Shown here: positions 1-64,000 of the stretch, one piece after another
How the letters are laid out: the number at the start of each line of letters is the position of its first letter
Position numbering within the stretch: the stretch's first letter is position 1
Assembly (NCBI RefSeq): GCF_002000055.1
Contig: NZ_MVBD01000004.1
Coordinates: 1-64,000, forward strand
DNA: 64,000 bases
Source of the DNA: Marinicella sediminis
GTDB taxonomy: Bacteria; Pseudomonadota; Gammaproteobacteria; Xanthomonadales; Marinicellaceae
Reading direction: 5' to 3'
Notes under the pieces: model-generated
The model's database searches: none
What the model saw: the letters and a program-made list of their open reading frames with translations, nothing else
Told to the model about the DNA's origin: nothing
Position numbers and translations under genes: made by a program

Positions 1-683
1 GTACCACGACCTGAAATTGAGAAAATGTCTTCAATCGGCATCAAAAATGGCTTATCGGTTTCACGCTCAGGAGTTGGAATGTATGCATCCATCTCATCCA
101 GCAATTTAGCAACTGCTGGCACACCAATATCAGAAGTATCACCTTCCAGTGCTTTCAGCGCAGAACCCATAACCAATGGTGTGTCATCACCAGGGAACTC
201 GTAGTCATTCAACAACTCACGAACTTCCATCTCAACCAGTTCCAACAACTCTTCGTCATCAACCTGATCACATTTGTTCAGGAACACAACAATGTAAGGT
301 ACGCCAACCTGACGAGCCAACAGAATGTGCTCACGGGTTTGTGGCATCGGACCATCAGCTGCTGACACAACCAAAATAGCACCGTCCATTTGTGCCGCAC
401 CAGTAATCATGTTTTTCACATAGTCAGCATGGCCCGGACAGTCAACGTGTGCGTAGTGACGACCATCAGTTTCGTACTCAACGTGAGCCGTAGAAATGGT
501 GATACCACGCTCTCTTTCTTCCGGCGCGTTATCAATTTGGTCGTAATCCTTAAATTCACCGCCTTGTTTTTCAGCAGCAACTTTTGTGATCGCTGCAGTC
601 AAGGTTGTTTTACCATGGTCAACGTGACCGATTGTGCCCACGTTTACATGGGGCTTCGTGCGTTCAAATTTTTCTTTTGACAT
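1..683 (-). CDS. tuf: Elongation factor Tu, N-terminal part (cut by window edge)
   Basis: EF-Tu carries aminoacyl-tRNA to the ribosome as a GTP complex. The reverse strand reads [20 protein letters not shown] from the ATG at 683-681, followed by the P-loop GHVDHGKT, the switch II motif DCPGHADY (around 420-445) and the NKCD-type specificity region (around 250-280). Only the first 227 or so codons are present; the rest lies outside the window. It is the last gene of a tRNA-Tyr/Gly/Thr-tuf unit, the arrangement that identifies the tufB copy in Enterobacteria, about 45 bp after tRNA-Thr. Family identity is certain. Whether a second tuf copy exists elsewhere cannot be seen here. Confidence 0.98.
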
Positions 684-727
684 GTGTTGCTACTCCAAAA
701 ACAAGTAGTTAAAAATAAGTACAGTAG

Positions 728-803
728 TGGTGCCCATAACTGGAGTCGAACCAGTGACCTCTTCCCTACCAAGAAAGTGCTCTACCGACTGAGCTATATG
801 GGC
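728..803 (-). tRNA. tRNA-Thr (anticodon GGT)
   Basis: A 76-nt cloverleaf ending in encoded CCA. The acceptor stem GCCCATA pairs with TATGGGC, the anticodon loop is TTGGTAG giving anticodon GGT, and the T-arm holds GTTCGACTC. It lies between tRNA-Gly and tuf on the same strand, matching the E. coli thrT position. Confidence 0.97.
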
Positions 804-810
804 ATTACAA

Positions 811-884
811 TGGAGCGGGTGATGGGAATCGAACCCACGTATTTAGCTTGGAAGGCTAATGTTCTACCATTGAACTACACCCGC
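811..884 (-). tRNA. tRNA-Gly (anticodon TCC)
   Basis: A 74-nt cloverleaf with encoded CCA. The acceptor stem GCGGGTG pairs with CACCCGC, the anticodon stem TTAGC/GCTAA encloses loop CTTCCAA with anticodon TCC, and the T-loop is TTCGATTC. It is 7 bp from tRNA-Thr, so processing from a common transcript is likely. Confidence 0.97.
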
Positions 885-924
885 TCATCCCAACCATAAC
901 CTGATTGTTACGGCTCTTTTAAAT

Positions 925-1009
925 TGGTGGAGGGAGGAGGATTCGAACCTCCGAAGTTAAAAACAGCAGATTTACAGTCTGCCCCCGTTGGCCGCTTGGG
1001 TATCCCTCC
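925..1009 (-). tRNA. tRNA-Tyr (anticodon GTA)
   Basis: An 85-nt class II tRNA with encoded CCA and a long variable arm. The acceptor stem GGAGGGA pairs with TCCCTCC and the anticodon loop CTGTAAA gives GTA. It is the first RNA of the Tyr-Gly-Thr-tuf unit. Confidence 0.97.
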
Positions 1010-1119
1010 AACGAGCAAAGCACGGCATTTTCGTAGAATATCAGCCGAAAGTCAACAGAAAATACGAGTAATTTTTACCGCTTTTCAAACGCCTTCCGAT
1101 GTGTCCGAGCAGGATGCGA

Positions 1120-1148
1120 ATTATAGACATAATGCAGTCAATTACAAA
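1120..1148 (-). promoter_or_regulatory. Promoter of the tRNA-Tyr/Gly/Thr-tuf operon
   Basis: On the reverse strand TTTGTA (1148-1143) is followed after 17 bp by a perfect TATAAT (1125-1120). Downstream, the start region is GC-rich (GCTCGG), as in stringently controlled stable-RNA promoters. The predicted start near 1113 is about 100 nt before tRNA-Tyr. Control by ppGpp is inference from the discriminator. Confidence 0.75.
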
Positions 1149-1244
1149 CATTTTTTTCAGGCTTATTTAATTAACGCTGATTAACCATTCCGGATCGCAT
1201 TCTTCTGCGGTTACAATGAACAGCTTTTACGCCAGCTGCCAAAC

Positions 1245-2036
1245 ATGAAATCCAGTCTCCTTATTTTATTGTTTCACGTCATGATTGTGTCCGCTGATGA
1301 TACCCAGGTGAGTTGCATCACCCTATCACCCCACCTCACTGAACTGGTGTATTCAGCCGGCGGCGGCGATCTTTTGGCCGGGGTCAGCGCTTACAGCGAC
1401 TATCCCGATGAAGCCACAGAATTGCCCATCATCGGTGATGCCTTCAGGCTGGATCTGGAACAAATCAAACTACTCAACCCATCAATCATCTTTTACTGGC
1501 ACCAGGGCACTGCTGCCCAGGTGGTGCGACAACTCTCAGACATGGGCTTTAACATGGTTCGGGTAGACATCCGGACTTTAGCTGACATTCCTCAGGCCAT
1601 CAGAAAAATCGCCAATATGCTGGGCACCACTCCGGTACCGGAAACAGACCAGTTTGCAGAGGCACTGACTGCATTAAAAGCTCAGGCCACCGGGCAGAAG
1701 ACTGCCTTGATTCAGATATCTGACAAACCCATTTATACCGTTGGCAGGGATCACTGGATGTCTGAAGCCATCAGCACATGTGGACTACTCAACGTTTATG
1801 ACAGCCTGGACGCCCCGGCTGTGGCCATTACACTGGAGTCAGCCGTGTTACACAATCCTCAGGTGATTGTCACCACCATGCCATTTGACCAAAACAGCTC
1901 TTTGGCTTCATGGACTCAGGTTGAGGCCATTCGCAAGCAACAAGTGGTCGAACTGGAAGCAGATCATTTCACCCGCCCTACCCTGCGGCTTCTGCTGGCC
2001 ATCAGACAATTGTGCAAAGCCATCCAAACCAACTAA
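1245..2036 (+). CDS. Periplasmic cobalamin-binding protein, BtuF-like
   Basis: Encodes 263 aa, close to E. coli BtuF in length. A signal peptide (MKSSLLILLFHVMIVSA) is followed by ITLSPHLTELVYSAG, the usual first strand of the helical-backbone metal receptor fold, then the pattern of a D/E-rich loop and LNPSIIFYWHQG. BtuF-type proteins deliver vitamin B12 to BtuCD in the periplasm. No btuC or btuD lies next to it, so partners must be elsewhere; a siderophore- or haem-binding relative cannot be excluded. Its 3' end overlaps the convergent gene at 2033 by 4 bp. Confidence 0.82.
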   Translation: MKSSLLILLFHVMIVSADDTQVSCITLSPHLTELVYSAGGGDLLAGVSAYSDYPDEATELPIIGDAFRLDLEQIKLLNPSIIFYWHQGTAAQVVRQLSDMGFNMVRVDIRTLADIPQAIRKIANMLGTTPVPETDQFAEALTALKAQATGQKTALIQISDKPIYTVGRDHWMSEAISTCGLLNVYDSLDAPAVAITLESAVLHNPQVIVTTMPFDQNSSLASWTQVEAIRKQQVVELEADHFTRPTLRLLLAIRQLCKAIQTN

Positions 2037-3646
2037 TCGAGTCGATTTTCACCAATCAGCTGATGATCTTTGTCATACATCGCAGTGAGCAACAAGGTGC
2101 CGTCTTCAGCAACCCGGAATGCACCATACCTGGCCTGATCAAATTTTTTTGCATCACCCTCCTGAAAGAAAAACGCATTGGTGGCAAATTGCACCCGGTT
2201 GTTGCGCACCCGGAATTGCATCCCCACCACCTCTTCAATGGTCTCCTCAGGCGGTGTCAATCCCTGGTATCGCCCTACGCCGTGCTCATCCAACTGAACC
2301 CACACCAAACCTGTCATATTTGGGGTATTGGTTGACGAAACCGCTCTCCTGATATCGGCGGCAATGGCAAACCGTAACCGCATATAGTCACCCTGCATGA
2401 TCGAACGCGGATCCGCAGGCGCCAGCTCCAGCAACACCGAACGCCCGTCTGTGATTAAATGCTGCTTGTCTATGATGGCGTGATTAACTCCCAGCAATCC
2501 CAGCACAAGGGTCAACAGAGCTGCCAAGCGAGCACTTTTATACACCCCATTGGTTGGCTGTATATCGTTGTTGTTCACGTCAGTGGCTGGCAACACCCGC
2601 AGGTAACGCCGTAACAACCACCAGCCCAGCAACATCGACAAGCCAGTGACCATCAGAATCATCGACTTGACCAACAAAGTGGTTTGCAGGTTATGGTAAT
2701 ACCAGCCCACGAAACCCAGCAGTGCCAAGCCGCCCATTACCATTAGCACCGGCTTTTGTCTGGCATAACCCAGCAACAACAACAGCATCGCGCTGCTCAA
2801 GCCCAATATAGGAAAGGACAGCAACAACATGACCAGCAAGCCCAAAAAGGCCAGGCGGCCAGCAGGCTGCTTAAACTTAACACCCTGCTCTTGACAAAGG
2901 CGCCAAATGAAATAACTCAAAACACCAACCTGCAACACAGTCCGCAGCGGACCTGCCAGCTCAAGCAAGAGGCCTTCTCCTTCCCGTCGATACCAAAACA
3001 AATCCAGCAGCCACAAATGGCTGTGCACATTGAGCTGTAATAAAGCCAGTGCCAGTGCATAACCAATGGGTTCATAAAATATCCCATCGGGTTCGCGATC
3101 AACCCGATCAAGCCATATCCATACCAGGCATGCCGCCACCAGGGCACTGCCTACGCCGCTGTATACCAACCCCTCATAACCCCAGAACAAAGCAATCACA
3201 CCGAACCAGGTACTCAAAAACCTGTGCAGGTACTGGCGCATAATGAACACCAAAATGAATTGGTATCCGGCCAATAACAGCAACCAGTCCCGATTGCGAA
3301 ACTCAAACGTCTCATACAGGCCGAATGCCACCAAAAATTGACCTGTCAGACTGAAGGCAAGCACCAGTTGATCAAAAAAGTCATTGTTCTGATTTTTCCG
3401 GTAATAAACAAAGGCACAGCCATTCAGCAACAACCCCATAAACAACAGCACCGGCCCATTATCAAACAACCCAGCCACACCAAAACCCAGAAAACCCAGC
3501 AAAAGCAACGCTGCCAACCAACCTGCAAAGCCTTGCAGCACCCGGATATACCAGGGTGAAGAATCCGGTTGTTCAGCAACTGGAGGCATGGCACCCTGGA
3601 CCAATCCATGTTTTTTCATTCGCTCCCACAGCAACCGATCATTCAT
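2033..3646 (-). CDS. DUF4401 / GDYXXLXY-domain membrane protein
   Basis: Encodes 537 aa. The N-terminal two-thirds hold about ten hydrophobic helices (DUF4401-like). The C-terminal soluble part holds the signature GDYMRLRF within DPRSIMQGDYMRLRFAI, matching the GDYXXLXY family, which is often a separate protein and is fused here. It overlaps the upstream DUF2157 gene by 8 bp (ATGA junction region), so the two are co-translated. In bacteria the pair travels together as inner-membrane proteins; their function is unknown. Confidence 0.85.
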   Translation of the reverse strand: MNDRLLWERMKKHGLVQGAMPPVAEQPDSSPWYIRVLQGFAGWLAALLLLGFLGFGVAGLFDNGPVLLFMGLLLNGCAFVYYRKNQNNDFFDQLVLAFSLTGQFLVAFGLYETFEFRNRDWLLLLAGYQFILVFIMRQYLHRFLSTWFGVIALFWGYEGLVYSGVGSALVAACLVWIWLDRVDREPDGIFYEPIGYALALALLQLNVHSHLWLLDLFWYRREGEGLLLELAGPLRTVLQVGVLSYFIWRLCQEQGVKFKQPAGRLAFLGLLVMLLLSFPILGLSSAMLLLLLGYARQKPVLMVMGGLALLGFVGWYYHNLQTTLLVKSMILMVTGLSMLLGWWLLRRYLRVLPATDVNNNDIQPTNGVYKSARLAALLTLVLGLLGVNHAIIDKQHLITDGRSVLLELAPADPRSIMQGDYMRLRFAIAADIRRAVSSTNTPNMTGLVWVQLDEHGVGRYQGLTPPEETIEEVVGMQFRVRNNRVQFATNAFFFQEGDAKKFDQARYGAFRVAEDGTLLLTAMYDKDHQLIGENRLD

Positions 3647-4628
3647 GAGACGCCTCCTGCTTAAATGTATGACTGAGTTTACGTATCCAGGACACAGTGG
3701 CCGTGGTCATGGCAATCAACAACAAAGCCAATATCAACAACCCGGAAGCGTCCAGATCGCCCAATATGGCTTCACCCAGCGCACATAATATATATACAGT
3801 GACTCCAAAGGCCCAGGCAGTGAGCAACAACAGGTCTTTGCGAAGGTAACGTAAAAAACCGTAAACGGCTGCCATCATTATCAGAAATATCAAAGTAAAT
3901 ACACCATGCGATACCCGGTACCCCCAAATACCCTCTAATCCCACCAGTACCAGCAGGTAAATCACTACCAGGCCACTCACCTGAGCTGCCCAGCGATGCG
4001 ACAAACCCAGCCACTTTGGTTGTTTTTGTGCGTGACACAACCAATCAATCATTATCCAGACCAAGCCATTGAGCACCAGATAAGCCCAGATTTTATGCCG
4101 AGAAGTAAACATCAGGCCCAACAGGTTACGATTCACATCAAAATACAGGGCGAGTGCTGTGTTCATCAGTGCCAGCCAAAATAGCCACAAAGCCTCTGAT
4201 CGGCCAAACAGCACGACCGGTAAAATCAACACCGCCCAGGTGGCGAATAATTGCCAGGGGTCGGCACCTGTTTGATAGGTCTGCCCGAACAGAGCAAGCA
4301 AAGCCCCCAGCACCAACACAGCACTCAGCAACAGGGCCTGAGCCACCCAGGCATTTCCTGGTTTCCAGACATACACCAATACCACTGCAACCAACAGGCT
4401 TTGTAACATAGCAAACTTGACCATGTGGCCCATGTCATTCCAGTTGTAAGCAAAAAAGAACACCACACCCACCGCCAGTGATAACAAACCCAGCAACACA
4501 AGCACCCTGCTGATAAAGCCAAACCAGCCTCGCCTGTCTGCCCGCTCACCTGCCAACACCAGGGCCTGATGTTTCTTGGCGTGATCAATGTGGCCCGCAT
4601 TGAACCAGTCTTCAATTGTTTTATGCAT
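3639..4628 (-). CDS. DUF2157 domain membrane protein
   Basis: Encodes 329 aa from the ATG at 4628, which follows AGGAAGG; a TTG one codon earlier is less likely. The N-terminus (IEDWFNAGHIDHAKKHQAL) is the short cytosolic helix pair typical of DUF2157, followed by about nine membrane helices. It is the first gene of a two-gene operon with the GDYXXLXY protein. No biochemical role is established for the family. Confidence 0.85.
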   Translation of the reverse strand: MHKTIEDWFNAGHIDHAKKHQALVLAGERADRRGWFGFISRVLVLLGLLSLAVGVVFFFAYNWNDMGHMVKFAMLQSLLVAVVLVYVWKPGNAWVAQALLLSAVLVLGALLALFGQTYQTGADPWQLFATWAVLILPVVLFGRSEALWLFWLALMNTALALYFDVNRNLLGLMFTSRHKIWAYLVLNGLVWIMIDWLCHAQKQPKWLGLSHRWAAQVSGLVVIYLLVLVGLEGIWGYRVSHGVFTLIFLIMMAAVYGFLRYLRKDLLLLTAWAFGVTVYILCALGEAILGDLDASGLLILALLLIAMTTATVSWIRKLSHTFKQEASHE

Positions 4629-4773
4629 CAAACCTTCCTCTTGTCATTACATATTAATCCTGACCATCATAACGTGATTTTTGATTACACCAGTCTCTTG
4701 ACTCATGCGGTTCACATGATAAGACCATGGTATCACGCATTAAACCCTGGTGAAGCGGACTAAACCAGCAGAC

Positions 4774-4800
4774 AAAAAAAAGCCCGCTGAAGACGGGCTT
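4774..4800 (-). terminator. Rho-independent terminator after prpC
   Basis: AGCCCG (4781-4786) pairs with CGGGCT (4794-4799) around a 7-nt loop. Read on the minus strand it is followed by a run of seven to eight T residues, so it ends the prpB-prpC transcript. Confidence 0.85.
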
Positions 4801-4825
4801 TGACTCACAGATCACATCTGTCAAT

Positions 4826-5956
4826 TCAGTCTCGATCACTGATCGGTCCCACTTTTCGGGTATCCGGACCGGTGTAATCGGCATTGGGCCTGATGATGCG
4901 GTTGTTTTCCCGCTGCTCCATGACATGTGCTGTCCAGCCAGTCACCCGTGACATGACAAAAATCGGGGTGAACAACTCTGTGGGAATACCCATGAAGTGA
5001 TATGCAGAAGCGTGAAAGAAGTCGGCATTAGGGAACAGTTTTTTCTCATCCCACATTTTCTTCTCAACCGCGCAACTGACAGGGTATAACACCGTGTCAC
5101 CGGCTTCTTCAGCCAACTGTTCAGACCAGCGCTTGATGATGGCATTGCGTGGGTCACGTTCGGTATAAACCGCATGACCAAAACCCATGATCAGGGTCTT
5201 GTTGGCCAACATCTCATCAATGGCCGCCGTCGCTTCTTCAGGAGTTGACCATTGCTGAATCATGTCCATGGCAGCTTCGTTGGCACCACCATGCAAGGGG
5301 CCTCGCAGGGCGCCAATGGATGCCGTTACACAAGAATGAATGTCTGACAGTGTTGAAGCCACCACCCGTCCGGTGAAGGTCGATGCATTGAACTCATGCT
5401 CAGCATAGAGAATCAATGACACATCCATCACCCGTGCATGTAACTCACTGGGCGCTTTGCCATGCAGCATTTCCAGAAAATGGGCACCCACGCCATCAAT
5501 CTCTGAAGCAGTCTCAATCCGCACGCCTTCATGAACAAACTTATACCAGTAACAAATAATGGAAGGAAAAATCGCCACCAGGCGATCGGCCTTATCCAAT
5601 TGCTGAGCAAAGTCAGTTTCACCTTCCACATTACCCAAAATAGAACAACCGGTCCGCATCACATCCATCGGATGGGCAGATGCCGGAATCAATTCCAGGG
5701 TCTTTTTCACTGCTTCTGGCAATTCACGTAAGCTGTTGATTTTCTTTTTGTAGGCGTCCAGTTCAGCCTGGTTTGGCAATTTACCGTGCAAAATCAGATA
5801 CGCGGTTTCATAAAATGAGGCATTGGTGGCCAGGTCATCAACGTCATATCCGCGGTATGTCAGGCCTGCACCGATTTTACCAACGGTGCATAATTTGGTT
5901 TCTCCGGCACTTTGTCCCCTGAGGCCGGCTCCACCGGCTTTCTTGGCATTTCCCAT
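4826..5956 (-). CDS. prpC: 2-Methylcitrate synthase
   Basis: Encodes 376 aa. It condenses propionyl-CoA with oxaloacetate in the methylcitrate cycle. Citrate-synthase-fold signatures are present: GLTYRGYDVDDLA near residue 35, the substrate/catalytic histidines in HGGANEAA and GFGHAVYTERDPR, and the catalytic aspartate region near NADFFHASAY. The short length and adjacency to prpB favour methylcitrate synthase over citrate synthase. It starts 1 bp after the prpB stop codon, so the two form one operon. Confidence 0.95.
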   Translation of the reverse strand: MGNAKKAGGAGLRGQSAGETKLCTVGKIGAGLTYRGYDVDDLATNASFYETAYLILHGKLPNQAELDAYKKKINSLRELPEAVKKTLELIPASAHPMDVMRTGCSILGNVEGETDFAQQLDKADRLVAIFPSIICYWYKFVHEGVRIETASEIDGVGAHFLEMLHGKAPSELHARVMDVSLILYAEHEFNASTFTGRVVASTLSDIHSCVTASIGALRGPLHGGANEAAMDMIQQWSTPEEATAAIDEMLANKTLIMGFGHAVYTERDPRNAIIKRWSEQLAEEAGDTVLYPVSCAVEKKMWDEKKLFPNADFFHASAYHFMGIPTELFTPIFVMSRVTGWTAHVMEQRENNRIIRPNADYTGPDTRKVGPISDRD

Positions 5957-5957
5957 G

Positions 5958-6845
5958 TTATTTATCCTCTGAAAATAATTGATCTAATTTTTGTTCATAG
6001 CTGTGGTAATCCAGGTAACCATACAGCTCCTCTCTGGTTTGCATGATGTTCAGCACATCTTTTTGATGGCCGTTTTTCAGAATGGACTGATAAACCGTCT
6101 CAGCCGCTTTGTTCATGGCCCGGTAAGCACTGCAACAATACAGCACGATATCGACCCCCTGCGCGCTCAACTCATCACTGGTGAACAATGGCGTATGACC
6201 AAATTCAGTGATGTTCGCCAGAATCGGTACCTTGACCGCTGCTTTGAAACGCTGATACTGATCCAGGGTTTTCATGGCCTCTGGAAAAATCATGTCGGCC
6301 CCAGCTTCCACACAAGCCACCGCCCGCTCAATGGCAGCCTCTTCACCTTCAATCGCCAGGGCATCAGTTCTGGCCATGATGACAAAGTTTTCATCTGTTC
6401 TGGCATCCACTGCAGCCTTGATGCGATCAACCATCTCGCCCTGAGAAACCACTTCCTTATTTGGTCTGTGACCACACCGTTTTTGTGCCACCTGGTCCTC
6501 AATGTGCATGGCGGCGGCGCCTGCTTTGATCACTGAACGGGTGGTTCGGGCAATGTTAAAAGCCCCACCCCAACCAGTGTCCACGTCAATCAGCAGCGGT
6601 AAATCACAAACATCAGTGATCCGCCTGACATCAGTCAGCACATCTTCCAGGGATGATATACCCAGATCAGGCATGCCCAATGAATTGGCAGCCACACCAC
6701 CGCCGGATAGATAGATGGCCTGATGACCAATGGCTTTGGCCATTCTGGCAGTGTATGCATTGATGGTGCCCACTACTTTAAGTGGTTGATGCTGTTCAAC
6801 AGCCTGTCTGAATTTCAAACCGGCACTGGAATTTGATTGTGTCAT
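5958..6845 (-). CDS. prpB: 2-Methylisocitrate lyase
   Basis: Encodes 295 aa. It cleaves 2-methylisocitrate to pyruvate and succinate. The isocitrate-lyase-superfamily features are visible: [18 protein letters not shown], the metal-binding DVDTGWGG, and the catalytic cysteine loop [12 protein letters not shown]. It is first in a prpB-prpC operon. No prpR, acnD, prpF or prpD is adjacent, so the dehydration and isomerisation steps must be encoded elsewhere or done by housekeeping aconitase. Confidence 0.96.
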
Positions 6846-6995
6846 ATCGTGTGAATGCTTTGTGGGTCTTTACATGGCAATGAGCTGTCATGAAACACCA
6901 GAATCTGAACCAATGGCTGCGCAATATCCGAGGCCATCACGGGCTTCATTGTTCAGTCAGCAATTTCAGTTTGACCCAGGTTTATGGTCGGACAA

Positions 6996-7018
6996 TGGCC
7001 GCTGATTTGAAGCGGCCA
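6996..7018. repeat. 8-bp inverted repeat between prpB and the cNMP/rhodanese gene
   Basis: TGGCCGCT (6996-7003) and AGCGGCCA (7011-7018) form a perfect 8-bp stem with a 7-nt loop. No T-run follows on either strand, so it is either an operator or a weak terminator of the gene ending at 7076. Confidence 0.4.
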
Positions 7019-7075
7019 TATTGTAGCAGATGAGTACCTTTTTAGCCAGCCGGAATGGCTGCGGCAAGTGCGATT

Positions 7076-8119
7076 TCAGACATCCAACGAACGCACCAGA
7101 CCACCGATCCCCCCTTGAAGGGCATACACATCATATCCAAGAGTGGCCAGCGTAAAGGCGGCTGAGGCACAACGGGACCCCATGTTGCTGCAGGTGATGA
7201 TTTCCCGGCTGAGATCGATCCTGGAAATTTTTTTGCGCAGTTGAGTCAGCGGAATGTTCATTGAACCCTGAATACCCTGATGAGAATATTCTTCCACCTC
7301 CCTGACATCAAGTAACGTGGCTCCATTGGCAATTTTTTCGAGGGCTGTCTGAGCGGTGATCCAGCGGACCACATGGGCTTTAAGTAACTTGGAGAACTTT
7401 TCCCCGGCCAATTTCATTAACAAACCATCGGTGGTCATTCTGATCGAGGCATTGCGGGGTTCATTACTGACCAGTGCCGATTCACCGAACAATGTGCCTT
7501 TGCCCAGATCGGCGACTTTTTGCTCACCTTCAGCTACCACTTGAAAAACTTCAGCTTCACCGTTGGCAATGATGTAACAATAATCACCCGGATCACCTTC
7601 GGAAATGACTTCCTCACCGGCTTTGACCTGGCGTGATTCCAGCTCATCAAACAACTCACCCACATTACCTTGAGGCAGCATCTGCACCGATTGGCTTTTC
7701 AACAGTCCAACCACCCATTCATAAGAACTGTGACCGCGCAAGGGGCTATCCTGGGACGCGGCCTCATAGCAGCCATTCCAGACTTTGAAGTGATCCAGCA
7801 ATGTGGAACTGATCTGAAATCCAGAGGCTTGTACCGAATCGACAATGGCATCCATGGTGTTGCTTTTATTGGCATCACCAATCGGGTATTTTGATTGTAA
7901 GGAGGTCGACTTAATGACTTTTTCACGACCTTTGTCAGTGACCACTTTGACCACACCTTTGGTCAGGTATTTGGTGTTTTCCGCACGGCGGTTGATGGCA
8001 TAGAGCTTTTCTCCTTTTTGTTTGTCAAAAAATTCCAGCTCCTTCAACAACAAAGGATAAAACTTCAAATCGATTTTATTGAACGGATAATATTGCTGTA
8101 AATCTTCGGCTCTGATCAT
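7076..8119 (-). CDS. Cyclic-nucleotide-binding domain protein fused to rhodanese
   Basis: Encodes 347 aa, soluble. Residues about 20-130 resemble a degenerate cNMP-binding beta-roll. Residues about 150-250 are a good cNMP-binding domain (VISEGDPGDYCYIIANGEAEV, then LFGESALVSNEPRNASI, the phosphate-binding cassette). Residues about 258-347 are a rhodanese domain with ATLLDVREVEEYSHQGIQG and the active-site loop CSNMGSR. No helix-turn-helix is visible, so it is not a Crp-type regulator. A signal-gated sulfurtransferase or sulfur-relay role is inferred. GGAAGGG precedes the ATG. Confidence 0.82.
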   Translation of the reverse strand: MIRAEDLQQYYPFNKIDLKFYPLLLKELEFFDKQKGEKLYAINRRAENTKYLTKGVVKVVTDKGREKVIKSTSLQSKYPIGDANKSNTMDAIVDSVQASGFQISSTLLDHFKVWNGCYEAASQDSPLRGHSSYEWVVGLLKSQSVQMLPQGNVGELFDELESRQVKAGEEVISEGDPGDYCYIIANGEAEVFQVVAEGEQKVADLGKGTLFGESALVSNEPRNASIRMTTDGLLMKLAGEKFSKLLKAHVVRWITAQTALEKIANGATLLDVREVEEYSHQGIQGSMNIPLTQLRKKISRIDLSREIITCSNMGSRCASAAFTLATLGYDVYALQGGIGGLVRSLDV

Positions 8120-8279
8120 TCAACCCTTCCATAATCCTCTTTTTGAATAAATCATAACCGATTTAAAAAAATAACACAAAAATAAAGCCCTGCCCTGACA
8201 GAACAACTCACATCGCCTTGTTTCTGAACAGGTATGGCTGTCCAATCATGATAAACTGCCCCTTTTGCCCGTCTCAGCC

Positions 8280-9830
8280 ATGTCAGATACGCTCAAACAC
8301 CTGTTGCACCCCAAATTCTTACACATGACGTTGTTTGGCTTTTCAGCCGGGATACCCTACTTCCTGATATTTTCATCCTTATCGCTCTGGCTGGATCAGG
8401 TGGGTGTGGAAAAATCAGCCATTACTTATTTCAGTTGGGCTGCGCTGGGTTATTCATTTAAATACCTCTGGTCTCCGCTGGTTGACCGCTTACCCATTCC
8501 CTACCTGACCAGGAAAATGGGGCAAAGACGCGCCTGGCTCTTATGTATCCAATTGCTGATCATGGTGGCCATTTCACTGATGGCAATGACTGATCCGGCC
8601 AGCAGTGTCAGCGCCCTGACACAAATGGCCCTGGCCGTGACCTTGCTGGGCTTTTCTGCCGCCACTCAGGACATCCTCATCGATGCCTGGCGAATCGAAG
8701 CTTCCACTGACAAGGACATCGCCATGTTGTCATCTGTCTATACCGTCGGCTATCGTCTTGGTATGCTGACGTCTGGAGCCGGTGCCCTGTACATCGCCGC
8801 TTACCTGGGCACCAGCATGGACCAATACAATTACTTTGCCTGGAAAATCAGTTACCTGAGCATGGCAGCCACCATGCTGATTGGTATCGGCACCACTTTG
8901 TGGATCAAAGAACCGAAAAAGGCAGCAGCCCTGGTCCACCAAACCAGTGATTACCTGGCTGTGGTGGGGGTGTTTATCATTTGTGTAACGGTATTGATCC
9001 TGAGTTATCAGTTGACTGCTGATTTTTTCCAGTCATTCAGGAACCAGTTATTTGCGTGGAGTCAGAACCGGCCTCTGTCAGCAACCCTGACCACTGCCAG
9101 TCAATTGTTGCTGGCATTGTGCCTGGCCACCATCACCGCCAGGTTGGTTGCCACCACACGTTGGGTCAATACAGACATGATCAAAGACGTTTACTGGTCG
9201 CCGGTGAAGGACCTCTTCCTGCGACACAGACAACACATCTGGCTTTTGGTTGGCATCATTTGCCTGTACCGGATTTCCGACATCGTGATGGGCGTAACGG
9301 CCAATTTATTTTATCAGTTCAAAGGCTTTGATCTGGATGAGATTGCCAGCATCGTTAAAACCTTTGGCTTATTCATGACCATCGGTGGCGGTATTCTGGG
9401 CGGATTTCTCGTGGTTCGTTATGGCATCATGCGCATCATGATCATTGCCGCCGTGCTTTCTGCCGCCACCAACTTGTTGTTCATGATGATGGTCAACATG
9501 GAGAAAAGCCTGGTATTTCTGACCTTCATGATTTCAGCTGACAACCTGTCTCAGGGCATGGCGCTCACAGCGTTTGTGGGCTTTCTGTCTCTGTTGGTCA
9601 ACCGCCAGTTCACCGCAGTGCAATATGCCATGTTCAGCTCTGTAATGACACTGTTTCCCAAAATCCTTGGCGGTTATTCCGGCGGCATGGTTGAACAGAT
9701 GGGCTACGCGAATTTTTATCTGATGACTGCAGTCATCGGCATCCCGGTGGTGCTGATGCTGTTGTACGCGCGTAAAAACCAGGTGTTTGAATTTGACCAG
9801 CAGTCAGATCAGAAAACAAGTCCCCATTGA
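8280..9830 (+). CDS. ampG: AmpG-like muropeptide MFS permease
   Basis: Encodes 516 aa with about 14 membrane helices. The opening, HPKFLHMTLFGFSAGIPYFL, is the AmpG hallmark, followed by the MFS loop QRRAWLL. AmpG imports GlcNAc-anhydroMurNAc peptides for cell-wall recycling. I take the ATG at 8280; an in-frame TTG lies at 8265. It stands alone between a divergent gene and a co-directional gene. A related acetyl-CoA or peptide transporter is possible but less likely. Confidence 0.88.
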   Translation: MSDTLKHLLHPKFLHMTLFGFSAGIPYFLIFSSLSLWLDQVGVEKSAITYFSWAALGYSFKYLWSPLVDRLPIPYLTRKMGQRRAWLLCIQLLIMVAISLMAMTDPASSVSALTQMALAVTLLGFSAATQDILIDAWRIEASTDKDIAMLSSVYTVGYRLGMLTSGAGALYIAAYLGTSMDQYNYFAWKISYLSMAATMLIGIGTTLWIKEPKKAAALVHQTSDYLAVVGVFIICVTVLILSYQLTADFFQSFRNQLFAWSQNRPLSATLTTASQLLLALCLATITARLVATTRWVNTDMIKDVYWSPVKDLFLRHRQHIWLLVGIICLYRISDIVMGVTANLFYQFKGFDLDEIASIVKTFGLFMTIGGGILGGFLVVRYGIMRIMIIAAVLSAATNLLFMMMVNMEKSLVFLTFMISADNLSQGMALTAFVGFLSLLVNRQFTAVQYAMFSSVMTLFPKILGGYSGGMVEQMGYANFYLMTAVIGIPVVLMLLYARKNQVFEFDQQSDQKTSPH

Positions 9831-9988
9831 TACATCAGACACCAAACTGGGTGTTATAATGCGGCCTTTTTTATTGATCCAATGCCGTCAACTCATGGCG
9901 TGACTTTGCAGCATTGACTGGCACCTCAGGATCAATGAAGATAAAAATTATTTTCAATGAATAAACCATCACAATTAAGGGAATAATC

Positions 9989-12900
9989 ATGTTGTACAAA
10001 TCTGTTTTACTGACCATGTTGATCTGCTGGATGCACATCCCCACGGTTGCTGCCAAAGAAACGCGCATAAATCACCTCAATCTGACCATCCAACTCGATG
10101 ACAACTGGGTGATCAAAGAACATCCGGTTGCTGACCTGGCATTAATGAATAACACCACTGCAGAAGCAATAGTCATCCATAAGGTGCCACTGTCTACCTT
10201 CAATCAGGCAGATCAACTGCCACAGAACCTCACCGAATTCAAAACCTATATCAAAGAAAACTACCTGCAATCGCAGATGAACTTACTTTCGGGCATGCTC
10301 AATGATGAGACAAAAGTGAAAGCCAATGTGAGCATCAATGACATGCAAGGCCCACTGATTACAATGGTCGGCAAGATCAATCAAATGCCCATGAAGTTTT
10401 ACATGTGGATGGCCTGGCAAGGCAATGGTGCATATGCAATCAATTACGTATCACCTGGATTTCTGAATCGGGAAGAAGCTGATTTTACCAAACTGGCGAA
10501 AAAAATCTCTCTCACCGATGAGCAGGCCAACCCTTTTCTGGTCAGCAGTTTGGTTCAGCTTGATCCCAGCAAATCACCGCTGATTAACCAGCAATTTAAT
10601 TTACAACTCAGTCAGTTTGAAGGTTACATCCTGGTAGATAACAAGGAATTAGAGTTAAGCAGCAATGAACATTTCTACACCTTCATGCTGATTAATCAAA
10701 AAAATGGAGATTTTATCCTCAGTATTCCACATTGCTTCCCCATGGATCAAGCCACCATGCAAGCCACTCTGAAAACCGTCGCCTCATTCTGGTTGGATGC
10801 CGCCTATGAGCATGGCCAGTTCGATTCAGGTGGTGTGCAAGTACCATATATCGAGGCACATGGGATCAGTGAAGACATTAAACAACTCAGCCTGCAGGCA
10901 ACTTTCAAACAAATCGGGGACTGTAATCATGCCATTATGATTGCCACCAGCGATACCTTGGAAAGTGCCCAAAACCTTAATTTGGTCTATGCGCATTTAA
11001 AGCCATTAGCAGCAAGCCAAAAGTCTGTTTCATTGATGGATGGGCAGTATGATCAGGGTTACGCCGGTTACTATTACTCCATAGGAGAGCGTCTGGCTGA
11101 GGAAGGTTATGATGCCACAGAGTTTTATGCAGCAGCGTATCAGTTTGACCCTTCCATCGAACACCTTAATTTGTTGCTCAACCAAATCAATTCCGCCGGA
11201 GATTACCTCAGGGGCCTGAGTATCATCAGGCAATCAGATCAAAATGTCAGACAGCAACCGGTTATCCTCAGCTGGCATGCCTGGTTCTTACAAAAAACCG
11301 AAGCCTATGAAGCGGCCATCGAAACGTATGCGGCACTGTTTGCCACAGATCATCAATCCGATGAAGACTTGCTGACCTACCTGGACCTGCTGGAGAACAA
11401 ACAACGTTGGCAAGCCGCCCATCAGTTAGTTGACCAGCACATTGGCAACATGACCCGCCGCTCTACAGGGCTTGGACGATTGATCAAATACGCCGGTTAC
11501 AACCAGCAACCAGAAGCCGTGAAACAAACACTGAATCTGTTGCAGGAAGAACAGCGCATCGACCTGGACAACATTTATGACGTCCTGGATGGGTTGTACG
11601 AAGTTAAACTCATGGATACCCTGATGTCCGTTTTGGATGATCAATTGATACTGTATCCGGATCATGTTGGGTTGACGTTTTATAAAGGCGACATCCATTT
11701 TGTCAATGGCGAATATGATCAGGCCTTGGCTGCCATGGAAAAAGCCAGCGTGCTGTCACCTGATAATGACCGGATCAGCAGTTATCTGAAAAACATTCAG
11801 CTGAACATGGGACTGGGCAATTACCAGCTGGTCAATCAACCACTTGAAGCAGTTGAGCCACCCAAAGTACTGCTTGACAAAATCAAGCAGCAGACCTACC
11901 AACACCCGGACAGTGACGTGGAGTACCTTTATTACACAGTGGGATATGGCTTCCAGCCAGGTGAGCCACTTACGACCAGTTATGCACGAAAAATAAAAAT
12001 CAATAACCCCAACGGAGTAGAACAGTTCAAGACCATTACTTTTGATTTTGACCAAAGTTATGAACATGTTTACCTCAACGAATTCAAAGTCCTCGACGAA
12101 CAAGGCAAGGTCATACAGGAAATAGACCGAAAATCAATATTCCTTACCAACAACCCAGATGGCATCACTGCTGATGATGACATGGTGGTCAACATCCCAG
12201 TGCCCAATATTCGTCCCGGTGTTGAGATCGAATACCGCATCACCACTGTTTCCAAATCGAAGCCAGACGAGATTCCTTACAGTAAACACTTTTTTGTGTC
12301 GACATATCCAATGTCTTTCAAAGCCGTATTCATCCATGGTGAAACAACAGGCATCAACCACATCAGCCGCCAGCCTTTGTCTGAACATCAGTCAACCAAC
12401 CTGCTGGTGTGGAGCACAACACAAGTCAAAGAGCTGGTCTATCAAAACCTGATGCCACAGCTTGAGGACATGAGTAATTGGCTGATTATCAACCCGGCGC
12501 AAAAATCCTGGGAAGCGATTGGTATAGATTACTTGCAGATGATTGACAAAAAACTCAACACAACGCTGTCCAAAGCCAGAACCATGGCTATTTTTGGTGA
12601 TGCCAGAACCACCGGAGATAAAGTTGTTAAAGCCGCCCGGTATATCCAACAAAATATTAATTACCAAGCTCTGGAGTTTGGTACCAGGGCAATGATCCCA
12701 AACACTTCAGACCAAACACTGCAAAACGGTTACGGCGATTGTAAGGATCATGCCGTTTTACTGGCTGATCTGCTTAACTCAGCCGGAATCCCGGCTCATC
12801 TGGCACTGGTGGAAACCCGCAGAACGGTTAACCCGGAAATGCCTGCCCTCGATCAGTTTAATCATGCCGTGGTTTACCTGCCGGATTACCAGAATGGGAT

Positions 12901-13633
12901 GTTCATTGACACCACCGACAAGGAGTTAACCATTGGTCCTGCCTACCCACCTGAAAACTTACAAGGCAGCACGGCTCTGGTACTGGACCCCGAAAAACCT
13001 TATCTGACTGAAATCCCTAAAGGCCAGGCTCAAAACAACACCATTGTGGTTGATCGTGAGCTGAAAAGATCTCTTGAACACATTGAAATCACCGACACCA
13101 TCATGATGACCGGTTACAAAGCATCCGGCATGCGTTACACCCTGAAGAACAACGCCAGCAATGAATTACAACAAAACGTCCAGTCCTGGATTGCAGAATC
13201 TTATTCAGACCTGGAATTGGTTTCATTCGAATATTTTGGCCTGGGTAACAATCAGGAACCGTTGATACTGGAATTAAAAACCCGGCTGAGCGCTGATCAG
13301 GGTTTGAAGCATTTGCCTTTCTTCATGGAAAAAAATTACCTCGACATGAACCACAACCCTGGCCGCAGTGAAGGGTATCAAACCCGGTCCCCATTTGTGT
13401 TCAAAAGCACAACATCAGTGTCTCCTGATTTCAGGATTCAGCTGTCTCCGGCAGAGGTCAATGCATCTGATCACCAGGCAACTGAATGGGCAATCAGCCA
13501 ACAACAGGGCAAACTTTTCTTTGTGACTGAAAATAAATGGTATCAGGGGTCTCCTGAGTCCTATAATCAGTACGTCACAACCATGAAGAAAGCCATTAAC
13601 CAATTAGAAAACAGCATTCAATTGAGTGAATAA
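9989..13633 (+). CDS. Exported TPR, DUF3857 and transglutaminase-like protein
   Basis: Encodes 1214 aa with an N-terminal signal peptide (LLTMLICWMHIPTVAA). Residues about 370-620 look like TPR repeats (ALAAMEKASVLSPDNDRISSYL is one unit). A DUF3857 domain follows at about 640-790. A transglutaminase-like domain follows at about 860-990 with a complete Cys-His-Asp set: GDCKDHAVLL, FNHAVVYLP, MFIDTTDK. Members of this architecture are periplasmic and of unknown substrate. The stop codon lies just before the start of the following hydrolase gene, suggesting co-transcription. Confidence 0.88.
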   Translation: MLYKSVLLTMLICWMHIPTVAAKETRINHLNLTIQLDDNWVIKEHPVADLALMNNTTAEAIVIHKVPLSTFNQADQLPQNLTEFKTYIKENYLQSQMNLLSGMLNDETKVKANVSINDMQGPLITMVGKINQMPMKFYMWMAWQGNGAYAINYVSPGFLNREEADFTKLAKKISLTDEQANPFLVSSLVQLDPSKSPLINQQFNLQLSQFEGYILVDNKELELSSNEHFYTFMLINQKNGDFILSIPHCFPMDQATMQATLKTVASFWLDAAYEHGQFDSGGVQVPYIEAHGISEDIKQLSLQATFKQIGDCNHAIMIATSDTLESAQNLNLVYAHLKPLAASQKSVSLMDGQYDQGYAGYYYSIGERLAEEGYDATEFYAAAYQFDPSIEHLNLLLNQINSAGDYLRGLSIIRQSDQNVRQQPVILSWHAWFLQKTEAYEAAIETYAALFATDHQSDEDLLTYLDLLENKQRWQAAHQLVDQHIGNMTRRSTGLGRLIKYAGYNQQPEAVKQTLNLLQEEQRIDLDNIYDVLDGLYEVKLMDTLMSVLDDQLILYPDHVGLTFYKGDIHFVNGEYDQALAAMEKASVLSPDNDRISSYLKNIQLNMGLGNYQLVNQPLEAVEPPKVLLDKIKQQTYQHPDSDVEYLYYTVGYGFQPGEPLTTSYARKIKINNPNGVEQFKTITFDFDQSYEHVYLNEFKVLDEQGKVIQEIDRKSIFLTNNPDGITADDDMVVNIPVPNIRPGVEIEYRITTVSKSKPDEIPYSKHFFVSTYPMSFKAVFIHGETTGINHISRQPLSEHQSTNLLVWSTTQVKELVYQNLMPQLEDMSNWLIINPAQKSWEAIGIDYLQMIDKKLNTTLSKARTMAIFGDARTTGDKVVKAARYIQQNINYQALEFGTRAMIPNTSDQTLQNGYGDCKDHAVLLADLLNSAGIPAHLALVETRRTVNPEMPALDQFNHAVVYLPDYQNGMFIDTTDKELTIGPAYPPENLQGSTALVLDPEKPYLTEIPKGQAQNNTIVVDRELKRSLEHIEITDTIMMTGYKASGMRYTLKNNASNELQQNVQSWIAESYSDLELVSFEYFGLGNNQEPLILELKTRLSADQGLKHLPFFMEKNYLDMNHNPGRSEGYQTRSPFVFKSTTSVSPDFRIQLSPAEVNASDHQATEWAISQQQGKLFFVTENKWYQGSPESYNQYVTTMKKAINQLENSIQLSE

Positions 13634-13634
13634 C

Positions 13635-14300
13635 ATGAGCGAAGAAATCACCGAATTTCCCAAGGAATCCAAAGTCATCATGATCCCCGGCCCTGCTGGC
13701 CAGATCGAATGCCTGACCGCACCACCTGAAGTCGATGCGGTAGACAAAAACCGTGTGGCATTGATCTGCCACCCTCACCCACTGTATGGCGGTACCATGC
13801 GCAACAAAGTGACCCACATGCTGGAAAAAGCGTTTCGGGACATGGGTGCACACACCGTACGCTTCAACTTCAGGGGCGTGGGTGAATCAGATGGTGTCTT
13901 TGATGATGGTGTGGGCGAAGCCGATGACCTGATGGCGGTCTACCAATGGGCCAAAAAAACCATGCCACACTGTAAATTCTGGCTGGCCGGTTTTTCTTTT
14001 GGCTCTTATGTAGCCTTGCGCGCTGTACATGACATCAATCCAGAGCAATTCATTACAGTAGCGCCGCCAGTTGAGCGTTATGACTACACAGAACTGGACG
14101 CACCAGAATGCCCGTGGTTGGTGATTCAGGGTGATGAAGATGATGTGGTCAGCCCCAGAGCCGTTTATGAATATGTTGAACAACAAAACCCCAAACCTCA
14201 GTTGGTCACCATGAAAGCCGGACACTTCTTTCACCGACGTTTGCTGGACCTCAAAGGTGCGGTGAAAAATGGCATCCTCAGACAAGTCAATACCGATTGA
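13635..14300 (+). CDS. Alpha/beta hydrolase of the CocE/YfhR-like short family
   Basis: Encodes 221 aa. ICHPHPLYGGTMRNKV is the family signature strand, FNFRGVGESDG the following loop, and GFSFGS the nucleophile elbow. The acid (GDEDDVVSP) and the histidine (AGHFFHR) complete the triad. The ATG at 13635 is chosen over an in-frame GTG at 13626. The gene starts 1 bp after the preceding stop and overlaps or abuts zapE. Substrate unknown. Confidence 0.88.
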   Translation: MSEEITEFPKESKVIMIPGPAGQIECLTAPPEVDAVDKNRVALICHPHPLYGGTMRNKVTHMLEKAFRDMGAHTVRFNFRGVGESDGVFDDGVGEADDLMAVYQWAKKTMPHCKFWLAGFSFGSYVALRAVHDINPEQFITVAPPVERYDYTELDAPECPWLVIQGDEDDVVSPRAVYEYVEQQNPKPQLVTMKAGHFFHRRLLDLKGAVKNGILRQVNTD

Positions 14301-15354
14301 AATGACGACCGGGCCCAAAGCCACCTATCAGTCTGAGCTGGATGCCGGTGTTATCTGGCATGATGCCTTGCAGGAAGGTGTGGTTGATGAATTTCAGCGC
14401 CTGCATGATGCACTGCAACAAAGCAAAACCAATAAATGGTTTTTTCAAAAACCAGATCCTGCACCACAAGGCATCTATATTTTTGGTTCAGTGGGACGAG
14501 GCAAAACCCATTTGATGGATCTGTTTTATGACAGTTTGCCTGAGCATGTTGGCAAACAACGCCAACATTACCATGAATTCATGCTGTGGCTTCACCAGCA
14601 GTTAAGGGAACATGGCGACACCAAAAACCCTTTGGTGCATATCTGCAGACAACTGGCAAAAACCACCCGGGTGCTGTGCCTGGATGAATTCCTGGTCAAT
14701 GACATCGCCAATGCCATGTTGCTGGCCGGCATGCTGGAAGCGTTCAGCCTGCATGGCATTGCCCTGGTAACCACTTCCAACGTCAAACCCGATGACCTGT
14801 ATCAGGATGGTTTGCAACGGGCCAAGTTTTTACCTGCCATTGCCTGGATCAATCAACACATGAAAGTCATGCATCTGGATGGCGCTCATGACTATCGACA
14901 GCAGCAGGAACAATCCCATGAAGACTGGTATTATCCGGTGAATGAATCCAGCAACCTGCACATCCGTGAGCGTTACCTGGAACTCAGTGCCAGGGAACCG
15001 GCTTCAGATGTACCCTGGCTGATCAATGACCGTAAACTCGACATCATCCGTTTTTCACAAAACACCCTTTGGTGTGACTTCACTGCCTTATGCGAACAAC
15101 CGAGAAATGCTGCCGATTACATCGCCATCGCTGAACGCATTGAAAATCTGGTGCTTCAGAACATCCCAGCCATGAGTGCTGATAATGACAGCGAGGCCCG
15201 TCGTTTCATCACGTTGATTGATGTGTTGTATGAACAAAACGTCAAAGTCGTGGCTCAGGCGGCTTGTCATTATAAAATGATTTACCAGGGCAACAAATTG
15301 GCTTTTGAATTCCAGCGTGCCGCATCAAGATTGGCTGAATTGTTACTGGCCTGA
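14269..15354 (+). CDS. zapE: Cell-division ATPase ZapE (AFG1 family)
   Basis: Encodes 361 aa, or 350 aa if the ATG at 14302 is used, which lies 1 bp after the upstream stop. Walker A is GSVGRGKT, Walker B is VLCLDEF, and the AFG1 signature HYHEFMLWLHQQL and ATTSN-type sensor (VTTSNVKPDDLYQDGLQRA) are present. ZapE modulates Z-ring stability in E. coli. Neither candidate start has a strong ribosome-binding site, so the start is uncertain. Confidence 0.93.
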   Translation: MASSDKSIPIEMTTGPKATYQSELDAGVIWHDALQEGVVDEFQRLHDALQQSKTNKWFFQKPDPAPQGIYIFGSVGRGKTHLMDLFYDSLPEHVGKQRQHYHEFMLWLHQQLREHGDTKNPLVHICRQLAKTTRVLCLDEFLVNDIANAMLLAGMLEAFSLHGIALVTTSNVKPDDLYQDGLQRAKFLPAIAWINQHMKVMHLDGAHDYRQQQEQSHEDWYYPVNESSNLHIRERYLELSAREPASDVPWLINDRKLDIIRFSQNTLWCDFTALCEQPRNAADYIAIAERIENLVLQNIPAMSADNDSEARRFITLIDVLYEQNVKVVAQAACHYKMIYQGNKLAFEFQRAASRLAELLLA

Positions 15355-15382
15355 TGGCTTCATGGCCAATCAGAGCTGATGG

Positions 15383-17089
15383 TTAATCAAAGTCACTGGC
15401 GAATGTCACATCAGAGATCAACCCATAAACCTCCTGCGACATTTTACTGGTTTGTCCAGCCCAGGTGTTGGGTATGATGTCATCCGACATGGCCGTGCTG
15501 GTGGTCCTGATACCAAACTCTTCAGGCAATGGCGCATCCAAAACAAAAGTAAAATCGCCAGCACCATCGGCCACCGCAGAACCAAGGTACTGTAAGGCCT
15601 CTTCATGCTCATCACCATCATCCAGATAAAGATCAATCAGGCAGCCAGGACATGGGCTCGGATCGCCAAACACATTGCTCAGGTGCGAACCACCTGACAC
15701 ATTGACCCCATCAACCTGAGTGACCACAGCCGGCTCAAAGGTTCTGATGTCAGTCGCCAGCATGGGACCCAATTCAAAATATTTTTCCGGGCCATCAACG
15801 ACTATGTTGCCACGCACCGTATTACCCCCATCTCTGAAGGCCTGATTACTGGTGTCACTCCACAACATGGCTCCTTTGGTGTTTTCAAAACCATTGCGTG
15901 ATGAGTCAATGATGTTTTCGATGATCAGGTGACCATTGTTCTGTGGAGATGTGACATTGGTCTGTGTAGAAAACTTAATGCCTTGTCCACACACGCCAAT
16001 TGACTGGCCGTTTATATCCTGACCAATCACATTCAGTTCCAGGGTATGTAAAGCACCAAAAACAGTCAGCGCCTCAGGTGGTGTATCATTGGTGCTGCGG
16101 ATGTTTTGCAGACCTGCGAACACATTCCCGGTGACCAGCAATCCGGTTCCAGCTGCAGAAATGCCAGCTCCACCAAACCATTCATCATCATCCAATGGTG
16201 GTACAACGGGATTAAATGGAGAAGTAAATGTGCGGCATTGAAGAGCTTGCGGCACAACAGGAACCGTCCCATTGATGTTGGTACCGATCCAATTATCCCG
16301 GATCACAACCCCAGAGGTTGAAGAATTCACTTCCACGGCAAAAGTTCCGGCACCGGTGATGATGTTTTCTGACACCGTCAGATTATCGGCTTTGCTGGTG
16401 GACAACACGCCATGGTTACCAGCCAGGTCATTGGCATCATTTGCCAGATCGCTGAAAGCCATGTTTTGACCATCCGGGGTCAATCCCCAGGTGTTGTTGG
16501 TAAACGTAATGGATTCTTCTTTGGCATGAATGCTCATTCCTCCCAAAAACCCCAGATTCTGGACCAATACATCACTGAGTTCAATTTCGAGTGTCGTTCC
16601 TCCGTCGATCATTACCCGGGGCATCTCCTGGTTTTGCTGAACCTGAACAGCAGGACCACTCAGGATCACTGGCCCATCAACATCCGTGACACTTTGCGGA
16701 TATAAACCAAACGCACTGTTGCTCGGAGCATCATCAATCGGAATGATCCATTGTCCACCAGAAAACTGACCATCGTCTGCATCTCCATTGGTGCCGTTCA
16801 ATCCAGTAAAGACAATGGTGACCGGCGTACAGCCGGTACAAAACGCATCATCTGAAATTGCTCCGGCTTCTCTCAAAGCCCGCCTTAAAGTACATTTCCC
16901 TGCTCCAGAACCAGTGGTATCCGGAAAAAATAAACCACCCTGAGTGTAACCACAGGTGTGGTTGTTGTGACCGGGCTCTTCATCCAATGCCCAATCCACT
17001 ATGATGGTGGTTTGTGCACCAACCTGAAAAACCATCATTGACCCAATCAGGGTCATCAATACAGTTAATAACAATGACTGCTTAAACAT
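15383..17089 (-). CDS. Secreted right-handed beta-helix protein with C-terminal FASDFD tail
   Basis: Encodes 568 aa. A signal peptide (LLLTVLMTLIGSMMVFQVGA) is followed by a CSLREA-like segment (GKCTLRRALREAG, residues about 60-75) and repeated Asn/Gly-rich strands with parallel beta-helix spacing. The last residues are DVTFASDFD, close to the FADGFND end of the DNRLRE protein at 20908. An extracellular or surface role is inferred; no catalytic motif is recognised. GGAGCG precedes the ATG. Confidence 0.8.
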   Translation of the reverse strand: MFKQSLLLTVLMTLIGSMMVFQVGAQTTIIVDWALDEEPGHNNHTCGYTQGGLFFPDTTGSGAGKCTLRRALREAGAISDDAFCTGCTPVTIVFTGLNGTNGDADDGQFSGGQWIIPIDDAPSNSAFGLYPQSVTDVDGPVILSGPAVQVQQNQEMPRVMIDGGTTLEIELSDVLVQNLGFLGGMSIHAKEESITFTNNTWGLTPDGQNMAFSDLANDANDLAGNHGVLSTSKADNLTVSENIITGAGTFAVEVNSSTSGVVIRDNWIGTNINGTVPVVPQALQCRTFTSPFNPVVPPLDDDEWFGGAGISAAGTGLLVTGNVFAGLQNIRSTNDTPPEALTVFGALHTLELNVIGQDINGQSIGVCGQGIKFSTQTNVTSPQNNGHLIIENIIDSSRNGFENTKGAMLWSDTSNQAFRDGGNTVRGNIVVDGPEKYFELGPMLATDIRTFEPAVVTQVDGVNVSGGSHLSNVFGDPSPCPGCLIDLYLDDGDEHEEALQYLGSAVADGAGDFTFVLDAPLPEEFGIRTTSTAMSDDIIPNTWAGQTSKMSQEVYGLISDVTFASDFD

Positions 17090-17215
17090 CGTTCGCTCCT
17101 TTTCGATTACCAGAATGACAACCCATGATCGTCGCGGCAGATGGTAGTGAAAGGTGTGGATTTAGACTTGAAATAAACCTGAAATTTAAATGAAATCACG
17201 CTTTAATCGAGCCAT

Positions 17216-18076
17216 TCACCTAAAAAAGTAAATTTGTTCTCCAGGCCTGATTTGCGCCAGCTTATGTAGTTCAGCCTGATTGACCACCAAAATACGCGGA
17301 TAGCCACCTGTGGTTTGCGCGTCATGCATGGCCAAAATGGTCTGCCCATCAGGAGTCACTTGCAAACTACCTGGTACCAGCCCACTGCTACGCATGCGGC
17401 CACCACCGGGCATTTCAACCGGCCTGGCTGACAGCCGAAAACCCTGTCGGCTGGCCTGATGGGTCAAACCATAAGGTTGAGCAAAGGCCTGTCGGATGGC
17501 CGTATCCGAGAACTCGGTGAACTCCGGCCCCGGCATCACCCGCAGAACATGTATGGTTTGTGCCCGGCATTTTTTCCAGTCTGGTTTGATTCGCGTCACA
17601 GGAGCCTTGTTCAAAGTCACCCGGATCACGTCACCATCGGTCAACTGACGACCATGAAAGCCACCGATGGCCGCCAGGGTCAATGTGCTTTTCGACCCCA
17701 ACACATCAGGCACTTCAAGAAGTCCTGCGATGGCCACATAGGCCCGCACCCCTGATAATAACTGTGCCATTTTAAAGGTGTCACCTGCAGCCAACTGAAT
17801 CACCTGGCCGGTATCAACCGGTTGGCCATTTCGGGTGCAATTGAATTCAGCCCCGGCAATGGCCAGACAACATGGTTCATCAACGGTAAATGTCATCCCC
17901 GTCCAGGTCACTTCAAATAAAGCAGATCCTGGTGAGTTGCCCACCATGCAGTTGGCCAGTTCAGCAGCTGGGCCATCCATGAAACCAGACACCGGGAAAC
18001 CCAAATGGGCCTGATGCCACCTGCCGGCATCCTGAATGGTGGTCATGAATCCGGCATGCAGGATGGTCAATTGCAT
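17216..18076 (-). CDS. pxpC: 5-Oxoprolinase subunit C (biotin-dependent carboxyltransferase-like)
   Basis: Encodes 286 aa. The N-terminus MQLTILHAGFMTTIQDAGRW and the GFPVSGFMDGPAAELAN segment are diagnostic of PxpC (YbgK/KipA). With PxpA and PxpB it forms the ATP-dependent prokaryotic 5-oxoprolinase that opens 5-oxo-L-proline to glutamate. It overlaps the pxpB end by 10 bp and is last in a four-gene operon. Confidence 0.95.
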   Translation of the reverse strand: MQLTILHAGFMTTIQDAGRWHQAHLGFPVSGFMDGPAAELANCMVGNSPGSALFEVTWTGMTFTVDEPCCLAIAGAEFNCTRNGQPVDTGQVIQLAAGDTFKMAQLLSGVRAYVAIAGLLEVPDVLGSKSTLTLAAIGGFHGRQLTDGDVIRVTLNKAPVTRIKPDWKKCRAQTIHVLRVMPGPEFTEFSDTAIRQAFAQPYGLTHQASRQGFRLSARPVEMPGGGRMRSSGLVPGSLQVTPDGQTILAMHDAQTTGGYPRILVVNQAELHKLAQIRPGEQIYFFR

Positions 18077-18759
18077 CCGGTTTGCTCCATGGCAAAAAAA
18101 TCATCGAGGGAAATGGGCACAAACCGAACCTGGTCCAATGGCCTGATCTGCTGGGGTGAAAAAGATGCAAGATTCAACAGTGTACAGGGGGTGCGACCAA
18201 TCACGTGCCAACCACCAGGCGTTGCCAGTGAATAAATACCAGTCATCCGGTTTGCCACCGCCACACTGCCTTTGGGCACCTGCAAAACAGGGGTGCTTTT
18301 TCTGGGCACCTCCAAATCAGGCAGGTTACCATCCAGATAGACAAAGCCTGGCAAAAAACCCAACTGCATGACCTCATAAAGTGGCTTGCTGTGCCGCTCT
18401 ATTAAGTCTTCTTGAGACAAGGAAAGGGTATCAAGCACAACGTCAAGATCTGCCGCCAGTGATGGTTCATAACACACCGGCACTTCATGAATGGTGGCTT
18501 CTCGATGCCATGTTCGCGGTTGTATGATGATGTCCCGTAAGCGACTCAGCCAGGTTTCTTCGTATTGAATGGGCCGGTCAAATACCAGCACCAGGGTTTC
18601 GGTCGCTGGTATCACATTGATCATATGCGGCATGGGTGACCGCAGCCACTCTTCGGCCAGCGCATGAATGCCTTTCAGGGTGTCTTCATCAGGAAAGAAA
18701 CTAACAATCAGGCCGCAATCTCCATTGGGGCTGATGCTTTGAATTCTCAAAGCTTTCAT
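18067..18759 (-). CDS. pxpB: 5-Oxoprolinase subunit B
   Basis: Encodes 230 aa. PVCYEPSLAADLDVV and the LGFLPGFVYLDGNLPDL run, followed by PRKSTPVLQVPKGSVAVA, identify the PxpB/KipI family. It overlaps pxpA by an ATGA junction and pxpC by 10 bp. Together with PxpC it forms the catalytic complex acting with PxpA. Confidence 0.95.
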   Translation of the reverse strand: MKALRIQSISPNGDCGLIVSFFPDEDTLKGIHALAEEWLRSPMPHMINVIPATETLVLVFDRPIQYEETWLSRLRDIIIQPRTWHREATIHEVPVCYEPSLAADLDVVLDTLSLSQEDLIERHSKPLYEVMQLGFLPGFVYLDGNLPDLEVPRKSTPVLQVPKGSVAVANRMTGIYSLATPGGWHVIGRTPCTLLNLASFSPQQIRPLDQVRFVPISLDDFFAMEQTGCN

Positions 18760-19529
18760 GCGGGCGCTTTGACCTCAATTCCGGCTTCACACAAGGCTTC
18801 ATGTAATGCCCGCGCCTGCCCGGCAGAATTGGGGTGGTCGCCATGTAAACAAAGGGTTTCAGCCTGTAATTCAACGCGCTCACCGGTGCTGGCCACCACG
18901 CATTGTTCCCTGACAAGGGCAATAGCCCGCCGGGTGATATGCCCGGTTCCCTCTATCACTGCACCAACTTCAGACCTTGACAGTAATCTGCCATCAGCCT
19001 GATAAGCCCGGTCGGTGAAAGCTTCTGCCACAAACCGCACATCCAATTGTTCACAGGCCATCGCCATGGCCGAGTTTGCCAGCCCATAAAACCTGATCTC
19101 TGGTCCGATCGACCTGACCATTTCAACCAGTAATGTGGCCAGTCCATAGTCATCTGCAGCCAGGTTGTACAGGGCACCATGAGGTTTCACATGCTGCAGC
19201 TGAGACCCAACCGATTCAATGGCCTGTTTGACTCGTTGGATTTGTTCGTTCAGGCTTTTTTTCAGCTCCTCACGGGAAATATCGATCACGGAGCGGCCAA
19301 AATTGGCCCGGTCCGGAAATCCTGGGTGAGCTCCCATGTTAACCCCGTACTGCATTGCCAACTGTACCGTATGTGCAATCACTGTGCGGTTGCCAGCGTG
19401 CCCGCCACAGGCGATGTTGCAGGAACTGATGAAGGGCATTATGGCGGCATCTTTCAAGTCATCTCTGAGGTTTTCATACTCACCCAGGTCACAATTTAAA
19501 TCAACGGATAACTGCGTGGGCTCAATCAT
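18756..19529 (-). CDS. pxpA: 5-Oxoprolinase subunit A (LamB/YcsF family)
   Basis: Encodes 257 aa. DLNCDLGEYENL near the start, ISSCNIACGGHAGN, and VKPHGALYN are the classic PxpA/YcsF motifs. It is translationally coupled (ATGA) both to the NRAMP-like gene upstream and to pxpB downstream. Confidence 0.95.
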   Translation of the reverse strand: MIEPTQLSVDLNCDLGEYENLRDDLKDAAIMPFISSCNIACGGHAGNRTVIAHTVQLAMQYGVNMGAHPGFPDRANFGRSVIDISREELKKSLNEQIQRVKQAIESVGSQLQHVKPHGALYNLAADDYGLATLLVEMVRSIGPEIRFYGLANSAMAMACEQLDVRFVAEAFTDRAYQADGRLLSRSEVGAVIEGTGHITRRAIALVREQCVVASTGERVELQAETLCLHGDHPNSAGQARALHEALCEAGIEVKAPA

Positions 19530-20734
19530 GACAAAGCAAAATAAAGAGACTTGCCGCCCAGCAACACAGCCACGGCAATCACCAGCAAACCCAACAGGTT
19601 ATGCCACAAGGTGTTTTTGAACCGGCCAAGCAATTGACTTTGATTCATCACGTACAACAGGAACATTGCCATCATTGGCAATAAAATACCATTGGCAATC
19701 TGTGCAAACCAAATGATGGTGATGGGTTTGTATCCCGACACCGACAATGCCAGACCACAGCCAAGGATGATCATCCAGACCAACCTGAATTTAATGTGGC
19801 TGCCATCGGTAGACCAACCCAACATGCCACAGACCGCATAAGCTGCGGCCAGAGGCGCTGTGATTGAAGACGTGATGCCAGCTGCAAACAAGCCCACACC
19901 CATGCTGATGGAAGCCCAGGAACCCAGCAAAGGCTCTAATTGTACCGACATATCAGCAGCCGACTGGATGCTGATCTGCTGGCCAAAAAAAGCCGCAGCT
20001 GCGGTAGAAATGATGGCCAGGGAAATCAGCCCACCCAAGCCGATGGAAATCAGGGTGTCTTTTCTGGCTTGTGGCAAATCGTGCTCCCCAGACCATTTTT
20101 TGCTCACCGCCGAAGCATGTAAAAACAAATTGTAAGGCACCACAGTGGTACCTACCAGGGCCATGACGGTCAACCAGGCGCCTTCAGGCACCTGTGGCAC
20201 ATGAGGCACCATGCCTGAAAACATGGCCAGCCAGTCAGGTCGGGTAATGAAGAACGTGGTGAGAAAGGCCAGGCTCATCAACAGAACCAAGGCCATCAAT
20301 GCGCGTTCCAGCCGTCGGTAACTGCCTTGCACCAACACCACAAATGCCACCGCTACTATGATCCAGGGCCAGGGCAGTGAAACCTCCGGCAGGATGGCAT
20401 TCAAGCCCAATGCCGCACCGGCAATGTTGCCACCTTCGTAAGCGGCATTGCCAATAAAAATAGCCAGCGTGACCAAGCCAAACACCAATATCCTGACCAA
20501 TGGTTGCTGGAATTGCTGACTGAGCACCTCCCCAAGTCCCTGTCTGGTGATCACCCCGAGTCTGGCGGACATTTCCTGTAACAGAATACAGGCCACCACC
20601 GAAAACACCAATGCCCAAACCAGGGCATAACCAAAGTTGGCACCTGCCAGGGTGCAGGTGGTCACGGTGCCCGGGCCTATGAAGGCCGCTGCGACCAGGG
20701 TAGCCGGGCCCAGTGAGAATTGACGTTTTGCCAT
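19526..20734 (-). CDS. NRAMP-family transporter of the pxp operon (YcsG-like)
   Basis: Encodes 402 aa with about 11 membrane helices and the NRAMP fold. Two metal-binding motifs of true Mn/Fe transporters are altered: TM1 DPGN reads GPGT (AFIGPGTVTTCT) and TM6 MPHN reads VPYN (TTVVPYNLFLHAS). In Bacillus subtilis the NRAMP-like ycsG sits in the ycsF-kipIA cluster, the same partnership as here. The first gene of the operon is thus likely a permease for something other than Mn2+, perhaps 5-oxoproline; that substrate is inference. Confidence 0.87.
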   Translation of the reverse strand: MAKRQFSLGPATLVAAAFIGPGTVTTCTLAGANFGYALVWALVFSVVACILLQEMSARLGVITRQGLGEVLSQQFQQPLVRILVFGLVTLAIFIGNAAYEGGNIAGAALGLNAILPEVSLPWPWIIVAVAFVVLVQGSYRRLERALMALVLLMSLAFLTTFFITRPDWLAMFSGMVPHVPQVPEGAWLTVMALVGTTVVPYNLFLHASAVSKKWSGEHDLPQARKDTLISIGLGGLISLAIISTAAAAFFGQQISIQSAADMSVQLEPLLGSWASISMGVGLFAAGITSSITAPLAAAYAVCGMLGWSTDGSHIKFRLVWMIILGCGLALSVSGYKPITIIWFAQIANGILLPMMAMFLLYVMNQSQLLGRFKNTLWHNLLGLLVIAVAVLLGGKSLYFALS

Positions 20735-20907
20735 GAGGATTCCCGTTGATTATGTGTTGCCAATGATTCTAGCTGATTTGAACAGAAATAGCGAAATCAT
20801 CAGGCAGCTGTTAAACAGCTCACAAAATGCCGGTGCAGACTGAGTCACACTTGTCATCCAAAGACACCGAACGCTATAATCTTTTACTTTCTGACCGGAG
20901 CCCACCC

Positions 20908-22242
20908 ATGAAAAAATTGCTGTTGATTGGCCTGACCTGTGCTGGTATGCAGGCCTCTGCTGAACAATTGATCCTCTCACCCACACAGGACAACACCCTG
21001 TATGAATCGCAGGCCGACCCATTGAGCAACGGCGCCGGAGACTATCTGTTTGCCGGAAGAACCGGACAAAACGCTGATTACACATTGCGACGAACTGTGA
21101 TGGCTTTTGATGTGACGGCCCTGCCAGCCAATGTGCTGATCAACAGCGTGACCCTGGAATTGACTGTGTCTAGACAATTGATGCCTGGTTCCATCGCCAT
21201 ACACCGTGCCACCTCGGACTGGGGAGAAGGCACTTCCGATGCACCCGGACAGGAAGGTGGTGGTGCCATCGCCACTTTTGGTGATGCCACCTGGATCAAC
21301 GCCTTTCATGGTGACGACAACACTGCTGGCATTCCCTGGAACAGCGTGGGTGGAGATTTCTTACCTGCGGCCACTTTTAGCGCCCCCTACAGCGCCAATG
21401 AAACCCTGTTCATTGAAAGCACGGCATTGATTGACGATGTCCGGTTCTGGCATGACAACCCAGCGGCTAACTTCGGCTGGTTCATCAGAGGAAATGAAGT
21501 GGATGACAACGCCGCGGTGCGCTTCAACAGCCGGGAAAATGCGGTTACTCCCCCAAGACTGATCATCGATTACAGCGTGATTGAATCGGTACAACTCACA
21601 CCGGCCAAAGACAACACCTTGTATCAGGACCTCACTGGTTCATTGAGCAACGGTGCCGGAGACAAGCTGTTCATGGGATTGATACAAAACGGTGAAATCA
21701 GAAGAGGACTGATGGAATTTGACTTCAGCGCCATTCCGCCTTACGCCATGGCAATATCGGCCAATTTAGATCTGGTGGTGGGCAACATTCCGCCTACCGC
21801 CCAAGCCGCCAATGCCTCCTTACACCTGGCTTTGGCTGAGTGGGGAGCAGCCGGTTCAGTGGCACCTGGTGCCGGAGGAGCCGGTGGAGTTGCATTGACC
21901 GGTGATGCCACCTGGTTACACACGTTTTATGACACCGCCACCTGGACCACCGCCGGTGGTGATTTTGACTCGTCTGCTTCGGCCACCGCCGGATTCACCG
22001 ATGTGAACGGTGAAACCATCAGTTTCAACGATGCCAATGCCGGATCTGCAGACATGCTGACAGATGTCAATCTATGGATACAGGACGCCACCGCCAACCA
22101 TGGCTGGGTTTTACTTGGTGATGAACAAAATAACGGTAACGCCAGAAGTGTGGCCAGCGCAGATGCCAGCAGCAATCAACCACTGCTGACCATTGAGTAC
22201 ATCATTCCTGATTTAATTTTTGCTGATGGTTTTAATGACTGA
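20908..22242 (+). CDS. Secreted DNRLRE-domain protein with FADGFND tail
   Basis: Encodes 444 aa from the ATG at 20908, preceded by GGAG. After the signal peptide (KKLLLIGLTCAGMQASA) come two tandem copies of a DNRLRE-like unit: LSPTQDNTLYESQADPLSNG at about residue 25 and a second starting at LTPAKDNTLYQDLTGSLSNG near residue 230. Each continues with GDATW and GGDF blocks. The C-terminus is DLIFADGFND, a short tail resembling that of the beta-helix protein at 15383. It is probably an exported adhesin or enzyme accessory; function unknown. Confidence 0.8.
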   Translation: MKKLLLIGLTCAGMQASAEQLILSPTQDNTLYESQADPLSNGAGDYLFAGRTGQNADYTLRRTVMAFDVTALPANVLINSVTLELTVSRQLMPGSIAIHRATSDWGEGTSDAPGQEGGGAIATFGDATWINAFHGDDNTAGIPWNSVGGDFLPAATFSAPYSANETLFIESTALIDDVRFWHDNPAANFGWFIRGNEVDDNAAVRFNSRENAVTPPRLIIDYSVIESVQLTPAKDNTLYQDLTGSLSNGAGDKLFMGLIQNGEIRRGLMEFDFSAIPPYAMAISANLDLVVGNIPPTAQAANASLHLALAEWGAAGSVAPGAGGAGGVALTGDATWLHTFYDTATWTTAGGDFDSSASATAGFTDVNGETISFNDANAGSADMLTDVNLWIQDATANHGWVLLGDEQNNGNARSVASADASSNQPLLTIEYIIPDLIFADGFND

Positions 22243-23201
22243 TGAAAAACGCACTGAAATCATTGTATCCGGCCGCGGAGGTCCTGAACTCCGGTTTCCT
22301 CAGCACCAACAGCGTTCACCGGGTGTACTGGGAAAGCTGTGGTAACCCAAATGGCAAACCTGTGGTTTTTGTGCATGGTGGCCCCGGTGGCGGTACCTCT
22401 GCTCAAACCCGACAGTTCTTCAACCCCGATCAATACCACATCATCCAGTTTGATCAACGCGGTTGTGGACAATCCACCCCGCATGCCAATCTGGAGAACA
22501 ACACCACCTGGGACCTGATCGCCGACATGGAAGCCATCCGTGAGCTGCTGAACATTGAACAGTGGCAGGTGTTTGGTGGTTCCTGGGGCAGCACCCTGGC
22601 ACTGGCTTATGCCGAGAAACACCCTGAACGGGTCTCCGAACTGGTGCTCAGGGGCATTTTCCTACTCCGCCAACAGGAATTGCAGTGGTTTTATCAGGAA
22701 GGAGCCAGCCGGATTTTTCCGGACGCCTGGCAAGCTTATTTGCAACACATCCCTGAAGATGAGCGACATGACCTGATGAGTGCTTACCAGAAAAGATTAC
22801 TGTCCGACAATGAACAGGTCAGACTGGCAGCGGCTGAACGCTGGTCGGTCTGGGAGGGCTCAACCTGCCACTTGTATCCCGACTTAAAGCACATCGAAGA
22901 CACCGCGGATCCTGAGTTCGCCTTGGCCTTCGCCCGCATCGAAAATCACTATTTCATGAATCGTGGCTTTTTTACTCATGAAAATCAGTTGCTTGACGAA
23001 ATTGACTGCATCCGTCACATTCCGACAGTCATCATCCAGGGCCGCTATGATGTGGTGTGCCCGATGCAAACGGCTTATGATTTGAAGGCAGTGTTCCCGG
23101 AAGCCGAACTCATTGTGGTTCCAGATGCCGGCCATTCGGCCTTTGAACCGGCCATTGCCAGCGAACTGGTGAAAGCGACTGACCGTTTTGCCATTGAATA
23201 A
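22242..23201 (+). CDS. pip: Proline iminopeptidase
   Basis: Encodes 319 aa, the usual length. VHGGPGGGTS is the oxyanion loop, DQRGCGQSTPHA the family signature, GGSWGSTLAL the nucleophile elbow, GRYDVVCP the acid and AGHSAFEP the histidine. It removes N-terminal proline from peptides in the cytoplasm. The start codon shares one base with the preceding stop (TGATG), so it is coupled to the secreted DNRLRE gene. Confidence 0.95.
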   Translation: MKNALKSLYPAAEVLNSGFLSTNSVHRVYWESCGNPNGKPVVFVHGGPGGGTSAQTRQFFNPDQYHIIQFDQRGCGQSTPHANLENNTTWDLIADMEAIRELLNIEQWQVFGGSWGSTLALAYAEKHPERVSELVLRGIFLLRQQELQWFYQEGASRIFPDAWQAYLQHIPEDERHDLMSAYQKRLLSDNEQVRLAAAERWSVWEGSTCHLYPDLKHIEDTADPEFALAFARIENHYFMNRGFFTHENQLLDEIDCIRHIPTVIIQGRYDVVCPMQTAYDLKAVFPEAELIVVPDAGHSAFEPAIASELVKATDRFAIE

Positions 23202-23257
23202 TGCTTTGCAGACCAAGGCAACGGCTATTGGCGTTTATTTAAAAGGTTTGGCTGTGT

Positions 23258-23671
23258 TCAGCAGCCTGGGATGGCACAGCCACAGTATTTGTTGATTCTT
23301 TGCTGAATTTTTTGTTTCTTATCGTAATACCGGTTTACCGCCCGCTTATCATTGAAGTCCAGGGTTGTGTTTAAGTTTTCCATTTCACGTTCTGCTTTTT
23401 TGCAGAACACAGGATCTTGATCAGCAAAGCGGTCAGGCTTTTGATTTTTCTGTTCAAGTTGGTCATAGACTGAAGATGCATCCTGTGTTTTGACTTTCAT
23501 GTTTTCAAAGGCGTCTATGTGTTGTTGTATCTGCTGTTCTCTGGAATAACCCTGAACCGCTGGTTGATTGGCTTCGGCAACAGCTTCTTCAGCCTGAATG
23601 GCTTTGAACTTTTGGTAGCCAAAATATCCACCGCTGATCAATATTGAAATCACTATGAGGTCTTTAATCAT
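23258..23671 (-). CDS. Hypothetical single-span protein
   Basis: Encodes 137 aa. The N-terminus (LIVISILISGGYFGYQKF) is one membrane anchor; the rest is charged and likely helical, ending with two Cys-containing segments (KYCGCAIPGC) and one earlier Cys (PVFCKKAERE). I recognise no family. It is convergent with pip and upstream of acpH on the same strand. Confidence 0.65.
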   Translation of the reverse strand: MIKDLIVISILISGGYFGYQKFKAIQAEEAVAEANQPAVQGYSREQQIQQHIDAFENMKVKTQDASSVYDQLEQKNQKPDRFADQDPVFCKKAEREMENLNTTLDFNDKRAVNRYYDKKQKIQQRINKYCGCAIPGC

Positions 23672-23720
23672 GAGTGAATATTACCACAGAATATATTGCT
23701 CATGAAACACATTCATGATG

Positions 23721-24338
23721 TCACCTGATCAGCAAATGATCAACCGCACTGCCCAATGGATGAGATTTAAAAAACACCGAGAGTTGAGGGAAAAATTCAG
23801 CAAAATCATTCTGTAGCTGAGCATAATTTTTTTCCACCAGCGGCAAATACTGGCTGGCAGTTTCCCGGGCCCGCAATCGGTCTGACAGTCGACCATCAAT
23901 ACGCTGTAGTGCTGCTTCAAACCCAGCCATGTCTCGATATTGTCCCAACAGATTGGTGGCGGCTATCCGGCCAACGATGGTCTGTGGCCGATCGGGAAAA
24001 TAATTTTTCACCGCCATGGCCTGTTGATTGAACCGTTTCAGGTATTCGCTCAGTGGCATCACTGCATAGCCTGTCCAGTCTGCGGATAAAAAGTGATCAT
24101 ACAATAAATCAAGAACCACCCCTTTAAGCAAGCCATCATCACCCAGTCTGGATTTACTGACCGTGAGCAATTCATGACCATCGGTGAACCGATCAATGGC
24201 TTTGTGCATCCGCATGCCATCTTTCAGGTATTGACTGGCGCCGCGCCATGCTTTGCCTTTCAACGGATCAGCCAGCACATTACCCAATTGGTAATCAATG
24301 TGTTGTTTGGACAGTAATGTGTGTGCCAGCCAGTTCAT
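23721..24338 (-). CDS. acpH: Acyl carrier protein phosphodiesterase
   Basis: Encodes 205 aa from MNWLAHTLLS at 24338; an upstream in-frame start at 24371 is less likely. The family signatures MNWLAHTLLS, GNVLADPLKG, MHKAIDRFTDGHELLTVSK and DLLYDHFLSADW are all present. AcpH hydrolyses the 4'-phosphopantetheine of holo-ACP. Confidence 0.93.
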   Translation of the reverse strand: MNWLAHTLLSKQHIDYQLGNVLADPLKGKAWRGASQYLKDGMRMHKAIDRFTDGHELLTVSKSRLGDDGLLKGVVLDLLYDHFLSADWTGYAVMPLSEYLKRFNQQAMAVKNYFPDRPQTIVGRIAATNLLGQYRDMAGFEAALQRIDGRLSDRLRARETASQYLPLVEKNYAQLQNDFAEFFPQLSVFFKSHPLGSAVDHLLIR

Positions 24339-25135
24339 CGCAGTTTCAGATTTTACCTGATGCCACCTCAACTGAGCGGCTTATTTTTTAAGCAATTACA
24401 GACTGCCCCCTGATTGATGCGACAACTTGGCATATAGGAGGACTGATGGTCAGCTCGACCCGCCGACCCGGCTCGGCAGATTAAGCAGTCATGGCGGTTT
24501 GACCTGGCACAGGCAAACAATGGTATGCGGTTTTATCGAAGATAAAGCAGCGTGCCTTGAATGTCGTTGTGCGCCAAGAAGCCATGATGAAGTGATCGAT
24601 CAGCCGTTAAACTCAGTTGACCGCTTCCGCTCCATACCAGCGCGGCAGACCACTATGCATGGTGATCAATCAGAGGGGTGGAACAGTCTTGGAGCACATG
24701 CTGGTTTTTGCAGCGCAAAAGAAAGCTTGTGCGGATAACGTCGTTCGCGCTTGATTGAATGACATGATCGCCGTGGCCGCTGTCAATTTTGTCAGTAACA
24801 AAATTGAATGACGTCTGTAAGGATACAGGAGTTAGAACAGAGACCGGGTCAAAAGCCGAAGTCACAAAACCATTCCTTTTCATCAACTGATCATGCATGG
24901 TCTGCAGGTAATGAGCCATTACGCCATTTCCTCTGGTTCTTAGTGGTCAGAAAGGCCCGTCACAGGAAGTAACACGCATTCCAATGCCGGCCTTCCAGTA
25001 GCCATTCATTTGGGTAACACATATCGAAGATGTTCTGTGTCGTCGGCTTCAGCTTAACCAGAAGCAATTATCCTGACAAATATGACAGCGTTTGTGTTCA
25101 ATGAAAAATCTGCATGACCGCTATCAATCCTGAAG
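24339..25135. other. Gene-poor gap of about 0.8 kb
   Basis: Two ORFs here, 24427-24738 (+) and 24653-24919 (-, 88 aa starting MAHYLQTMHDQLMKRNGF), overlap each other and match nothing I recognise. Neither has a convincing ribosome-binding site. The stretch may hold a decayed gene or an untranslated RNA. Base composition is close to the flanking chromosome. Confidence 0.5.
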
Positions 25136-25149
25136 TTGACGCAGGTCAA
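25136..25149 (+). promoter_or_regulatory. FNR/FixK-type operator
   Basis: TTGACGCAGGTCAA is a perfect TTGAC-N4-GTCAA palindrome. Its centre (25142.5) lies about 41 bp before the start expected from the -10 at 25171-25176, the geometry of a class II FNR-family activated promoter. Confidence 0.7.
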
Positions 25150-25167
25150 AATACAAGCCTTTCATGA

Positions 25168-25176
25168 TGTTATAAT
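25168..25176 (+). promoter_or_regulatory. Extended -10 element of the lipoprotein methyltransferase gene
   Basis: TGTTATAAT gives a TGn extension followed by a perfect TATAAT. No -35 hexamer is correctly spaced, as expected when an FNR-type activator replaces it. The gene starts at 25212. Confidence 0.7.
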
Positions 25177-25211
25177 CACAGAGAGTTAAGAAGCCCGATA
25201 AGAGGTGAACA

Positions 25212-25973
25212 ATGAATAAAACGTGGATATTAATGTCCTTCATCCTATTGACTGGCTGTGCAGCTGAAAACAAATCCAATCAAGCTGATGCCATCCTGGA
25301 GCAGGCCATGACGGCCAATGACCGCAGCTCAACCGATAAACAGCGGGATGTCAGAAGTCGGCCGGATGTGACCCTGGCCATGCTGGACATTGGCCCTGGT
25401 GATGTGGTATTTGATGTATTTGGCGGTGGTGGATACTATTCTGAACTGATTGCCCGGGTGGTGGGTGAAGACGGTAAAGTATATTTGCACAATAACCAGG
25501 CCTACCTGAATTTTGTCAATCAACAACTGACTGATCGCATGACCGGCATCAGCATGCCACAACTGGTTCAACATGACCGTGAAGTTGAAGACCTTGATAT
25601 GCCACCAGAATCTGTTGATGCCGCAATGATCATCATGTCCTATCACGATCTTTTTTATGATGATCCGGCCAATGGCTGGCCACAAATTGATCACGGGGAT
25701 TTTATGCGCCAAATTCACCGCGGGCTGAAAAAAGGAGGTCGGTTTCTGATTGTTGATCACCAGGCCAATCCGGGTCGCGGGGCTATGGACACCCAATCTT
25801 TGCACCGCATTGAGAAAGATTTTGCTGTACAAAGGATCGAAGCCATTGGCTTCAGACTGGTGGCTGAGTCTGCTGTGCTGGCCAATCCCGAAGACGACAA
25901 AACAACGTCAGTTTTTGCTCCTGAAAGTCGTGGCAAGACTGATCGTTTCATCCTGGTGTTTGAAAAAATCTGA
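25212..25973 (+). CDS. Lipoprotein with class I SAM methyltransferase fold
   Basis: Encodes 253 aa. The signal sequence ends in the lipobox LLTGC (Cys 16), so the protein should be lipid-anchored outside the cytoplasm. After it comes a Rossmann methyltransferase: motif I DVFGGGGYYSELIA (residues about 60-75), an acidic GEDGKVYLHNN, and a YHD motif (IIMSYHDLFYDD). It belongs to a family of predicted exported methyltransferases. How it would meet SAM in the periplasm is unclear. AGAGGTG precedes the ATG; an FNR-type site lies upstream. Confidence 0.82.
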   Translation: MNKTWILMSFILLTGCAAENKSNQADAILEQAMTANDRSSTDKQRDVRSRPDVTLAMLDIGPGDVVFDVFGGGGYYSELIARVVGEDGKVYLHNNQAYLNFVNQQLTDRMTGISMPQLVQHDREVEDLDMPPESVDAAMIIMSYHDLFYDDPANGWPQIDHGDFMRQIHRGLKKGGRFLIVDHQANPGRGAMDTQSLHRIEKDFAVQRIEAIGFRLVAESAVLANPEDDKTTSVFAPESRGKTDRFILVFEKI

Positions 25974-25981
25974 GCTGCAAA

Positions 25982-26009
25982 CAACGGGCTGACCAATGCC
26001 AGCCCGTTG
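25982..26009. terminator. Hairpin after the methyltransferase gene
   Basis: CAACGGGCT (25982-25990) pairs with AGCCCGTTG (26001-26009), a 9-bp stem with a 10-nt loop, 9 bp after the stop codon. It lacks a T-run, so it may be a weak terminator or an mRNA-stabilising hairpin. Confidence 0.5.
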
Positions 26010-26141
26010 GACCTCTCCCCCATCAGTACAGGCCGGCATACTGACATATTAAATAATGCTTATCAGGCATCATTTATTAATGGTCAATCATCATGATGGG
26101 GTTTACAATCCAGCCTTTTTACAGCCTGCTTTCCTGCTGTC

Positions 26142-26678
26142 ATGAACACCCAGAACACCGAGCATCAAAAACCCACCAGTGATCAGACACATCTTTTTTT
26201 GTACGCCGCACTGAAAGAGTCACAAGATAACATCCGTACATATGACACCAAAGCTCAGATTGTGGGCATTGGTTTCATTTTTACCATCGGTATGGTCATT
26301 AAATTCAACACCTGGACCAACATCTCGCAAGACTGGCAGCACATGGCCACAGTGGCTACCTGGATTCTGATCATCATTCCCGCGGTGTTTTTCGGTTCTG
26401 TACTGTATCCTACCCGCCGGGTGGCTCCGGAAGTGTTGAAAAACAAGGCCGATGTGCATGGGCTGTTTTATATGAACCATCAGGAAACCGTAACCGATTA
26501 TGTGGTCCGCATCAGAGACATGGACATCCAACAAGAACTGTCTTATGAATTGCTGAAGGTTTCGTACCTCAGGGACCTCAAAAGGCGACGTTTTCTGCAG
26601 GCCATGATGATGGCCACCATCAGTCTGGTCACATTGTTTATGTTACAGCTGATGCCCTTATGGGGATTAATCAACTGA
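26142..26678 (+). CDS. Three-span membrane protein resembling Pycsar effectors (DUF5706-like)
   Basis: Encodes 178 aa. The layout is a cytosolic helix with NIRTYDTKAQIVG, two membrane helices, the short LYPTRR turn, a cytosolic segment with a SYELLKVSYLRDLKRRRFLQ helix, then a third membrane helix. This matches the PycTM plan (aDxKA motif, two helices, a Y/L-x-x-S-x-x-x-x-x-K/R helix, third helix). No nucleotide cyclase gene is adjacent. The assignment rests on layout and short motifs, so an unrelated SLATT-like protein remains possible. It overlaps the convergent CDF gene by 12 bp. Confidence 0.5.
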   Translation: MNTQNTEHQKPTSDQTHLFLYAALKESQDNIRTYDTKAQIVGIGFIFTIGMVIKFNTWTNISQDWQHMATVATWILIIIPAVFFGSVLYPTRRVAPEVLKNKADVHGLFYMNHQETVTDYVVRIRDMDIQQELSYELLKVSYLRDLKRRRFLQAMMMATISLVTLFMLQLMPLWGLIN

Positions 26679-27539
26679 ACAAGGCTCCACATGAATGGAT
26701 GCATCAGCCACTGAAAACCGATCCACCAGCATGTCCTCCACTGCATGAGCGATGTCATGTGATTCAATGACACTCAAATCATCATCCACTGCAATGATCA
26801 AATCAACCGCCTTGTTATCACCAATCCAACGAGACCGCACTTGCCTGACCTGTCTGACACCAGCGACCTGGGCCACGGCTTTGTTCAACACATCAGGGTC
26901 AATGGCAAAACCATCCACCAGAATGGGCACCACCTGATGAAACAAGCCATAGGCAAAATACAACACCAGACCGGCCACTCCGATCGCGCACAGCTGATCC
27001 AGCCAGACATAACCCAGCGCCGATAATTGCCAGCTGACAATTACCAGGACGGTGGTGATGGCATCCACCAAGGTGTGTTGGGCATCTGCCAGCAAGATGT
27101 CTGAACCCAGTTTTTTACCCCAATGTCGTTCCCACAGCGAAATCATCAGGTTCAGCAACAACACCAACACCATCAGGCCCAGGCCCCAGGGTTCGCTGAC
27201 GATGGGCTCGGGTTCACTTTGAAAGGCATGCAGGATCAATTGCACCGCCAGCACCACCAGCAAGGATGCCAGGCCGAACACCGCCATGGTTTCAAACTTC
27301 CGGTGCCCATAGGGGTGATCTTTATCCGCTGGTTTGCCAGCCACCCGCATCACCAACCAAATCACTACATTGTTCAACACATCTGTGAGTGAATGGATGG
27401 CATCACCGATGATGGCCAGGGAGTTGGTGGCCAGGCCGACCACCAGTTTAATCAACAACACAATGATGTTATACAAGCCCTCAATGAGGATGATTTGCTG
27501 GACTTTACGGTCTTTGCTTTTTTGTTCAGTGGGTTTCAT
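26667..27539 (-). CDS. Cation diffusion facilitator (CDF) transporter
   Basis: Encodes 290 aa from MKPTEQKSK at 27539. It has six membrane helices and a cytosolic C-terminal domain ending with AVEDMLVDRFSVADASIHVEP. The metal-site motifs are IGDAIHSLTD in TM2 and ADAQHTLVDA in TM5, and the HRK-containing loop DKDHPYGHRKFE is conserved. Metal efflux against the proton gradient is expected; zinc or iron specificity cannot be read from the sequence. Confidence 0.92.
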   Translation of the reverse strand: MKPTEQKSKDRKVQQIILIEGLYNIIVLLIKLVVGLATNSLAIIGDAIHSLTDVLNNVVIWLVMRVAGKPADKDHPYGHRKFETMAVFGLASLLVVLAVQLILHAFQSEPEPIVSEPWGLGLMVLVLLLNLMISLWERHWGKKLGSDILLADAQHTLVDAITTVLVIVSWQLSALGYVWLDQLCAIGVAGLVLYFAYGLFHQVVPILVDGFAIDPDVLNKAVAQVAGVRQVRQVRSRWIGDNKAVDLIIAVDDDLSVIESHDIAHAVEDMLVDRFSVADASIHVEPCSVD

Positions 27540-27611
27540 GGCCCTTATTTTAACCCATGAAAACTGTATCGCTGGCATTGATTATAAGAGCCTGATAGAC
27601 TGCCTGACATC

Positions 27612-28865
27612 ATGCTGAATTTAATGCTCATCATCTCTGCCTTACTGCTTGTGACCTGGCTGATTGATCGTTTTGCCGGACTGCACCGCAACATCAGTTT
27701 GTTATTCCTTGCTGTCCCATTGATGACCGCAGCAGCACCAATGATGGTCTTTATTGGTGGCATTATTTCCACTTCCCTGGCACCGGATCCGGCTTGGGTC
27801 ACACTGCCGCTGACATTCATGATTGCCGGTACTGCAGTAGCCACTGTGCCGGCAGCCATGCTGGCCCGGCGTTTCGGCCGTCGCCGGGCCACAATGCTGG
27901 GATTTTGTTCTGGCATTGCTGGCGGTCTGCTGGGCATATTTGCCGTTAAAAACAGCTGGTTCAGTGGATTTGTGCTGGCCGCCTTTATCATGGGCTTCAG
28001 CGGTGCTTTTGCCCAACAACTGCGCTTTGCTGCGATTGAAAGCCTGGCCGATCCTGCTGACATTCCTAAAGCCATCTCACTGCTGATGCTTACGGGCATT
28101 TTTGCCGCCATGATTGGTCCCGAACTGGCATTCGTCAGCAAAGACTGGCTGGATTCACCACATGGATATGCCGGTACTTTTCTGGGTATTGGCTTGTTGT
28201 CAGTTCTGGCCATCACCGTGGTGTCCCGGTTCAAAGCCCCGCCACTCACCGCATTGGAATCAGACCTGCCCGGCAGACCGCTGACACACATCGTGCGACA
28301 ACCGGTTTTCATTGTTGCCATCGTGGCAGCCGCATTGGGATTTGGACTGATGAGTTTCGTGATGACTGCCACACCATTGAGCATGCATCAGCTGCATGCC
28401 CATTCATTGGAACACACCAAGTGGGTGATCCAGTCTCATGTGGCTGCTATGTACCTGCCTTCACTGATCACCATCTGGCTGGGCAAAAAAATCAAAACCA
28501 AATATTTTCTATTGACCGGCACACTGATGTTCATCGGTGTGGTCATCATAGCTTCGCAAGGCCATGAATTACTGCATTACTGGTGGGCACTGATTCTGCT
28601 GGGCATCGGCTGGAACTTCCTGTTTTACTCCGGCACCACGCTGTTGCCTTTGAGTTACCACAACCACGAACGGCACAAAGTTCAGGCGATCAATGATTTC
28701 AGCATCTTCACCTTCCAGGGACTGTCGTCACTGATGGCGGGCTGGGTGTTGTTCAATTTTCAGTGGCAGGGTATTTTGTACACCTGCATCCCTTTTCTGA
28801 TCATCATGGTGGCCATCACGGTGATGCGCTTTGTCAACACCCACCGGCAGGCAGATGCCCATTGA
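27612..28865 (+). CDS. MFS transporter
   Basis: Encodes 417 aa with about 12 membrane helices. The MFS loop motif RRFGRRRATMLGF follows TM2/3 and a second half begins near IVRQPVFIVAIVAAALGFG. The family resembles YfcJ/YcaD-like drug or metabolite exporters, but the substrate is unknown. It is divergent from the CDF gene with a 72-bp gap. Confidence 0.88.
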   Translation: MLNLMLIISALLLVTWLIDRFAGLHRNISLLFLAVPLMTAAAPMMVFIGGIISTSLAPDPAWVTLPLTFMIAGTAVATVPAAMLARRFGRRRATMLGFCSGIAGGLLGIFAVKNSWFSGFVLAAFIMGFSGAFAQQLRFAAIESLADPADIPKAISLLMLTGIFAAMIGPELAFVSKDWLDSPHGYAGTFLGIGLLSVLAITVVSRFKAPPLTALESDLPGRPLTHIVRQPVFIVAIVAAALGFGLMSFVMTATPLSMHQLHAHSLEHTKWVIQSHVAAMYLPSLITIWLGKKIKTKYFLLTGTLMFIGVVIIASQGHELLHYWWALILLGIGWNFLFYSGTTLLPLSYHNHERHKVQAINDFSIFTFQGLSSLMAGWVLFNFQWQGILYTCIPFLIIMVAITVMRFVNTHRQADAH

Positions 28866-29118
28866 TCACGCTGCCTGACCTGCTGAAATCCGCTGCAGTT
28901 CACAAAAACACCCGAATATCCACAAAAAACCCACCGAAAAGCTCAGAATGCTTGAGTTTGTCCGCCATTCAGGTTAAAAATTAACCATGCCTGATGGGGA
29001 AGGCAGGAAACACAATCATTACAAGGATTGATGTCATTGAATTGCAATGATTGTCGCTCATGCTTGTCCACTGTTATGGCTGTCATAACAATAAATAAAA
29101 AAGAGAGTGGAGAAAAGC

Positions 29119-31608
29119 GTGAACAAACACATCACAAGGCCTTCGTGCGGCCTAAAAGCACGGATTCCGTCCTACCTGTTGCTGATTATGATCACCCCCC
29201 TGGCACTGGCTCAGGCACCGGCTGGTTATTATGATTCAGTGAATACCTCATCCCCATCGACCCTGCGCAACACCCTGCATCAGGTGATTGATGACCACAC
29301 CCGCTATCCATACACCTCATCAGCAGTGGACACCTGGGACGTGCTGGAAATCGCTGATGAGAACATGGACAACGCCGCACAGGTGATCACCGTTTACGAA
29401 AACGACAGCAACGGTAAACAAGGCGGCGGCAACACCTTTTACAACCGCGAACATTCCTGGCCCAAATCATACGGCTTCCCCAATGACGGCAGCAGCAACT
29501 ACCCGTACACCGATATGCACCACCTGTTCATCGCCGACAGTGGTTACAACTCATCACGCAGCAACAAACCATTTGATGTCTGTACCTCTGGTTGTGCTGA
29601 AAAAGTCACTCTGGTCAACAACAGCCGCGGTGGCCCCGGCCATTCCAACTGGACCGCCGGTTCCTTCACCCAGGGTGCCTGGGAAGTGTGGGATTCCCGC
29701 CGGGGCGACATTGCCCGGGCCATGTTTTACATGGATGTGCGTTATGAAGGGGGCACCCATGGCATCACCGGCCATGCCGAACCTGACCTGATCCTCACCG
29801 AAAACCGCACCCTGATTGAAAACTCCAACACCGGTAACAATGAATCGGTTGCCTATATGGGTCTGATGTCAGTATTGATTCTGTGGCACCAGCAAGACCC
29901 GGTGGATGACATTGAACGACAGCACAATGAGGCAGTGGCCAGTTTCCAGGGCAACCGCAACCCCTTCGTCGATCACCCGGAGTGGGTTGAATGTGTGTTC
30001 GAACTGGTCTGTAACGGCGGTGGCGGCGGCGACACCACAGCACCAGTGCCAGTTACAGGTTTGATTGCCAGCGTTAATGGCACCACCGTTGATCTGGACT
30101 GGACCAACAACAATGAGCCTGACCTGGCTGGCTACACAGTGTACCGCAGCACCCAGTCAGGCGGCCCCTACAGCGCGCTGAACGGTGCGTTGCTGATCAA
30201 TTCCGACTATCAGGATTCCTCGGTGAGCGCAGGCAACACCTATTACTATGTGGTGACGGCCAGTGACAGCTCCGGCAATGAGTCAGGCAACAGCGCTCAG
30301 GTCAATGCCACAGTTTCTGGCGGCGGTGGCGGTTCGTTAGACGCCTTCATCAATGAATTCCATTATGACAACAGCGGCACCGACAGCAATGAATTTGTGG
30401 AAATCGCCGCCCCGGCCGGCACCGATGTGTCAGGCTGGATGGTCGAAGCCTACAACGGCTCCAATGGTGCCTTGTATGCCATCGAACCACTGTCCGGGAT
30501 CATCGCTGATGACGAAGGTTGTATGGGTGTACTGGCGGTCAACTTCCCGGGCCTGCAAAATGGCTCTCCAGATGGTCTGGCCCTGGTAACAGGCACTGGC
30601 CAGGTACTGGATTTCATCAGTTACGAAGGCAGTCTGACCGCCACCAGTGGTTCAGCGGCCGGCATGACTTCCACAGATGTGGGCGTCAGTGAAACCAGCT
30701 CAACCCGCAAAAATCGCTCACTGCAATTGGGTGGCACAGGACAAGTTGCCGCTGATTTCAGCTGGCAAAATGCCCAGCGACACACCAAAAACAATGTCAA
30801 CCGCAATCAGACATTTGATGGCTGTGGCAGCGACACCACCCCACCAGCAGTGCCCAGTGGTCTGGATGCCATCGCCGGTGAATCTCAGGTGATGTTGTCC
30901 TGGAACGCCAACAGCGAATCAGACCTGGCCGGTTACAACGTACAGCGCAGCACCGGCGGTGCCTGGAGCACCCTCAATGCCAGCCTGGTGAATGACATCA
31001 TGTATATCGACACCACCGCCAGCAATGGGGTGACCTATCAATACCGCATCACCGCCGAAGACGCTGTGGGCAATGAGTCAGCGCCTTCAGCAATGGTCAG
31101 TGCCACCCCACAGGCGGCCCTGATGGACGAGGTGTGGATCAACGAGCTGCACTATGACAACGCGTCCACCGACACCGGTGAATTTGTCGAGATCGCCGGT
31201 ACCGCCGGTACCAACCTCAGTGGCTGGCAGCTGGTGTTTTACAATGGCAGCAACGGCACGGTGTACAAAACCGTTAACCTGTCCGGTACCCTGCCCAACC
31301 AGCAGAACAACTTTGGCACCATGCCATTTGATGTGTCCGGTATCCAGAACGGTGCCCCTGATGGATTGGCACTGGTCAATGACCTCGGTGAAGTGCTGGA
31401 GTTTTTGTCTTATGAGGGCTCCTTGAGCGCCATCGATGGCCCGGCAGCGGACATGACTTCGGTGAACATCGGCGTGGCAGAAACCACCAGCACACCAGTG
31501 GGTTTTTCGCTGCAAAAATCCGGTCAGGGTGTGGCCTCCTCAGACTTCGTCTGGAATGCCCCACAAGCTGAAACCTATGGACAGGTAAACACCGGACAGT
31601 CGTTCTAA
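29119..31608 (+). CDS. Secreted endonuclease I with FN3 and LTD-like domains
   Basis: Encodes 829 aa from GTG at 29119, six bases after GGAG. The signal peptide (YLLLIMITPLALAQA) precedes an EndA/NucM-type nuclease core: EHSWPKSYGF, DMHHLFIADSGYNSSRSN and GDIARAMFYMDVRYEG (residues about 110-220). Next are an FN3 domain (about 305-395), a first lamin-tail-like domain (about 410-550), a second FN3, and a second lamin-tail-like domain (about 675-825). It is probably an extracellular DNase used for nutrient acquisition. Confidence 0.9.
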   Translation: MNKHITRPSCGLKARIPSYLLLIMITPLALAQAPAGYYDSVNTSSPSTLRNTLHQVIDDHTRYPYTSSAVDTWDVLEIADENMDNAAQVITVYENDSNGKQGGGNTFYNREHSWPKSYGFPNDGSSNYPYTDMHHLFIADSGYNSSRSNKPFDVCTSGCAEKVTLVNNSRGGPGHSNWTAGSFTQGAWEVWDSRRGDIARAMFYMDVRYEGGTHGITGHAEPDLILTENRTLIENSNTGNNESVAYMGLMSVLILWHQQDPVDDIERQHNEAVASFQGNRNPFVDHPEWVECVFELVCNGGGGGDTTAPVPVTGLIASVNGTTVDLDWTNNNEPDLAGYTVYRSTQSGGPYSALNGALLINSDYQDSSVSAGNTYYYVVTASDSSGNESGNSAQVNATVSGGGGGSLDAFINEFHYDNSGTDSNEFVEIAAPAGTDVSGWMVEAYNGSNGALYAIEPLSGIIADDEGCMGVLAVNFPGLQNGSPDGLALVTGTGQVLDFISYEGSLTATSGSAAGMTSTDVGVSETSSTRKNRSLQLGGTGQVAADFSWQNAQRHTKNNVNRNQTFDGCGSDTTPPAVPSGLDAIAGESQVMLSWNANSESDLAGYNVQRSTGGAWSTLNASLVNDIMYIDTTASNGVTYQYRITAEDAVGNESAPSAMVSATPQAALMDEVWINELHYDNASTDTGEFVEIAGTAGTNLSGWQLVFYNGSNGTVYKTVNLSGTLPNQQNNFGTMPFDVSGIQNGAPDGLALVNDLGEVLEFLSYEGSLSAIDGPAADMTSVNIGVAETTSTPVGFSLQKSGQGVASSDFVWNAPQAETYGQVNTGQSF

Positions 31609-31632
31609 GACACAAGACTGAAACAAGCCTTC

Positions 31633-31666
31633 AGCCCGCTGGCGTGTCAACCTCAGCGGGCTTTTT
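31633..31666 (+). terminator. Rho-independent terminator after the endonuclease gene
   Basis: AGCCCGCT (31633-31640) pairs with AGCGGGCT (31655-31662), followed by TTTTT. It is 25 bp after the stop codon. Confidence 0.9.
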
Positions 31667-31877
31667 GATGTGCGAACCGAGGCAAAATTCAGACCCTCCT
31701 GAGTGAGTTGGCTGCATGATTATGCCATTCCACTGCAACAATGCGGCCCCCACCCTGACCTGCGGTATGCTGATAATGTCACCCGGTCAGGCACGGCAAG
31801 CGGTGTTTTGAAGTTCCATAGTTCTCCGCCTGTTGCCTGACCGGTATCCAATCATACAGCATCATCGAACACAACAC

Positions 31878-33545
31878 ATGAACACAAAAACCTTCATTAT
31901 TAGCTGGCTTGTCATGCACCTGATCTTCAACGCTGAGGCTGAGATCAGTTTCAACAGCGGCCTGACCGGCACCTGGCATGATGAACTGGTCCCCGGACAA
32001 GGTCTGATCATTGAAATCATCCCCCGCAACCAACAGCTGTTTGCTGGCTGGTTTACCTTTAATCCATTTGGTGAACCTGTCGACCAACCCCACTGGCTGA
32101 GTTTGCACGGGCATTACAGTGGTTCACTGGCGCAAGTCATTTTGCTTGAAACAACTCAAGGGGTGTTTGTGACCCCAAGCGAAACCAGCTTCACCGATCA
32201 GGGTTATGCCAGCCTGACGGCCCTGAGTTGCACCGAACTGCTGTATGAATATGTGTTGTCTGCTGGGGGCAAATCCGGCAGCATTAACCTGACCCGTGCC
32301 ACCCCAGATGTTCACTGCGCTGAGCAGCTGGATGACCCAGTTGAAACCAGCCCTTTCAATTATCCACCCACGGTTACTCTGACCAACACCACGGTGGATG
32401 AAACACACATTCATTTGGTGTTTGATGCCACCGACCCCGAGCGTGATCAACTGGAACTGCGCTTCAGGGTGCATGGACCTGATGGACAAACCCACGACAT
32501 CGCCCTGCCCTATCTGATTGGCCATGTAGGCCATCCAGTGGTCAGTGGCCAACAACAACGGGTCAGTTGGGCCTATTCCCGGGACCTGCAACTTCAGGAA
32601 CTGGGCTGGACGGCTTTACAGGTCGAAATCATAGCCGATGACCACTATTCAAGTACCACCCAATCAATTGTTGATTCAGTCAGTGAAGCCCGCATCATCA
32701 GTGATATCCAGGCCCTGGAGGGCATTCGCCATCACCAGACCAACCCACTGGGCCTGGCTCAAGCCCGGCAATACATCATCGGGCAGATGAGTAACCATCC
32801 ATTGACACTTGAGGAACAAACATTCATGCATCAGGGCTCCGAAGGGGTGAACATCATCGGCATTCTCGCTGCTGACCTGCCGGTTGAGGACACCTTTATC
32901 ATTGACGGTCATTACGACACCGTGTCACGGACCCCGGGTGCGGATGACAACGCCTCAGGCACCGCCGGCATGCTGGAAGCCATGCGGGTGCTCTCCCAGT
33001 TCAACACCAGGGCCAACATCAGGTTCATTGCCTTTGATAAAGAAGAACTGGGTTTGGTGGGCAGCCGCCATTACGCGAGGATTAAACCAGCCGATGAACA
33101 GATAACCGGATTGATCAATTTTGAAATGATTGGCTACACCTGCAGTGCTCAGCCTGAATGTGTCAACTTCCCGAATGCAGATACTTCGATCTACAACATC
33201 ATGAGTGCTTTTGCCAGCCGCATGGGCAACACCTTTCAACAGATTGGTCAAAACCATGTACCTGGTCTGAAAATCACCAGCGTCACCGATGACGGTGATG
33301 CCAATTTCCGGCGCAGTGATCATGCCCCGTTCTGGGACCTGGGGGTGGATGCCTTGTTCCTCACCGATGGTGCCAATTTCAGAACTCCGCATTATCACCA
33401 AACTTCTGACCGGCTGCATACCCTGGACACCACCTTCGCCACCCGGGTGGTGCAAACCGCAGTCGGCACCATTGCCAGTCTGGCCGGCGTGCACCACACC
33501 GGTTCAGACATCACCGCAGTGATTGATCTGAACGGAGAAAACTGA
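31878..33545 (+). CDS. Secreted M28-family zinc aminopeptidase
   Basis: Encodes 555 aa from the ATG at 31878, which begins the signal peptide (TFIISWLVMHLIFNAEA). A beta-rich N-terminal domain carries GTWHDELVPGQGL and LFAGWFTFNPFG. The C-terminal M28 domain has the zinc ligands in GHYDTVS, ADDNASGT, the DKEELGLVGSRHY glutamates, and the final histidine near TPHYHQTSD. The protein is probably periplasmic or secreted and digests peptides. It follows the endonuclease terminator, so it has its own promoter. Confidence 0.92.
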   Translation: MNTKTFIISWLVMHLIFNAEAEISFNSGLTGTWHDELVPGQGLIIEIIPRNQQLFAGWFTFNPFGEPVDQPHWLSLHGHYSGSLAQVILLETTQGVFVTPSETSFTDQGYASLTALSCTELLYEYVLSAGGKSGSINLTRATPDVHCAEQLDDPVETSPFNYPPTVTLTNTTVDETHIHLVFDATDPERDQLELRFRVHGPDGQTHDIALPYLIGHVGHPVVSGQQQRVSWAYSRDLQLQELGWTALQVEIIADDHYSSTTQSIVDSVSEARIISDIQALEGIRHHQTNPLGLAQARQYIIGQMSNHPLTLEEQTFMHQGSEGVNIIGILAADLPVEDTFIIDGHYDTVSRTPGADDNASGTAGMLEAMRVLSQFNTRANIRFIAFDKEELGLVGSRHYARIKPADEQITGLINFEMIGYTCSAQPECVNFPNADTSIYNIMSAFASRMGNTFQQIGQNHVPGLKITSVTDDGDANFRRSDHAPFWDLGVDALFLTDGANFRTPHYHQTSDRLHTLDTTFATRVVQTAVGTIASLAGVHHTGSDITAVIDLNGEN

Positions 33546-33615
33546 TGATGACTGAACAATCAACCTGCATTCAGGTTAAACTGACCAAACAGCCTGACAT
33601 GTATCACAACCTACC

Positions 33616-34518
33616 ATGATGAATAGCCGTATTGAGATCAGCAACCGCGCCACTGTGTTAGGGGTTATCTCGCTGTGTGTGATGGTGGTGTTTTTTGAAA
33701 CCGCCCAACAGTATTTTTACGTCAAAACCTATGACCTCAGTGCGGAAGCGACCTTTCTTGATCTGTTCATCACACAGAGCAGAAAGTGGTTTATCTGGCT
33801 GCTCAGCCTGACCCTGGTGTATCGTTACATGTCACGATTGGCCGGGCAGGAAACCATCAGGGTAAAGGATGTGCTGCGGGTGTTTGTGATGATCTCTGGA
33901 TGCCTGTTGTTGGTCTTACTGGTCATGTCACTGGTTGAAGTGCTGCTCAACGCTGATCGGTTCAGTGCCGCTGTCTATGGGTCCTATTTCAGGTTTTATG
34001 TGTTTCAGAAAACCCCGATTTACATGTTGGGTTACCTCATTCTGGCAGTGGTATTCTATCTGTTTCAGCTCAATCGCCTGCTGGCCTTTCAGATACTCGA
34101 ATTCAACCAATTGGAAGCCAAAGACAAAGCCAGTTATTACAGCGAACACAACAATCAGTCAGTGGACCAACAGGTTTCGGTTCTGAAAATCAAAGTCGGC
34201 AACAGCCACAAAATCATCAACATCAACGACATTGACTGGATTGAAGCCGATGATTACTGCGTCAATGTGCATGTCAGGAATAACCGCTTCGTGTATACCA
34301 TGCGCACCAGCCTGAAAGCGCTTGAGCAGGTCTTACCCGGGGACTTTATGCGGGTTCACCGCAGCGCCATTGTTAACATGAATGCCGTCGAAGAATACAC
34401 CTCAGGTGGTTCAGGCTCCATCAAGCTGACCACCGGTGATGAGATCGTCATAGCCAAAAGTAAACTGAAACTGGTCAATGAATACTTCAGTTACTCCAGC
34501 AATGGCATGGAACATTGA
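33616..34518 (+). CDS. Membrane-anchored LytTR-family regulator
   Basis: Encodes 300 aa. Four membrane helices (residues about 10-160) precede a LytTR DNA-binding domain (about 195-295): INDIDWIEADDYCVNVHV, then MRTSLKALEQVLPGDFMRVHRSAIVN. No receiver domain or partner kinase is seen. It is a one-component membrane regulator whose signal and targets are unknown. ATGATG at 33616 gives two possible starts one codon apart. Confidence 0.9.
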   Translation: MMNSRIEISNRATVLGVISLCVMVVFFETAQQYFYVKTYDLSAEATFLDLFITQSRKWFIWLLSLTLVYRYMSRLAGQETIRVKDVLRVFVMISGCLLLVLLVMSLVEVLLNADRFSAAVYGSYFRFYVFQKTPIYMLGYLILAVVFYLFQLNRLLAFQILEFNQLEAKDKASYYSEHNNQSVDQQVSVLKIKVGNSHKIININDIDWIEADDYCVNVHVRNNRFVYTMRTSLKALEQVLPGDFMRVHRSAIVNMNAVEEYTSGGSGSIKLTTGDEIVIAKSKLKLVNEYFSYSSNGMEH

Positions 34519-34534
34519 GCTCCACTGTTTATTC

Positions 34535-34954
34535 CTACAATGCAGACTTGATGCCCCGAGCTTTGTTGTCCTCATGGTGCGGTTGCGATGCACTTTGACT
34601 TTCATCAGACTTGTCAGGCTTTATTCGCATACTGGTATCAGATTGCCTGCCACAACCAAAATGGGTGGTTAGCGTGTACCCCTTGCCCTCTGGGATTATG
34701 ATGGCATCTGCAGGAATGCCCAGACCATCCATGGCATAACGCACCTTATCATCGAACAATTCCGAGGGCAAAAAATATGCCACCACAGGAATCGGCGGTA
34801 GTTCCCGGCATTTTTCTTTCAGTGCTGGTGGTTGCCACTTGATACCTTCCCGCTGAAAGTACAATTTCATGGAGTGCTCTTCGACATTGCCGCAAGCAAT
34901 GGCACCTCCGCTCAACACCAAAATCATGAATGGTGACCAATTCAATAAACGCAT
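34535..34954 (-). CDS. Small exported protein of unknown function
   Basis: Encodes 139 aa from MRLLNWSP at 34954. The N-terminus is a signal sequence ending near GAIACG, which might be a loose lipobox. The mature part has SMKLYFQREGIKWQPP and a low-complexity polar C-terminus rich in Ser, Asp and His. I recognise no family. It is convergent with the LytTR gene, 16 bp apart. Confidence 0.6.
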   Translation of the reverse strand: MRLLNWSPFMILVLSGGAIACGNVEEHSMKLYFQREGIKWQPPALKEKCRELPPIPVVAYFLPSELFDDKVRYAMDGLGIPADAIIIPEGKGYTLTTHFGCGRQSDTSMRIKPDKSDESQSASQPHHEDNKARGIKSAL

Positions 34955-35309
34955 CTTGTGTCTTCGGCTAAAACTCATTGGACAGCTGGCTGTTCTTTTG
35001 GTTTAAATCTAAAACTTATACTCCATTTGTGTGGCTGTTGATAACACTGGCCGAATGACAAAAGTCCCCAAACGCTGAGGCATTGCCTGTCAGTATGATT
35101 GATTTTCAGACAATCCAAGTAAAACCTCAACCCCATTTGGTTAACCATTAACCAATATCTGGTCTGGCCAAAATCTCCGGGTACTTCTGTGCAACTATCA
35201 ACAGACTTATCAACAGCTTCTGTGGAAAACAGAAACTTCAAAGCATCAGTGAGAGAAAACTGTTGCTGATGTCACCAATCATCAGCAGCATTATTTTTAG
35301 GAGCCCATC
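34955..35309. other. Intergenic region with DnaA-box-like repeats
   Basis: No convincing gene. Three near-consensus 9-mers occur: TGTTGATAA (35036-35044), CTATCAACA (35195-35203) and TTATCAACA (35207-35215), the last two in tandem 12 bp apart. They may be DnaA sites or a regulator's repeats. AGGAGCCC precedes the gene at 35310. Confidence 0.4.
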
Positions 35310-35645
35310 ATGCACATCAACTCAAAATCCAAACTGGTCACCGCCTCACTGAACCAGGCTTCCAAAGCCATCAAACAATCGGTAGATTCCATTCCTGATT
35401 TGTCGGCTGAGCAGAAGAAGGCGGTACAAAAAGCCATCGATGATACCACTGTGGTGACGGCCGAAGTGCCCAACACCTTCGTCTATAAACTGGCCATCGG
35501 CTCGATCGCTGCGGTGGCCGTGATGACCGTACTGGGCGGCATCTATCTGGCAGAACAAACACCCAACTTCCTACAAACCACCCTGGCAACCGCGATTGGC
35601 GCGCTGGCCGGCATGGTGGTGCCGACACCCAAGGCAGGACTTTGA
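35310..35645 (+). CDS. Small hypothetical membrane protein
   Basis: Encodes 111 aa. A polar, Lys/Gln-rich N-terminal half (about 50 residues, probably helical) is followed by two hydrophobic stretches, KLAIGSIAAVAVMTVLGGIYLA and TLATAIGALAGMVVP. AGGAGCCC precedes the ATG. No family recognised. It is the chromosomal gene immediately left of the transposon insertion site. Confidence 0.65.
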   Translation: MHINSKSKLVTASLNQASKAIKQSVDSIPDLSAEQKKAVQKAIDDTTVVTAEVPNTFVYKLAIGSIAAVAVMTVLGGIYLAEQTPNFLQTTLATAIGALAGMVVPTPKAGL

Positions 35646-35785
35646 TTCAATTGGGATCAGTGAAACATCAGCGGTTTTATCTGCCGTTCTGGATTCAGAA
35701 TCACACCAATTTGGCTCTGGTGTTCAGCCGTTATTAAGTCCATCAAAGATGTGTCCTTAGAGGGGGACAACAAGGGGTACAAGGT

Positions 35786-35801
35786 GGGGTACATGTACCC
35801 C
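35786..35801. repeat. Perfect 16-bp palindrome in the left flank
   Basis: GGGGTACATGTACCCC reads the same on both strands. Before the transposon arrived it lay about 165 bp upstream of the gntR -35, and it contains the GTAC cores also seen at that promoter (52408, 52417, 52426). An operator role is inference. Confidence 0.5.
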
Positions 35802-35938
35802 TTTCCTTCGATTGAACCATCCATTCCATCAGTAAATATCAAAAATCATCGAAAAAAAACCCATCCTTACATGCGCATCTTATGTCATTGTATTTATTGT
35901 TATTTTTCACAAATTACATGACTTTTGACAGGGATGTA

Positions 35939-35943
35939 AGGGG
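35939..35943. repeat. Target-site duplication AGGGG, left copy
   Basis: The 5-bp direct repeat AGGGG directly precedes the left terminus TGGGCC. Its partner is at 52359-52363. Five base pairs is the duplication length of Tn7- and Tn5053-type transposition. Confidence 0.88.
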
Positions 35944-36094
35944 TGGGCCTCCAAGTAAACCCTTTGCTTGGCTAATTTCCTATATCACTGAACTAAAGAC
36001 CTTTCCTCACCTCAACCACCAACTAAACCATTTGCTTTTTCTGTTCAATCCACAGCATGATTGAACATGCCACAATGGCAACTAAACCATTTGC
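35944..36094 (+). repeat. Left transposon end with TnsB-binding repeats
   Basis: The terminus is followed by repeats of the consensus CCAACTAAACCCTTTGC: L1 at 35951-35967, a degenerate L2 near 35989-36006, L3 at 36019-36035 and L4 at 36079-36094. Spacing is loose (roughly 29-60 bp), as in the left end of Tn7. Confidence 0.8.
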
Positions 36095-36405
36095 TTTTTT
36101 TTCTCAGAATTATTCAATTTAACCAACTACAATGGTGAGAAATATGAATAGTAAGACCTGTGAATTGTAGACGCATTTAATCAGTAAATTTCATCCTTGT
36201 CATGGTGCTGAAATTGGGGGAAAGGTCATTGCTTGAAATCAATTACGTATTTTTTCAAAGAGCGTAATCCTACTGGCAAACATCACCAATTAATACTGCG
36301 AGTAATTCAAAACATGGAGTTAGATGCGTCCTGAGAATTGCAGACACTTTTGGATGGAATGATTATCCTTGTCAATTTGCTATGATTGTAGGAAAAAGAT
36401 ATTTG
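36095..36405. other. Non-coding stretch inside the left end
   Basis: AT-rich, with no ORF that I can support. A further partial repeat (CCAACTACAATGG) lies near 36123-36135. Nothing else is recognised. Confidence 0.5.
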
Positions 36406-37506
36406 TTAACATCTTTCTACGTCTGCGACCTCTTTCTCATAACAACTTAACTTATTCTCAAAAAATTTTATTCTCGGTGAATTTAGGCCAAAATATTTAA
36501 TTTCTGTTTGGATTGCTTCTTCAAATAATCCATTAGCTGCAAACGCACATGGTAAAGTATCTTGATAGATACAGACATTTTCCATTTCTAGAGATTTTAA
36601 AGAATAGCTAACTGCATCTTTAACGTAGTTAATTCCTCTAGCGTTTTCTTGAGTTGATAATTCCCAAGCAAAATTGTTATATGCCAACGCAGATACATAT
36701 AAATCATCTATATCCAAGTAAGCTTTAAATTCATCAAAACATTCATGAGAAGCACCATCATCAATGACTATGCTATGGTAATAAACTTGTGTTTCTAATG
36801 TCGTCCTATTTTCTAAATACTTGTTAGTTTCCTCACTCTTTGTATTAATTCCATATGCTAATCTATAGTCATTATCAGAGTACTCTCTAGCATCATTAGT
36901 GTCCCAATTTAGATAGCTATTTTCAAAATTCCATCGAATAAAACTATGTTTTGGGACCTGAACAATTGTTAATGGCAAGTCCAGTATTTCCCCAACAGAA
37001 TAGTATAAAAATGATGATAGATCACAATCTATTGGCTTCATTCCAACATTCCAGAATTTAGAAATATTTATAGAACGATATTCTGGCTCATCAATTATTA
37101 AGCAAATTTTTTCATTGACTACTGAATGCCTTGATTCTGGTGAAGAAGTCACGATAGTGTTTAAGTAAGTGTCTGATAGTCTGTTTGTTTTGATGCAAAA
37201 GACATATCCCAAATCACTTAACGTTCTATCAATCTCAGAAAGAACTAGGATAGCTTCGTTTTTATTTGCATTTTTCAAATTTGGAATTTCAAGCTTGTTT
37301 ATACGGTCTACAACTGTTTGTAAAAACACATTTATACCTACATGGGCTTTTTCAAAATCAATAGGGTTTCTTCTAGAACATTTTTCTTCAATATCAATTA
37401 ATCTGTGCGAAATAGTATTAGTAAAATTATTGTTTATTGGAGATTGTTTGACATTAGAACAAGCTGCCAGGCTAAACATAAAAATTATTTTAATTAATGA
37501 CTTCAT
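36406..37506 (-). CDS. Lipoprotein with transglutaminase-like cysteine-peptidase motifs
   Basis: Encodes 366 aa. The lipobox is SLAAC (Cys 16). A central segment (residues about 175-230) carries DCDLSSFLYYSVGEILDLP, KHSFIRW and YLNWDTND, spaced like the Cys-His-Asp triad of transglutaminase-like proteins. The C-terminal third looks like helical repeats (AYNNFAWELST, AVSYSLKSLEME, ANGLFEEAIQTE) of TPR type. It is transposon cargo, nearest the left end. The enzymatic call is inference from motif spacing. Confidence 0.65.
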   Translation of the reverse strand: MKSLIKIIFMFSLAACSNVKQSPINNNFTNTISHRLIDIEEKCSRRNPIDFEKAHVGINVFLQTVVDRINKLEIPNLKNANKNEAILVLSEIDRTLSDLGYVFCIKTNRLSDTYLNTIVTSSPESRHSVVNEKICLIIDEPEYRSINISKFWNVGMKPIDCDLSSFLYYSVGEILDLPLTIVQVPKHSFIRWNFENSYLNWDTNDAREYSDNDYRLAYGINTKSEETNKYLENRTTLETQVYYHSIVIDDGASHECFDEFKAYLDIDDLYVSALAYNNFAWELSTQENARGINYVKDAVSYSLKSLEMENVCIYQDTLPCAFAANGLFEEAIQTEIKYFGLNSPRIKFFENKLSCYEKEVADVERC

Positions 37507-37770
37507 GATTATTTTGGCTTAATAAAGACTACACAAAATTTTACAGATACATTTGAACTATTTATATTAGCCAATAATTGCTTTAATTCATATCAATAAC
37601 CGCATTTATGTACATTTATTTTGTCTGGTAAGGCCTGAGTTTCCTAGACACTCTCTAGCTTCAAAAAAACTTCGTTTGTAAGGAATAACAATAAATTTTT
37701 CACATGTATCCGAAAAATCAGAGAAAACTTCGAGCTTAGATAAACTGATACCTATTTTCTTCTGCAAAGA

Positions 37771-38811
37771 TTAATCATTTTTAAAAATCGTTCCATCAAC
37801 ATCCCAACGATTTAAATTTGTTTTTGCCCTATCAAACATAAGAGCATCGAAGTTCACATTATTCGAGCGATACAATATATGCCTTATTTGAGTATATGGG
37901 TTAAGGTTTCTACCTATTTGATTTATGCACCACTCTCTATATTCCTCAATTCTTTCATAATGATTTTTCATGGCTTCCTCTACCTCAATAATTGTGACAT
38001 CATGTTTTACTTCTCTGATATCATCTACAAAACCTTCAATTTTATCCTCATGAAAATTGTATTTGGGATAGTAAGCGTGTACTAACTTTAAAAAATTAAA
38101 AGGATTAAGTGGCTGCTCTATTGGATTTCCATATTCGTCTTTTTCAATCTCTGCAGTTACTAATTTCGCTGTTTCCTCTCGCAAAGAATCGAATTCCCTA
38201 TCGGCTAATTCAAATAATCCGGCAAGATTGTAAACACGCCTCTTCAGTGGACTAGGTAAATCTTTTTTGTACTTGAGTTTATGATCAATTTCACTCCAAG
38301 CATCCTGGGCAATAGTTCTGACTTGAACTTCAAAAGGAAAATCCTTTAAGCTTTTATATTCAGGAAGGTTAATCCTTTTATTATTCAGTTTTAAATCAAG
38401 ATGCTGCCCCTTATATCCAAACTTATCATCTTCTGAATGTAATTCTTTTGTTTTATTTGTTTCATCTATCAAACAAAAGTTGGATTTTAACTTACCTACT
38501 ACAGTTTCTATATTAGACTCATAAAGACATACCACCCTGATGCCGATGATATCAGTTAAATAATTTTTTATTTCATATTCAGTTGATTTTTGCTCTAGAT
38601 CTGTTTGATATTTTCGTTGAAATTTCTTCACGCATTCATTTCTGTCTTTCAGGCGAGAGAGAACTTTTGGTAAAGGAACACCTTCTATACCTGAAAGTAA
38701 TAGGTGGATTAAATTTTTGTATGTTTTTTCAGCCGCCCTTAGGAGTGGATAGTTTTGAGCATACCACTCTCGGAAGTTTCTATTTGCAGTTTCAAAATCT
38801 TGTGAAGGCAT
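37771..38811 (-). CDS. RelA/SpoT-type (p)ppGpp synthetase domain protein
   Basis: Encodes 346 aa. The synthetase domain covers residues about 40-185 and looks complete: RLKDRNECVKKFQRKY, TDIIGIRVV (Asp 87, Arg 92), the G-loop GYKGQH (Tyr 133), and EVQVRTIAQDAWSEIDHKL (Glu 161, Arg 165). No HD hydrolase, TGS or ACT domain is present, so it is a small alarmone synthetase with a C-terminal extension of about 150 residues of unknown fold. Such proteins can act as housekeeping SAS enzymes, toxSAS toxins or CapRel-type phage-triggered toxins. No antitoxin is recognisable next to it. Confidence 0.88.
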   Translation of the reverse strand: MPSQDFETANRNFREWYAQNYPLLRAAEKTYKNLIHLLLSGIEGVPLPKVLSRLKDRNECVKKFQRKYQTDLEQKSTEYEIKNYLTDIIGIRVVCLYESNIETVVGKLKSNFCLIDETNKTKELHSEDDKFGYKGQHLDLKLNNKRINLPEYKSLKDFPFEVQVRTIAQDAWSEIDHKLKYKKDLPSPLKRRVYNLAGLFELADREFDSLREETAKLVTAEIEKDEYGNPIEQPLNPFNFLKLVHAYYPKYNFHEDKIEGFVDDIREVKHDVTIIEVEEAMKNHYERIEEYREWCINQIGRNLNPYTQIRHILYRSNNVNFDALMFDRAKTNLNRWDVDGTIFKND

Positions 38812-39040
38812 TTTGTTTCCTCTCTATTCTTAACATTTTTTTACATGAATACCATCTAACAAGATATTTGCATAATATCAATGCTCGTTGTTTTGACAGT
38901 ACTCCATTCTAAATCTTTGTGATAAAGATCGAGTTTGTTAAACACTCTACTGATTCTCACACACCATTGGGTTTTAGTTCGTTTCCAGAGACGATTTCAG
39001 GTATTACTTCGATTCCACGGACCATTTAGAGAAGATTTTT

Positions 39041-39544
39041 CTAATCTAAATATCTAAAAACTCTACGAACATAGTAATTTTTATGATTCTCTGCATCATA
39101 AAATGAAAATTCATCTTGTGTTGGGAGGGCTCCTAAAGCCATTTCTAACTGCTTGTTTATTTCTAGATATATAGCAATACCATCAACCAACATTACGGAT
39201 CGAATAAATTTTTTACTAACATATCCTGACTTGTACAATTTATAACCTCTATAAAAATAATGACTTACTTTCCTTCTGGCAAGATCAACTTCTTTTGCTT
39301 CTTCGTTTCCAACTCTTAGGTCTTTGAGCCACTTCGAAGCAAAATTATTTATATTGGAGTCCCTGTACTCTCTCAACAATCGTAAAGATCTTGACATCTC
39401 GGGGGAAGAATACTCTTTTAAAAATTCTACAACCAAAGAAGCTTCAGAACTTCGCTTTCTACTGATCAATGATTGCCATGAGACAAACAAAGCCATCAGC
39501 GAAATCATAACTACGGTCAAATCAAGTTCATCAATATTGTTCAT
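39041..39544 (-). CDS. Single-span membrane protein, DUF4760-like
   Basis: Encodes 167 aa. One N-terminal membrane helix (LTVVMISLMALFVSWQSLI) is followed by a cytosolic helical domain with VVEFLKEYSSPEMSRSLRLLREY and KVSHYFYRGYKLYKSGYVSKKF, the usual DUF4760 pattern. Function unknown. AT-rich transposon cargo in a run of same-strand membrane-protein genes. Confidence 0.6.
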   Translation of the reverse strand: MNNIDELDLTVVMISLMALFVSWQSLISRKRSSEASLVVEFLKEYSSPEMSRSLRLLREYRDSNINNFASKWLKDLRVGNEEAKEVDLARRKVSHYFYRGYKLYKSGYVSKKFIRSVMLVDGIAIYLEINKQLEMALGALPTQDEFSFYDAENHKNYYVRRVFRYLD

Positions 39545-39605
39545 TTGTTAATGCACCTCCCCAATTCGGATAGTAAAGAAATAATCTGCAGCACCGTGAA
39601 TAATT

Positions 39606-40433
39606 TCATTCTTTTTTCCACCTCAAAAGGTTTTCTGCCAAGTTTCTAAAATCATTGGTTGCGGCAATAAATTGTGAGCATGAATATTCATGGAAACCAA
39701 CTTTATTCGAACCATTAGTTGTTAATTGATTAAAGTAAAAGCTATCCTCATTTACTGGATTTATCTTCAGTTTTATTTTGGACAAACATACATATTGATT
39801 ACGAAAATCAAAATTTGAAATAAATTGATTACGGCCTAAATAAGCGTCTCTCTCAAACTTATATAATTCTAGGCTGTACTTCATGATTACTCCTCCAGCT
39901 AGACCAATGAATATTAAATGATACAGTGAAAATGTTTTAACAGAATCCTTTAGATTTTTAGTATAATGCTTAATCGTAACGGCAACTCCCGCTACAGATA
40001 TTAGCAATAAATTTATTGTCACATACTTGATTAATACCAAACTATTCACCAGCTCCAAACTTGGTTCATACAATGGCCCTACTGAATAGAATAGTTCGGT
40101 TTTTACCAGGTTACTCATGAATGAAAAAGCCAGAAAATGAATAACCAAAATCATAAATGCCAGAATTATTTGAGTGGGTTTAGAGCTTTTCAAATACTCT
40201 AAAATTAACTGATAACCTACGAGGTATAAACAAAGCAATAAAAGATATAATTCAAGAGTGAACAGCTTAGCTATGTTAATGCTTGTGAAGTATGATAAAT
40301 ATATTGAAAAAACTAAGGTAGCAACACCAGCCACCCAAAATCCATTCCATATTTCATATATTAAAAACCGTAGCTTTTTTTCCCTTTTTTTCTTTTTCAT
40401 ATCATGTAATACAGCAATAGGATAAAGCTTCAT
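39606..40433 (-). CDS. Polytopic membrane protein of unknown function
   Basis: Encodes 275 aa with a Lys-rich cytosolic N-terminus (KKKKREKKLRF), five or six membrane helices and a C-terminal soluble part with conserved-looking Cys residues. I recognise no family. It lies between two other membrane-protein genes on the same strand in the transposon cargo. Confidence 0.6.
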   Translation of the reverse strand: MKLYPIAVLHDMKKKKREKKLRFLIYEIWNGFWVAGVATLVFSIYLSYFTSINIAKLFTLELYLLLLCLYLVGYQLILEYLKSSKPTQIILAFMILVIHFLAFSFMSNLVKTELFYSVGPLYEPSLELVNSLVLIKYVTINLLLISVAGVAVTIKHYTKNLKDSVKTFSLYHLIFIGLAGGVIMKYSLELYKFERDAYLGRNQFISNFDFRNQYVCLSKIKLKINPVNEDSFYFNQLTTNGSNKVGFHEYSCSQFIAATNDFRNLAENLLRWKKE

Positions 40434-40474
40434 TCATTAGATTGTCACAATGGTTGGGCTACAAGTAGAATTCA

Positions 40475-40972
40475 TTAAAAAATTGACGGGATCACAATAA
40501 CTTTAAAAGCTATAGAAACGGTGTTAATTAACAGAATTAATGGAAACTCAATCCAGAATATAGGCTCCCACCATGAGAATCTTATTCTCCATCTTTCAAT
40601 TTTTGATTTCTGATGAAAAATAATCATCAAAGTAAAAATTGACGCAATCAAAATAAGTAACCACCCAATAGAATTGGCTACAGTCTTGTTGATCTGTTCA
40701 ATATCAATTGTTTTTACTTCCCTGGTTATTACATAAATAAAACCACCAAATATAGCCAATGAAATCTTTATGTAAAACTCAAACAACCTATAAATTGAGC
40801 TGTTATGAGCCTGTATGAATATCGTTCTGTCATCATCTTTCTCAGCATGGTGTTTACTCCTTTTCCTTGATCCGTCAGGCTGAAAATTGTGGTATCGGAT
40901 AATTAAACAAGAAAACACCCAGATTAATACTGGAATTGATAATAAAGCTATAAATTTAATCCATTCAATCAT
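40475..40972 (-). CDS. Four-span membrane protein of unknown function
   Basis: Encodes 165 aa from ATG 40972; a GTG four codons upstream is also in frame, and GGGGAAAGG lies directly before the ATG. It has about four membrane helices and a charged loop KRSKHHAEKDDDRT after the first. No family recognised. It is first of the 40.97-39.04 kb same-strand membrane group. Confidence 0.6.
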   Translation of the reverse strand: MIEWIKFIALLSIPVLIWVFSCLIIRYHNFQPDGSRKRSKHHAEKDDDRTIFIQAHNSSIYRLFEFYIKISLAIFGGFIYVITREVKTIDIEQINKTVANSIGWLLILIASIFTLMIIFHQKSKIERWRIRFSWWEPIFWIEFPLILLINTVSIAFKVIVIPSIF

Positions 40973-41011
40973 TCCTTTCCCCACTTTTTAGGTTGTTGAG
41001 ATTAGACTTAG

Positions 41012-41362
41012 TCATCCACCACAAATACTCTCACAAGGAACCCCATCGTTGTCGCCATCAAGACTGTGCACTTTACATTCATCTAAATAAAACTTAGCTT
41101 CATCACAACTTTTCATTTCTCTGCAAACAGTTTTTCCACTGCAAGTAAAGTTGTTTTTATTGGGATTTAATAGACTTCTTACCGAAGATCGAGCTTGTGA
41201 CTGTCTTGCTTTAGTTTTTTTACCAGAGTTGTGACAGTGATACTCACCTGTTTTCCGATTGTTGTGGCACCCATCAGAATTTGTTCTACCACCATGGCTT
41301 TGAGCAGTAAAACAAATGGAAAAACAAATAAATACAAATAACACCCTCACAACTAACAACAT
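41012..41362 (-). CDS. Exported YHYH and excalibur-domain protein
   Basis: Encodes 116 aa. The signal peptide (VRVLFVFICFSICFTAQS) leads into HGGRTNSDGCHNNRKTGEYH, the YHYH-type metal-binding motif, then CSGKTVCREMKSCDEAKFYL and the excalibur motif DGDNDGVPCE. Such small proteins are linked with extracellular nucleases and calcium binding. Its role in the cargo is unknown. Confidence 0.8.
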   Translation of the reverse strand: MLLVVRVLFVFICFSICFTAQSHGGRTNSDGCHNNRKTGEYHCHNSGKKTKARQSQARSSVRSLLNPNKNNFTCSGKTVCREMKSCDEAKFYLDECKVHSLDGDNDGVPCESICGG

Positions 41363-41571
41363 ATATCATGCCTTACCATGCATCAAGTTATTTTTCAATT
41401 ATGTACATAATGTTTTGGGGCAGTTGATTTAACTATTACATTAAAGGGCTAGATCCCGTTTCCAGGGAGGGTAAAGAAATGATGAATTGCTTTTTAACCT
41501 GGCCAAATTGTGGCAAACTCAATTGGTATACATATTCTTCAATGATAAAAGTTTCATACACTTAATATTTA

Positions 41572-41823
41572 TTGAGTAAGCTCATGTCTGTAATCGTACC
41601 CGAATCAAGTAAAATAATGAGGCGTTCAACCAGGCCTGTTGGTTTTAAATCTCCTCTTCGATTAATTAAGTATCTGGAACAAGATCAGATTTCAACAGAG
41701 GCTTTTATAAACATAATCAACTCCCTATCTATTCCTGAAGATAAAAAAAACCTGATCCTCAATCATCCCAGGGTTGTAAAAGCTATGAAGGAAAATACTC
41801 AGTTTTTTTGGACAGCATCATGA
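41572..41823 (+). CDS. Small protein of unknown function, coupled to the next ORF
   Basis: Encodes 83 aa, MSKLMSVIVPESS and so on, basic N-terminus, likely helical C-terminal half (DQISTEAFINIINSLSIPED). Its stop overlaps the ATG at 41820 (ATGA). No family recognised. It points right, toward the tniQ-operon end, so it is convergent with it. Confidence 0.55.
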   Translation: MSKLMSVIVPESSKIMRRSTRPVGFKSPLRLIKYLEQDQISTEAFINIINSLSIPEDKKNLILNHPRVVKAMKENTQFFWTAS

Positions 41824-42011
41824 GTGACAAATCTAAATACAGATCTGTGGACTCGACTAAGCAACTAGTTAATCAATATAGTGATACACAGCCATTGATA
41901 CTCACTGATGAAATGGCCACCACTATGCTTAAAAGCATTAACTGTCCCCCTGAGCCTAATCAAAAGTTATTAGAGGCTAAAGCAAAGCATGAGAAAACAG
42001 TGACCAATTAA
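41820..42011 (+). CDS. Small protein with a DUF1778/TacA-like C-terminal segment
   Basis: Encodes 63 aa from the ATG at 41820. Its C-terminal half, ILTDEMATTMLKSINCPPEP followed by NQKLLEA, resembles the toxin-neutralising tail of DUF1778 (TacA) antitoxins, in which a PPxPN motif occurs. The ribbon-helix-helix part of TacA is absent and no GNAT toxin follows. It may be a remnant of a toxin-antitoxin pair or a stand-alone antitoxin-like peptide. Confidence 0.5.
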   Translation: MSDKSKYRSVDSTKQLVNQYSDTQPLILTDEMATTMLKSINCPPEPNQKLLEAKAKHEKTVTN

Positions 42012-42017
42012 TCTGTG

Positions 42018-42548
42018 TCATACTGCATCCGTCTCATCACTCCTGAAAAAAACACTTACTTTTTTGTACTTTCGAGTAATGACCAACTCATCACAATTTG
42101 TATTTAAATAAATTAAACCTGCCTGAAGAATTTCAAACATGTCTTGCCAACTGAGAATCATTAAATCTGCAGTATTCCTGGCCTCAAATTGATTGACCAA
42201 TCCTTGAAGCAACCTTCTACAATCAATCTCGAAAAGAAACATTCTAAACTCGTCAGAGATGAAGTAGTGGCGATCATCCACTTGATGAGTCAAGCATTTG
42301 AAATAGATCTCGATCGGCTTGTTCTTCATTCTATTAAAGAATGATTTATTGAGAATTTTCGATGAGTTTAATTTCAGTGAATCATAACCATTTTGATTGA
42401 TATCGTATGACTCCCTACAAATAAGGCTCATCAGTATCTTCATAGAACACAAACTGCATGCTCCTTTGGAATTGACACAAGAAAAAAGATTATGTCCTGG
42501 CTGTTTTGTGTGGTCATTGATTTGCTCGCACAACCTATTAAGAACCAT
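42018..42548 (-). CDS. Unknown fifth gene of the tns operon
   Basis: Encodes 176 aa on the tns strand, 59 bp after tniQ. The N-terminus holds a cysteine cluster, CVNSKGACSLC, then basic and acidic helices; the C-terminus has NCDELVITRKYKKVSVFFRS. I do not recognise it. Its place at the end of tnsABC-tniQ suggests an accessory to transposition, perhaps a target-site or regulatory factor. It is much shorter than TnsE (about 540 aa). Confidence 0.6.
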   Translation of the reverse strand: MVLNRLCEQINDHTKQPGHNLFSCVNSKGACSLCSMKILMSLICRESYDINQNGYDSLKLNSSKILNKSFFNRMKNKPIEIYFKCLTHQVDDRHYFISDEFRMFLFEIDCRRLLQGLVNQFEARNTADLMILSWQDMFEILQAGLIYLNTNCDELVITRKYKKVSVFFRSDETDAV

Positions 42549-42607
42549 GAATTTTCTTCTACTGAAGTCTCGGTCTATTTTGTTTCTCTCTCTGTAATCA
42601 AAGTGCT

Positions 42608-43366
42608 TTAAACAGAATTTTTTTTTACAATTCTTGTTTCAGATACAGAAAACATGGACAGAAGCTCTAGGGTTTCATCACACTTGATGCCTTCATGAGC
42701 CAACGAGTACAAAGCCAAAACTGCTGAGTTGTTAATACGATCTTCAGAAATATCTTGATTTGGAGAAAATCGATGTATTTTGACATTTGGAATTTTCTTC
42801 GGAATCAATTTATTTAAGTAATACTCCAGTCGTAGAAACGGTTTATATATCTTCAAACCATTGGGATAGTTTTTATTCAGCTTTGTTCTATGAGGGGCTA
42901 ACCCACATAGGCCACAATTCCTTTTTGATAACTGGCCAACTGTAGGCCATGACTTACCGCAAGATGGACACTCACTGGTCAATTTTTCCCTATGAATAGG
43001 ACATGCTTTGATCCAGTAAAAGTCAAAGACAGATGAATGATATCCTTCAAATGCACAGGACTTACAGTGTTTGACAGGCCTGTATCTTTTAACGAACTTT
43101 GAACTGTGCTTAAGTACTTCGAATTGTCTAAACCCAGATACAGTGTTTTTAACCCTCAGTTTTTCAGATTCCACAATCAACCTGTGAACCTTCTCAGCAG
43201 GGCTCATTTTCTTGATTCTTCCATTCTCAAGATTTACCCAATTGAAGTTTTCAAAAAGTTGATCCATACCAAAACTCTTTTGACTCAGATTTGACTCATA
43301 CACTCGCTTAAGTCTTGAGTAAAAACTTTCTCCTGGCAGTGCAAATACCAAGCCGGTGATTATCAT
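42608..43366 (-). CDS. tniQ: TniQ/TnsD-family target-selection protein (short)
   Basis: Encodes 252 aa. The N-terminal signature LPGESFYSRLKRV is the TniQ hallmark. A zinc-finger region follows with CKSC (101-104), GYHS at 110, CPIH (122-125), CPSC (133-136) and CGLC (151-154). TniQ links TnsC to the target. At this length it lacks the long C-terminal DNA-binding domains of TnsD. Its ATG lies 2 bp after the tnsC stop. Confidence 0.92.
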   Translation of the reverse strand: MIITGLVFALPGESFYSRLKRVYESNLSQKSFGMDQLFENFNWVNLENGRIKKMSPAEKVHRLIVESEKLRVKNTVSGFRQFEVLKHSSKFVKRYRPVKHCKSCAFEGYHSSVFDFYWIKACPIHREKLTSECPSCGKSWPTVGQLSKRNCGLCGLAPHRTKLNKNYPNGLKIYKPFLRLEYYLNKLIPKKIPNVKIHRFSPNQDISEDRINNSAVLALYSLAHEGIKCDETLELLSMFSVSETRIVKKNSV

Positions 43367-43368
43367 TT

Positions 43369-44271
43369 TTAAACTCTGACCAATTCTTCAACCAAACCCG
43401 AAGCTTCAATGCTGTTTTTTATCATCATGCAAATTTCATCATCGCTTTGTACACCATATCTGGGTAAATAATCAGCCAATAGAATTCGTATCATGGCAAT
43501 AAAATACTGCATACCCCATGAGTGGATTTTCAAGTCTGACTTGAAATCAGAGGTGTAAACATCCCAAATCAAATGACTGATGGATTGAATTCTCCAGCCA
43601 TCTTTAAAAAGTTCAGGTAAGAATATTTCGGTTTGGGATTTATCAATCTCAGCTAAAACTTTGAATAATTCATCGTGGTTCCTAATACCATGAAATAAAT
43701 ATTCATTTTTAAAAAACCTTCCCCAAATATGATCACATTCAGGTGTTTTTATCTTCCTCAAGAGAGGCTCAGAGGTTTTAAGGTTACCAATGAAGATGAC
43801 ACTCAGATTTAATTGAAAGTAAGCAAGGGCATCATGCAGCTCATTAAATACTTCAATCTGATGAGTGCTCAACCGTTGCATTTCATCTACCAAGATCACT
43901 ACCTGCTTTGTACTGTTGGTACATGCCAGATCGGCAAAGTAATGAACCAGGTCATTGGACATGACATCTGCTGTTGCATGCGTTTTGATTTTCATCCTAA
44001 GGGAATAACAAAGCTTCTTTAAAATCCCAGCCACGGTTGTGACATCTCTTTCAGGAACTGAGAAAAGGTGAACAGGAACAACTTCACCCAATCTATTTTT
44101 CAAATCATTCTTGATGACCCGCATGGCAGCAGATTTACCTACCCGTGAATTTCCAAGAATGTACCCACCCAAATAACCATTCCATAACCAGCTCTGTACC
44201 TTAGACTTTAGTTGGCTGACCATTGGTGTCTCAATAAAGAAACCACTTGAATTAAAAATATCACTGCTCAT
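43369..44271 (-). CDS. tnsC: TnsC-family AAA ATPase
   Basis: Encodes 300 aa from MSSDIFNSSGFF at 44271; an ORF start at 44331 would overlap tnsB further. Walker A is GNSRVGKS (residues 40-47) and Walker B is VVILVDE (124-130). TnsC assembles on target DNA with TniQ and recruits TnsAB. The start overlaps the tnsB 3' end by 11 bp. Confidence 0.93.
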   Translation of the reverse strand: MSSDIFNSSGFFIETPMVSQLKSKVQSWLWNGYLGGYILGNSRVGKSAAMRVIKNDLKNRLGEVVPVHLFSVPERDVTTVAGILKKLCYSLRMKIKTHATADVMSNDLVHYFADLACTNSTKQVVILVDEMQRLSTHQIEVFNELHDALAYFQLNLSVIFIGNLKTSEPLLRKIKTPECDHIWGRFFKNEYLFHGIRNHDELFKVLAEIDKSQTEIFLPELFKDGWRIQSISHLIWDVYTSDFKSDLKIHSWGMQYFIAMIRILLADYLPRYGVQSDDEICMMIKNSIEASGLVEELVRV

Positions 44272-46156
44272 CAGTACGGTCCGAAGTGTTGTTGAACATA
44301 CTGACGTCCCAGGGCTTAATAATGATGTCACGAGTAAGTTTTGAGGGCTTATTCCTTAATGGTTTGACGTAAAGATTCTGGTTCTTTAATCCTACTGCTT
44401 CACTCTGAAATTCTCTGGCTACTCTGATGATTTCCAATGCTTTGTTAGGAACATGTTTTTCATTGAGCAAACTCTCAAAATATCCAGATTGATAGTCCCT
44501 GGTAAGTAACCTTTGTCTTTTAACAACCCTTTTGATCTTTTGATATGTCTTTAAACTGAGTGGATATTTTTGCCAGCTTTTTGAAGCAAATAATTCACCC
44601 AGATATTTGCCACTTTCAGTAGATGCTTTGACTGTTCTTATGTCTTTAACGTTAACAAGGATGATTACTTTTTCACCATAAAGTTGGACATCATTGATTC
44701 CAGGGCCTCTGTACCTCATTCCTGAGAATTGCACCACGGGTGTTCTTCGCTCATGCTTGTATCCATACACCTTGACCTTTTCAATTCTCTCAAATGGGCT
44801 TCTACAATGACTCTCTGCCTTGTAATTGAGCTGCAACGGATATTGTTGGTAGTGTTCATGTAGTACTTCAAGAGGATTTTTGCCACCAAGGACGTTTTGA
44901 GGTTGAATATTGTGTCCTGTAAAAATAATGCTCAAAAAGTCTTCAAGCTCTTTAATATTCAACATTGGTGGTTTCTTATGATGTCGAAGTGACTCTTTTT
45001 TTGGATCCTTGGGATTTGATCCAGTAGTTGATTTGAATCGGTGCAAGTATTTGTTCAATCGGTTGAAAGCATACTCGACTGAGTTTCTCGTCTTTGGATT
45101 TGCCGGCAGTCCATAATTTAGAGTTGAATCCAATTCACCACACACATAATCAATGATTGAATATGCGTGATGAGCCATGGCATTATCAAGTTTTAGCTTG
45201 CCAATACCCAATCTTCTCATCTCATTTGAAATGGCTCCAGGCAGACATGCCCCAGGTTCATACTGAGTATTGGGTAAACAGATATCTCTTGGTTTCCATT
45301 CTGAATGAATCTTCACCAACAATGACAGTAAATCATATTGATTGGGCTCTTTTGAGAGACATACGTGATATGCCAATATACAATTGGACTCAACATCTAT
45401 GGCCAGTAACAGAGCAAGTCGTGCTACCCTCAGTGTAGATTGAACCCCGTCAACATCCACAACCACGTTACAATTAATATCCATAAGCTGTGAATCAATC
45501 TCCACCTCTTCAAAGCAGTACCTTTGCTGTGGTTTGTTTAGGGGTATGATGGCTCTTTTTCTTGCTTTCGCTAACAAGTAGCACTGTGATTGTTTATGGA
45601 AGTATTTTCTACAACTTTCCACTGCTAAGTTTTGCTGATCAAATGGGTATTGGTTGGAAGGCCAATGTTTTTCTATTAGCAGCTCTAGAAACTTTTTATG
45701 AACAACTGCAGGCGAAAGGTTTTGACCATGAACTGAATCTGATACAAATGCTTTGATCATGGCATCTAATCGTACTTTTATATCAGCATGATTCTTCAGA
45801 ATATATTGAAAAGCGCCTCTTGCTCCTGAATCATTGTTTACACTCAGTCGAGTTTTCCTCTCTCCACCCAAGATTTTGAGTTGAGGAATCAATCCTGAGG
45901 TTAGACTCGGCTCCTCATAGGGTAGGCCAGCTAAACACCTATTGAGTAAATATGAAATAAACTGGCGCGTTACATTGACGTCTCGGCTGACATCGCTGAT
46001 TTTTTCTCCCAACATCACTCTTGAAACAATGATTTTATTTCTGATAAATTTCTTATTCTTATCACGCGGTAAATCAATGATGTTAATACCTGGCCATGTA
46101 TTGATGTCTTTTAGTGAAGGATTTTGCATCAACCTTTTCTTCCAACTCATGAACAT
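44261..46156 (-). CDS. tnsB: TnsB-family DDE transposase
   Basis: Encodes 631 aa. The N-terminal half holds DNA-binding helices (EKISDVSRDVNVTRQFISYL is a helix-turn-helix). The integrase core carries the triad Asp 221 (EVEIDSQL), Asp 324 (KLDNAMAHH) and Glu 361 (RNSVEYAF), a DD(36)E arrangement. TnsB joins the 3' ends to target DNA and binds the end repeats. It begins 7 bp inside the tnsA 3' end. Confidence 0.95.
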   Translation of the reverse strand: MFMSWKKRLMQNPSLKDINTWPGINIIDLPRDKNKKFIRNKIIVSRVMLGEKISDVSRDVNVTRQFISYLLNRCLAGLPYEEPSLTSGLIPQLKILGGERKTRLSVNNDSGARGAFQYILKNHADIKVRLDAMIKAFVSDSVHGQNLSPAVVHKKFLELLIEKHWPSNQYPFDQQNLAVESCRKYFHKQSQCYLLAKARKRAIIPLNKPQQRYCFEEVEIDSQLMDINCNVVVDVDGVQSTLRVARLALLLAIDVESNCILAYHVCLSKEPNQYDLLSLLVKIHSEWKPRDICLPNTQYEPGACLPGAISNEMRRLGIGKLKLDNAMAHHAYSIIDYVCGELDSTLNYGLPANPKTRNSVEYAFNRLNKYLHRFKSTTGSNPKDPKKESLRHHKKPPMLNIKELEDFLSIIFTGHNIQPQNVLGGKNPLEVLHEHYQQYPLQLNYKAESHCRSPFERIEKVKVYGYKHERRTPVVQFSGMRYRGPGINDVQLYGEKVIILVNVKDIRTVKASTESGKYLGELFASKSWQKYPLSLKTYQKIKRVVKRQRLLTRDYQSGYFESLLNEKHVPNKALEIIRVAREFQSEAVGLKNQNLYVKPLRNKPSKLTRDIIIKPWDVSMFNNTSDRTDEQ

Positions 46157-46863
46157 AGTGCCACCATAGTTGAATAATTGATCTTCCTGTCTTTCAAATC
46201 CAATGCAATCTGTCCTCTATGCGCCAATCTAAAAACAGCAATTTCTAATTTCTGATTAGCCAGGCGATCACCAATCTTTATTAAAAGTCCAAATTCAGTT
46301 TCACCTTCCACTGACAATTGGTCCATGATCTTTAACTCTTCTGTATCAGTATTGATCATTTCAGCACTGAGAAGAGTTTTAACAATGTGGTGCCAATTCA
46401 GTGCAAGTGTTTCTTTTTTCAAAATTGATTCATTAGTCAGGACTTTGAAGTTAAATCCTTGTTGCTTGAAGTAGCCCTTTAGAGGTTTCTTCAACTTGGT
46501 ATCAAACTTACCTTCTGGCTTCAGCTCAATAACATATCTTTTAGTTCTGAATACATAGAAACAATCAGGAACATATCTTCTGTTTTGAACCAGCAAACGA
46601 AATGGTTGTGGAACAAATGAAGTAATCAATGGGTTTCCTTCTAGCAAAGCAGCATGCAAATACTCAGGGTAAGAGTGAAATATGGCTATCTGGGGAAATT
46701 TTATGAATCTCTGGAGATAATAATCTGTAGCTCTATTCAGTTTCTTGGCTGATGAATGTTGTTGTATTGGAGTTAGTGATTCAGATTCAATCCTTACATC
46801 ACTGAAAAAATTTTGAGCGAATTGTCTTTCTTGTTTAGCCATCTGAAAAAATTGCTTTTCCAT
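46147..46863 (-). CDS. tnsA: TnsA-family endonuclease
   Basis: Encodes 238 aa from the ATG at 46863; an upstream TTG at 46920 is in frame but unlikely. The nuclease core shows SYPEYLHAALLEGNP (Glu 67), YVPDCFYVF (Asp 100) and YVIELKPEG (Glu 113, Lys 115), the PD-ExK-like TnsA site. TnsA cuts the 5' strand, so the element is expected to move by cut-and-paste. It is first of the tnsA-tnsB-tnsC-tniQ operon. Confidence 0.92.
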   Translation of the reverse strand: MEKQFFQMAKQERQFAQNFFSDVRIESESLTPIQQHSSAKKLNRATDYYLQRFIKFPQIAIFHSYPEYLHAALLEGNPLITSFVPQPFRLLVQNRRYVPDCFYVFRTKRYVIELKPEGKFDTKLKKPLKGYFKQQGFNFKVLTNESILKKETLALNWHHIVKTLLSAEMINTDTEELKIMDQLSVEGETEFGLLIKIGDRLANQKLEIAVFRLAHRGQIALDLKDRKINYSTMVALCS

Positions 46864-46894
46864 TAATTTACACCAGATTTTCAGAATAGGTTGC

Positions 46895-46918
46895 GTACAA
46901 CTGATAGAACTGTTGTAC
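46895..46918. promoter_or_regulatory. Inverted repeat upstream of tnsA
   Basis: GTACAAC (46895-46901) and GTTGTAC (46912-46918) form 7-bp arms around 10 bp, 32 bp upstream of the tnsA ATG. It lies between tnsA and the divergent MerR-like regulator gene, so it is the likely operator of that regulator. No clean promoter hexamers could be fixed. Confidence 0.55.
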
Positions 46919-47072
46919 AATGTAAATTATTGATATATTTATATAATTTACTAATTTGGGATATTGAGAAATAAAGTTTACATAACAATGCTTTTAATAA
47001 ACTTAGTTTACTAACTCATGGTATTCGCAAACTCATATTTGCAATATAAGCAATTATTAAATTACCGTCTCG

Positions 47073-47543
47073 GTGAAAAAAAACTTAGAAACAAATTGCG
47101 ATGCGGCTTGTTTAAAGCCTGGAGCTCTAATTGAATTACTTAAAATCAGTGATCAGACGTTAAGATATTGGAGAAATCATCTCGACCCACGACAAGATAA
47201 ACATATTTTTACTGGTAGAGATATATTAATGTATTCAGTATTCAATTTAATGATTCGAGCTGAACAAGTTCAAGTTCGAGACTTGAAAGGTCACAACTGG
47301 GCCGAGGTGTTTAACTTCTGCCATAAGTCTTCCAATCAAATTTTACTCAATAGTGCTCTGGTTTATGACGCTTATACAAAAAGCTTGTATATTGCAAAAA
47401 ATGAATCTGAAATTGACCTTGAGGACAATTGGATTCATTGTGTTAAGTTTAGAGTTGCGAGAAAACTAATCCTTGATGCTTTAGACAATATAGTTAAGAA
47501 GGATAACATTGTTTATATTAATACTTATTGCTCAAATCGTTGA
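47073..47543 (+). CDS. MerR-like regulator divergent from tnsA
   Basis: Encodes 156 aa with a GTG start. Residues about 15-75 form a MerR-type winged helix: ALIELLKISDQTLRYWRNHL, then HIFTGRDILMYSV. The C-terminal part is a short helical tail without an obvious ligand-binding domain. Placed head-to-head with tnsA over an inverted repeat, it is the probable regulator of transposition. Confidence 0.75.
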   Translation: MKKNLETNCDAACLKPGALIELLKISDQTLRYWRNHLDPRQDKHIFTGRDILMYSVFNLMIRAEQVQVRDLKGHNWAEVFNFCHKSSNQILLNSALVYDAYTKSLYIAKNESEIDLEDNWIHCVKFRVARKLILDALDNIVKKDNIVYINTYCSNR

Positions 47544-47715
47544 TTTTCACCCCAAAAATAACCGTGAAATTCCTATAAGGCATAGTTAAATTTGACTTTC
47601 AGTTGCTCAACGTCAAATATAACAATATTGCAACCACTAATGTTTTTATATTTTTTTGCACAGATTTTGCTTCACAATTAAATTATTCTCTGTATACACT
47701 ATCTAGAATTTATTT

Positions 47716-49080
47716 GTGAGCATCATAGTCATGGAGTCATTTTTAACCGATTTTGATGAAAGTTTGACTTTCGAAAAAAGAGATGAATTCAAAAGATTGC
47801 CAATAGCAAATAATATTATTAAGCTATTGAAGTCAGAAACAGACATTTCTCCAATGGTGATTGATGGTGGCTGGGGCTCAGGTAAAACAGAGTTTTCAAT
47901 TAAACTGATAAATCACCTGAATAAGGCTCCAGGAAATCACAAAGTCATTTATATAGATGCATATAAAGCAGACTATAGTGATGAGCCTATCCTTACAATC
48001 ATTGCTTCAATACTCAATTTATTTCCTGACCAAGATGGCTCTGTTAGAAAAAACATTATACCAGCAGTCAAATATGGTTCAAAAGTACTGATGAAAGCGG
48101 CTTTAGGCTGGACTCTTAGGCAAGATTTCGCGGATGTTGTTCAAGATTTCGAAAAAACTGTTGAAGAAGTTGGAAATGATGCAATTGACAAACTCATAAA
48201 AGATCATCAAGAAGCTAAAAAAAGTATAGAGCTATTAACCAACACTCTAAAGGAACTGACTAAAGAAAATCCTTTGATAATATTCATTGATGAGCTTGAT
48301 AGATGTAAGCCCGATTTTGCTATCAAATTACTTGAAAACATTAAACATATATTTGACCTTCCTAAAATTCAGTTTGTTCTTATAGCTAACAAAAATCAAC
48401 TAAGAAATTCAATAAATCACGCATATGGATTAAGTGTGAATTCACACCAATATCTAGATAAGTTTTTAAAATATAGTATTTCATTACCAGTTTCCAATGT
48501 GAGTAATGGTGAAAAAATTGGTCATTATGCAGTTGACCATTATTTTAAGCTGTTACGTGAAAGCCCAATATTATCTAATTCAGAACTCTTAAGAACTAAA
48601 TACGATAATTTTATACAAAGGCTCTTTGAAGAAAACAATCTAAGCTTTAGAGAAGTGGAAACCTTAGTTCGGCATTTAGAAATACACCAAACAGTTTCAC
48701 ACTATCTGGGTAACATGAGACTTGGCGATTTATTGTTGACTTTACTTGGCACTTTCATTTTTTGCTTCAAACCCAAGTTAACAAGTCATATAGAACTTGA
48801 GAAATTTGATCCTCAAGAAATATTAGATTTAATTGGTATTAATGCTGATGAGTACACATTACCCAATAATGCATCAATCACTACTACAACTAGAATAGAT
48901 ATTGTTTCAATCGTAATTCTTGTGGATTCGCAAAGTAAATCTCCATCAGATATCAACCCTGAAACTGATTTAGTTGAAGACATAATTGATAGGGAATTCA
49001 GACCAACTGACTTTTATGGGTCAACTGGTAGGCTAAGCATTATTCTAGATACTATAAATTATCTAAAACTAAACGTGTAA
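47716..49080 (+). CDS. KAP-family P-loop NTPase
   Basis: Encodes 454 aa from GTG 47716; an ATG at 47731 is a good alternative. Walker A is GGWGSGKT (residues 51-58) and Walker B LIIFIDELDRC (187-197) followed by KPDFA, the KAP signature. Between them is a helical insertion (about 110-180) with little clear membrane character. KAP proteins include PifA of plasmid F, which excludes phage T7, and QatA. A defence role for this cargo gene is inferred, with no second system gene identified. Confidence 0.88.
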   Translation: MSIIVMESFLTDFDESLTFEKRDEFKRLPIANNIIKLLKSETDISPMVIDGGWGSGKTEFSIKLINHLNKAPGNHKVIYIDAYKADYSDEPILTIIASILNLFPDQDGSVRKNIIPAVKYGSKVLMKAALGWTLRQDFADVVQDFEKTVEEVGNDAIDKLIKDHQEAKKSIELLTNTLKELTKENPLIIFIDELDRCKPDFAIKLLENIKHIFDLPKIQFVLIANKNQLRNSINHAYGLSVNSHQYLDKFLKYSISLPVSNVSNGEKIGHYAVDHYFKLLRESPILSNSELLRTKYDNFIQRLFEENNLSFREVETLVRHLEIHQTVSHYLGNMRLGDLLLTLLGTFIFCFKPKLTSHIELEKFDPQEILDLIGINADEYTLPNNASITTTTRIDIVSIVILVDSQSKSPSDINPETDLVEDIIDREFRPTDFYGSTGRLSIILDTINYLKLNV

Positions 49081-49111
49081 CATTAAAAATAGAATTCTAT
49101 TTATTCATAAA

Positions 49112-49776
<665 letters not shown>

Positions 49777-49923
49777 TCAAGCGAAGCAATTAACACACAT
49801 TGCGTAGTGAAGCGAATAGCTTGTGGGTCTTGTGTGGTAAGATTTATAACTTTGAACAGATATGTATACAATGGATTAGCCAAATTTGAAGTTTAACTCA
49901 GCACAATCTAAAGAGCATGAACA

Positions 49924-50568
49924 ATGAATGAACGTTCGAGAACATTAAATCACTTATTGATTTCACTTTTTTTGTTGATTTCAAACAACTCATATTCAGG
50001 CGAGTATGCACAAATCCATGAACCAATAAAAAAAGAGTATAAACAATCGCTTCTGGATGGTATTAAATCAACATACAAACAGACTGGTGAATTCAAGGAC
50101 TCATTCAGTATGATTTGCGATATGGGCGAAGCAATAGAAATTGAGGAAAAAGAAGGTTGGTATTCAAACAACCCTGTCCCTGGTTTAAAGCTTGAATTAA
50201 GGGCAAGAGCAGTCACAAAAATGGGTGAAACATCTTTTAAGGCAAGTGGCTTTGTGGTTGTGACTAAAAACGGTGACGACTTAATTGTTTTTAAGCCTAT
50301 TGGAAATTTAGAGAATGGTGTATGGAATGGGGATGTGTTTAATAGTTGGGATGAATCTGCAACAGAGATTGAAGTAAGAAGCGGTCGATTTGGAAATGAT
50401 GGCTATGCTTCTTTTGATCTTTTAGATGGAAAAGGGTTCTTTTACAGGAACAATAATCCAGACCCTGAATATTTCTTATTTAACTGTAAAAGAATAAAAA
50501 AAACCGGCTTGCCTGTGTATGATTGGTATCATAAAGACACCGAATCAAATTTAGATCTGAATGGATAG
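49924..50568 (+). CDS. Exported protein of unknown function
   Basis: Encodes 214 aa. The N-terminus is a signal peptide (LLISLFLLISNNSYSG). The mature part contains SMICDMGEAIEIEEKEGWYS and a region of alternating beta strands (FKASGFVVVTKNGDDLIVFK). No family recognised. It is transposon cargo following the resolvase. Confidence 0.6.
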   Translation: MNERSRTLNHLLISLFLLISNNSYSGEYAQIHEPIKKEYKQSLLDGIKSTYKQTGEFKDSFSMICDMGEAIEIEEKEGWYSNNPVPGLKLELRARAVTKMGETSFKASGFVVVTKNGDDLIVFKPIGNLENGVWNGDVFNSWDESATEIEVRSGRFGNDGYASFDLLDGKGFFYRNNNPDPEYFLFNCKRIKKTGLPVYDWYHKDTESNLDLNG

Positions 50569-50637
50569 ATTTTTTTCTTGTAGGTCAAATTTCCTGGGAA
50601 ATAATGGTTTGGCAATCTCAACGACAAGGTTTCTATT

Positions 50638-50844
50638 TTGAAAACACTTCTCTTCCTATTGATACTGTCCTTTTCGACCAATGTTCTTGCATCAGGCTCA
50701 GGAAATGGGTTCATGCAAGTAATGCTGATGGTTTTTGTTGTGGGCCTGCTTGGTTTATTTGTTATTTCACTTTTGATTGCGACCATATTAGAAAAAAAGA
50801 AAAACAAAAAAACGAAAAACTCCAAGAAAAGTCACAATTTATAA
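50638..50844 (+). CDS. Small exported single-span protein
   Basis: Encodes 68 aa from TTG 50638, preceded at 9 bp by AAGG. The signal-like N-terminus ends ALAS-type (NVLASGSGNGF), then a 22-residue hydrophobic segment and a Lys-rich tail. Layout resembles the protein at 51641 (HALASNMGNG), though sequence identity is low. Function unknown. Confidence 0.45.
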   Translation: MKTLLFLLILSFSTNVLASGSGNGFMQVMLMVFVVGLLGLFVISLLIATILEKKKNKKTKNSKKSHNL

Positions 50845-50926
50845 TGGGCTGAATATTGAATTTTCTCGAAAATACTCTTAGCGTGGATGTTCTGCTTTTT
50901 AGACTTCAAACCCCTATAATTAAACG

Positions 50927-51412
50927 ATGACAATATTTGAAACAATATTACTGGTTATTGCTGTTTTCTGGCTTCTTGATATGTTCACAAGTTTATATGG
51001 ACCATCAGTAATCAACAAAAAAAAGGCCTATATAAGCGAATTAGAGTGGTCTTTGAGCGAACTTGAGGGCATATATGATACTGTCAGGAAATATCCTTTT
51101 GAGTTGCGAGAATTCTCAAATTGTTTTGTGATTAACTCTGAAGGCGTTAAATTGATCATGACGGCTTCTAAATTGAATGATATTGAACGAGATTACTTGG
51201 ATGGTAAATGCTTGGTTGCAAATGGTAGTAAATTAGTCGATAGTCTTACTGAGTTAATTTATTTTTTGACATCAGATAAAAACGCGAAAGAATTTGATTC
51301 AAATATATCGTTTGATGATTTAAAGAGTAAAAGCAGGTATTTTGATGAAATTTGTGAAAGAGTGGATGAAAGCCTTTTGAATTTCAAAACTAAATTTCAG
51401 ACATTGAAATAG
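50927..51412 (+). CDS. Single-span membrane protein of unknown function
   Basis: Encodes 161 aa. One N-terminal membrane helix (FETILLVIAVFWLLDMFTSLY) precedes a helical cytosolic domain with ELEWSLSELEGIYDTVRKYP and DYLDGKCLVANGSKLVDSL. No family recognised. AT-rich transposon cargo. Confidence 0.6.
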   Translation: MTIFETILLVIAVFWLLDMFTSLYGPSVINKKKAYISELEWSLSELEGIYDTVRKYPFELREFSNCFVINSEGVKLIMTASKLNDIERDYLDGKCLVANGSKLVDSLTELIYFLTSDKNAKEFDSNISFDDLKSKSRYFDEICERVDESLLNFKTKFQTLK

Positions 51413-51640
51413 AGGGTCGGCTATCATTCCTGACAAATCTTCCAAATGAGAACCTATCTTAATGTTATTAAATGGCTATTTTTAAAAATGGAGTTACAGC
51501 CACCTGCTAGATTTCAATTAATTGGCACAGTTACTTCATAACTGTGTAAACCGACATTTGATTTTAGAATCAAAACATACCCCAAAAGGCCACGATAAAT
51601 CCAAGGATGAATACAACAATCATGCAGATAAAAAACACTT

Positions 51641-51853
51641 TCAAACCTTTTTAAAGCTGAATTTGCTCTCGATCTTGTCACCAGACTCATAATCGATGTC
51701 AGCTGCGCACATCGCTATAAACAATGAAATAATGCCTCCAATAATCCATGTGATAATCATGCCTGGACCATTTCCCATGTTTGATGCCAGTGCGTGTTCA
51801 CTAAATGTGACTGTTGAGAGAAAAATGAAGTATGTCCTATTATGCGTTTTCAT
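51641..51853 (-). CDS. Small exported single-span protein
   Basis: Encodes 70 aa. A signal-like segment ends HALASNMGNGPG and a membrane helix follows (MIITWIIGGIISLFIAMCAADI), with a charged tail DYESGDKIESKFS. It shares plan with the protein at 50638. Function unknown. Confidence 0.5.
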   Translation of the reverse strand: MKTHNRTYFIFLSTVTFSEHALASNMGNGPGMIITWIIGGIISLFIAMCAADIDYESGDKIESKFSFKKV

Positions 51854-52290
51854 TTGTTGATTCCTTTATTAAGCTATATACGCTTGACTTACTGATTTTA
51901 TATTCATCTGATTAAGTTTTATGAGATCTCTAAATCTAGATAATCACTTTGGCTTTAAATCATATACAAATGCCGATACACCTATTTCAGCACCGGTTTG
52001 ACCTAACCTATATCCTCATCATTGTAATTGATATCCTGAACGTATTGGCATTGTTACATTGATAGTTTGTACCAGAACTAAGTGTAGTTATTACAGAATT
52101 GTCAATTCATAAATCATTTGAAAATATTTTTAATCTGTCTTTTTGTTCATCTCATCTCGTTTTTCAAGATTCTAAACAACATACAAATATTAATTCCAAA
52201 ACCAAGTCCCTCAGATTACTCATTTTTTATGTAAACCTTTTTCATTGTTGATAATTTCAATGTACCACACTTATTTAGAGCGGAATCTAA
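51854..52290. other. Non-coding stretch inside the right end
   Basis: AT-rich, about 440 bp between the last cargo gene and the right-end repeats. No gene or recognised RNA is visible. Confidence 0.5.
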
Positions 52291-52358
52291 ACAAAGGGTT
52301 TAGTTGGGATGCAAAGGGTTTAGTTGGCGAAATGTAAAAAGGTTTAGTTGGTGTCCCA
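52291..52358 (-). repeat. Right transposon end with TnsB-binding repeats
   Basis: Three inverted copies of the consensus, R1 (52291-52307), R2 (52311-52327) and R3 (52335-52351), are packed 20-24 bp apart and end in TGGGACACC reading inward. The tight array opposite a loose left end is the Tn7 asymmetry. Confidence 0.85.
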
Positions 52359-52363
52359 AGGGG
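52359..52363. repeat. Target-site duplication AGGGG, right copy
   Basis: AGGGG follows the right terminus TCCCA and matches 35939-35943 exactly, confirming the boundaries. Confidence 0.88.
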
Positions 52364-52384
52364 TCTCTCAGGGTGAAAATATAT

Positions 52385-52429
52385 TTGACTTTTATATTGT
52401 TCCAGTTGTACCATTAGTACACACGGTAC
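52385..52429 (+). promoter_or_regulatory. gntR-operon promoter and GTAC operator
   Basis: TTGACT (52385-52390), 18 bp, TACCAT (52409-52414) give a moderate -35/-10 pair. Three GTAC cores at 52408, 52417 and 52426 are spaced exactly 9 bp apart over the -10, a likely operator for the GntR protein encoded downstream. Confidence 0.5.
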
Positions 52430-52448
52430 ATATGGGACATCTAATACG

Positions 52449-52841
52449 ATGCAAATAACAATAGACATAGACAGCGCCACCCCCCTGTTTTCACAGCTGG
52501 TGATGCAGATCAAACAAGCAGTGGAGCGCGGGCTGATTCAGCCGGGTGATCCTTTGCCCTCGATCCGACAACTGGCCAATGACCTGGATATGAACAATAA
52601 GACAGTCGCCAAGGCCTATCGCTTGCTGGAACGTGACTCAGTGATTGAGACCAAGGGGTACCGGGGCACATTCATCCACCCAGATGCCCGGGCCAACTGT
52701 ACGGTTGATCTGAATGCCTGGGTAAAAAAACAACTGAACGAAACAATCTCAGCATTCCGCAAAGCCGGGGTGACTGACTCAGAAATCCGCATCGCTTTTG
52801 CTGATGTGCTTAACCAATCCACAGGAGGTTCTCATGACTGA
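52449..52841 (+). CDS. GntR-family regulator, YtrA subfamily
   Basis: Encodes 130 aa. The N-terminal winged helix reads PLFSQLVMQIKQAVERGLIQ, then LPSIRQLANDLDMNNKTVAK and AYRLLERDSVIETKGYRGTF. The C-terminus is short (about 50 residues), as in YtrA-type regulators that normally control membrane transport operons. It overlaps the next gene by 8 bp, so it heads an operon it probably represses. Confidence 0.92.
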   Translation: MQITIDIDSATPLFSQLVMQIKQAVERGLIQPGDPLPSIRQLANDLDMNNKTVAKAYRLLERDSVIETKGYRGTFIHPDARANCTVDLNAWVKKQLNETISAFRKAGVTDSEIRIAFADVLNQSTGGSHD

Positions 52842-53697
52842 ACTTGAGGTATTTATGCTGGTCTTTATGGCTCAGATCATTTTACTGTCGGCCTATTACC
52901 CTTCACGAGTATTGAATCGCGCCAGCCATCTGCTGACCAACTACACACCGGAGGAATACCCCAAGCTGTATCCCAAAGGTGCTGGTTTTTTTAATCGGTC
53001 AATGCGCATTTATCAGCTCATCAATGGCCTGAATTTTGTGCTTGGCTGGGTGATCCTCTATTTGGTCTACACCGGTCAGTTGCTCGATGAAGGTCGGGTT
53101 AATCCTTTGTTGCCCTGGGGATATTTCATGCTCCAAATGATCCCCTCGCAGTTCCTGGAGTTTTATGGCTTCAAATTATCCAAACTGATGAAACAGCAGG
53201 ATCAGCGCACCACCCGCACAGCGCAACTCACACCGCGGCGTTGGCAGGATTATGTTTCGCCCGGATTGATGGGTTTGGTGATCCTGAGTTACCTGGGCTT
53301 TGTCAGCCTGGCATTTTATCTGGATGACTTCACCGTCTCCACCGACAGTGCCGGTTTTTTGATGAGTGTGATTTTGTTACTCGGCTTTGGCTTGTTCTTT
53401 GCTTTGTCAGCCTGGCTGATCTATGGCAAGAAAGCCGATCCGTATCAGGCCAATGAAGACCGCCTACGCAGTGTTGGCCTGGTGATCCGCACCTTCTGCT
53501 TCACCCTGATCGCCTGCACCATTTTTATGGCGCTGACCCTGACTTTTGAAAGCAATGGTATGAAGGCCATCATGCCCATTCTGATGAGTGTGTTTTTGCA
53601 ATTTCTGGTATTCATTTCAATGGGATACATGCTTAATAATCTGCGCCTGGAAGACATCAACTTTGATGTGTACCGAGCCCATTCCAACAACCTGTAA
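52834..53697 (+). CDS. Multi-span membrane protein, first of a paralogous pair
   Basis: Encodes 287 aa from ATG 52834, behind AGGAGG. About seven membrane helices. Motifs shared with the next gene are YPKLYP near the N-terminus and GKKADPYQANEDR in a cytosolic loop. No ATP-binding or ABC features. Function unknown; regulation by the upstream GntR is inferred from overlap. Confidence 0.75.
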   Translation: MTELEVFMLVFMAQIILLSAYYPSRVLNRASHLLTNYTPEEYPKLYPKGAGFFNRSMRIYQLINGLNFVLGWVILYLVYTGQLLDEGRVNPLLPWGYFMLQMIPSQFLEFYGFKLSKLMKQQDQRTTRTAQLTPRRWQDYVSPGLMGLVILSYLGFVSLAFYLDDFTVSTDSAGFLMSVILLLGFGLFFALSAWLIYGKKADPYQANEDRLRSVGLVIRTFCFTLIACTIFMALTLTFESNGMKAIMPILMSVFLQFLVFISMGYMLNNLRLEDINFDVYRAHSNNL

Positions 53698-53707
53698 GGA
53701 GTTCATC

Positions 53708-54562
53708 ATGGAACACAAAACAATGTTTTATACCGCATATATGCTGCAGATCCTGATCATATCAGTCGTCATTCCAATGTTGATTCAAAAGCGGCTGAAA
53801 AACATGCTTAACGAACATCCGGCTGTTGATTACCCCAAATTGTATCCGGTTTCAGCGGATCGCATCGAAGCCACACTGACCACTTTCAGCTGGCTCAACG
53901 CACTGGTGGTACTGATGGGCCTGGCCATCCTCGGCCATGTCCTCTTCAGTGCCCAGGTAGAATTGTTGGGTTGGGATAACCAGGGCGCTTTAATCGTTTA
54001 CTTTCTGTTGCAATACATGCCATTCATGTATTTAGGCACCCAGGGATTTCGGTATCATCAATTGATGCGCCAACTGGACACCAGCAGACACCGCAGTGCG
54101 AAGCTACAACCCAGGCATATGGGCGACTATGTGCCAGCTTCCTGGTTGGTAGCTGCTGCCTTGCTGTATCTGGCTTACATAGGAACGGTCATTTATGTGG
54201 CTCAGGACCCGTTTGAAGGCTTTGCCGGATACTGGAATATCCTTTATGTGTCTTTATTGAATTTGTTCTTTGTGTTCATGATACGGGCACAGATTCAAGG
54301 TAAAAAGTCAGATCCTTATCAAACCCACCACGATCGCATTCAGCAACAAAGACTGATTTGCCAAATACTGGCCATTGGCTGGGTGATGGCCAATCTGTTC
54401 ATGACCAGTAACATGTGGTTGGCTAAACTTGACATGCGGGATTTGAATGTCGTGATTCAGTCACTGTACTTTACCCTGATTACCCTGTTGATGAGTCTGA
54501 CCAGCACTTATCAACCCACTGACTTTTCAGTCTACCAGACCCAAGCGGAGGAAGCCCACTGA
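53708..54562 (+). CDS. Multi-span membrane protein, second of a paralogous pair
   Basis: Encodes 284 aa from ATG 53708, preceded by AAGGAG. The layout matches the upstream gene: YPKLYPVSADRI near the start, about seven helices and GKKSDPYQTHHDRI in the same loop. Tandem duplication is the simplest origin. It lies 10 bp after its paralogue, so the two are co-transcribed. Confidence 0.75.
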   Translation: MEHKTMFYTAYMLQILIISVVIPMLIQKRLKNMLNEHPAVDYPKLYPVSADRIEATLTTFSWLNALVVLMGLAILGHVLFSAQVELLGWDNQGALIVYFLLQYMPFMYLGTQGFRYHQLMRQLDTSRHRSAKLQPRHMGDYVPASWLVAAALLYLAYIGTVIYVAQDPFEGFAGYWNILYVSLLNLFFVFMIRAQIQGKKSDPYQTHHDRIQQQRLICQILAIGWVMANLFMTSNMWLAKLDMRDLNVVIQSLYFTLITLLMSLTSTYQPTDFSVYQTQAEEAH

Positions 54563-54602
54563 GGCTTCTTCCTCCCCTTTTTTACCACTTCAGGAAACCA
54601 CT

Positions 54603-57017
54603 ATGAAATTAAAACTTGCCATACAAGGCATGCTGTTGCATGCCTGTTTATTGGTCGTGCTCATGCTGCCAGCCTGGGCGATAGCCAAAGAAACCCCAGA
54701 GTCAACCGCAGTTCAACTTGAACTGTTGGCCGATGCTCTGGAGGCCAAACGCCAGGAACTCCACATTCCCGGCATGGCCATTGCGGTGATCCAAGACGGA
54801 CAATTGATCATGGCCAGGGGCTTTGGCCATCGTGACCTCGCTCAACAGCTGCCGGTCACCACCGATACACTGTTTGCCATAGGTTCAACCAGCAAAGCCC
54901 TGACTGCCACACTGATTGGCACCTTGGTCGATGAAGGCACCATCAGCTGGGATGATGAATTGAGCCAATACCTGCCCGAATATCGATTTAGTCAAGAGGA
55001 TCAATCTGTACCAATTACATTCCGTGACAGCCTGTCACACCGCACTGGATACAGCCGTAATGACTTGCTGTGGGCCAATGGACAGGCAACACGCGAACAG
55101 ATACTGCGCACTGCTCCAGGTGCTGAACCCTGGGATAAGTTCAGAGAATCTTTCCACTACAACAACGTGATGTATCTGGCCGCCGGGCAGGCAGCGGCCC
55201 ATGCCAAAGGTGTGAACTGGGATGAGTGGTTGTCTAATGAACTGTTTAAACCACTGGGTATGAAACAAGCCACTTCAGTTTTTGAACAGGCCATGAACAG
55301 ACCAGTCATCGCCACCGGATATGTGTGGAATGATGCCACTGAGCAACACCTCACTCTGCCACGTCGTAACCTCAACAATGTGACTCCTGCCGGAGGTGTC
55401 TGGGCGGACGTGAATGACATGGCTCAATGGGTCAGGATGTTGCTGAACCAGGGACAATACAATGGTCAACAAATCATATCAAAAGAACAGCTGGACAACA
55501 CCTGGTCACCACAGGTCAGGGTGGGTGCAGGTGTGGACTATGGCTTCGGGTGGTTCCTGCAAAGTTGGCAGGGACAATCGGTGATTGAGCATGGTGGCAG
55601 CATTGATGGCTATGCAGCTCAGGTGGCATTGTTACCCGAATCCAATCTCGGATTTGTACTGCTGACCAATGTCACCGCCACACCGCTGCAGCAAAGCTCC
55701 ATGAACCTCGTCTGGGAACACCTGGCTTCTACCGCACAAGGAGTCAGCAAAACCACCTCAACTGAGGATTTCAAGCCGTTTGTGGGTGAATATCTGGCCA
55801 ATTTTGCTTCCTTCAAAGATGATGTCTTTGAGGTGCTGATCACTGAACAAGGCACACTGGCTGTGGATGTGCCTGGCCAAATGATTTATGAACTGAAGGC
55901 TCCGGATGTGGATGGTCGAAGGTATTTCACCCTGACCGACACCGTAGCCGTGTCATTTGATCATGACGACAATGGTCAAGTCATGGCTCTGCGGATGCAT
56001 CAGAACAGGATGAATTTTGAATTGCCCAGAAAAGACGTGCTGATCAAGCCGGAGATTGATCCACAATTGTTACAGCCCTATCTGGGCCAATATCAGTCAA
56101 CCATTTTCAACGGTGCCATTGAGGTCAAAATTCAAAACCATCGACTGACCTTGGATGTGCCCAATGAAATGGCTTTTGAACTGCATCAACCTGATGATGA
56201 AGGACTCAGACAATTTCGCATCAAAGACGACATGAGCGCCCGTTTCATTGAGGATGATTCAGGAAAAATCACCGCACTGGAGCTGTACCGGGACCGGACA
56301 CGCAAGCTGGATACGGCATCGAAAATTGCAGGCAACGAACCTGATCAGACCAAACTGTCTGTGGCCGATGTACTGGCCATTGGTAAACCTGAACAGCGAA
56401 AAGCGGCCCTTGAAGCAGGTAAAGTCTTTACCCTCAAGGGTACAATCAAGGTGCTGAATTCAGGAGTGACTGGTACAGTAAGCACCACTTTTGATGCCGG
56501 AAACAAATTCAGGCAACACATCAATCTGGCGCCTTTTGGCGACGTTATTGTGGTGGTTGATGGTGATTCTGGTGCCACCTGGGGCATCAACCCATACACC
56601 GAGCTGCATGGAAAATACTTGCGTCAGATGCACAATGAACACCCGGCAGTGGCCTTCAATGTGCAAGACCATTTCGACCACATACAGGTGGTAGGCAAAC
56701 GTGTTCGGGATGGTCGTGACGTTCATGTGCTGCGCCTGAAAGATCAGGACTTGCCTTCTGTCACCGTGATGTTGGATGCCAACACCGGAGACTTGCTGCG
56801 CTACAGAACCCGTGTATTGAATATGGTAACCGGGAGCGTTCCGGTGACCATTGAATACAGCGACCATCGTGAGGTTCATGGATTGAGGATGCCATTCAAG
56901 TCCACCATCACCAACCCAATGATGGGCAAACTGTTGCTGGAGTATGATGAAATCCAGGCCAATGTAACTGTGAGTGATGATTTGTTTTCCACAGCCCGTC
57001 CGAAGTCAGCTGACTGA
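54603..57017 (+). CDS. Exported class C beta-lactamase-family hydrolase with C-terminal LolA-like region
   Basis: Encodes 804 aa. The signal peptide (LLHACLLVVLMLPAWAIA) precedes a serine-hydrolase domain (about residues 40-390): nucleophile in GSTSKAL, YNN as the Y-x-N motif, and HGG (VIEHGGSIDGY) in place of KTG. Two repeated segments of about 100 residues (one opening FKPFVGEYLANFASF, the other LLQPYLGQYQSTIF) follow. The last 200 residues resemble the fold of outer-membrane lipoprotein-sorting proteins. Esterase or peptidase rather than lactamase activity is likely. Confidence 0.82.
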   Translation: MKLKLAIQGMLLHACLLVVLMLPAWAIAKETPESTAVQLELLADALEAKRQELHIPGMAIAVIQDGQLIMARGFGHRDLAQQLPVTTDTLFAIGSTSKALTATLIGTLVDEGTISWDDELSQYLPEYRFSQEDQSVPITFRDSLSHRTGYSRNDLLWANGQATREQILRTAPGAEPWDKFRESFHYNNVMYLAAGQAAAHAKGVNWDEWLSNELFKPLGMKQATSVFEQAMNRPVIATGYVWNDATEQHLTLPRRNLNNVTPAGGVWADVNDMAQWVRMLLNQGQYNGQQIISKEQLDNTWSPQVRVGAGVDYGFGWFLQSWQGQSVIEHGGSIDGYAAQVALLPESNLGFVLLTNVTATPLQQSSMNLVWEHLASTAQGVSKTTSTEDFKPFVGEYLANFASFKDDVFEVLITEQGTLAVDVPGQMIYELKAPDVDGRRYFTLTDTVAVSFDHDDNGQVMALRMHQNRMNFELPRKDVLIKPEIDPQLLQPYLGQYQSTIFNGAIEVKIQNHRLTLDVPNEMAFELHQPDDEGLRQFRIKDDMSARFIEDDSGKITALELYRDRTRKLDTASKIAGNEPDQTKLSVADVLAIGKPEQRKAALEAGKVFTLKGTIKVLNSGVTGTVSTTFDAGNKFRQHINLAPFGDVIVVVDGDSGATWGINPYTELHGKYLRQMHNEHPAVAFNVQDHFDHIQVVGKRVRDGRDVHVLRLKDQDLPSVTVMLDANTGDLLRYRTRVLNMVTGSVPVTIEYSDHREVHGLRMPFKSTITNPMMGKLLLEYDEIQANVTVSDDLFSTARPKSAD

Positions 57018-57042
57018 CACCAGTTGCCAGGTGAAGAGCAGG

Positions 57043-59292
57043 TTATGATGACGCCTGTTCTTCGTCCTGAGAACTGTCAGAGACTGCGTCTTCCATTTTT
57101 TTGGCAATGCTCTTCAGGGCCCGATCCATCAATGGCAACTGTTGTAATGAGCGGCATTCCTGATTGCGGAATTTTTCAGCCAATTGTTCTCTGAACAAGT
57201 CCATTACCCGGCCTCCTTTACCGTTCACAAACAACAATTTACCACTGATCGGGCTGATCCAGGATACTTTCAGGCGTTGAATGCGGTCTTTACCATACAC
57301 TTCTATCCAGTCGTCTACCTTCACATCCATGGCTGCCTGATGAAATTCATCCTCAACCACATCCAATTCTGCCGGTGCTTCCGTTGGGTCTTCATCGGTG
57401 GTCATGTATGCAGCCACACTGGATTGCTTATTGAATTCTTTGGATAACTTCAGTACTTCCTGCGGATCAATGTAAGCCAGGTGTTTATTGGTTTTACTCA
57501 ATCCATTGATTTGCAGTAACAACTGTTTGATCTCTTGATTTTTTTCTTCCAGTTCTTGTTCCTGAAAAGCCACCAATTTCAAACCTTCCTTCATCACCTC
57601 ACACATTTTTTCAATCACCAGTTTACTGGTCTTTTTTTCTTTGTCCGGATTGGCTGCTTTAACCAGATCAGCAACAAACTTCTGATACTTTTTCAGCAGC
57701 TTGGGAGACTCTTTGGCACGCAGTTGAGATAACACCAGTACGTTGGCCCAGGGCTTGAGTAGCAAAGCCCTGATGCCGTCCGGAACTTTGCGTTCTTTGA
57801 GTTGCATTTTGAGGACCTTGGCGGCTTCTACCTTGGCCTTATTGAGTCGCTCACGACCTGACATTTTTTCAGAATGCCGACGCTCAACGATCATGGTTTT
57901 CTTTTTGACCTGTTGATCAAACTGAATGAAACGAGTGATCAGCTTTTCATAGTTGATGCTTTTTTCGTGATTCTTCAGTATGAAACCGACAATTTCCTTG
58001 ATTTTCCCCAGGAACAAACCCTTGTCATCGGTTTCTGGAGTCCACCCTATTGATGCCTGTGCCATGATGTTCAACAGTTGCCGCGCATTGTTCTTTTTGT
58101 CTGAAAAGAAAGTTTCATCCTTGAGGGCAATTTGCAGGTATGGCAGTTGAAGTTTCGACAAAACCAATTGGATGGTTTCCGGTAGGTTGCGATCTTCAAC
58201 CAGGAATTGAAACAACTCTCCAATCAAATCTATGGTGCGTTCATCGGCTTGATTGATTTTGGTTTTGCCAGACAAGGCCTTGAGTGATTTAAGCTTCTTC
58301 AGCAGCTCATCTTTGAGCTCCAAAGGACTGATCGATTGTTTACTCTCCAGTTCCTGATCACTCAGCAATTCCACTTTGATTTGATCCAGAGCACTGGATA
58401 ACTGCGAAAACTCAATGATTTTGGCAGGTGTGTATTCACCGCCCGGCTGTTCGCGAACCTCTTCCCGGTCCGTGTGCAGGATGTCAGCGATTTTCTTGTA
58501 GTTTTCATCGGTTTCCGACAAAGCCTGTGCCAGATAATTGATGGAGTTATTGACCTGATTCGATGGTGTGCTTCGGTGTTTCACTTCGAACCTGATGTCC
58601 GGCAGGATGCCTTTTTTCTTCAGGTATTTATTCACCAGCTTATAAGCCGGGCCCAACGACTCGACCATGTTTTTCTCAAACAGCTTGATGATGATCAGCT
58701 TGATGTTATTCTCTGATTTCAACACACTGAGTGAGAGGGCAAATGCATTGACAATGGCCTCAGGACCGATGGGATTGCTGCTGTCATTGATCTCATCAAT
58801 CTGTGCCAGCTCAGCAAATCGCTGATTCAGAAGATACAATTCTTCATGGTATATCTGACTGATTTTACCGGTGACGTTATTGATCGCCAGTTTCTGGTCA
58901 AGATCGTCCTCTTTCACCAGGGTCAGGGTTTTGCGGTCATGATCCGTCTGTTCTGCCAGCTCAACAAAATATTTATGATCGTGATTTTTGAATTTCTGAA
59001 AGATGATGTTGATGTTTTTGGCAAACACGCGCATCAGTTCAGCATTGTTCTTGCGGGTGTCACCAATGGCCGCAAAATACTGATTTTGTTGGTCGTTGTT
59101 CCGGGCTGCTTCAGCCAGGTCAAAGAAAAAATCGTTCAACCCATCATAAAATTTTTTCAGGCGGGGGTTGAGGAATTGCACAAACAATCGATGAACCTCA
59201 TGCAAATGCCTGGTGAATTGTGCATCACTGTGCATTTTTCCTGAGGCCATTTTTCCTGCGTTGGCAGTGTCATCATTCGACAAATCGTTCAT
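57043..59292 (-). CDS. DUF1631 family protein
   Basis: Encodes 749 aa, soluble, largely helical and rich in Lys and Glu. The family run NLPETIQLVLSKLQLPYLQI, followed by ALKDETFFSDKKNNARQLLN and QASIGWTPE, is clear (residues about 370-430). The C-terminal 70 residues, DVKVDDWIEVYGKDRIQRLK and GKLLFVNGKGGRVMDL, resemble a PilZ-like beta barrel. The function of DUF1631 is unknown. It is convergent with the hydrolase gene, 25 bp apart. Confidence 0.88.
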   Translation of the reverse strand: MNDLSNDDTANAGKMASGKMHSDAQFTRHLHEVHRLFVQFLNPRLKKFYDGLNDFFFDLAEAARNNDQQNQYFAAIGDTRKNNAELMRVFAKNINIIFQKFKNHDHKYFVELAEQTDHDRKTLTLVKEDDLDQKLAINNVTGKISQIYHEELYLLNQRFAELAQIDEINDSSNPIGPEAIVNAFALSLSVLKSENNIKLIIIKLFEKNMVESLGPAYKLVNKYLKKKGILPDIRFEVKHRSTPSNQVNNSINYLAQALSETDENYKKIADILHTDREEVREQPGGEYTPAKIIEFSQLSSALDQIKVELLSDQELESKQSISPLELKDELLKKLKSLKALSGKTKINQADERTIDLIGELFQFLVEDRNLPETIQLVLSKLQLPYLQIALKDETFFSDKKNNARQLLNIMAQASIGWTPETDDKGLFLGKIKEIVGFILKNHEKSINYEKLITRFIQFDQQVKKKTMIVERRHSEKMSGRERLNKAKVEAAKVLKMQLKERKVPDGIRALLLKPWANVLVLSQLRAKESPKLLKKYQKFVADLVKAANPDKEKKTSKLVIEKMCEVMKEGLKLVAFQEQELEEKNQEIKQLLLQINGLSKTNKHLAYIDPQEVLKLSKEFNKQSSVAAYMTTDEDPTEAPAELDVVEDEFHQAAMDVKVDDWIEVYGKDRIQRLKVSWISPISGKLLFVNGKGGRVMDLFREQLAEKFRNQECRSLQQLPLMDRALKSIAKKMEDAVSDSSQDEEQASS

Positions 59293-59423
59293 TCGGACCG
59301 GTTTTCCTGTTTATAATCATGCGTGTAGGTACATATATATCCTATTTTTTTTTTGCCCAAATAACAACCAGTAATCTTGCTCATTGACACAGATTCAGAC
59401 CAATTGATAAGACCTGCGCCTGA

Positions 59424-61949
59424 TCAAACCAATTGCCTGACCAAATTCATGACATTAGATTTGATCACAAACCGCCCGTAAATCAAACCAACCAGCCACA
59501 AGGTGGACAACAAGGCGCCCAATGACCATAAACTCACTCCCCAGGGAAAGCTGAATGGGAGGGCAAACCAATACACCGTAATCACATAGGCGGTGACCAG
59601 TCCCAACAAACCACCGGCGACAAAAGCCAACAGCCCCAACACCGTCAGTTCAATGATGTTAATCGCATACAAATCTTTGGTGAGCATACCCATCAGCCTG
59701 AAATAAGCGCTTTCCTGCAGGCGGTCCTGAGATGTGGAAACCAGTGAAGTCAATAAAATCATCAACCCTGCCACCACGCTTAAGCCAGTGAATATCTGCA
59801 CCAGTTGAGTCAATTGATCAACAAAGCCCTTGAGCTGTTTGGCGATGCTTGCCCCGTCCAGGGTGGTGATTCCGGGAAAAGCCCTGGCGATGTCAGTTTG
59901 CAACTGAGGTATGCGTTTGGCCTCAACCCGGGTGGTGGCAAACTGAATCTGCGGTGCTTTATCCATCGCTGCAGGCTCAAACATAAAATAGAAAAACGGG
60001 CTTGGCCCACGTTGAAACCGGCTTCTGATACTCGACACGTATGTGGTCACCGGCACACCTTGTACATCAAACACGATTTGGTCGTTCAACGAAACCTGTA
60101 AAAACTCAGCAATGGTATCCAGGATCGAAATGGGCACCCCTTGTAATGCCGGATTCTCAACAAATAACTGCGCTCCTTTGAGGCTGCTGATCAATTGCTC
60201 AGTCGGTAACACTTCAGTACCGTAACTGAGGTTAAAAATACGGGTGATGTTGTCATAATTACCCAATTGATCGCGCAACACCTCTGCCTTGATACCATTG
60301 ACTGTTTCAATTCGTGCACGGATCACTGGGTAATAAGTGACCGGGGCAGCAACCATGGCATTCAACTGTTCGTGTTGTTCACTTTGTACATCCAGCATGA
60401 ACATGTTGGGCGAACCTTCGGGGTAGGTGCTGATCAGCTGCTGGTCAATGGTGTGGTTCAATGCGGTAATTGTCCACATCACCATCACAGCCATCGACAT
60501 GGTGGTGAAGAACAGCATCGACTGGTTACCTTTGCGAAAAATATTCTGAATCGATAATCTGAACAACCAGTTTTTTATCCAACCACCAGAAATGCTCCGC
60601 CTGAGGGTGCGCAAAATCAATTGCGCCAACAGCCAGAACACCAGACTGATCACCAATAAACCAACGGCCACTTGTAATCCCAGCCACCAGGATTTGAGCT
60701 CCAAAGACATCAACAAATACAAACACAACAGTGACAACAGCCACCAATAACGTGAGAAATACCATTGTGGTGCAGACTGTGCCTGTTGTTGCAGCACGGC
60801 CACGGGTTTAATGCCAGACAACCCCTGGATGGTGCTGTGGGTCATCAATAAAGTCAGCGCACCTGCGATCAACAACACCTTGAGAACACTGACCTGACTG
60901 ATCGCCAATTCCACATTGGCCGGAATGATCGCAGCAAATGCATCATGGCCCAGATACATCACCAATAAACTGATGCCATAAGCCAACAACACTGCGATCA
61001 GGGTCATGCCTAAAAATAACCGGTAATAAGCAGACTTGAGGTGGCTGACCGGCTCACCAATGGCTCGACGAATGGCGTTGGTCGACTGTTGCCGGTTGAC
61101 AAAAGCTTTGACCACACTCATTAAGCCCACACCGGATAACACAATCACTGCCACCACCAGCAGTTTCAGGAACTGCAGGAAATTGGCGGACAAAGCTGAA
61201 ATACTGGTCTGTGCCTGCTCAACTGGAGTGACTCTGATTTTGCTGTTTGCAGTGAGTTCCTTTAAGGTACTGATTTGGTTTGCTTTTGCCTCACCGATCG
61301 CTTTGATTTCCAGACGATGATTGACTCGGCTGCGCTGTCCCATGAGCTGGGTTTTTTCCAGATCTGCATTGAGCATCAATACCCGGGCACCAAAGCCAAA
61401 GGCCGTCAATGGCCGGTCAGGTTCAGCGATGATTTCATCGGCTATGGTCATTCGTGCTTCACCCAGGGTGATTTCATCACCCACCTGCAGATTCAACCCG
61501 GTTAACACCTGGCGTTCTACCAGCACTTCACCAGGTTGCAGATTTCGCAGTGAACCACCGGCTGCAAGCTGCAACTCACCATACAGTGGATATGCAGGAT
61601 CCACGGCCTTGACCCTGACCAGCAGGGACGCTTCACCGGCATAAGTCATGGCGTTGAACTGACGGTCATACACCACCTGTTCATCAGGCAATGTGTCTAT
61701 CCAATCAGTCACTGCCTGAGGGAATGGTAATCTTGAGCTGGCTACGATGTCACCACCGACCATGGCTTTTTGATTGTCATTGATGTAGTCATCAACCGCG
61801 GTTTGCAAGGAGTCCAGGGTAAGGTATGCACCCAATGAAACCAGCAGGCTGAAACAAAACAAAACCGGATAAACCCAGTGACCAAACCACTCCCGGCGCA
61901 CAATCAATCCATTCATCAGGGGGGCTTTCTCTGCCTTTACTTGTGCCAT
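59424..61949 (-). CDS. ybbP: ABC transporter permease, YbbP-like
   Basis: Encodes 841 aa from ATG 61949, behind GAGGTG; an upstream ATG at 61976 is less likely. An N-terminal membrane helix, a large periplasmic MacB-like domain, four helices, a second periplasmic domain and four final helices give the FtsX-like duplication. It pairs with the upstream YbbA ATPase; such transporters extrude lipids, antimicrobials or envelope substrates. Confidence 0.88.
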   Translation of the reverse strand: MAQVKAEKAPLMNGLIVRREWFGHWVYPVLFCFSLLVSLGAYLTLDSLQTAVDDYINDNQKAMVGGDIVASSRLPFPQAVTDWIDTLPDEQVVYDRQFNAMTYAGEASLLVRVKAVDPAYPLYGELQLAAGGSLRNLQPGEVLVERQVLTGLNLQVGDEITLGEARMTIADEIIAEPDRPLTAFGFGARVLMLNADLEKTQLMGQRSRVNHRLEIKAIGEAKANQISTLKELTANSKIRVTPVEQAQTSISALSANFLQFLKLLVVAVIVLSGVGLMSVVKAFVNRQQSTNAIRRAIGEPVSHLKSAYYRLFLGMTLIAVLLAYGISLLVMYLGHDAFAAIIPANVELAISQVSVLKVLLIAGALTLLMTHSTIQGLSGIKPVAVLQQQAQSAPQWYFSRYWWLLSLLCLYLLMSLELKSWWLGLQVAVGLLVISLVFWLLAQLILRTLRRSISGGWIKNWLFRLSIQNIFRKGNQSMLFFTTMSMAVMVMWTITALNHTIDQQLISTYPEGSPNMFMLDVQSEQHEQLNAMVAAPVTYYPVIRARIETVNGIKAEVLRDQLGNYDNITRIFNLSYGTEVLPTEQLISSLKGAQLFVENPALQGVPISILDTIAEFLQVSLNDQIVFDVQGVPVTTYVSSIRSRFQRGPSPFFYFMFEPAAMDKAPQIQFATTRVEAKRIPQLQTDIARAFPGITTLDGASIAKQLKGFVDQLTQLVQIFTGLSVVAGLMILLTSLVSTSQDRLQESAYFRLMGMLTKDLYAINIIELTVLGLLAFVAGGLLGLVTAYVITVYWFALPFSFPWGVSLWSLGALLSTLWLVGLIYGRFVIKSNVMNLVRQLV

Positions 61950-61956
61950 GCTCACC

Positions 61957-62625
61957 TCAGACCAACCGGCCATCAACTATGGTGATGGTGCGGTCAGCCA
62001 TTTTAGCCAATCCCGGATCGTGGGTAACAATGACCAGCGCGGTATTGAAGACCTTTTGCAAATCCAGCAGCAAGTCCATGACCTGACTGGCATTCTTTTC
62101 ATCCAGGTTGCCGGTGGGCTCATCTGCGAACAAAATTTTTGGCTGCGCCACCAATGCCCGGGCGATGGCGGTGCGCTGTTTTTCGCCACCTGACAACTGA
62201 TGTGGAAAACTGTTGCGCCGGTGACCCAACTCCACTGCATTGATCAGCCGGTCTACCCTTTCAGGATGTCGCTCACGGGCTATGCTCAGCGGGAATTCAA
62301 CGTTTTCCTGCACCGTCAAAGTTGGAATCAAATGAAAGGACTGAAACACAAAACCAATGTCTGATTGACGCTTCAGGGCCAGGTCTTCTTCTGTCATTGC
62401 TGTGAGGTCTTCACCATTGAGCACTACCGATCCGGTGGTTGGCTGATCCAGGCCTGCCAATAAACTCAACAGGGTTGATTTTCCGGAGCCGGATTTCCCC
62501 ATGATGGCGACAAATTCGCCTGGGTTGACGTGTAAAGAGATGTCTCTAAGTACGTCGATGCTGCTGTCATCCAGAGCAAAAGATTTGTCGATATTGGTGG
62601 CGGTCAATACGTGTTCAGTCATCAT
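61957..62625 (-). CDS. ybbA: ABC transporter ATPase, YbbA-like (LolD family)
   Basis: Encodes 222 aa. Walker A GKSGSGKST (residues about 42-50), Q-loop VFQSFHLIPTL, signature LSGGEKQRTAIARAL and Walker B ILFADEPTGNLD are complete. It sits between the tesA-like gene and ybbP on one strand, 7 bp from each. Transport is by the YbbA-YbbP complex. Confidence 0.93.
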   Translation of the reverse strand: MMTEHVLTATNIDKSFALDDSSIDVLRDISLHVNPGEFVAIMGKSGSGKSTLLSLLAGLDQPTTGSVVLNGEDLTAMTEEDLALKRQSDIGFVFQSFHLIPTLTVQENVEFPLSIARERHPERVDRLINAVELGHRRNSFPHQLSGGEKQRTAIARALVAQPKILFADEPTGNLDEKNASQVMDLLLDLQKVFNTALVIVTHDPGLAKMADRTITIVDGRLV

Positions 62626-62631
62626 TGTCTT

Positions 62632-63357
62632 CTATGGTGTGTTATTGATTAATTGCTGCAGGACAGGCAACACCGTTGGCATTATATTGCGTTCAACGAT
62701 GACCTCGTAGCCTGCTCGTGTGGGGTGTATCAGGTCGGCCTGGTTCAATTGTGGATCGCCGGCCACGTGTGCAAGAAAGAATGGAATCAATGGCACATCA
62801 TGGCGGCTCGCCAGCTCAGGATACAGGTTTTTAAAGCCTTTGACGTATTCACGGCCAAGGTTGTCATAGATTTCCATGCCACCCAGGATCACCTGAGAGC
62901 CAGTGGCCTCAATCCGATTGATGATTTCGCTGATGTTGTTGCGGGTCAGATCCAAAGGCAAACCACGCATGGCATCGTTGGCGCCAATGGTCAGAATGGT
63001 CAGTTGTGGCTTCAACTGTAATACCCAGTCCACGCGGCTTTTCAATCCAGAACTGGTTTCCCCACTGAGCCCCGAATTGACCACCTTGACAGACGGATAG
63101 CCGGCATCGTGCAAAGCCTGCTCAAGCAGCGCCGGGTAATTGCCATCAGCAACCACGCCCAATCCTTCGGTCAGGGAGTCACCGAGGGCCAGAATGGTGA
63201 ATGTGTCTGACTGTTGTTCAGCCGCCTGATCCTGTGCAGCCGCCTGGACCTGGTTGTTATGTGCTACCTGTTGCTGACTGTCACAGCCAGCCAGCAGTAC
63301 CATCATCGCCAGTCCCCACCAGGCGCTGGCAGGATTGTGTTGTTTGATTACGCTCAT
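62632..63357 (-). CDS. tesA: SGNH/GDSL lipase-esterase TesA, predicted lipoprotein
   Basis: Encodes 241 aa from MSVIKQHN at 63357. A lipobox LLAGC (Cys 25 or so) precedes a polar linker and the GDSL domain: ALGDSLTEGLG, block III GANDAMRGLP and the catalytic pair in DLIHPTRAGY. TesA is a multifunctional thioesterase/lysophospholipase normally exported. Here it precedes ybbA on the same strand, whereas E. coli has tesA divergent, so it is operonic. Confidence 0.9.
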   Translation of the reverse strand: MSVIKQHNPASAWWGLAMMVLLAGCDSQQQVAHNNQVQAAAQDQAAEQQSDTFTILALGDSLTEGLGVVADGNYPALLEQALHDAGYPSVKVVNSGLSGETSSGLKSRVDWVLQLKPQLTILTIGANDAMRGLPLDLTRNNISEIINRIEATGSQVILGGMEIYDNLGREYVKGFKNLYPELASRHDVPLIPFFLAHVAGDPQLNQADLIHPTRAGYEVIVERNIMPTVLPVLQQLINNTP

Positions 63358-63541
63358 TTGACTCAATGTATGTGTGTGTTCATCCGGAACAATAGATAAT
63401 AAGTCACGAAGTATAGGTAAACAACAATCAATTTACTGTGAACCCCGATTGATCCTGAATCGCTGACTCCAACCACATCTTTCACCCAATCATCACCCAC
63501 TGAGGCTAAAATAGCCAACTGAATCAAATGGGAACATTGCA

Positions 63542-64000
63542 TTGAAATACCTCAACAGCACAAATGATCGTCACGGCAAACGCAGCAGAATTGGTGTGTT
63601 ACTGGTCAACCTGGGCACCCCCGATGCGCCCACCAAAAAAGCCTTGAAAATTTACCTCAAAGAATTTCTATCGGACCCCAGGGTGGTGGAACCCAATTTT
63701 CCCCGCTGGATCTGGTGGCTGATCCTCAATGGCGTGATCCTGAACATCAGGCCCAAACGATCTGCCGAGGCCTATGCCAGCATTTGGAATGAAGTGGGGG
63801 AAGGATCTCCATTGATGGCCATCAGTAAACAACAGCACCAGGCTGTTCAGGCCTATTTCCAGGAACACCAGGTGGACATCATACCGGTTCTGGCCATGCG
63901 CTATGGCAATCCATCGATTGCCCATGGGTTGTCTGAACTCAAATCACAGCGCGTTGACCGCCTGCTGGTACTCCCCCTGTATCCACAGTATTCAGCCTCC
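63542..64000 (+). CDS. hemH: Ferrochelatase, N-terminal part (cut by window edge)
   Basis: Encodes the first 153 residues from TTG 63542; no in-frame ATG is available nearby. VLLVNLGTPDAPT, YLKEFLSDPRVVE and LAMRYGNPSI are the ferrochelatase signatures. Ferrochelatase inserts Fe2+ into protoporphyrin IX in the last step of haem synthesis. It is divergent from tesA. Confidence 0.95.
   Translation, partial: MKYLNSTNDRHGKRSRIGVLLVNLGTPDAPTKKALKIYLKEFLSDPRVVEPNFPRWIWWLILNGVILNIRPKRSAEAYASIWNEVGEGSPLMAISKQQHQAVQAYFQEHQVDIIPVLAMRYGNPSIAHGLSELKSQRVDRLLVLPLYPQYSAS

Follow-up and report, generated by a model that had tools for sequence, protein, structure and literature searches.

Known Tn7-like systems and the Marinicella locus

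The end repeats of Tn7 are spaced in its left end and packed in its right end, and its target is the 3′ end of glmS. PMC2918618 places the footprint of Tn7 TnsD at +23 to +58 from the centre of the duplication. A Tn6022 family with TnsF and a comM target is described in Faure et al. 2023.

The window of DNA from the marine bacterium Marinicella sediminis (the whole stretch of 64,000 nucleotides that was analysed) holds a Tn7-like transposon of 16,415 bp (35944–52358, no strand assigned). It resembles Tn7, compared here as the copy on plasmid R721 (L099), in having TnsA, TnsB, TnsC and a putative TniQ-family selector, a 5-bp duplication, repeat arrays that are spaced on the left and packed on the right, and insertion about 20–25 bp from the presumed recognition sequence. 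It differs from Tn7 in that its TnsB has no BLASTP match to Tn7 TnsB at E 1, its TnsC is shorter, there is a single (split) TniQ, TnsE has no match among the 16 element ORFs scanned, and the target is a gntR promoter.

Other classes share single traits with the element. TnsABC and a small TniQ are held in common with the Tn6022 family; membership was rejected because no 498-aa TnsF-type ORF (an inactive tyrosine recombinase) lies beside tniQ and the target is gntR, not comM. TniQ and a serine resolvase recall Tn5053/Tn402 (R751, L100), where tniA has no TnsA annotated beside it; the presence of TnsA in the window element and the position of its TnsB elsewhere on the tree led to rejection. The pairing of a MerR-like gene with transposition genes resembles type V-K CRISPR-associated transposons with the MerR-type repressor CvkR. 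Membership there was rejected, as no Cas family exceeded its cut-off in the element ORFs scanned and the element shows no CRISPR-like array. The window element adds to a kind that is itself known; what is new is a sister element at the same gntR site.

Boundaries and ends of the element

The features that bound the element are:

35939..35943, no strand: target-site duplication AGGGG, left copy, perfect
35944..36095, plus strand: left end, terminus TGGGCCTCCAAGTAAACC and three TnsB-site-like repeats
52291..52358, minus strand: right end, terminus TGGGACACCAACTAAACC (reverse complement) and three packed repeats
52359..52363, no strand: target-site duplication AGGGG, right copy, perfect

The earlier note had proposed TG...CA termini with an imperfect inverted repeat, a perfect AGGGG duplication and an interior more AT-rich than its surroundings, and all three hold. 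The terminal inverted repeat matches at 15/18 positions. When the 3,137 TG..CA pairs whose 5-bp flanks match (left 20001–42000, right 47501–64000) are ranked, 35944/52358 comes first, and the runner-up reaches 13/18. GC content is 34.3% inside the element against 49.4% in the rest of the window, or, by segment, 0.343 in the interior and 0.513 and 0.482 in the 10-kb flanks.

Each end carries three same-strand copies of the motif CAACTAAACC with 0–1 mismatch. Those of the left end begin at 35952, 36020 and 36079 (spacing 68 and 59), and those of the right end lie at 52341, 52317 and 52297 (spacing 24 and 20). When up to 2 mismatches are allowed, one further cluster appears in the window (26672–26827, three 2-mismatch copies). 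A longer form of the motif has five matches in the own genome at 0–1 mismatch, all inside element ends, and at ≤2 mismatches it has 10, of which 6 are in the ends, while the reversed control has 22. The examined stretches of G007, G214, G202, G239, G053 and G043 contain no cluster of three end motifs, and the terminus pattern, run over 18 genus genomes, matched too loosely to be informative. The arrays of both ends are putative TnsB-binding sites, as in Tn7-like transposons.

Transposition genes

The genes most likely responsible for transposition, and a divergent neighbour, are:

46147..46920, minus strand: tnsA, predicted PD-(D/E)XK-type endonuclease; ORF from TTG, real start may be further in
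44261..46156, minus strand: tnsB, predicted DDE transposase, 631 aa; D221, D324 and E361 align with Tn7
43369..44271, minus strand: tnsC, predicted AAA+ ATPase, 300 aa, from an ATG overlapping tnsB
42608..43366, minus strand: first part of tniQ (252 aa), which contains the TniQ core and a Cys/His motif
42618..42626, minus strand: A9 run, nine consecutive A (coding strand); the tniQ frame changes here
42018..42617, minus strand: second part of tniQ, in the −1 frame; no stop for about 199 codons after the A9 run
47073..47543, plus strand: putative MerR-like regulator, a weak match short of the cut-off (PF00376, E 0.041); runs divergently to tnsA

A complete tnsA-tnsB-tnsC-tniQ set had been reported; the first three genes are indeed present, and tniQ is split. 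TnsA matches PF08722 below the Pfam cut-off (E 8.7e-05) and is probably an endonuclease of the cut-and-paste type, as its catalytic residues align with those of Tn7 TnsA. The three acidic residues of TnsB line up with Tn402 as well as with Tn7. The single protein reached the cut-off of no Pfam family, and a profile built from six TnsB sequences matches the solved TnsB (1.2e-05). The branch of this TnsB is thinly populated. Searches of phages and of viral contigs for TnsB gave zero matches, and a scan of genome contigs gave one locus only, on a contig of the same-genus G007. TnsC matches PF13401 (6.3e-12) and, weakly, TniB; against solved structures there was no match at E 0.01.

The first tniQ frame stops at 42608, just beyond the A9 run, and the second part includes a 176-aa ORF from the ATG at 42548. 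Both parts together come to about 450 aa, compared with 463, 473 and about 505 for intact relatives. The N part matches the TniQ of relatives (99.1%) and PF06527 below cut-off (E 0.0055), and the profile of the relatives' TniQ matches solved TniQ at 1e-4. Alignment of the second part with the C-termini of relatives' TniQ by hhalign showed no similarity, and predicted structures of both parts are poor (pLDDT about 34). RNA structure at the A9 run is within chance (z −1.22). The split TniQ may still work, perhaps through slippage on the A9 run.

The 176-aa ORF was also considered as an independent target selector. This was rejected because its frame contains no stop as far back as the A9 run and the two parts add up to the length of a single TniQ, although hhalign shows no similarity to the C-termini of relatives.

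A second element in the same genome

The own genome holds another Tn7-like element of 57.4 kb (C12:2307-59702) with homologous termini and the same gene order. Its TnsB and TnsC are 41% and 45% identical to those of the window element, and its TniQ is intact (473 aa). A gene similar to the MerR-like one adjoins tnsA in this element and in G007 too; the product of the MerR-like gene in the window may repress the window element. The duplication CAAAC flanks the C12 element and lies 66 bp away from another gene's stop codon. The target of this element differs from the gntR site, and it has an additional right end in tandem.

Cargo and resolvase

The remaining interior comprises:

36406..37506, minus strand: cargo, 366 aa, no family above cut-off
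37771..38811, minus strand: cargo, RelA/SpoT-domain protein (PF04607, E 5.4e-18)
39041..41362, minus strand: cargo, four ORFs of 167, 275, 169 and 116 aa; an Excalibur domain in the last
47716..49080, plus strand: cargo, KAP P-loop NTPase that matches the PADLOC candidate defence PDC-S20 over nearly its full length (3.3e-149)
49112..49206, plus strand: putative res site, three TTAATAGACA-like repeats at 49112, 49169 and 49197
49207..49776, plus strand: Tn3/gamma-delta-type serine resolvase, 2.3e-68 to Tn3 resolvase
49924..51412, plus strand: cargo, two ORFs (214 and 161 aa) without family match

No Cas family exceeds its curated cut-off in the element ORFs scanned (Pfam, 16 of the 21 listed; NCBIfam, 10), and the five outside the Pfam scan overlap larger ORFs. 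In NCBIfam, both the KAP protein and the resolvase match Cas families weakly, far below cut-off. No spaced repeat array (CRISPR) was found in the element.

The probable target site at gntR

To the right of the element lie:

52384..52440, plus strand: putative attachment sequence, the conserved gntR promoter/operator block
52449..52841, plus strand: gntR-family regulator gene, with the element in front

The element is inserted 90 bp before gntR. Positions +23 to +58 from the AGGGG centre coincide with the conserved promoter block, and under Tn7 geometry 52384–52419 is the predicted TnsD-binding stretch. Insertion was probably site-specific, with Tn7 geometry and the right end towards the gntR promoter.

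In G004, a Marinicella by relation, an apparent sister element sits 89 bp ahead of the same gntR gene. Its left end begins at L082:11908 and its right end ends at L033:3178, both flanked by CAGGG. The element spans two contigs, one of which terminates in IS-like sequence (judged by eye); the duplication and synteny suggest that the two ends belong to one element. The insertion points are 1 bp apart, in the same orientation. The earlier note had named two results that would refute it: a related genome with the same sequence across 35943|52359 plus parts of the interior, or different boundaries in another copy. Neither was found; the sister ends carry the same end motif, and the insertion is shifted by a single base. 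The resolvases are 88% identical in amino acids, and the resolvase-res module is common to both elements (80% DNA identity over 658 bp); besides it, only the end arrays match over the compared part of the G004 interior, about 4.8 kb on the left and 3.2 kb on the right. Searches of G004 gave no close TnsB, only a distant one elsewhere in that genome (profile E 7.8e-7).

The right flank is matched by 13 of 61 genomes (own included), and the gntR locus was compared in five: G001, G003, G004, G013 and G015. The comparison leaves out G036, whose chosen stretch did not align, and G014, G011, G025, G030, G041 and G047. G013 and G015 show an element-free MFS-gntR arrangement, with the MFS gene about 300 and 270 bp before gntR. 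Deletion of the element and one AGGGG had been predicted to rebuild the original target, and the flanks so joined do restore the relatives' motif spacing: GGGTAC/GTACCC motifs fall at −254, −242 and −234 relative to the start of gntR, and in G013 they lie at −262 and −239 and in G015 at −241. With these relatives the alignment is good only for the promoter block and the spacing of the motifs; it does not hold at the level of single bases. G003 and G001 have gntR without GGGTAC motifs and no MFS gene in the stretch examined; distances in G001 are rough, its aligned gntR start being a non-ATG position.

Tn7-like membership and the base-level boundaries are supported by the machinery, the end architecture, the 5-bp duplication, the sister with its own duplication and the element-free relatives. 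The sister's position, within one base and before the same regulator gene, suggests a specific target site. On this genomic evidence (two insertions, one orientation), insertion appears to be site- and orientation-specific.

Proposed mechanism and alternatives

The locus is, with fairly high confidence, a Tn7-like cut-and-paste transposon with a TniQ-family selector for the gntR promoter/operator. TnsB would bind the repeat arrays of both ends and, together with TnsA, excise the element. TnsC would connect this machinery to the selector, which is thought to recognise the conserved promoter/operator of one gntR gene. Insertion would then occur 20–25 bp on the far side of the promoter block, with the right (tnsA-side) end towards gntR, creating the 5-bp duplication and sparing the gntR promoter. 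Seen directly in the sequence are both ends, the duplication, the genes, the second element at a near-identical site, with its ends on two contigs, and the element-free relatives. The TniQ presumably reads the promoter block, and the element may still be mobile. Several observations count against this explanation: tniQ is split and its second part is dissimilar to relatives' TniQ C-termini; the G004 ends are paired across two contigs in a genome where the searches gave no close TnsB; the known gntR insertions are two only, the C12 element having another target; and element-free relatives align only in the promoter block and motif spacing.

The frame change could be an ordinary mutation through which site-specific transposition was lost, the element now being an immobile island, a serious possibility to which we give somewhat less than an even chance. 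The split frame, the unremarkable RNA structure at the A9 run and the absence of a close intact copy among the searches made are in keeping with such a loss, whereas the roughly 199 codons still open and a summed length near that of intact relatives speak against it. An open frame and summed length of this kind fit recent loss equally well as slippage. As an account of the element's past, the cut-and-paste explanation is compatible with a dead element.

It is unlikely that the window and G004 elements derive from one ancestral gntR insertion that diverged in place by cargo exchange, which would leave targeting unproven. The near-identical position, shared orientation and conserved resolvase-res module would fit such a history; against it, each element has its own perfect duplication (AGGGG and CAGGG) at points 1 bp apart, the compared G004 interior otherwise matches only in the end arrays, and two relatives have MFS-gntR without the element. 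It is very improbable that the element transposes replicatively, as in the Tn5053/Tn402 type, and uses its resolvase to resolve the cointegrates. An internal Tn3-type resolvase and res-like site are kept in both gntR-site elements, yet TnsA is present with residues aligned to Tn7, and TnsB groups apart from Tn402 TniA. In Benler et al. 2021, scattered resolvases in TnsA-bearing elements are read as not supporting replicative transposition.

Significance

The window element is resolved to the base and belongs to a TnsB branch with few members. Because a second element occupies the same site and some relatives lack one, the recognised sequence can be narrowed down to about 100 bp, and two related elements with different targets in one genome offer a natural comparison of selector C-termini. 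More speculatively, and at rather long reach, the selector of this branch might read the promoter/operator before a regulator gene, with A9 slippage yielding two forms of TniQ from one gene, the short core and a longer one that binds the site. If true, a promoter-reading selector would contrast with those that read the 3′ end of a gene or a tRNA, and attachment at a promoter would add to the kinds of site readable by a Tn7-like selector.

Transposon ends

Read directly from the sequence, the left junction of the Tn7-like transposon is ...ATGTAAGGGG|TGGGCCTCCAAGTAAACC... and the right junction is ...GGTTTAGTTGGTGTCCCA|AGGGGTCTCTC.... Of all 3,137 TG...CA pairs whose 5-bp flanks match exactly (left terminus at 20001–42000, right terminus at 47501–64000), the best is 35944/52358, with 15/18 against 13/18 for the runner-up. 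The interior has a GC content of 0.343, whereas the 10-kb flanks have values of 0.513 and 0.482. A motif cluster scan places three copies of the repeat CAACTAAACC, each with 0–1 mismatch, inwards from each end, and one further, weaker end-motif cluster elsewhere in the window, at 26672–26827.

Copies of CAACTAAACC at the transposon ends
Left end: 35952, 36020 and 36079; spacing 68 and 59 bp
Right end: 52341, 52317 and 52297; spacing 24 and 20 bp

With repeats spread out on the left and tightly packed on the right, the transposon follows the pattern of Tn7. Benler et al. (2021) give Tn7 three TnsB sites on the left and four on the right. When a longer version of the repeat is searched for in the same genome, all 5 matches with 0–1 mismatch lie inside the transposon ends; with up to 2 mismatches, 6 of 10 matches lie in these ends and the reversed control yields 22.

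Insertion upstream of gntR

A GntR-family gene (gntR) lies 90 bp to the right of the transposon. Nearly the same site is occupied in the same-genus genome G004, where contig C2 starts within an element whose right end, ..GGTTTAGTTGTAGTTCCA, is followed by CAGGG and lies 89 bp before the gntR orthologue. On its contig C14, a left end, TGGGCTTGCAACCAATCC, begins at L082:11908 with CAGGG directly before it. We infer that the two ends belong to one element; the end of C14 appears IS-like by eye. CDF and MFS genes lie left of this left end, and their window orthologues are at 26673–28850. In the window, ~7 kb of other genes (28851–35645) separate the CDF–MFS pair from the transposon. In two relatives with no element, G013 and G015, the MFS gene directly precedes gntR, at ~300 and ~270 bp, respectively.

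With the window flanks joined through one AGGGG, GGGTAC/GTACCC motifs fall at −254, −242 and −234 relative to the start of gntR, and in the joined G004 flanks at −242, −229 and −221. They are found at −262 and −239 in G013 and at −241 in G015. In two further relatives, G003 and G001, the 400 bp upstream of gntR contain neither these motifs nor an element end. A GGGTAC...GTACCC arrangement stands left of both insertions (window 35770–35805; L082:11745–11780) and also upstream of gntR in G013 and G015. Because the gntR intergenic stretch gives no base-by-base alignment outside the promoter block, the support from relatives lacking the element comes from motif spacing.

Between the insertion and gntR is a strongly conserved promoter/operator block. 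According to PMC2918618, TnsD of Tn7 has its site at +23 to +58, counted from the centre of the duplication, with no conservation at the point of insertion. The corresponding +23 to +58 interval in the window is TTTGACTTTTATATTGTTCCAGTTGTACCATTAGTA, within the conserved block. Among the papers listed, largely non-subscription ones, on Tn7-like elements and their targets, GntR, tniQ frameshifts and Marinicella transposons, none pointed to this site, and Faure 2023, Benler 2021 and a 2024 review do not use the word "GntR" in their main texts.

Transposition genes

The genes tnsA, tnsB, tnsC and tniQ form a leftward run. The TnsB triad D221, D324 and E361 aligns with Tn7 and Tn402, and the TnsA residues align with those of Tn7 TnsA. 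Pfam detection of TnsB, TnsA and TniQ is marginal (TnsB Mu-transpos_C, E 0.086). A TnsB profile matches a solved TnsB at 1.2e-05, and TnsC matches no solved structure at E 0.01.

In a tree of 18 TnsB sequences, the window protein groups with those of contig C12 from its own genome, same-genus G007 (partial), G214 and G202 (support 100/99), within a larger set of 13; the placement of Tn7 depends on long branches, as flagged by the tree program. At a threshold of E 0.001, 6 genomes of the class sample (369 in all) and 35 of the order sample (398 in all) contain a TnsB relative, own genome included in each. The best match beyond the genus is G214, at 34% identity (class sample, 369 genomes). TnsB matches also occur in 58 plasmid records, with 23.3–25.5% identity among the 20 of 58 listed.

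The tniQ frame ends at 42608, directly beyond an A9 run (42618–42626) that is the sole A or T run of at least 9 within the transposon. From this run the −1 frame is open to 42018, ~199 codons. The summed length is ~450 aa, compared with TniQ lengths of 473 (C12), 463 (G202) and ~505 (G214, start unsure). The first part matches TniQ of relatives (99.1%), and the profile of the relatives' TniQ matches a solved TniQ at 1e-4. The second part gives no match to the C-termini of the relatives' TniQ and no confident predicted fold. Possible causes of the frame change are slippage, recent mutation and a sequencing miscall; Faure et al. 2023 mention loci with TniQ-TnsD divided into partial genes.

Cargo

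A weakly matching MerR-like gene is divergent from tnsA in the transposon, C12 and G007. A MerR-type repressor has been described in V-K CASTs. The cargo of the transposon includes a KAP NTPase (a near full-length match to the PADLOC candidate defence PDC-S20, 3.3e-149), a RelA/SpoT-domain protein, a Tn3-type resolvase (2.3e-68) and a number of ORFs that match no family. Three res-like repeats lie beside the resolvase, spaced 57 and 28 bp as in G004.

Over the ~8 kb of G004 interior compared, the match to the transposon is limited to the end arrays and the res–resolvase module, which has 80% DNA identity over 658 bp. This module (window 49112–49776; L033:1176–1822) is the only cargo found common to both gntR-site elements, with 88% amino acid identity between the resolvases. 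The remaining G004 cargo differs at the same site (L033:1853–2983, L082/L083) and includes a large ORF close to where contig C14 ends.

Second Tn7-like element

Contig C12 holds another Tn7-like element, spanning 2307–59702 (57,396 bp). Its termini are TGGGCGTCCAACTAAACT and TGGACGTGCAACTAAACT, and its duplication, CAAAC, lies 66 bp from the stop codon of a neighbouring gene, FG-GAP-like by eye. Directly before its left end is an additional right end (98.4% identity over 829 bp), an arrangement like that of a tandem insertion. The stretch C12:1–59707 (L011, L012, L090) also carries genes that look by eye like metal-efflux genes (RND and P-type ATPase), together with tyrosine-recombinase-like genes. 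On the basis of the C12 termini and target, the two elements of this genome share the same end motif and occupy different targets.
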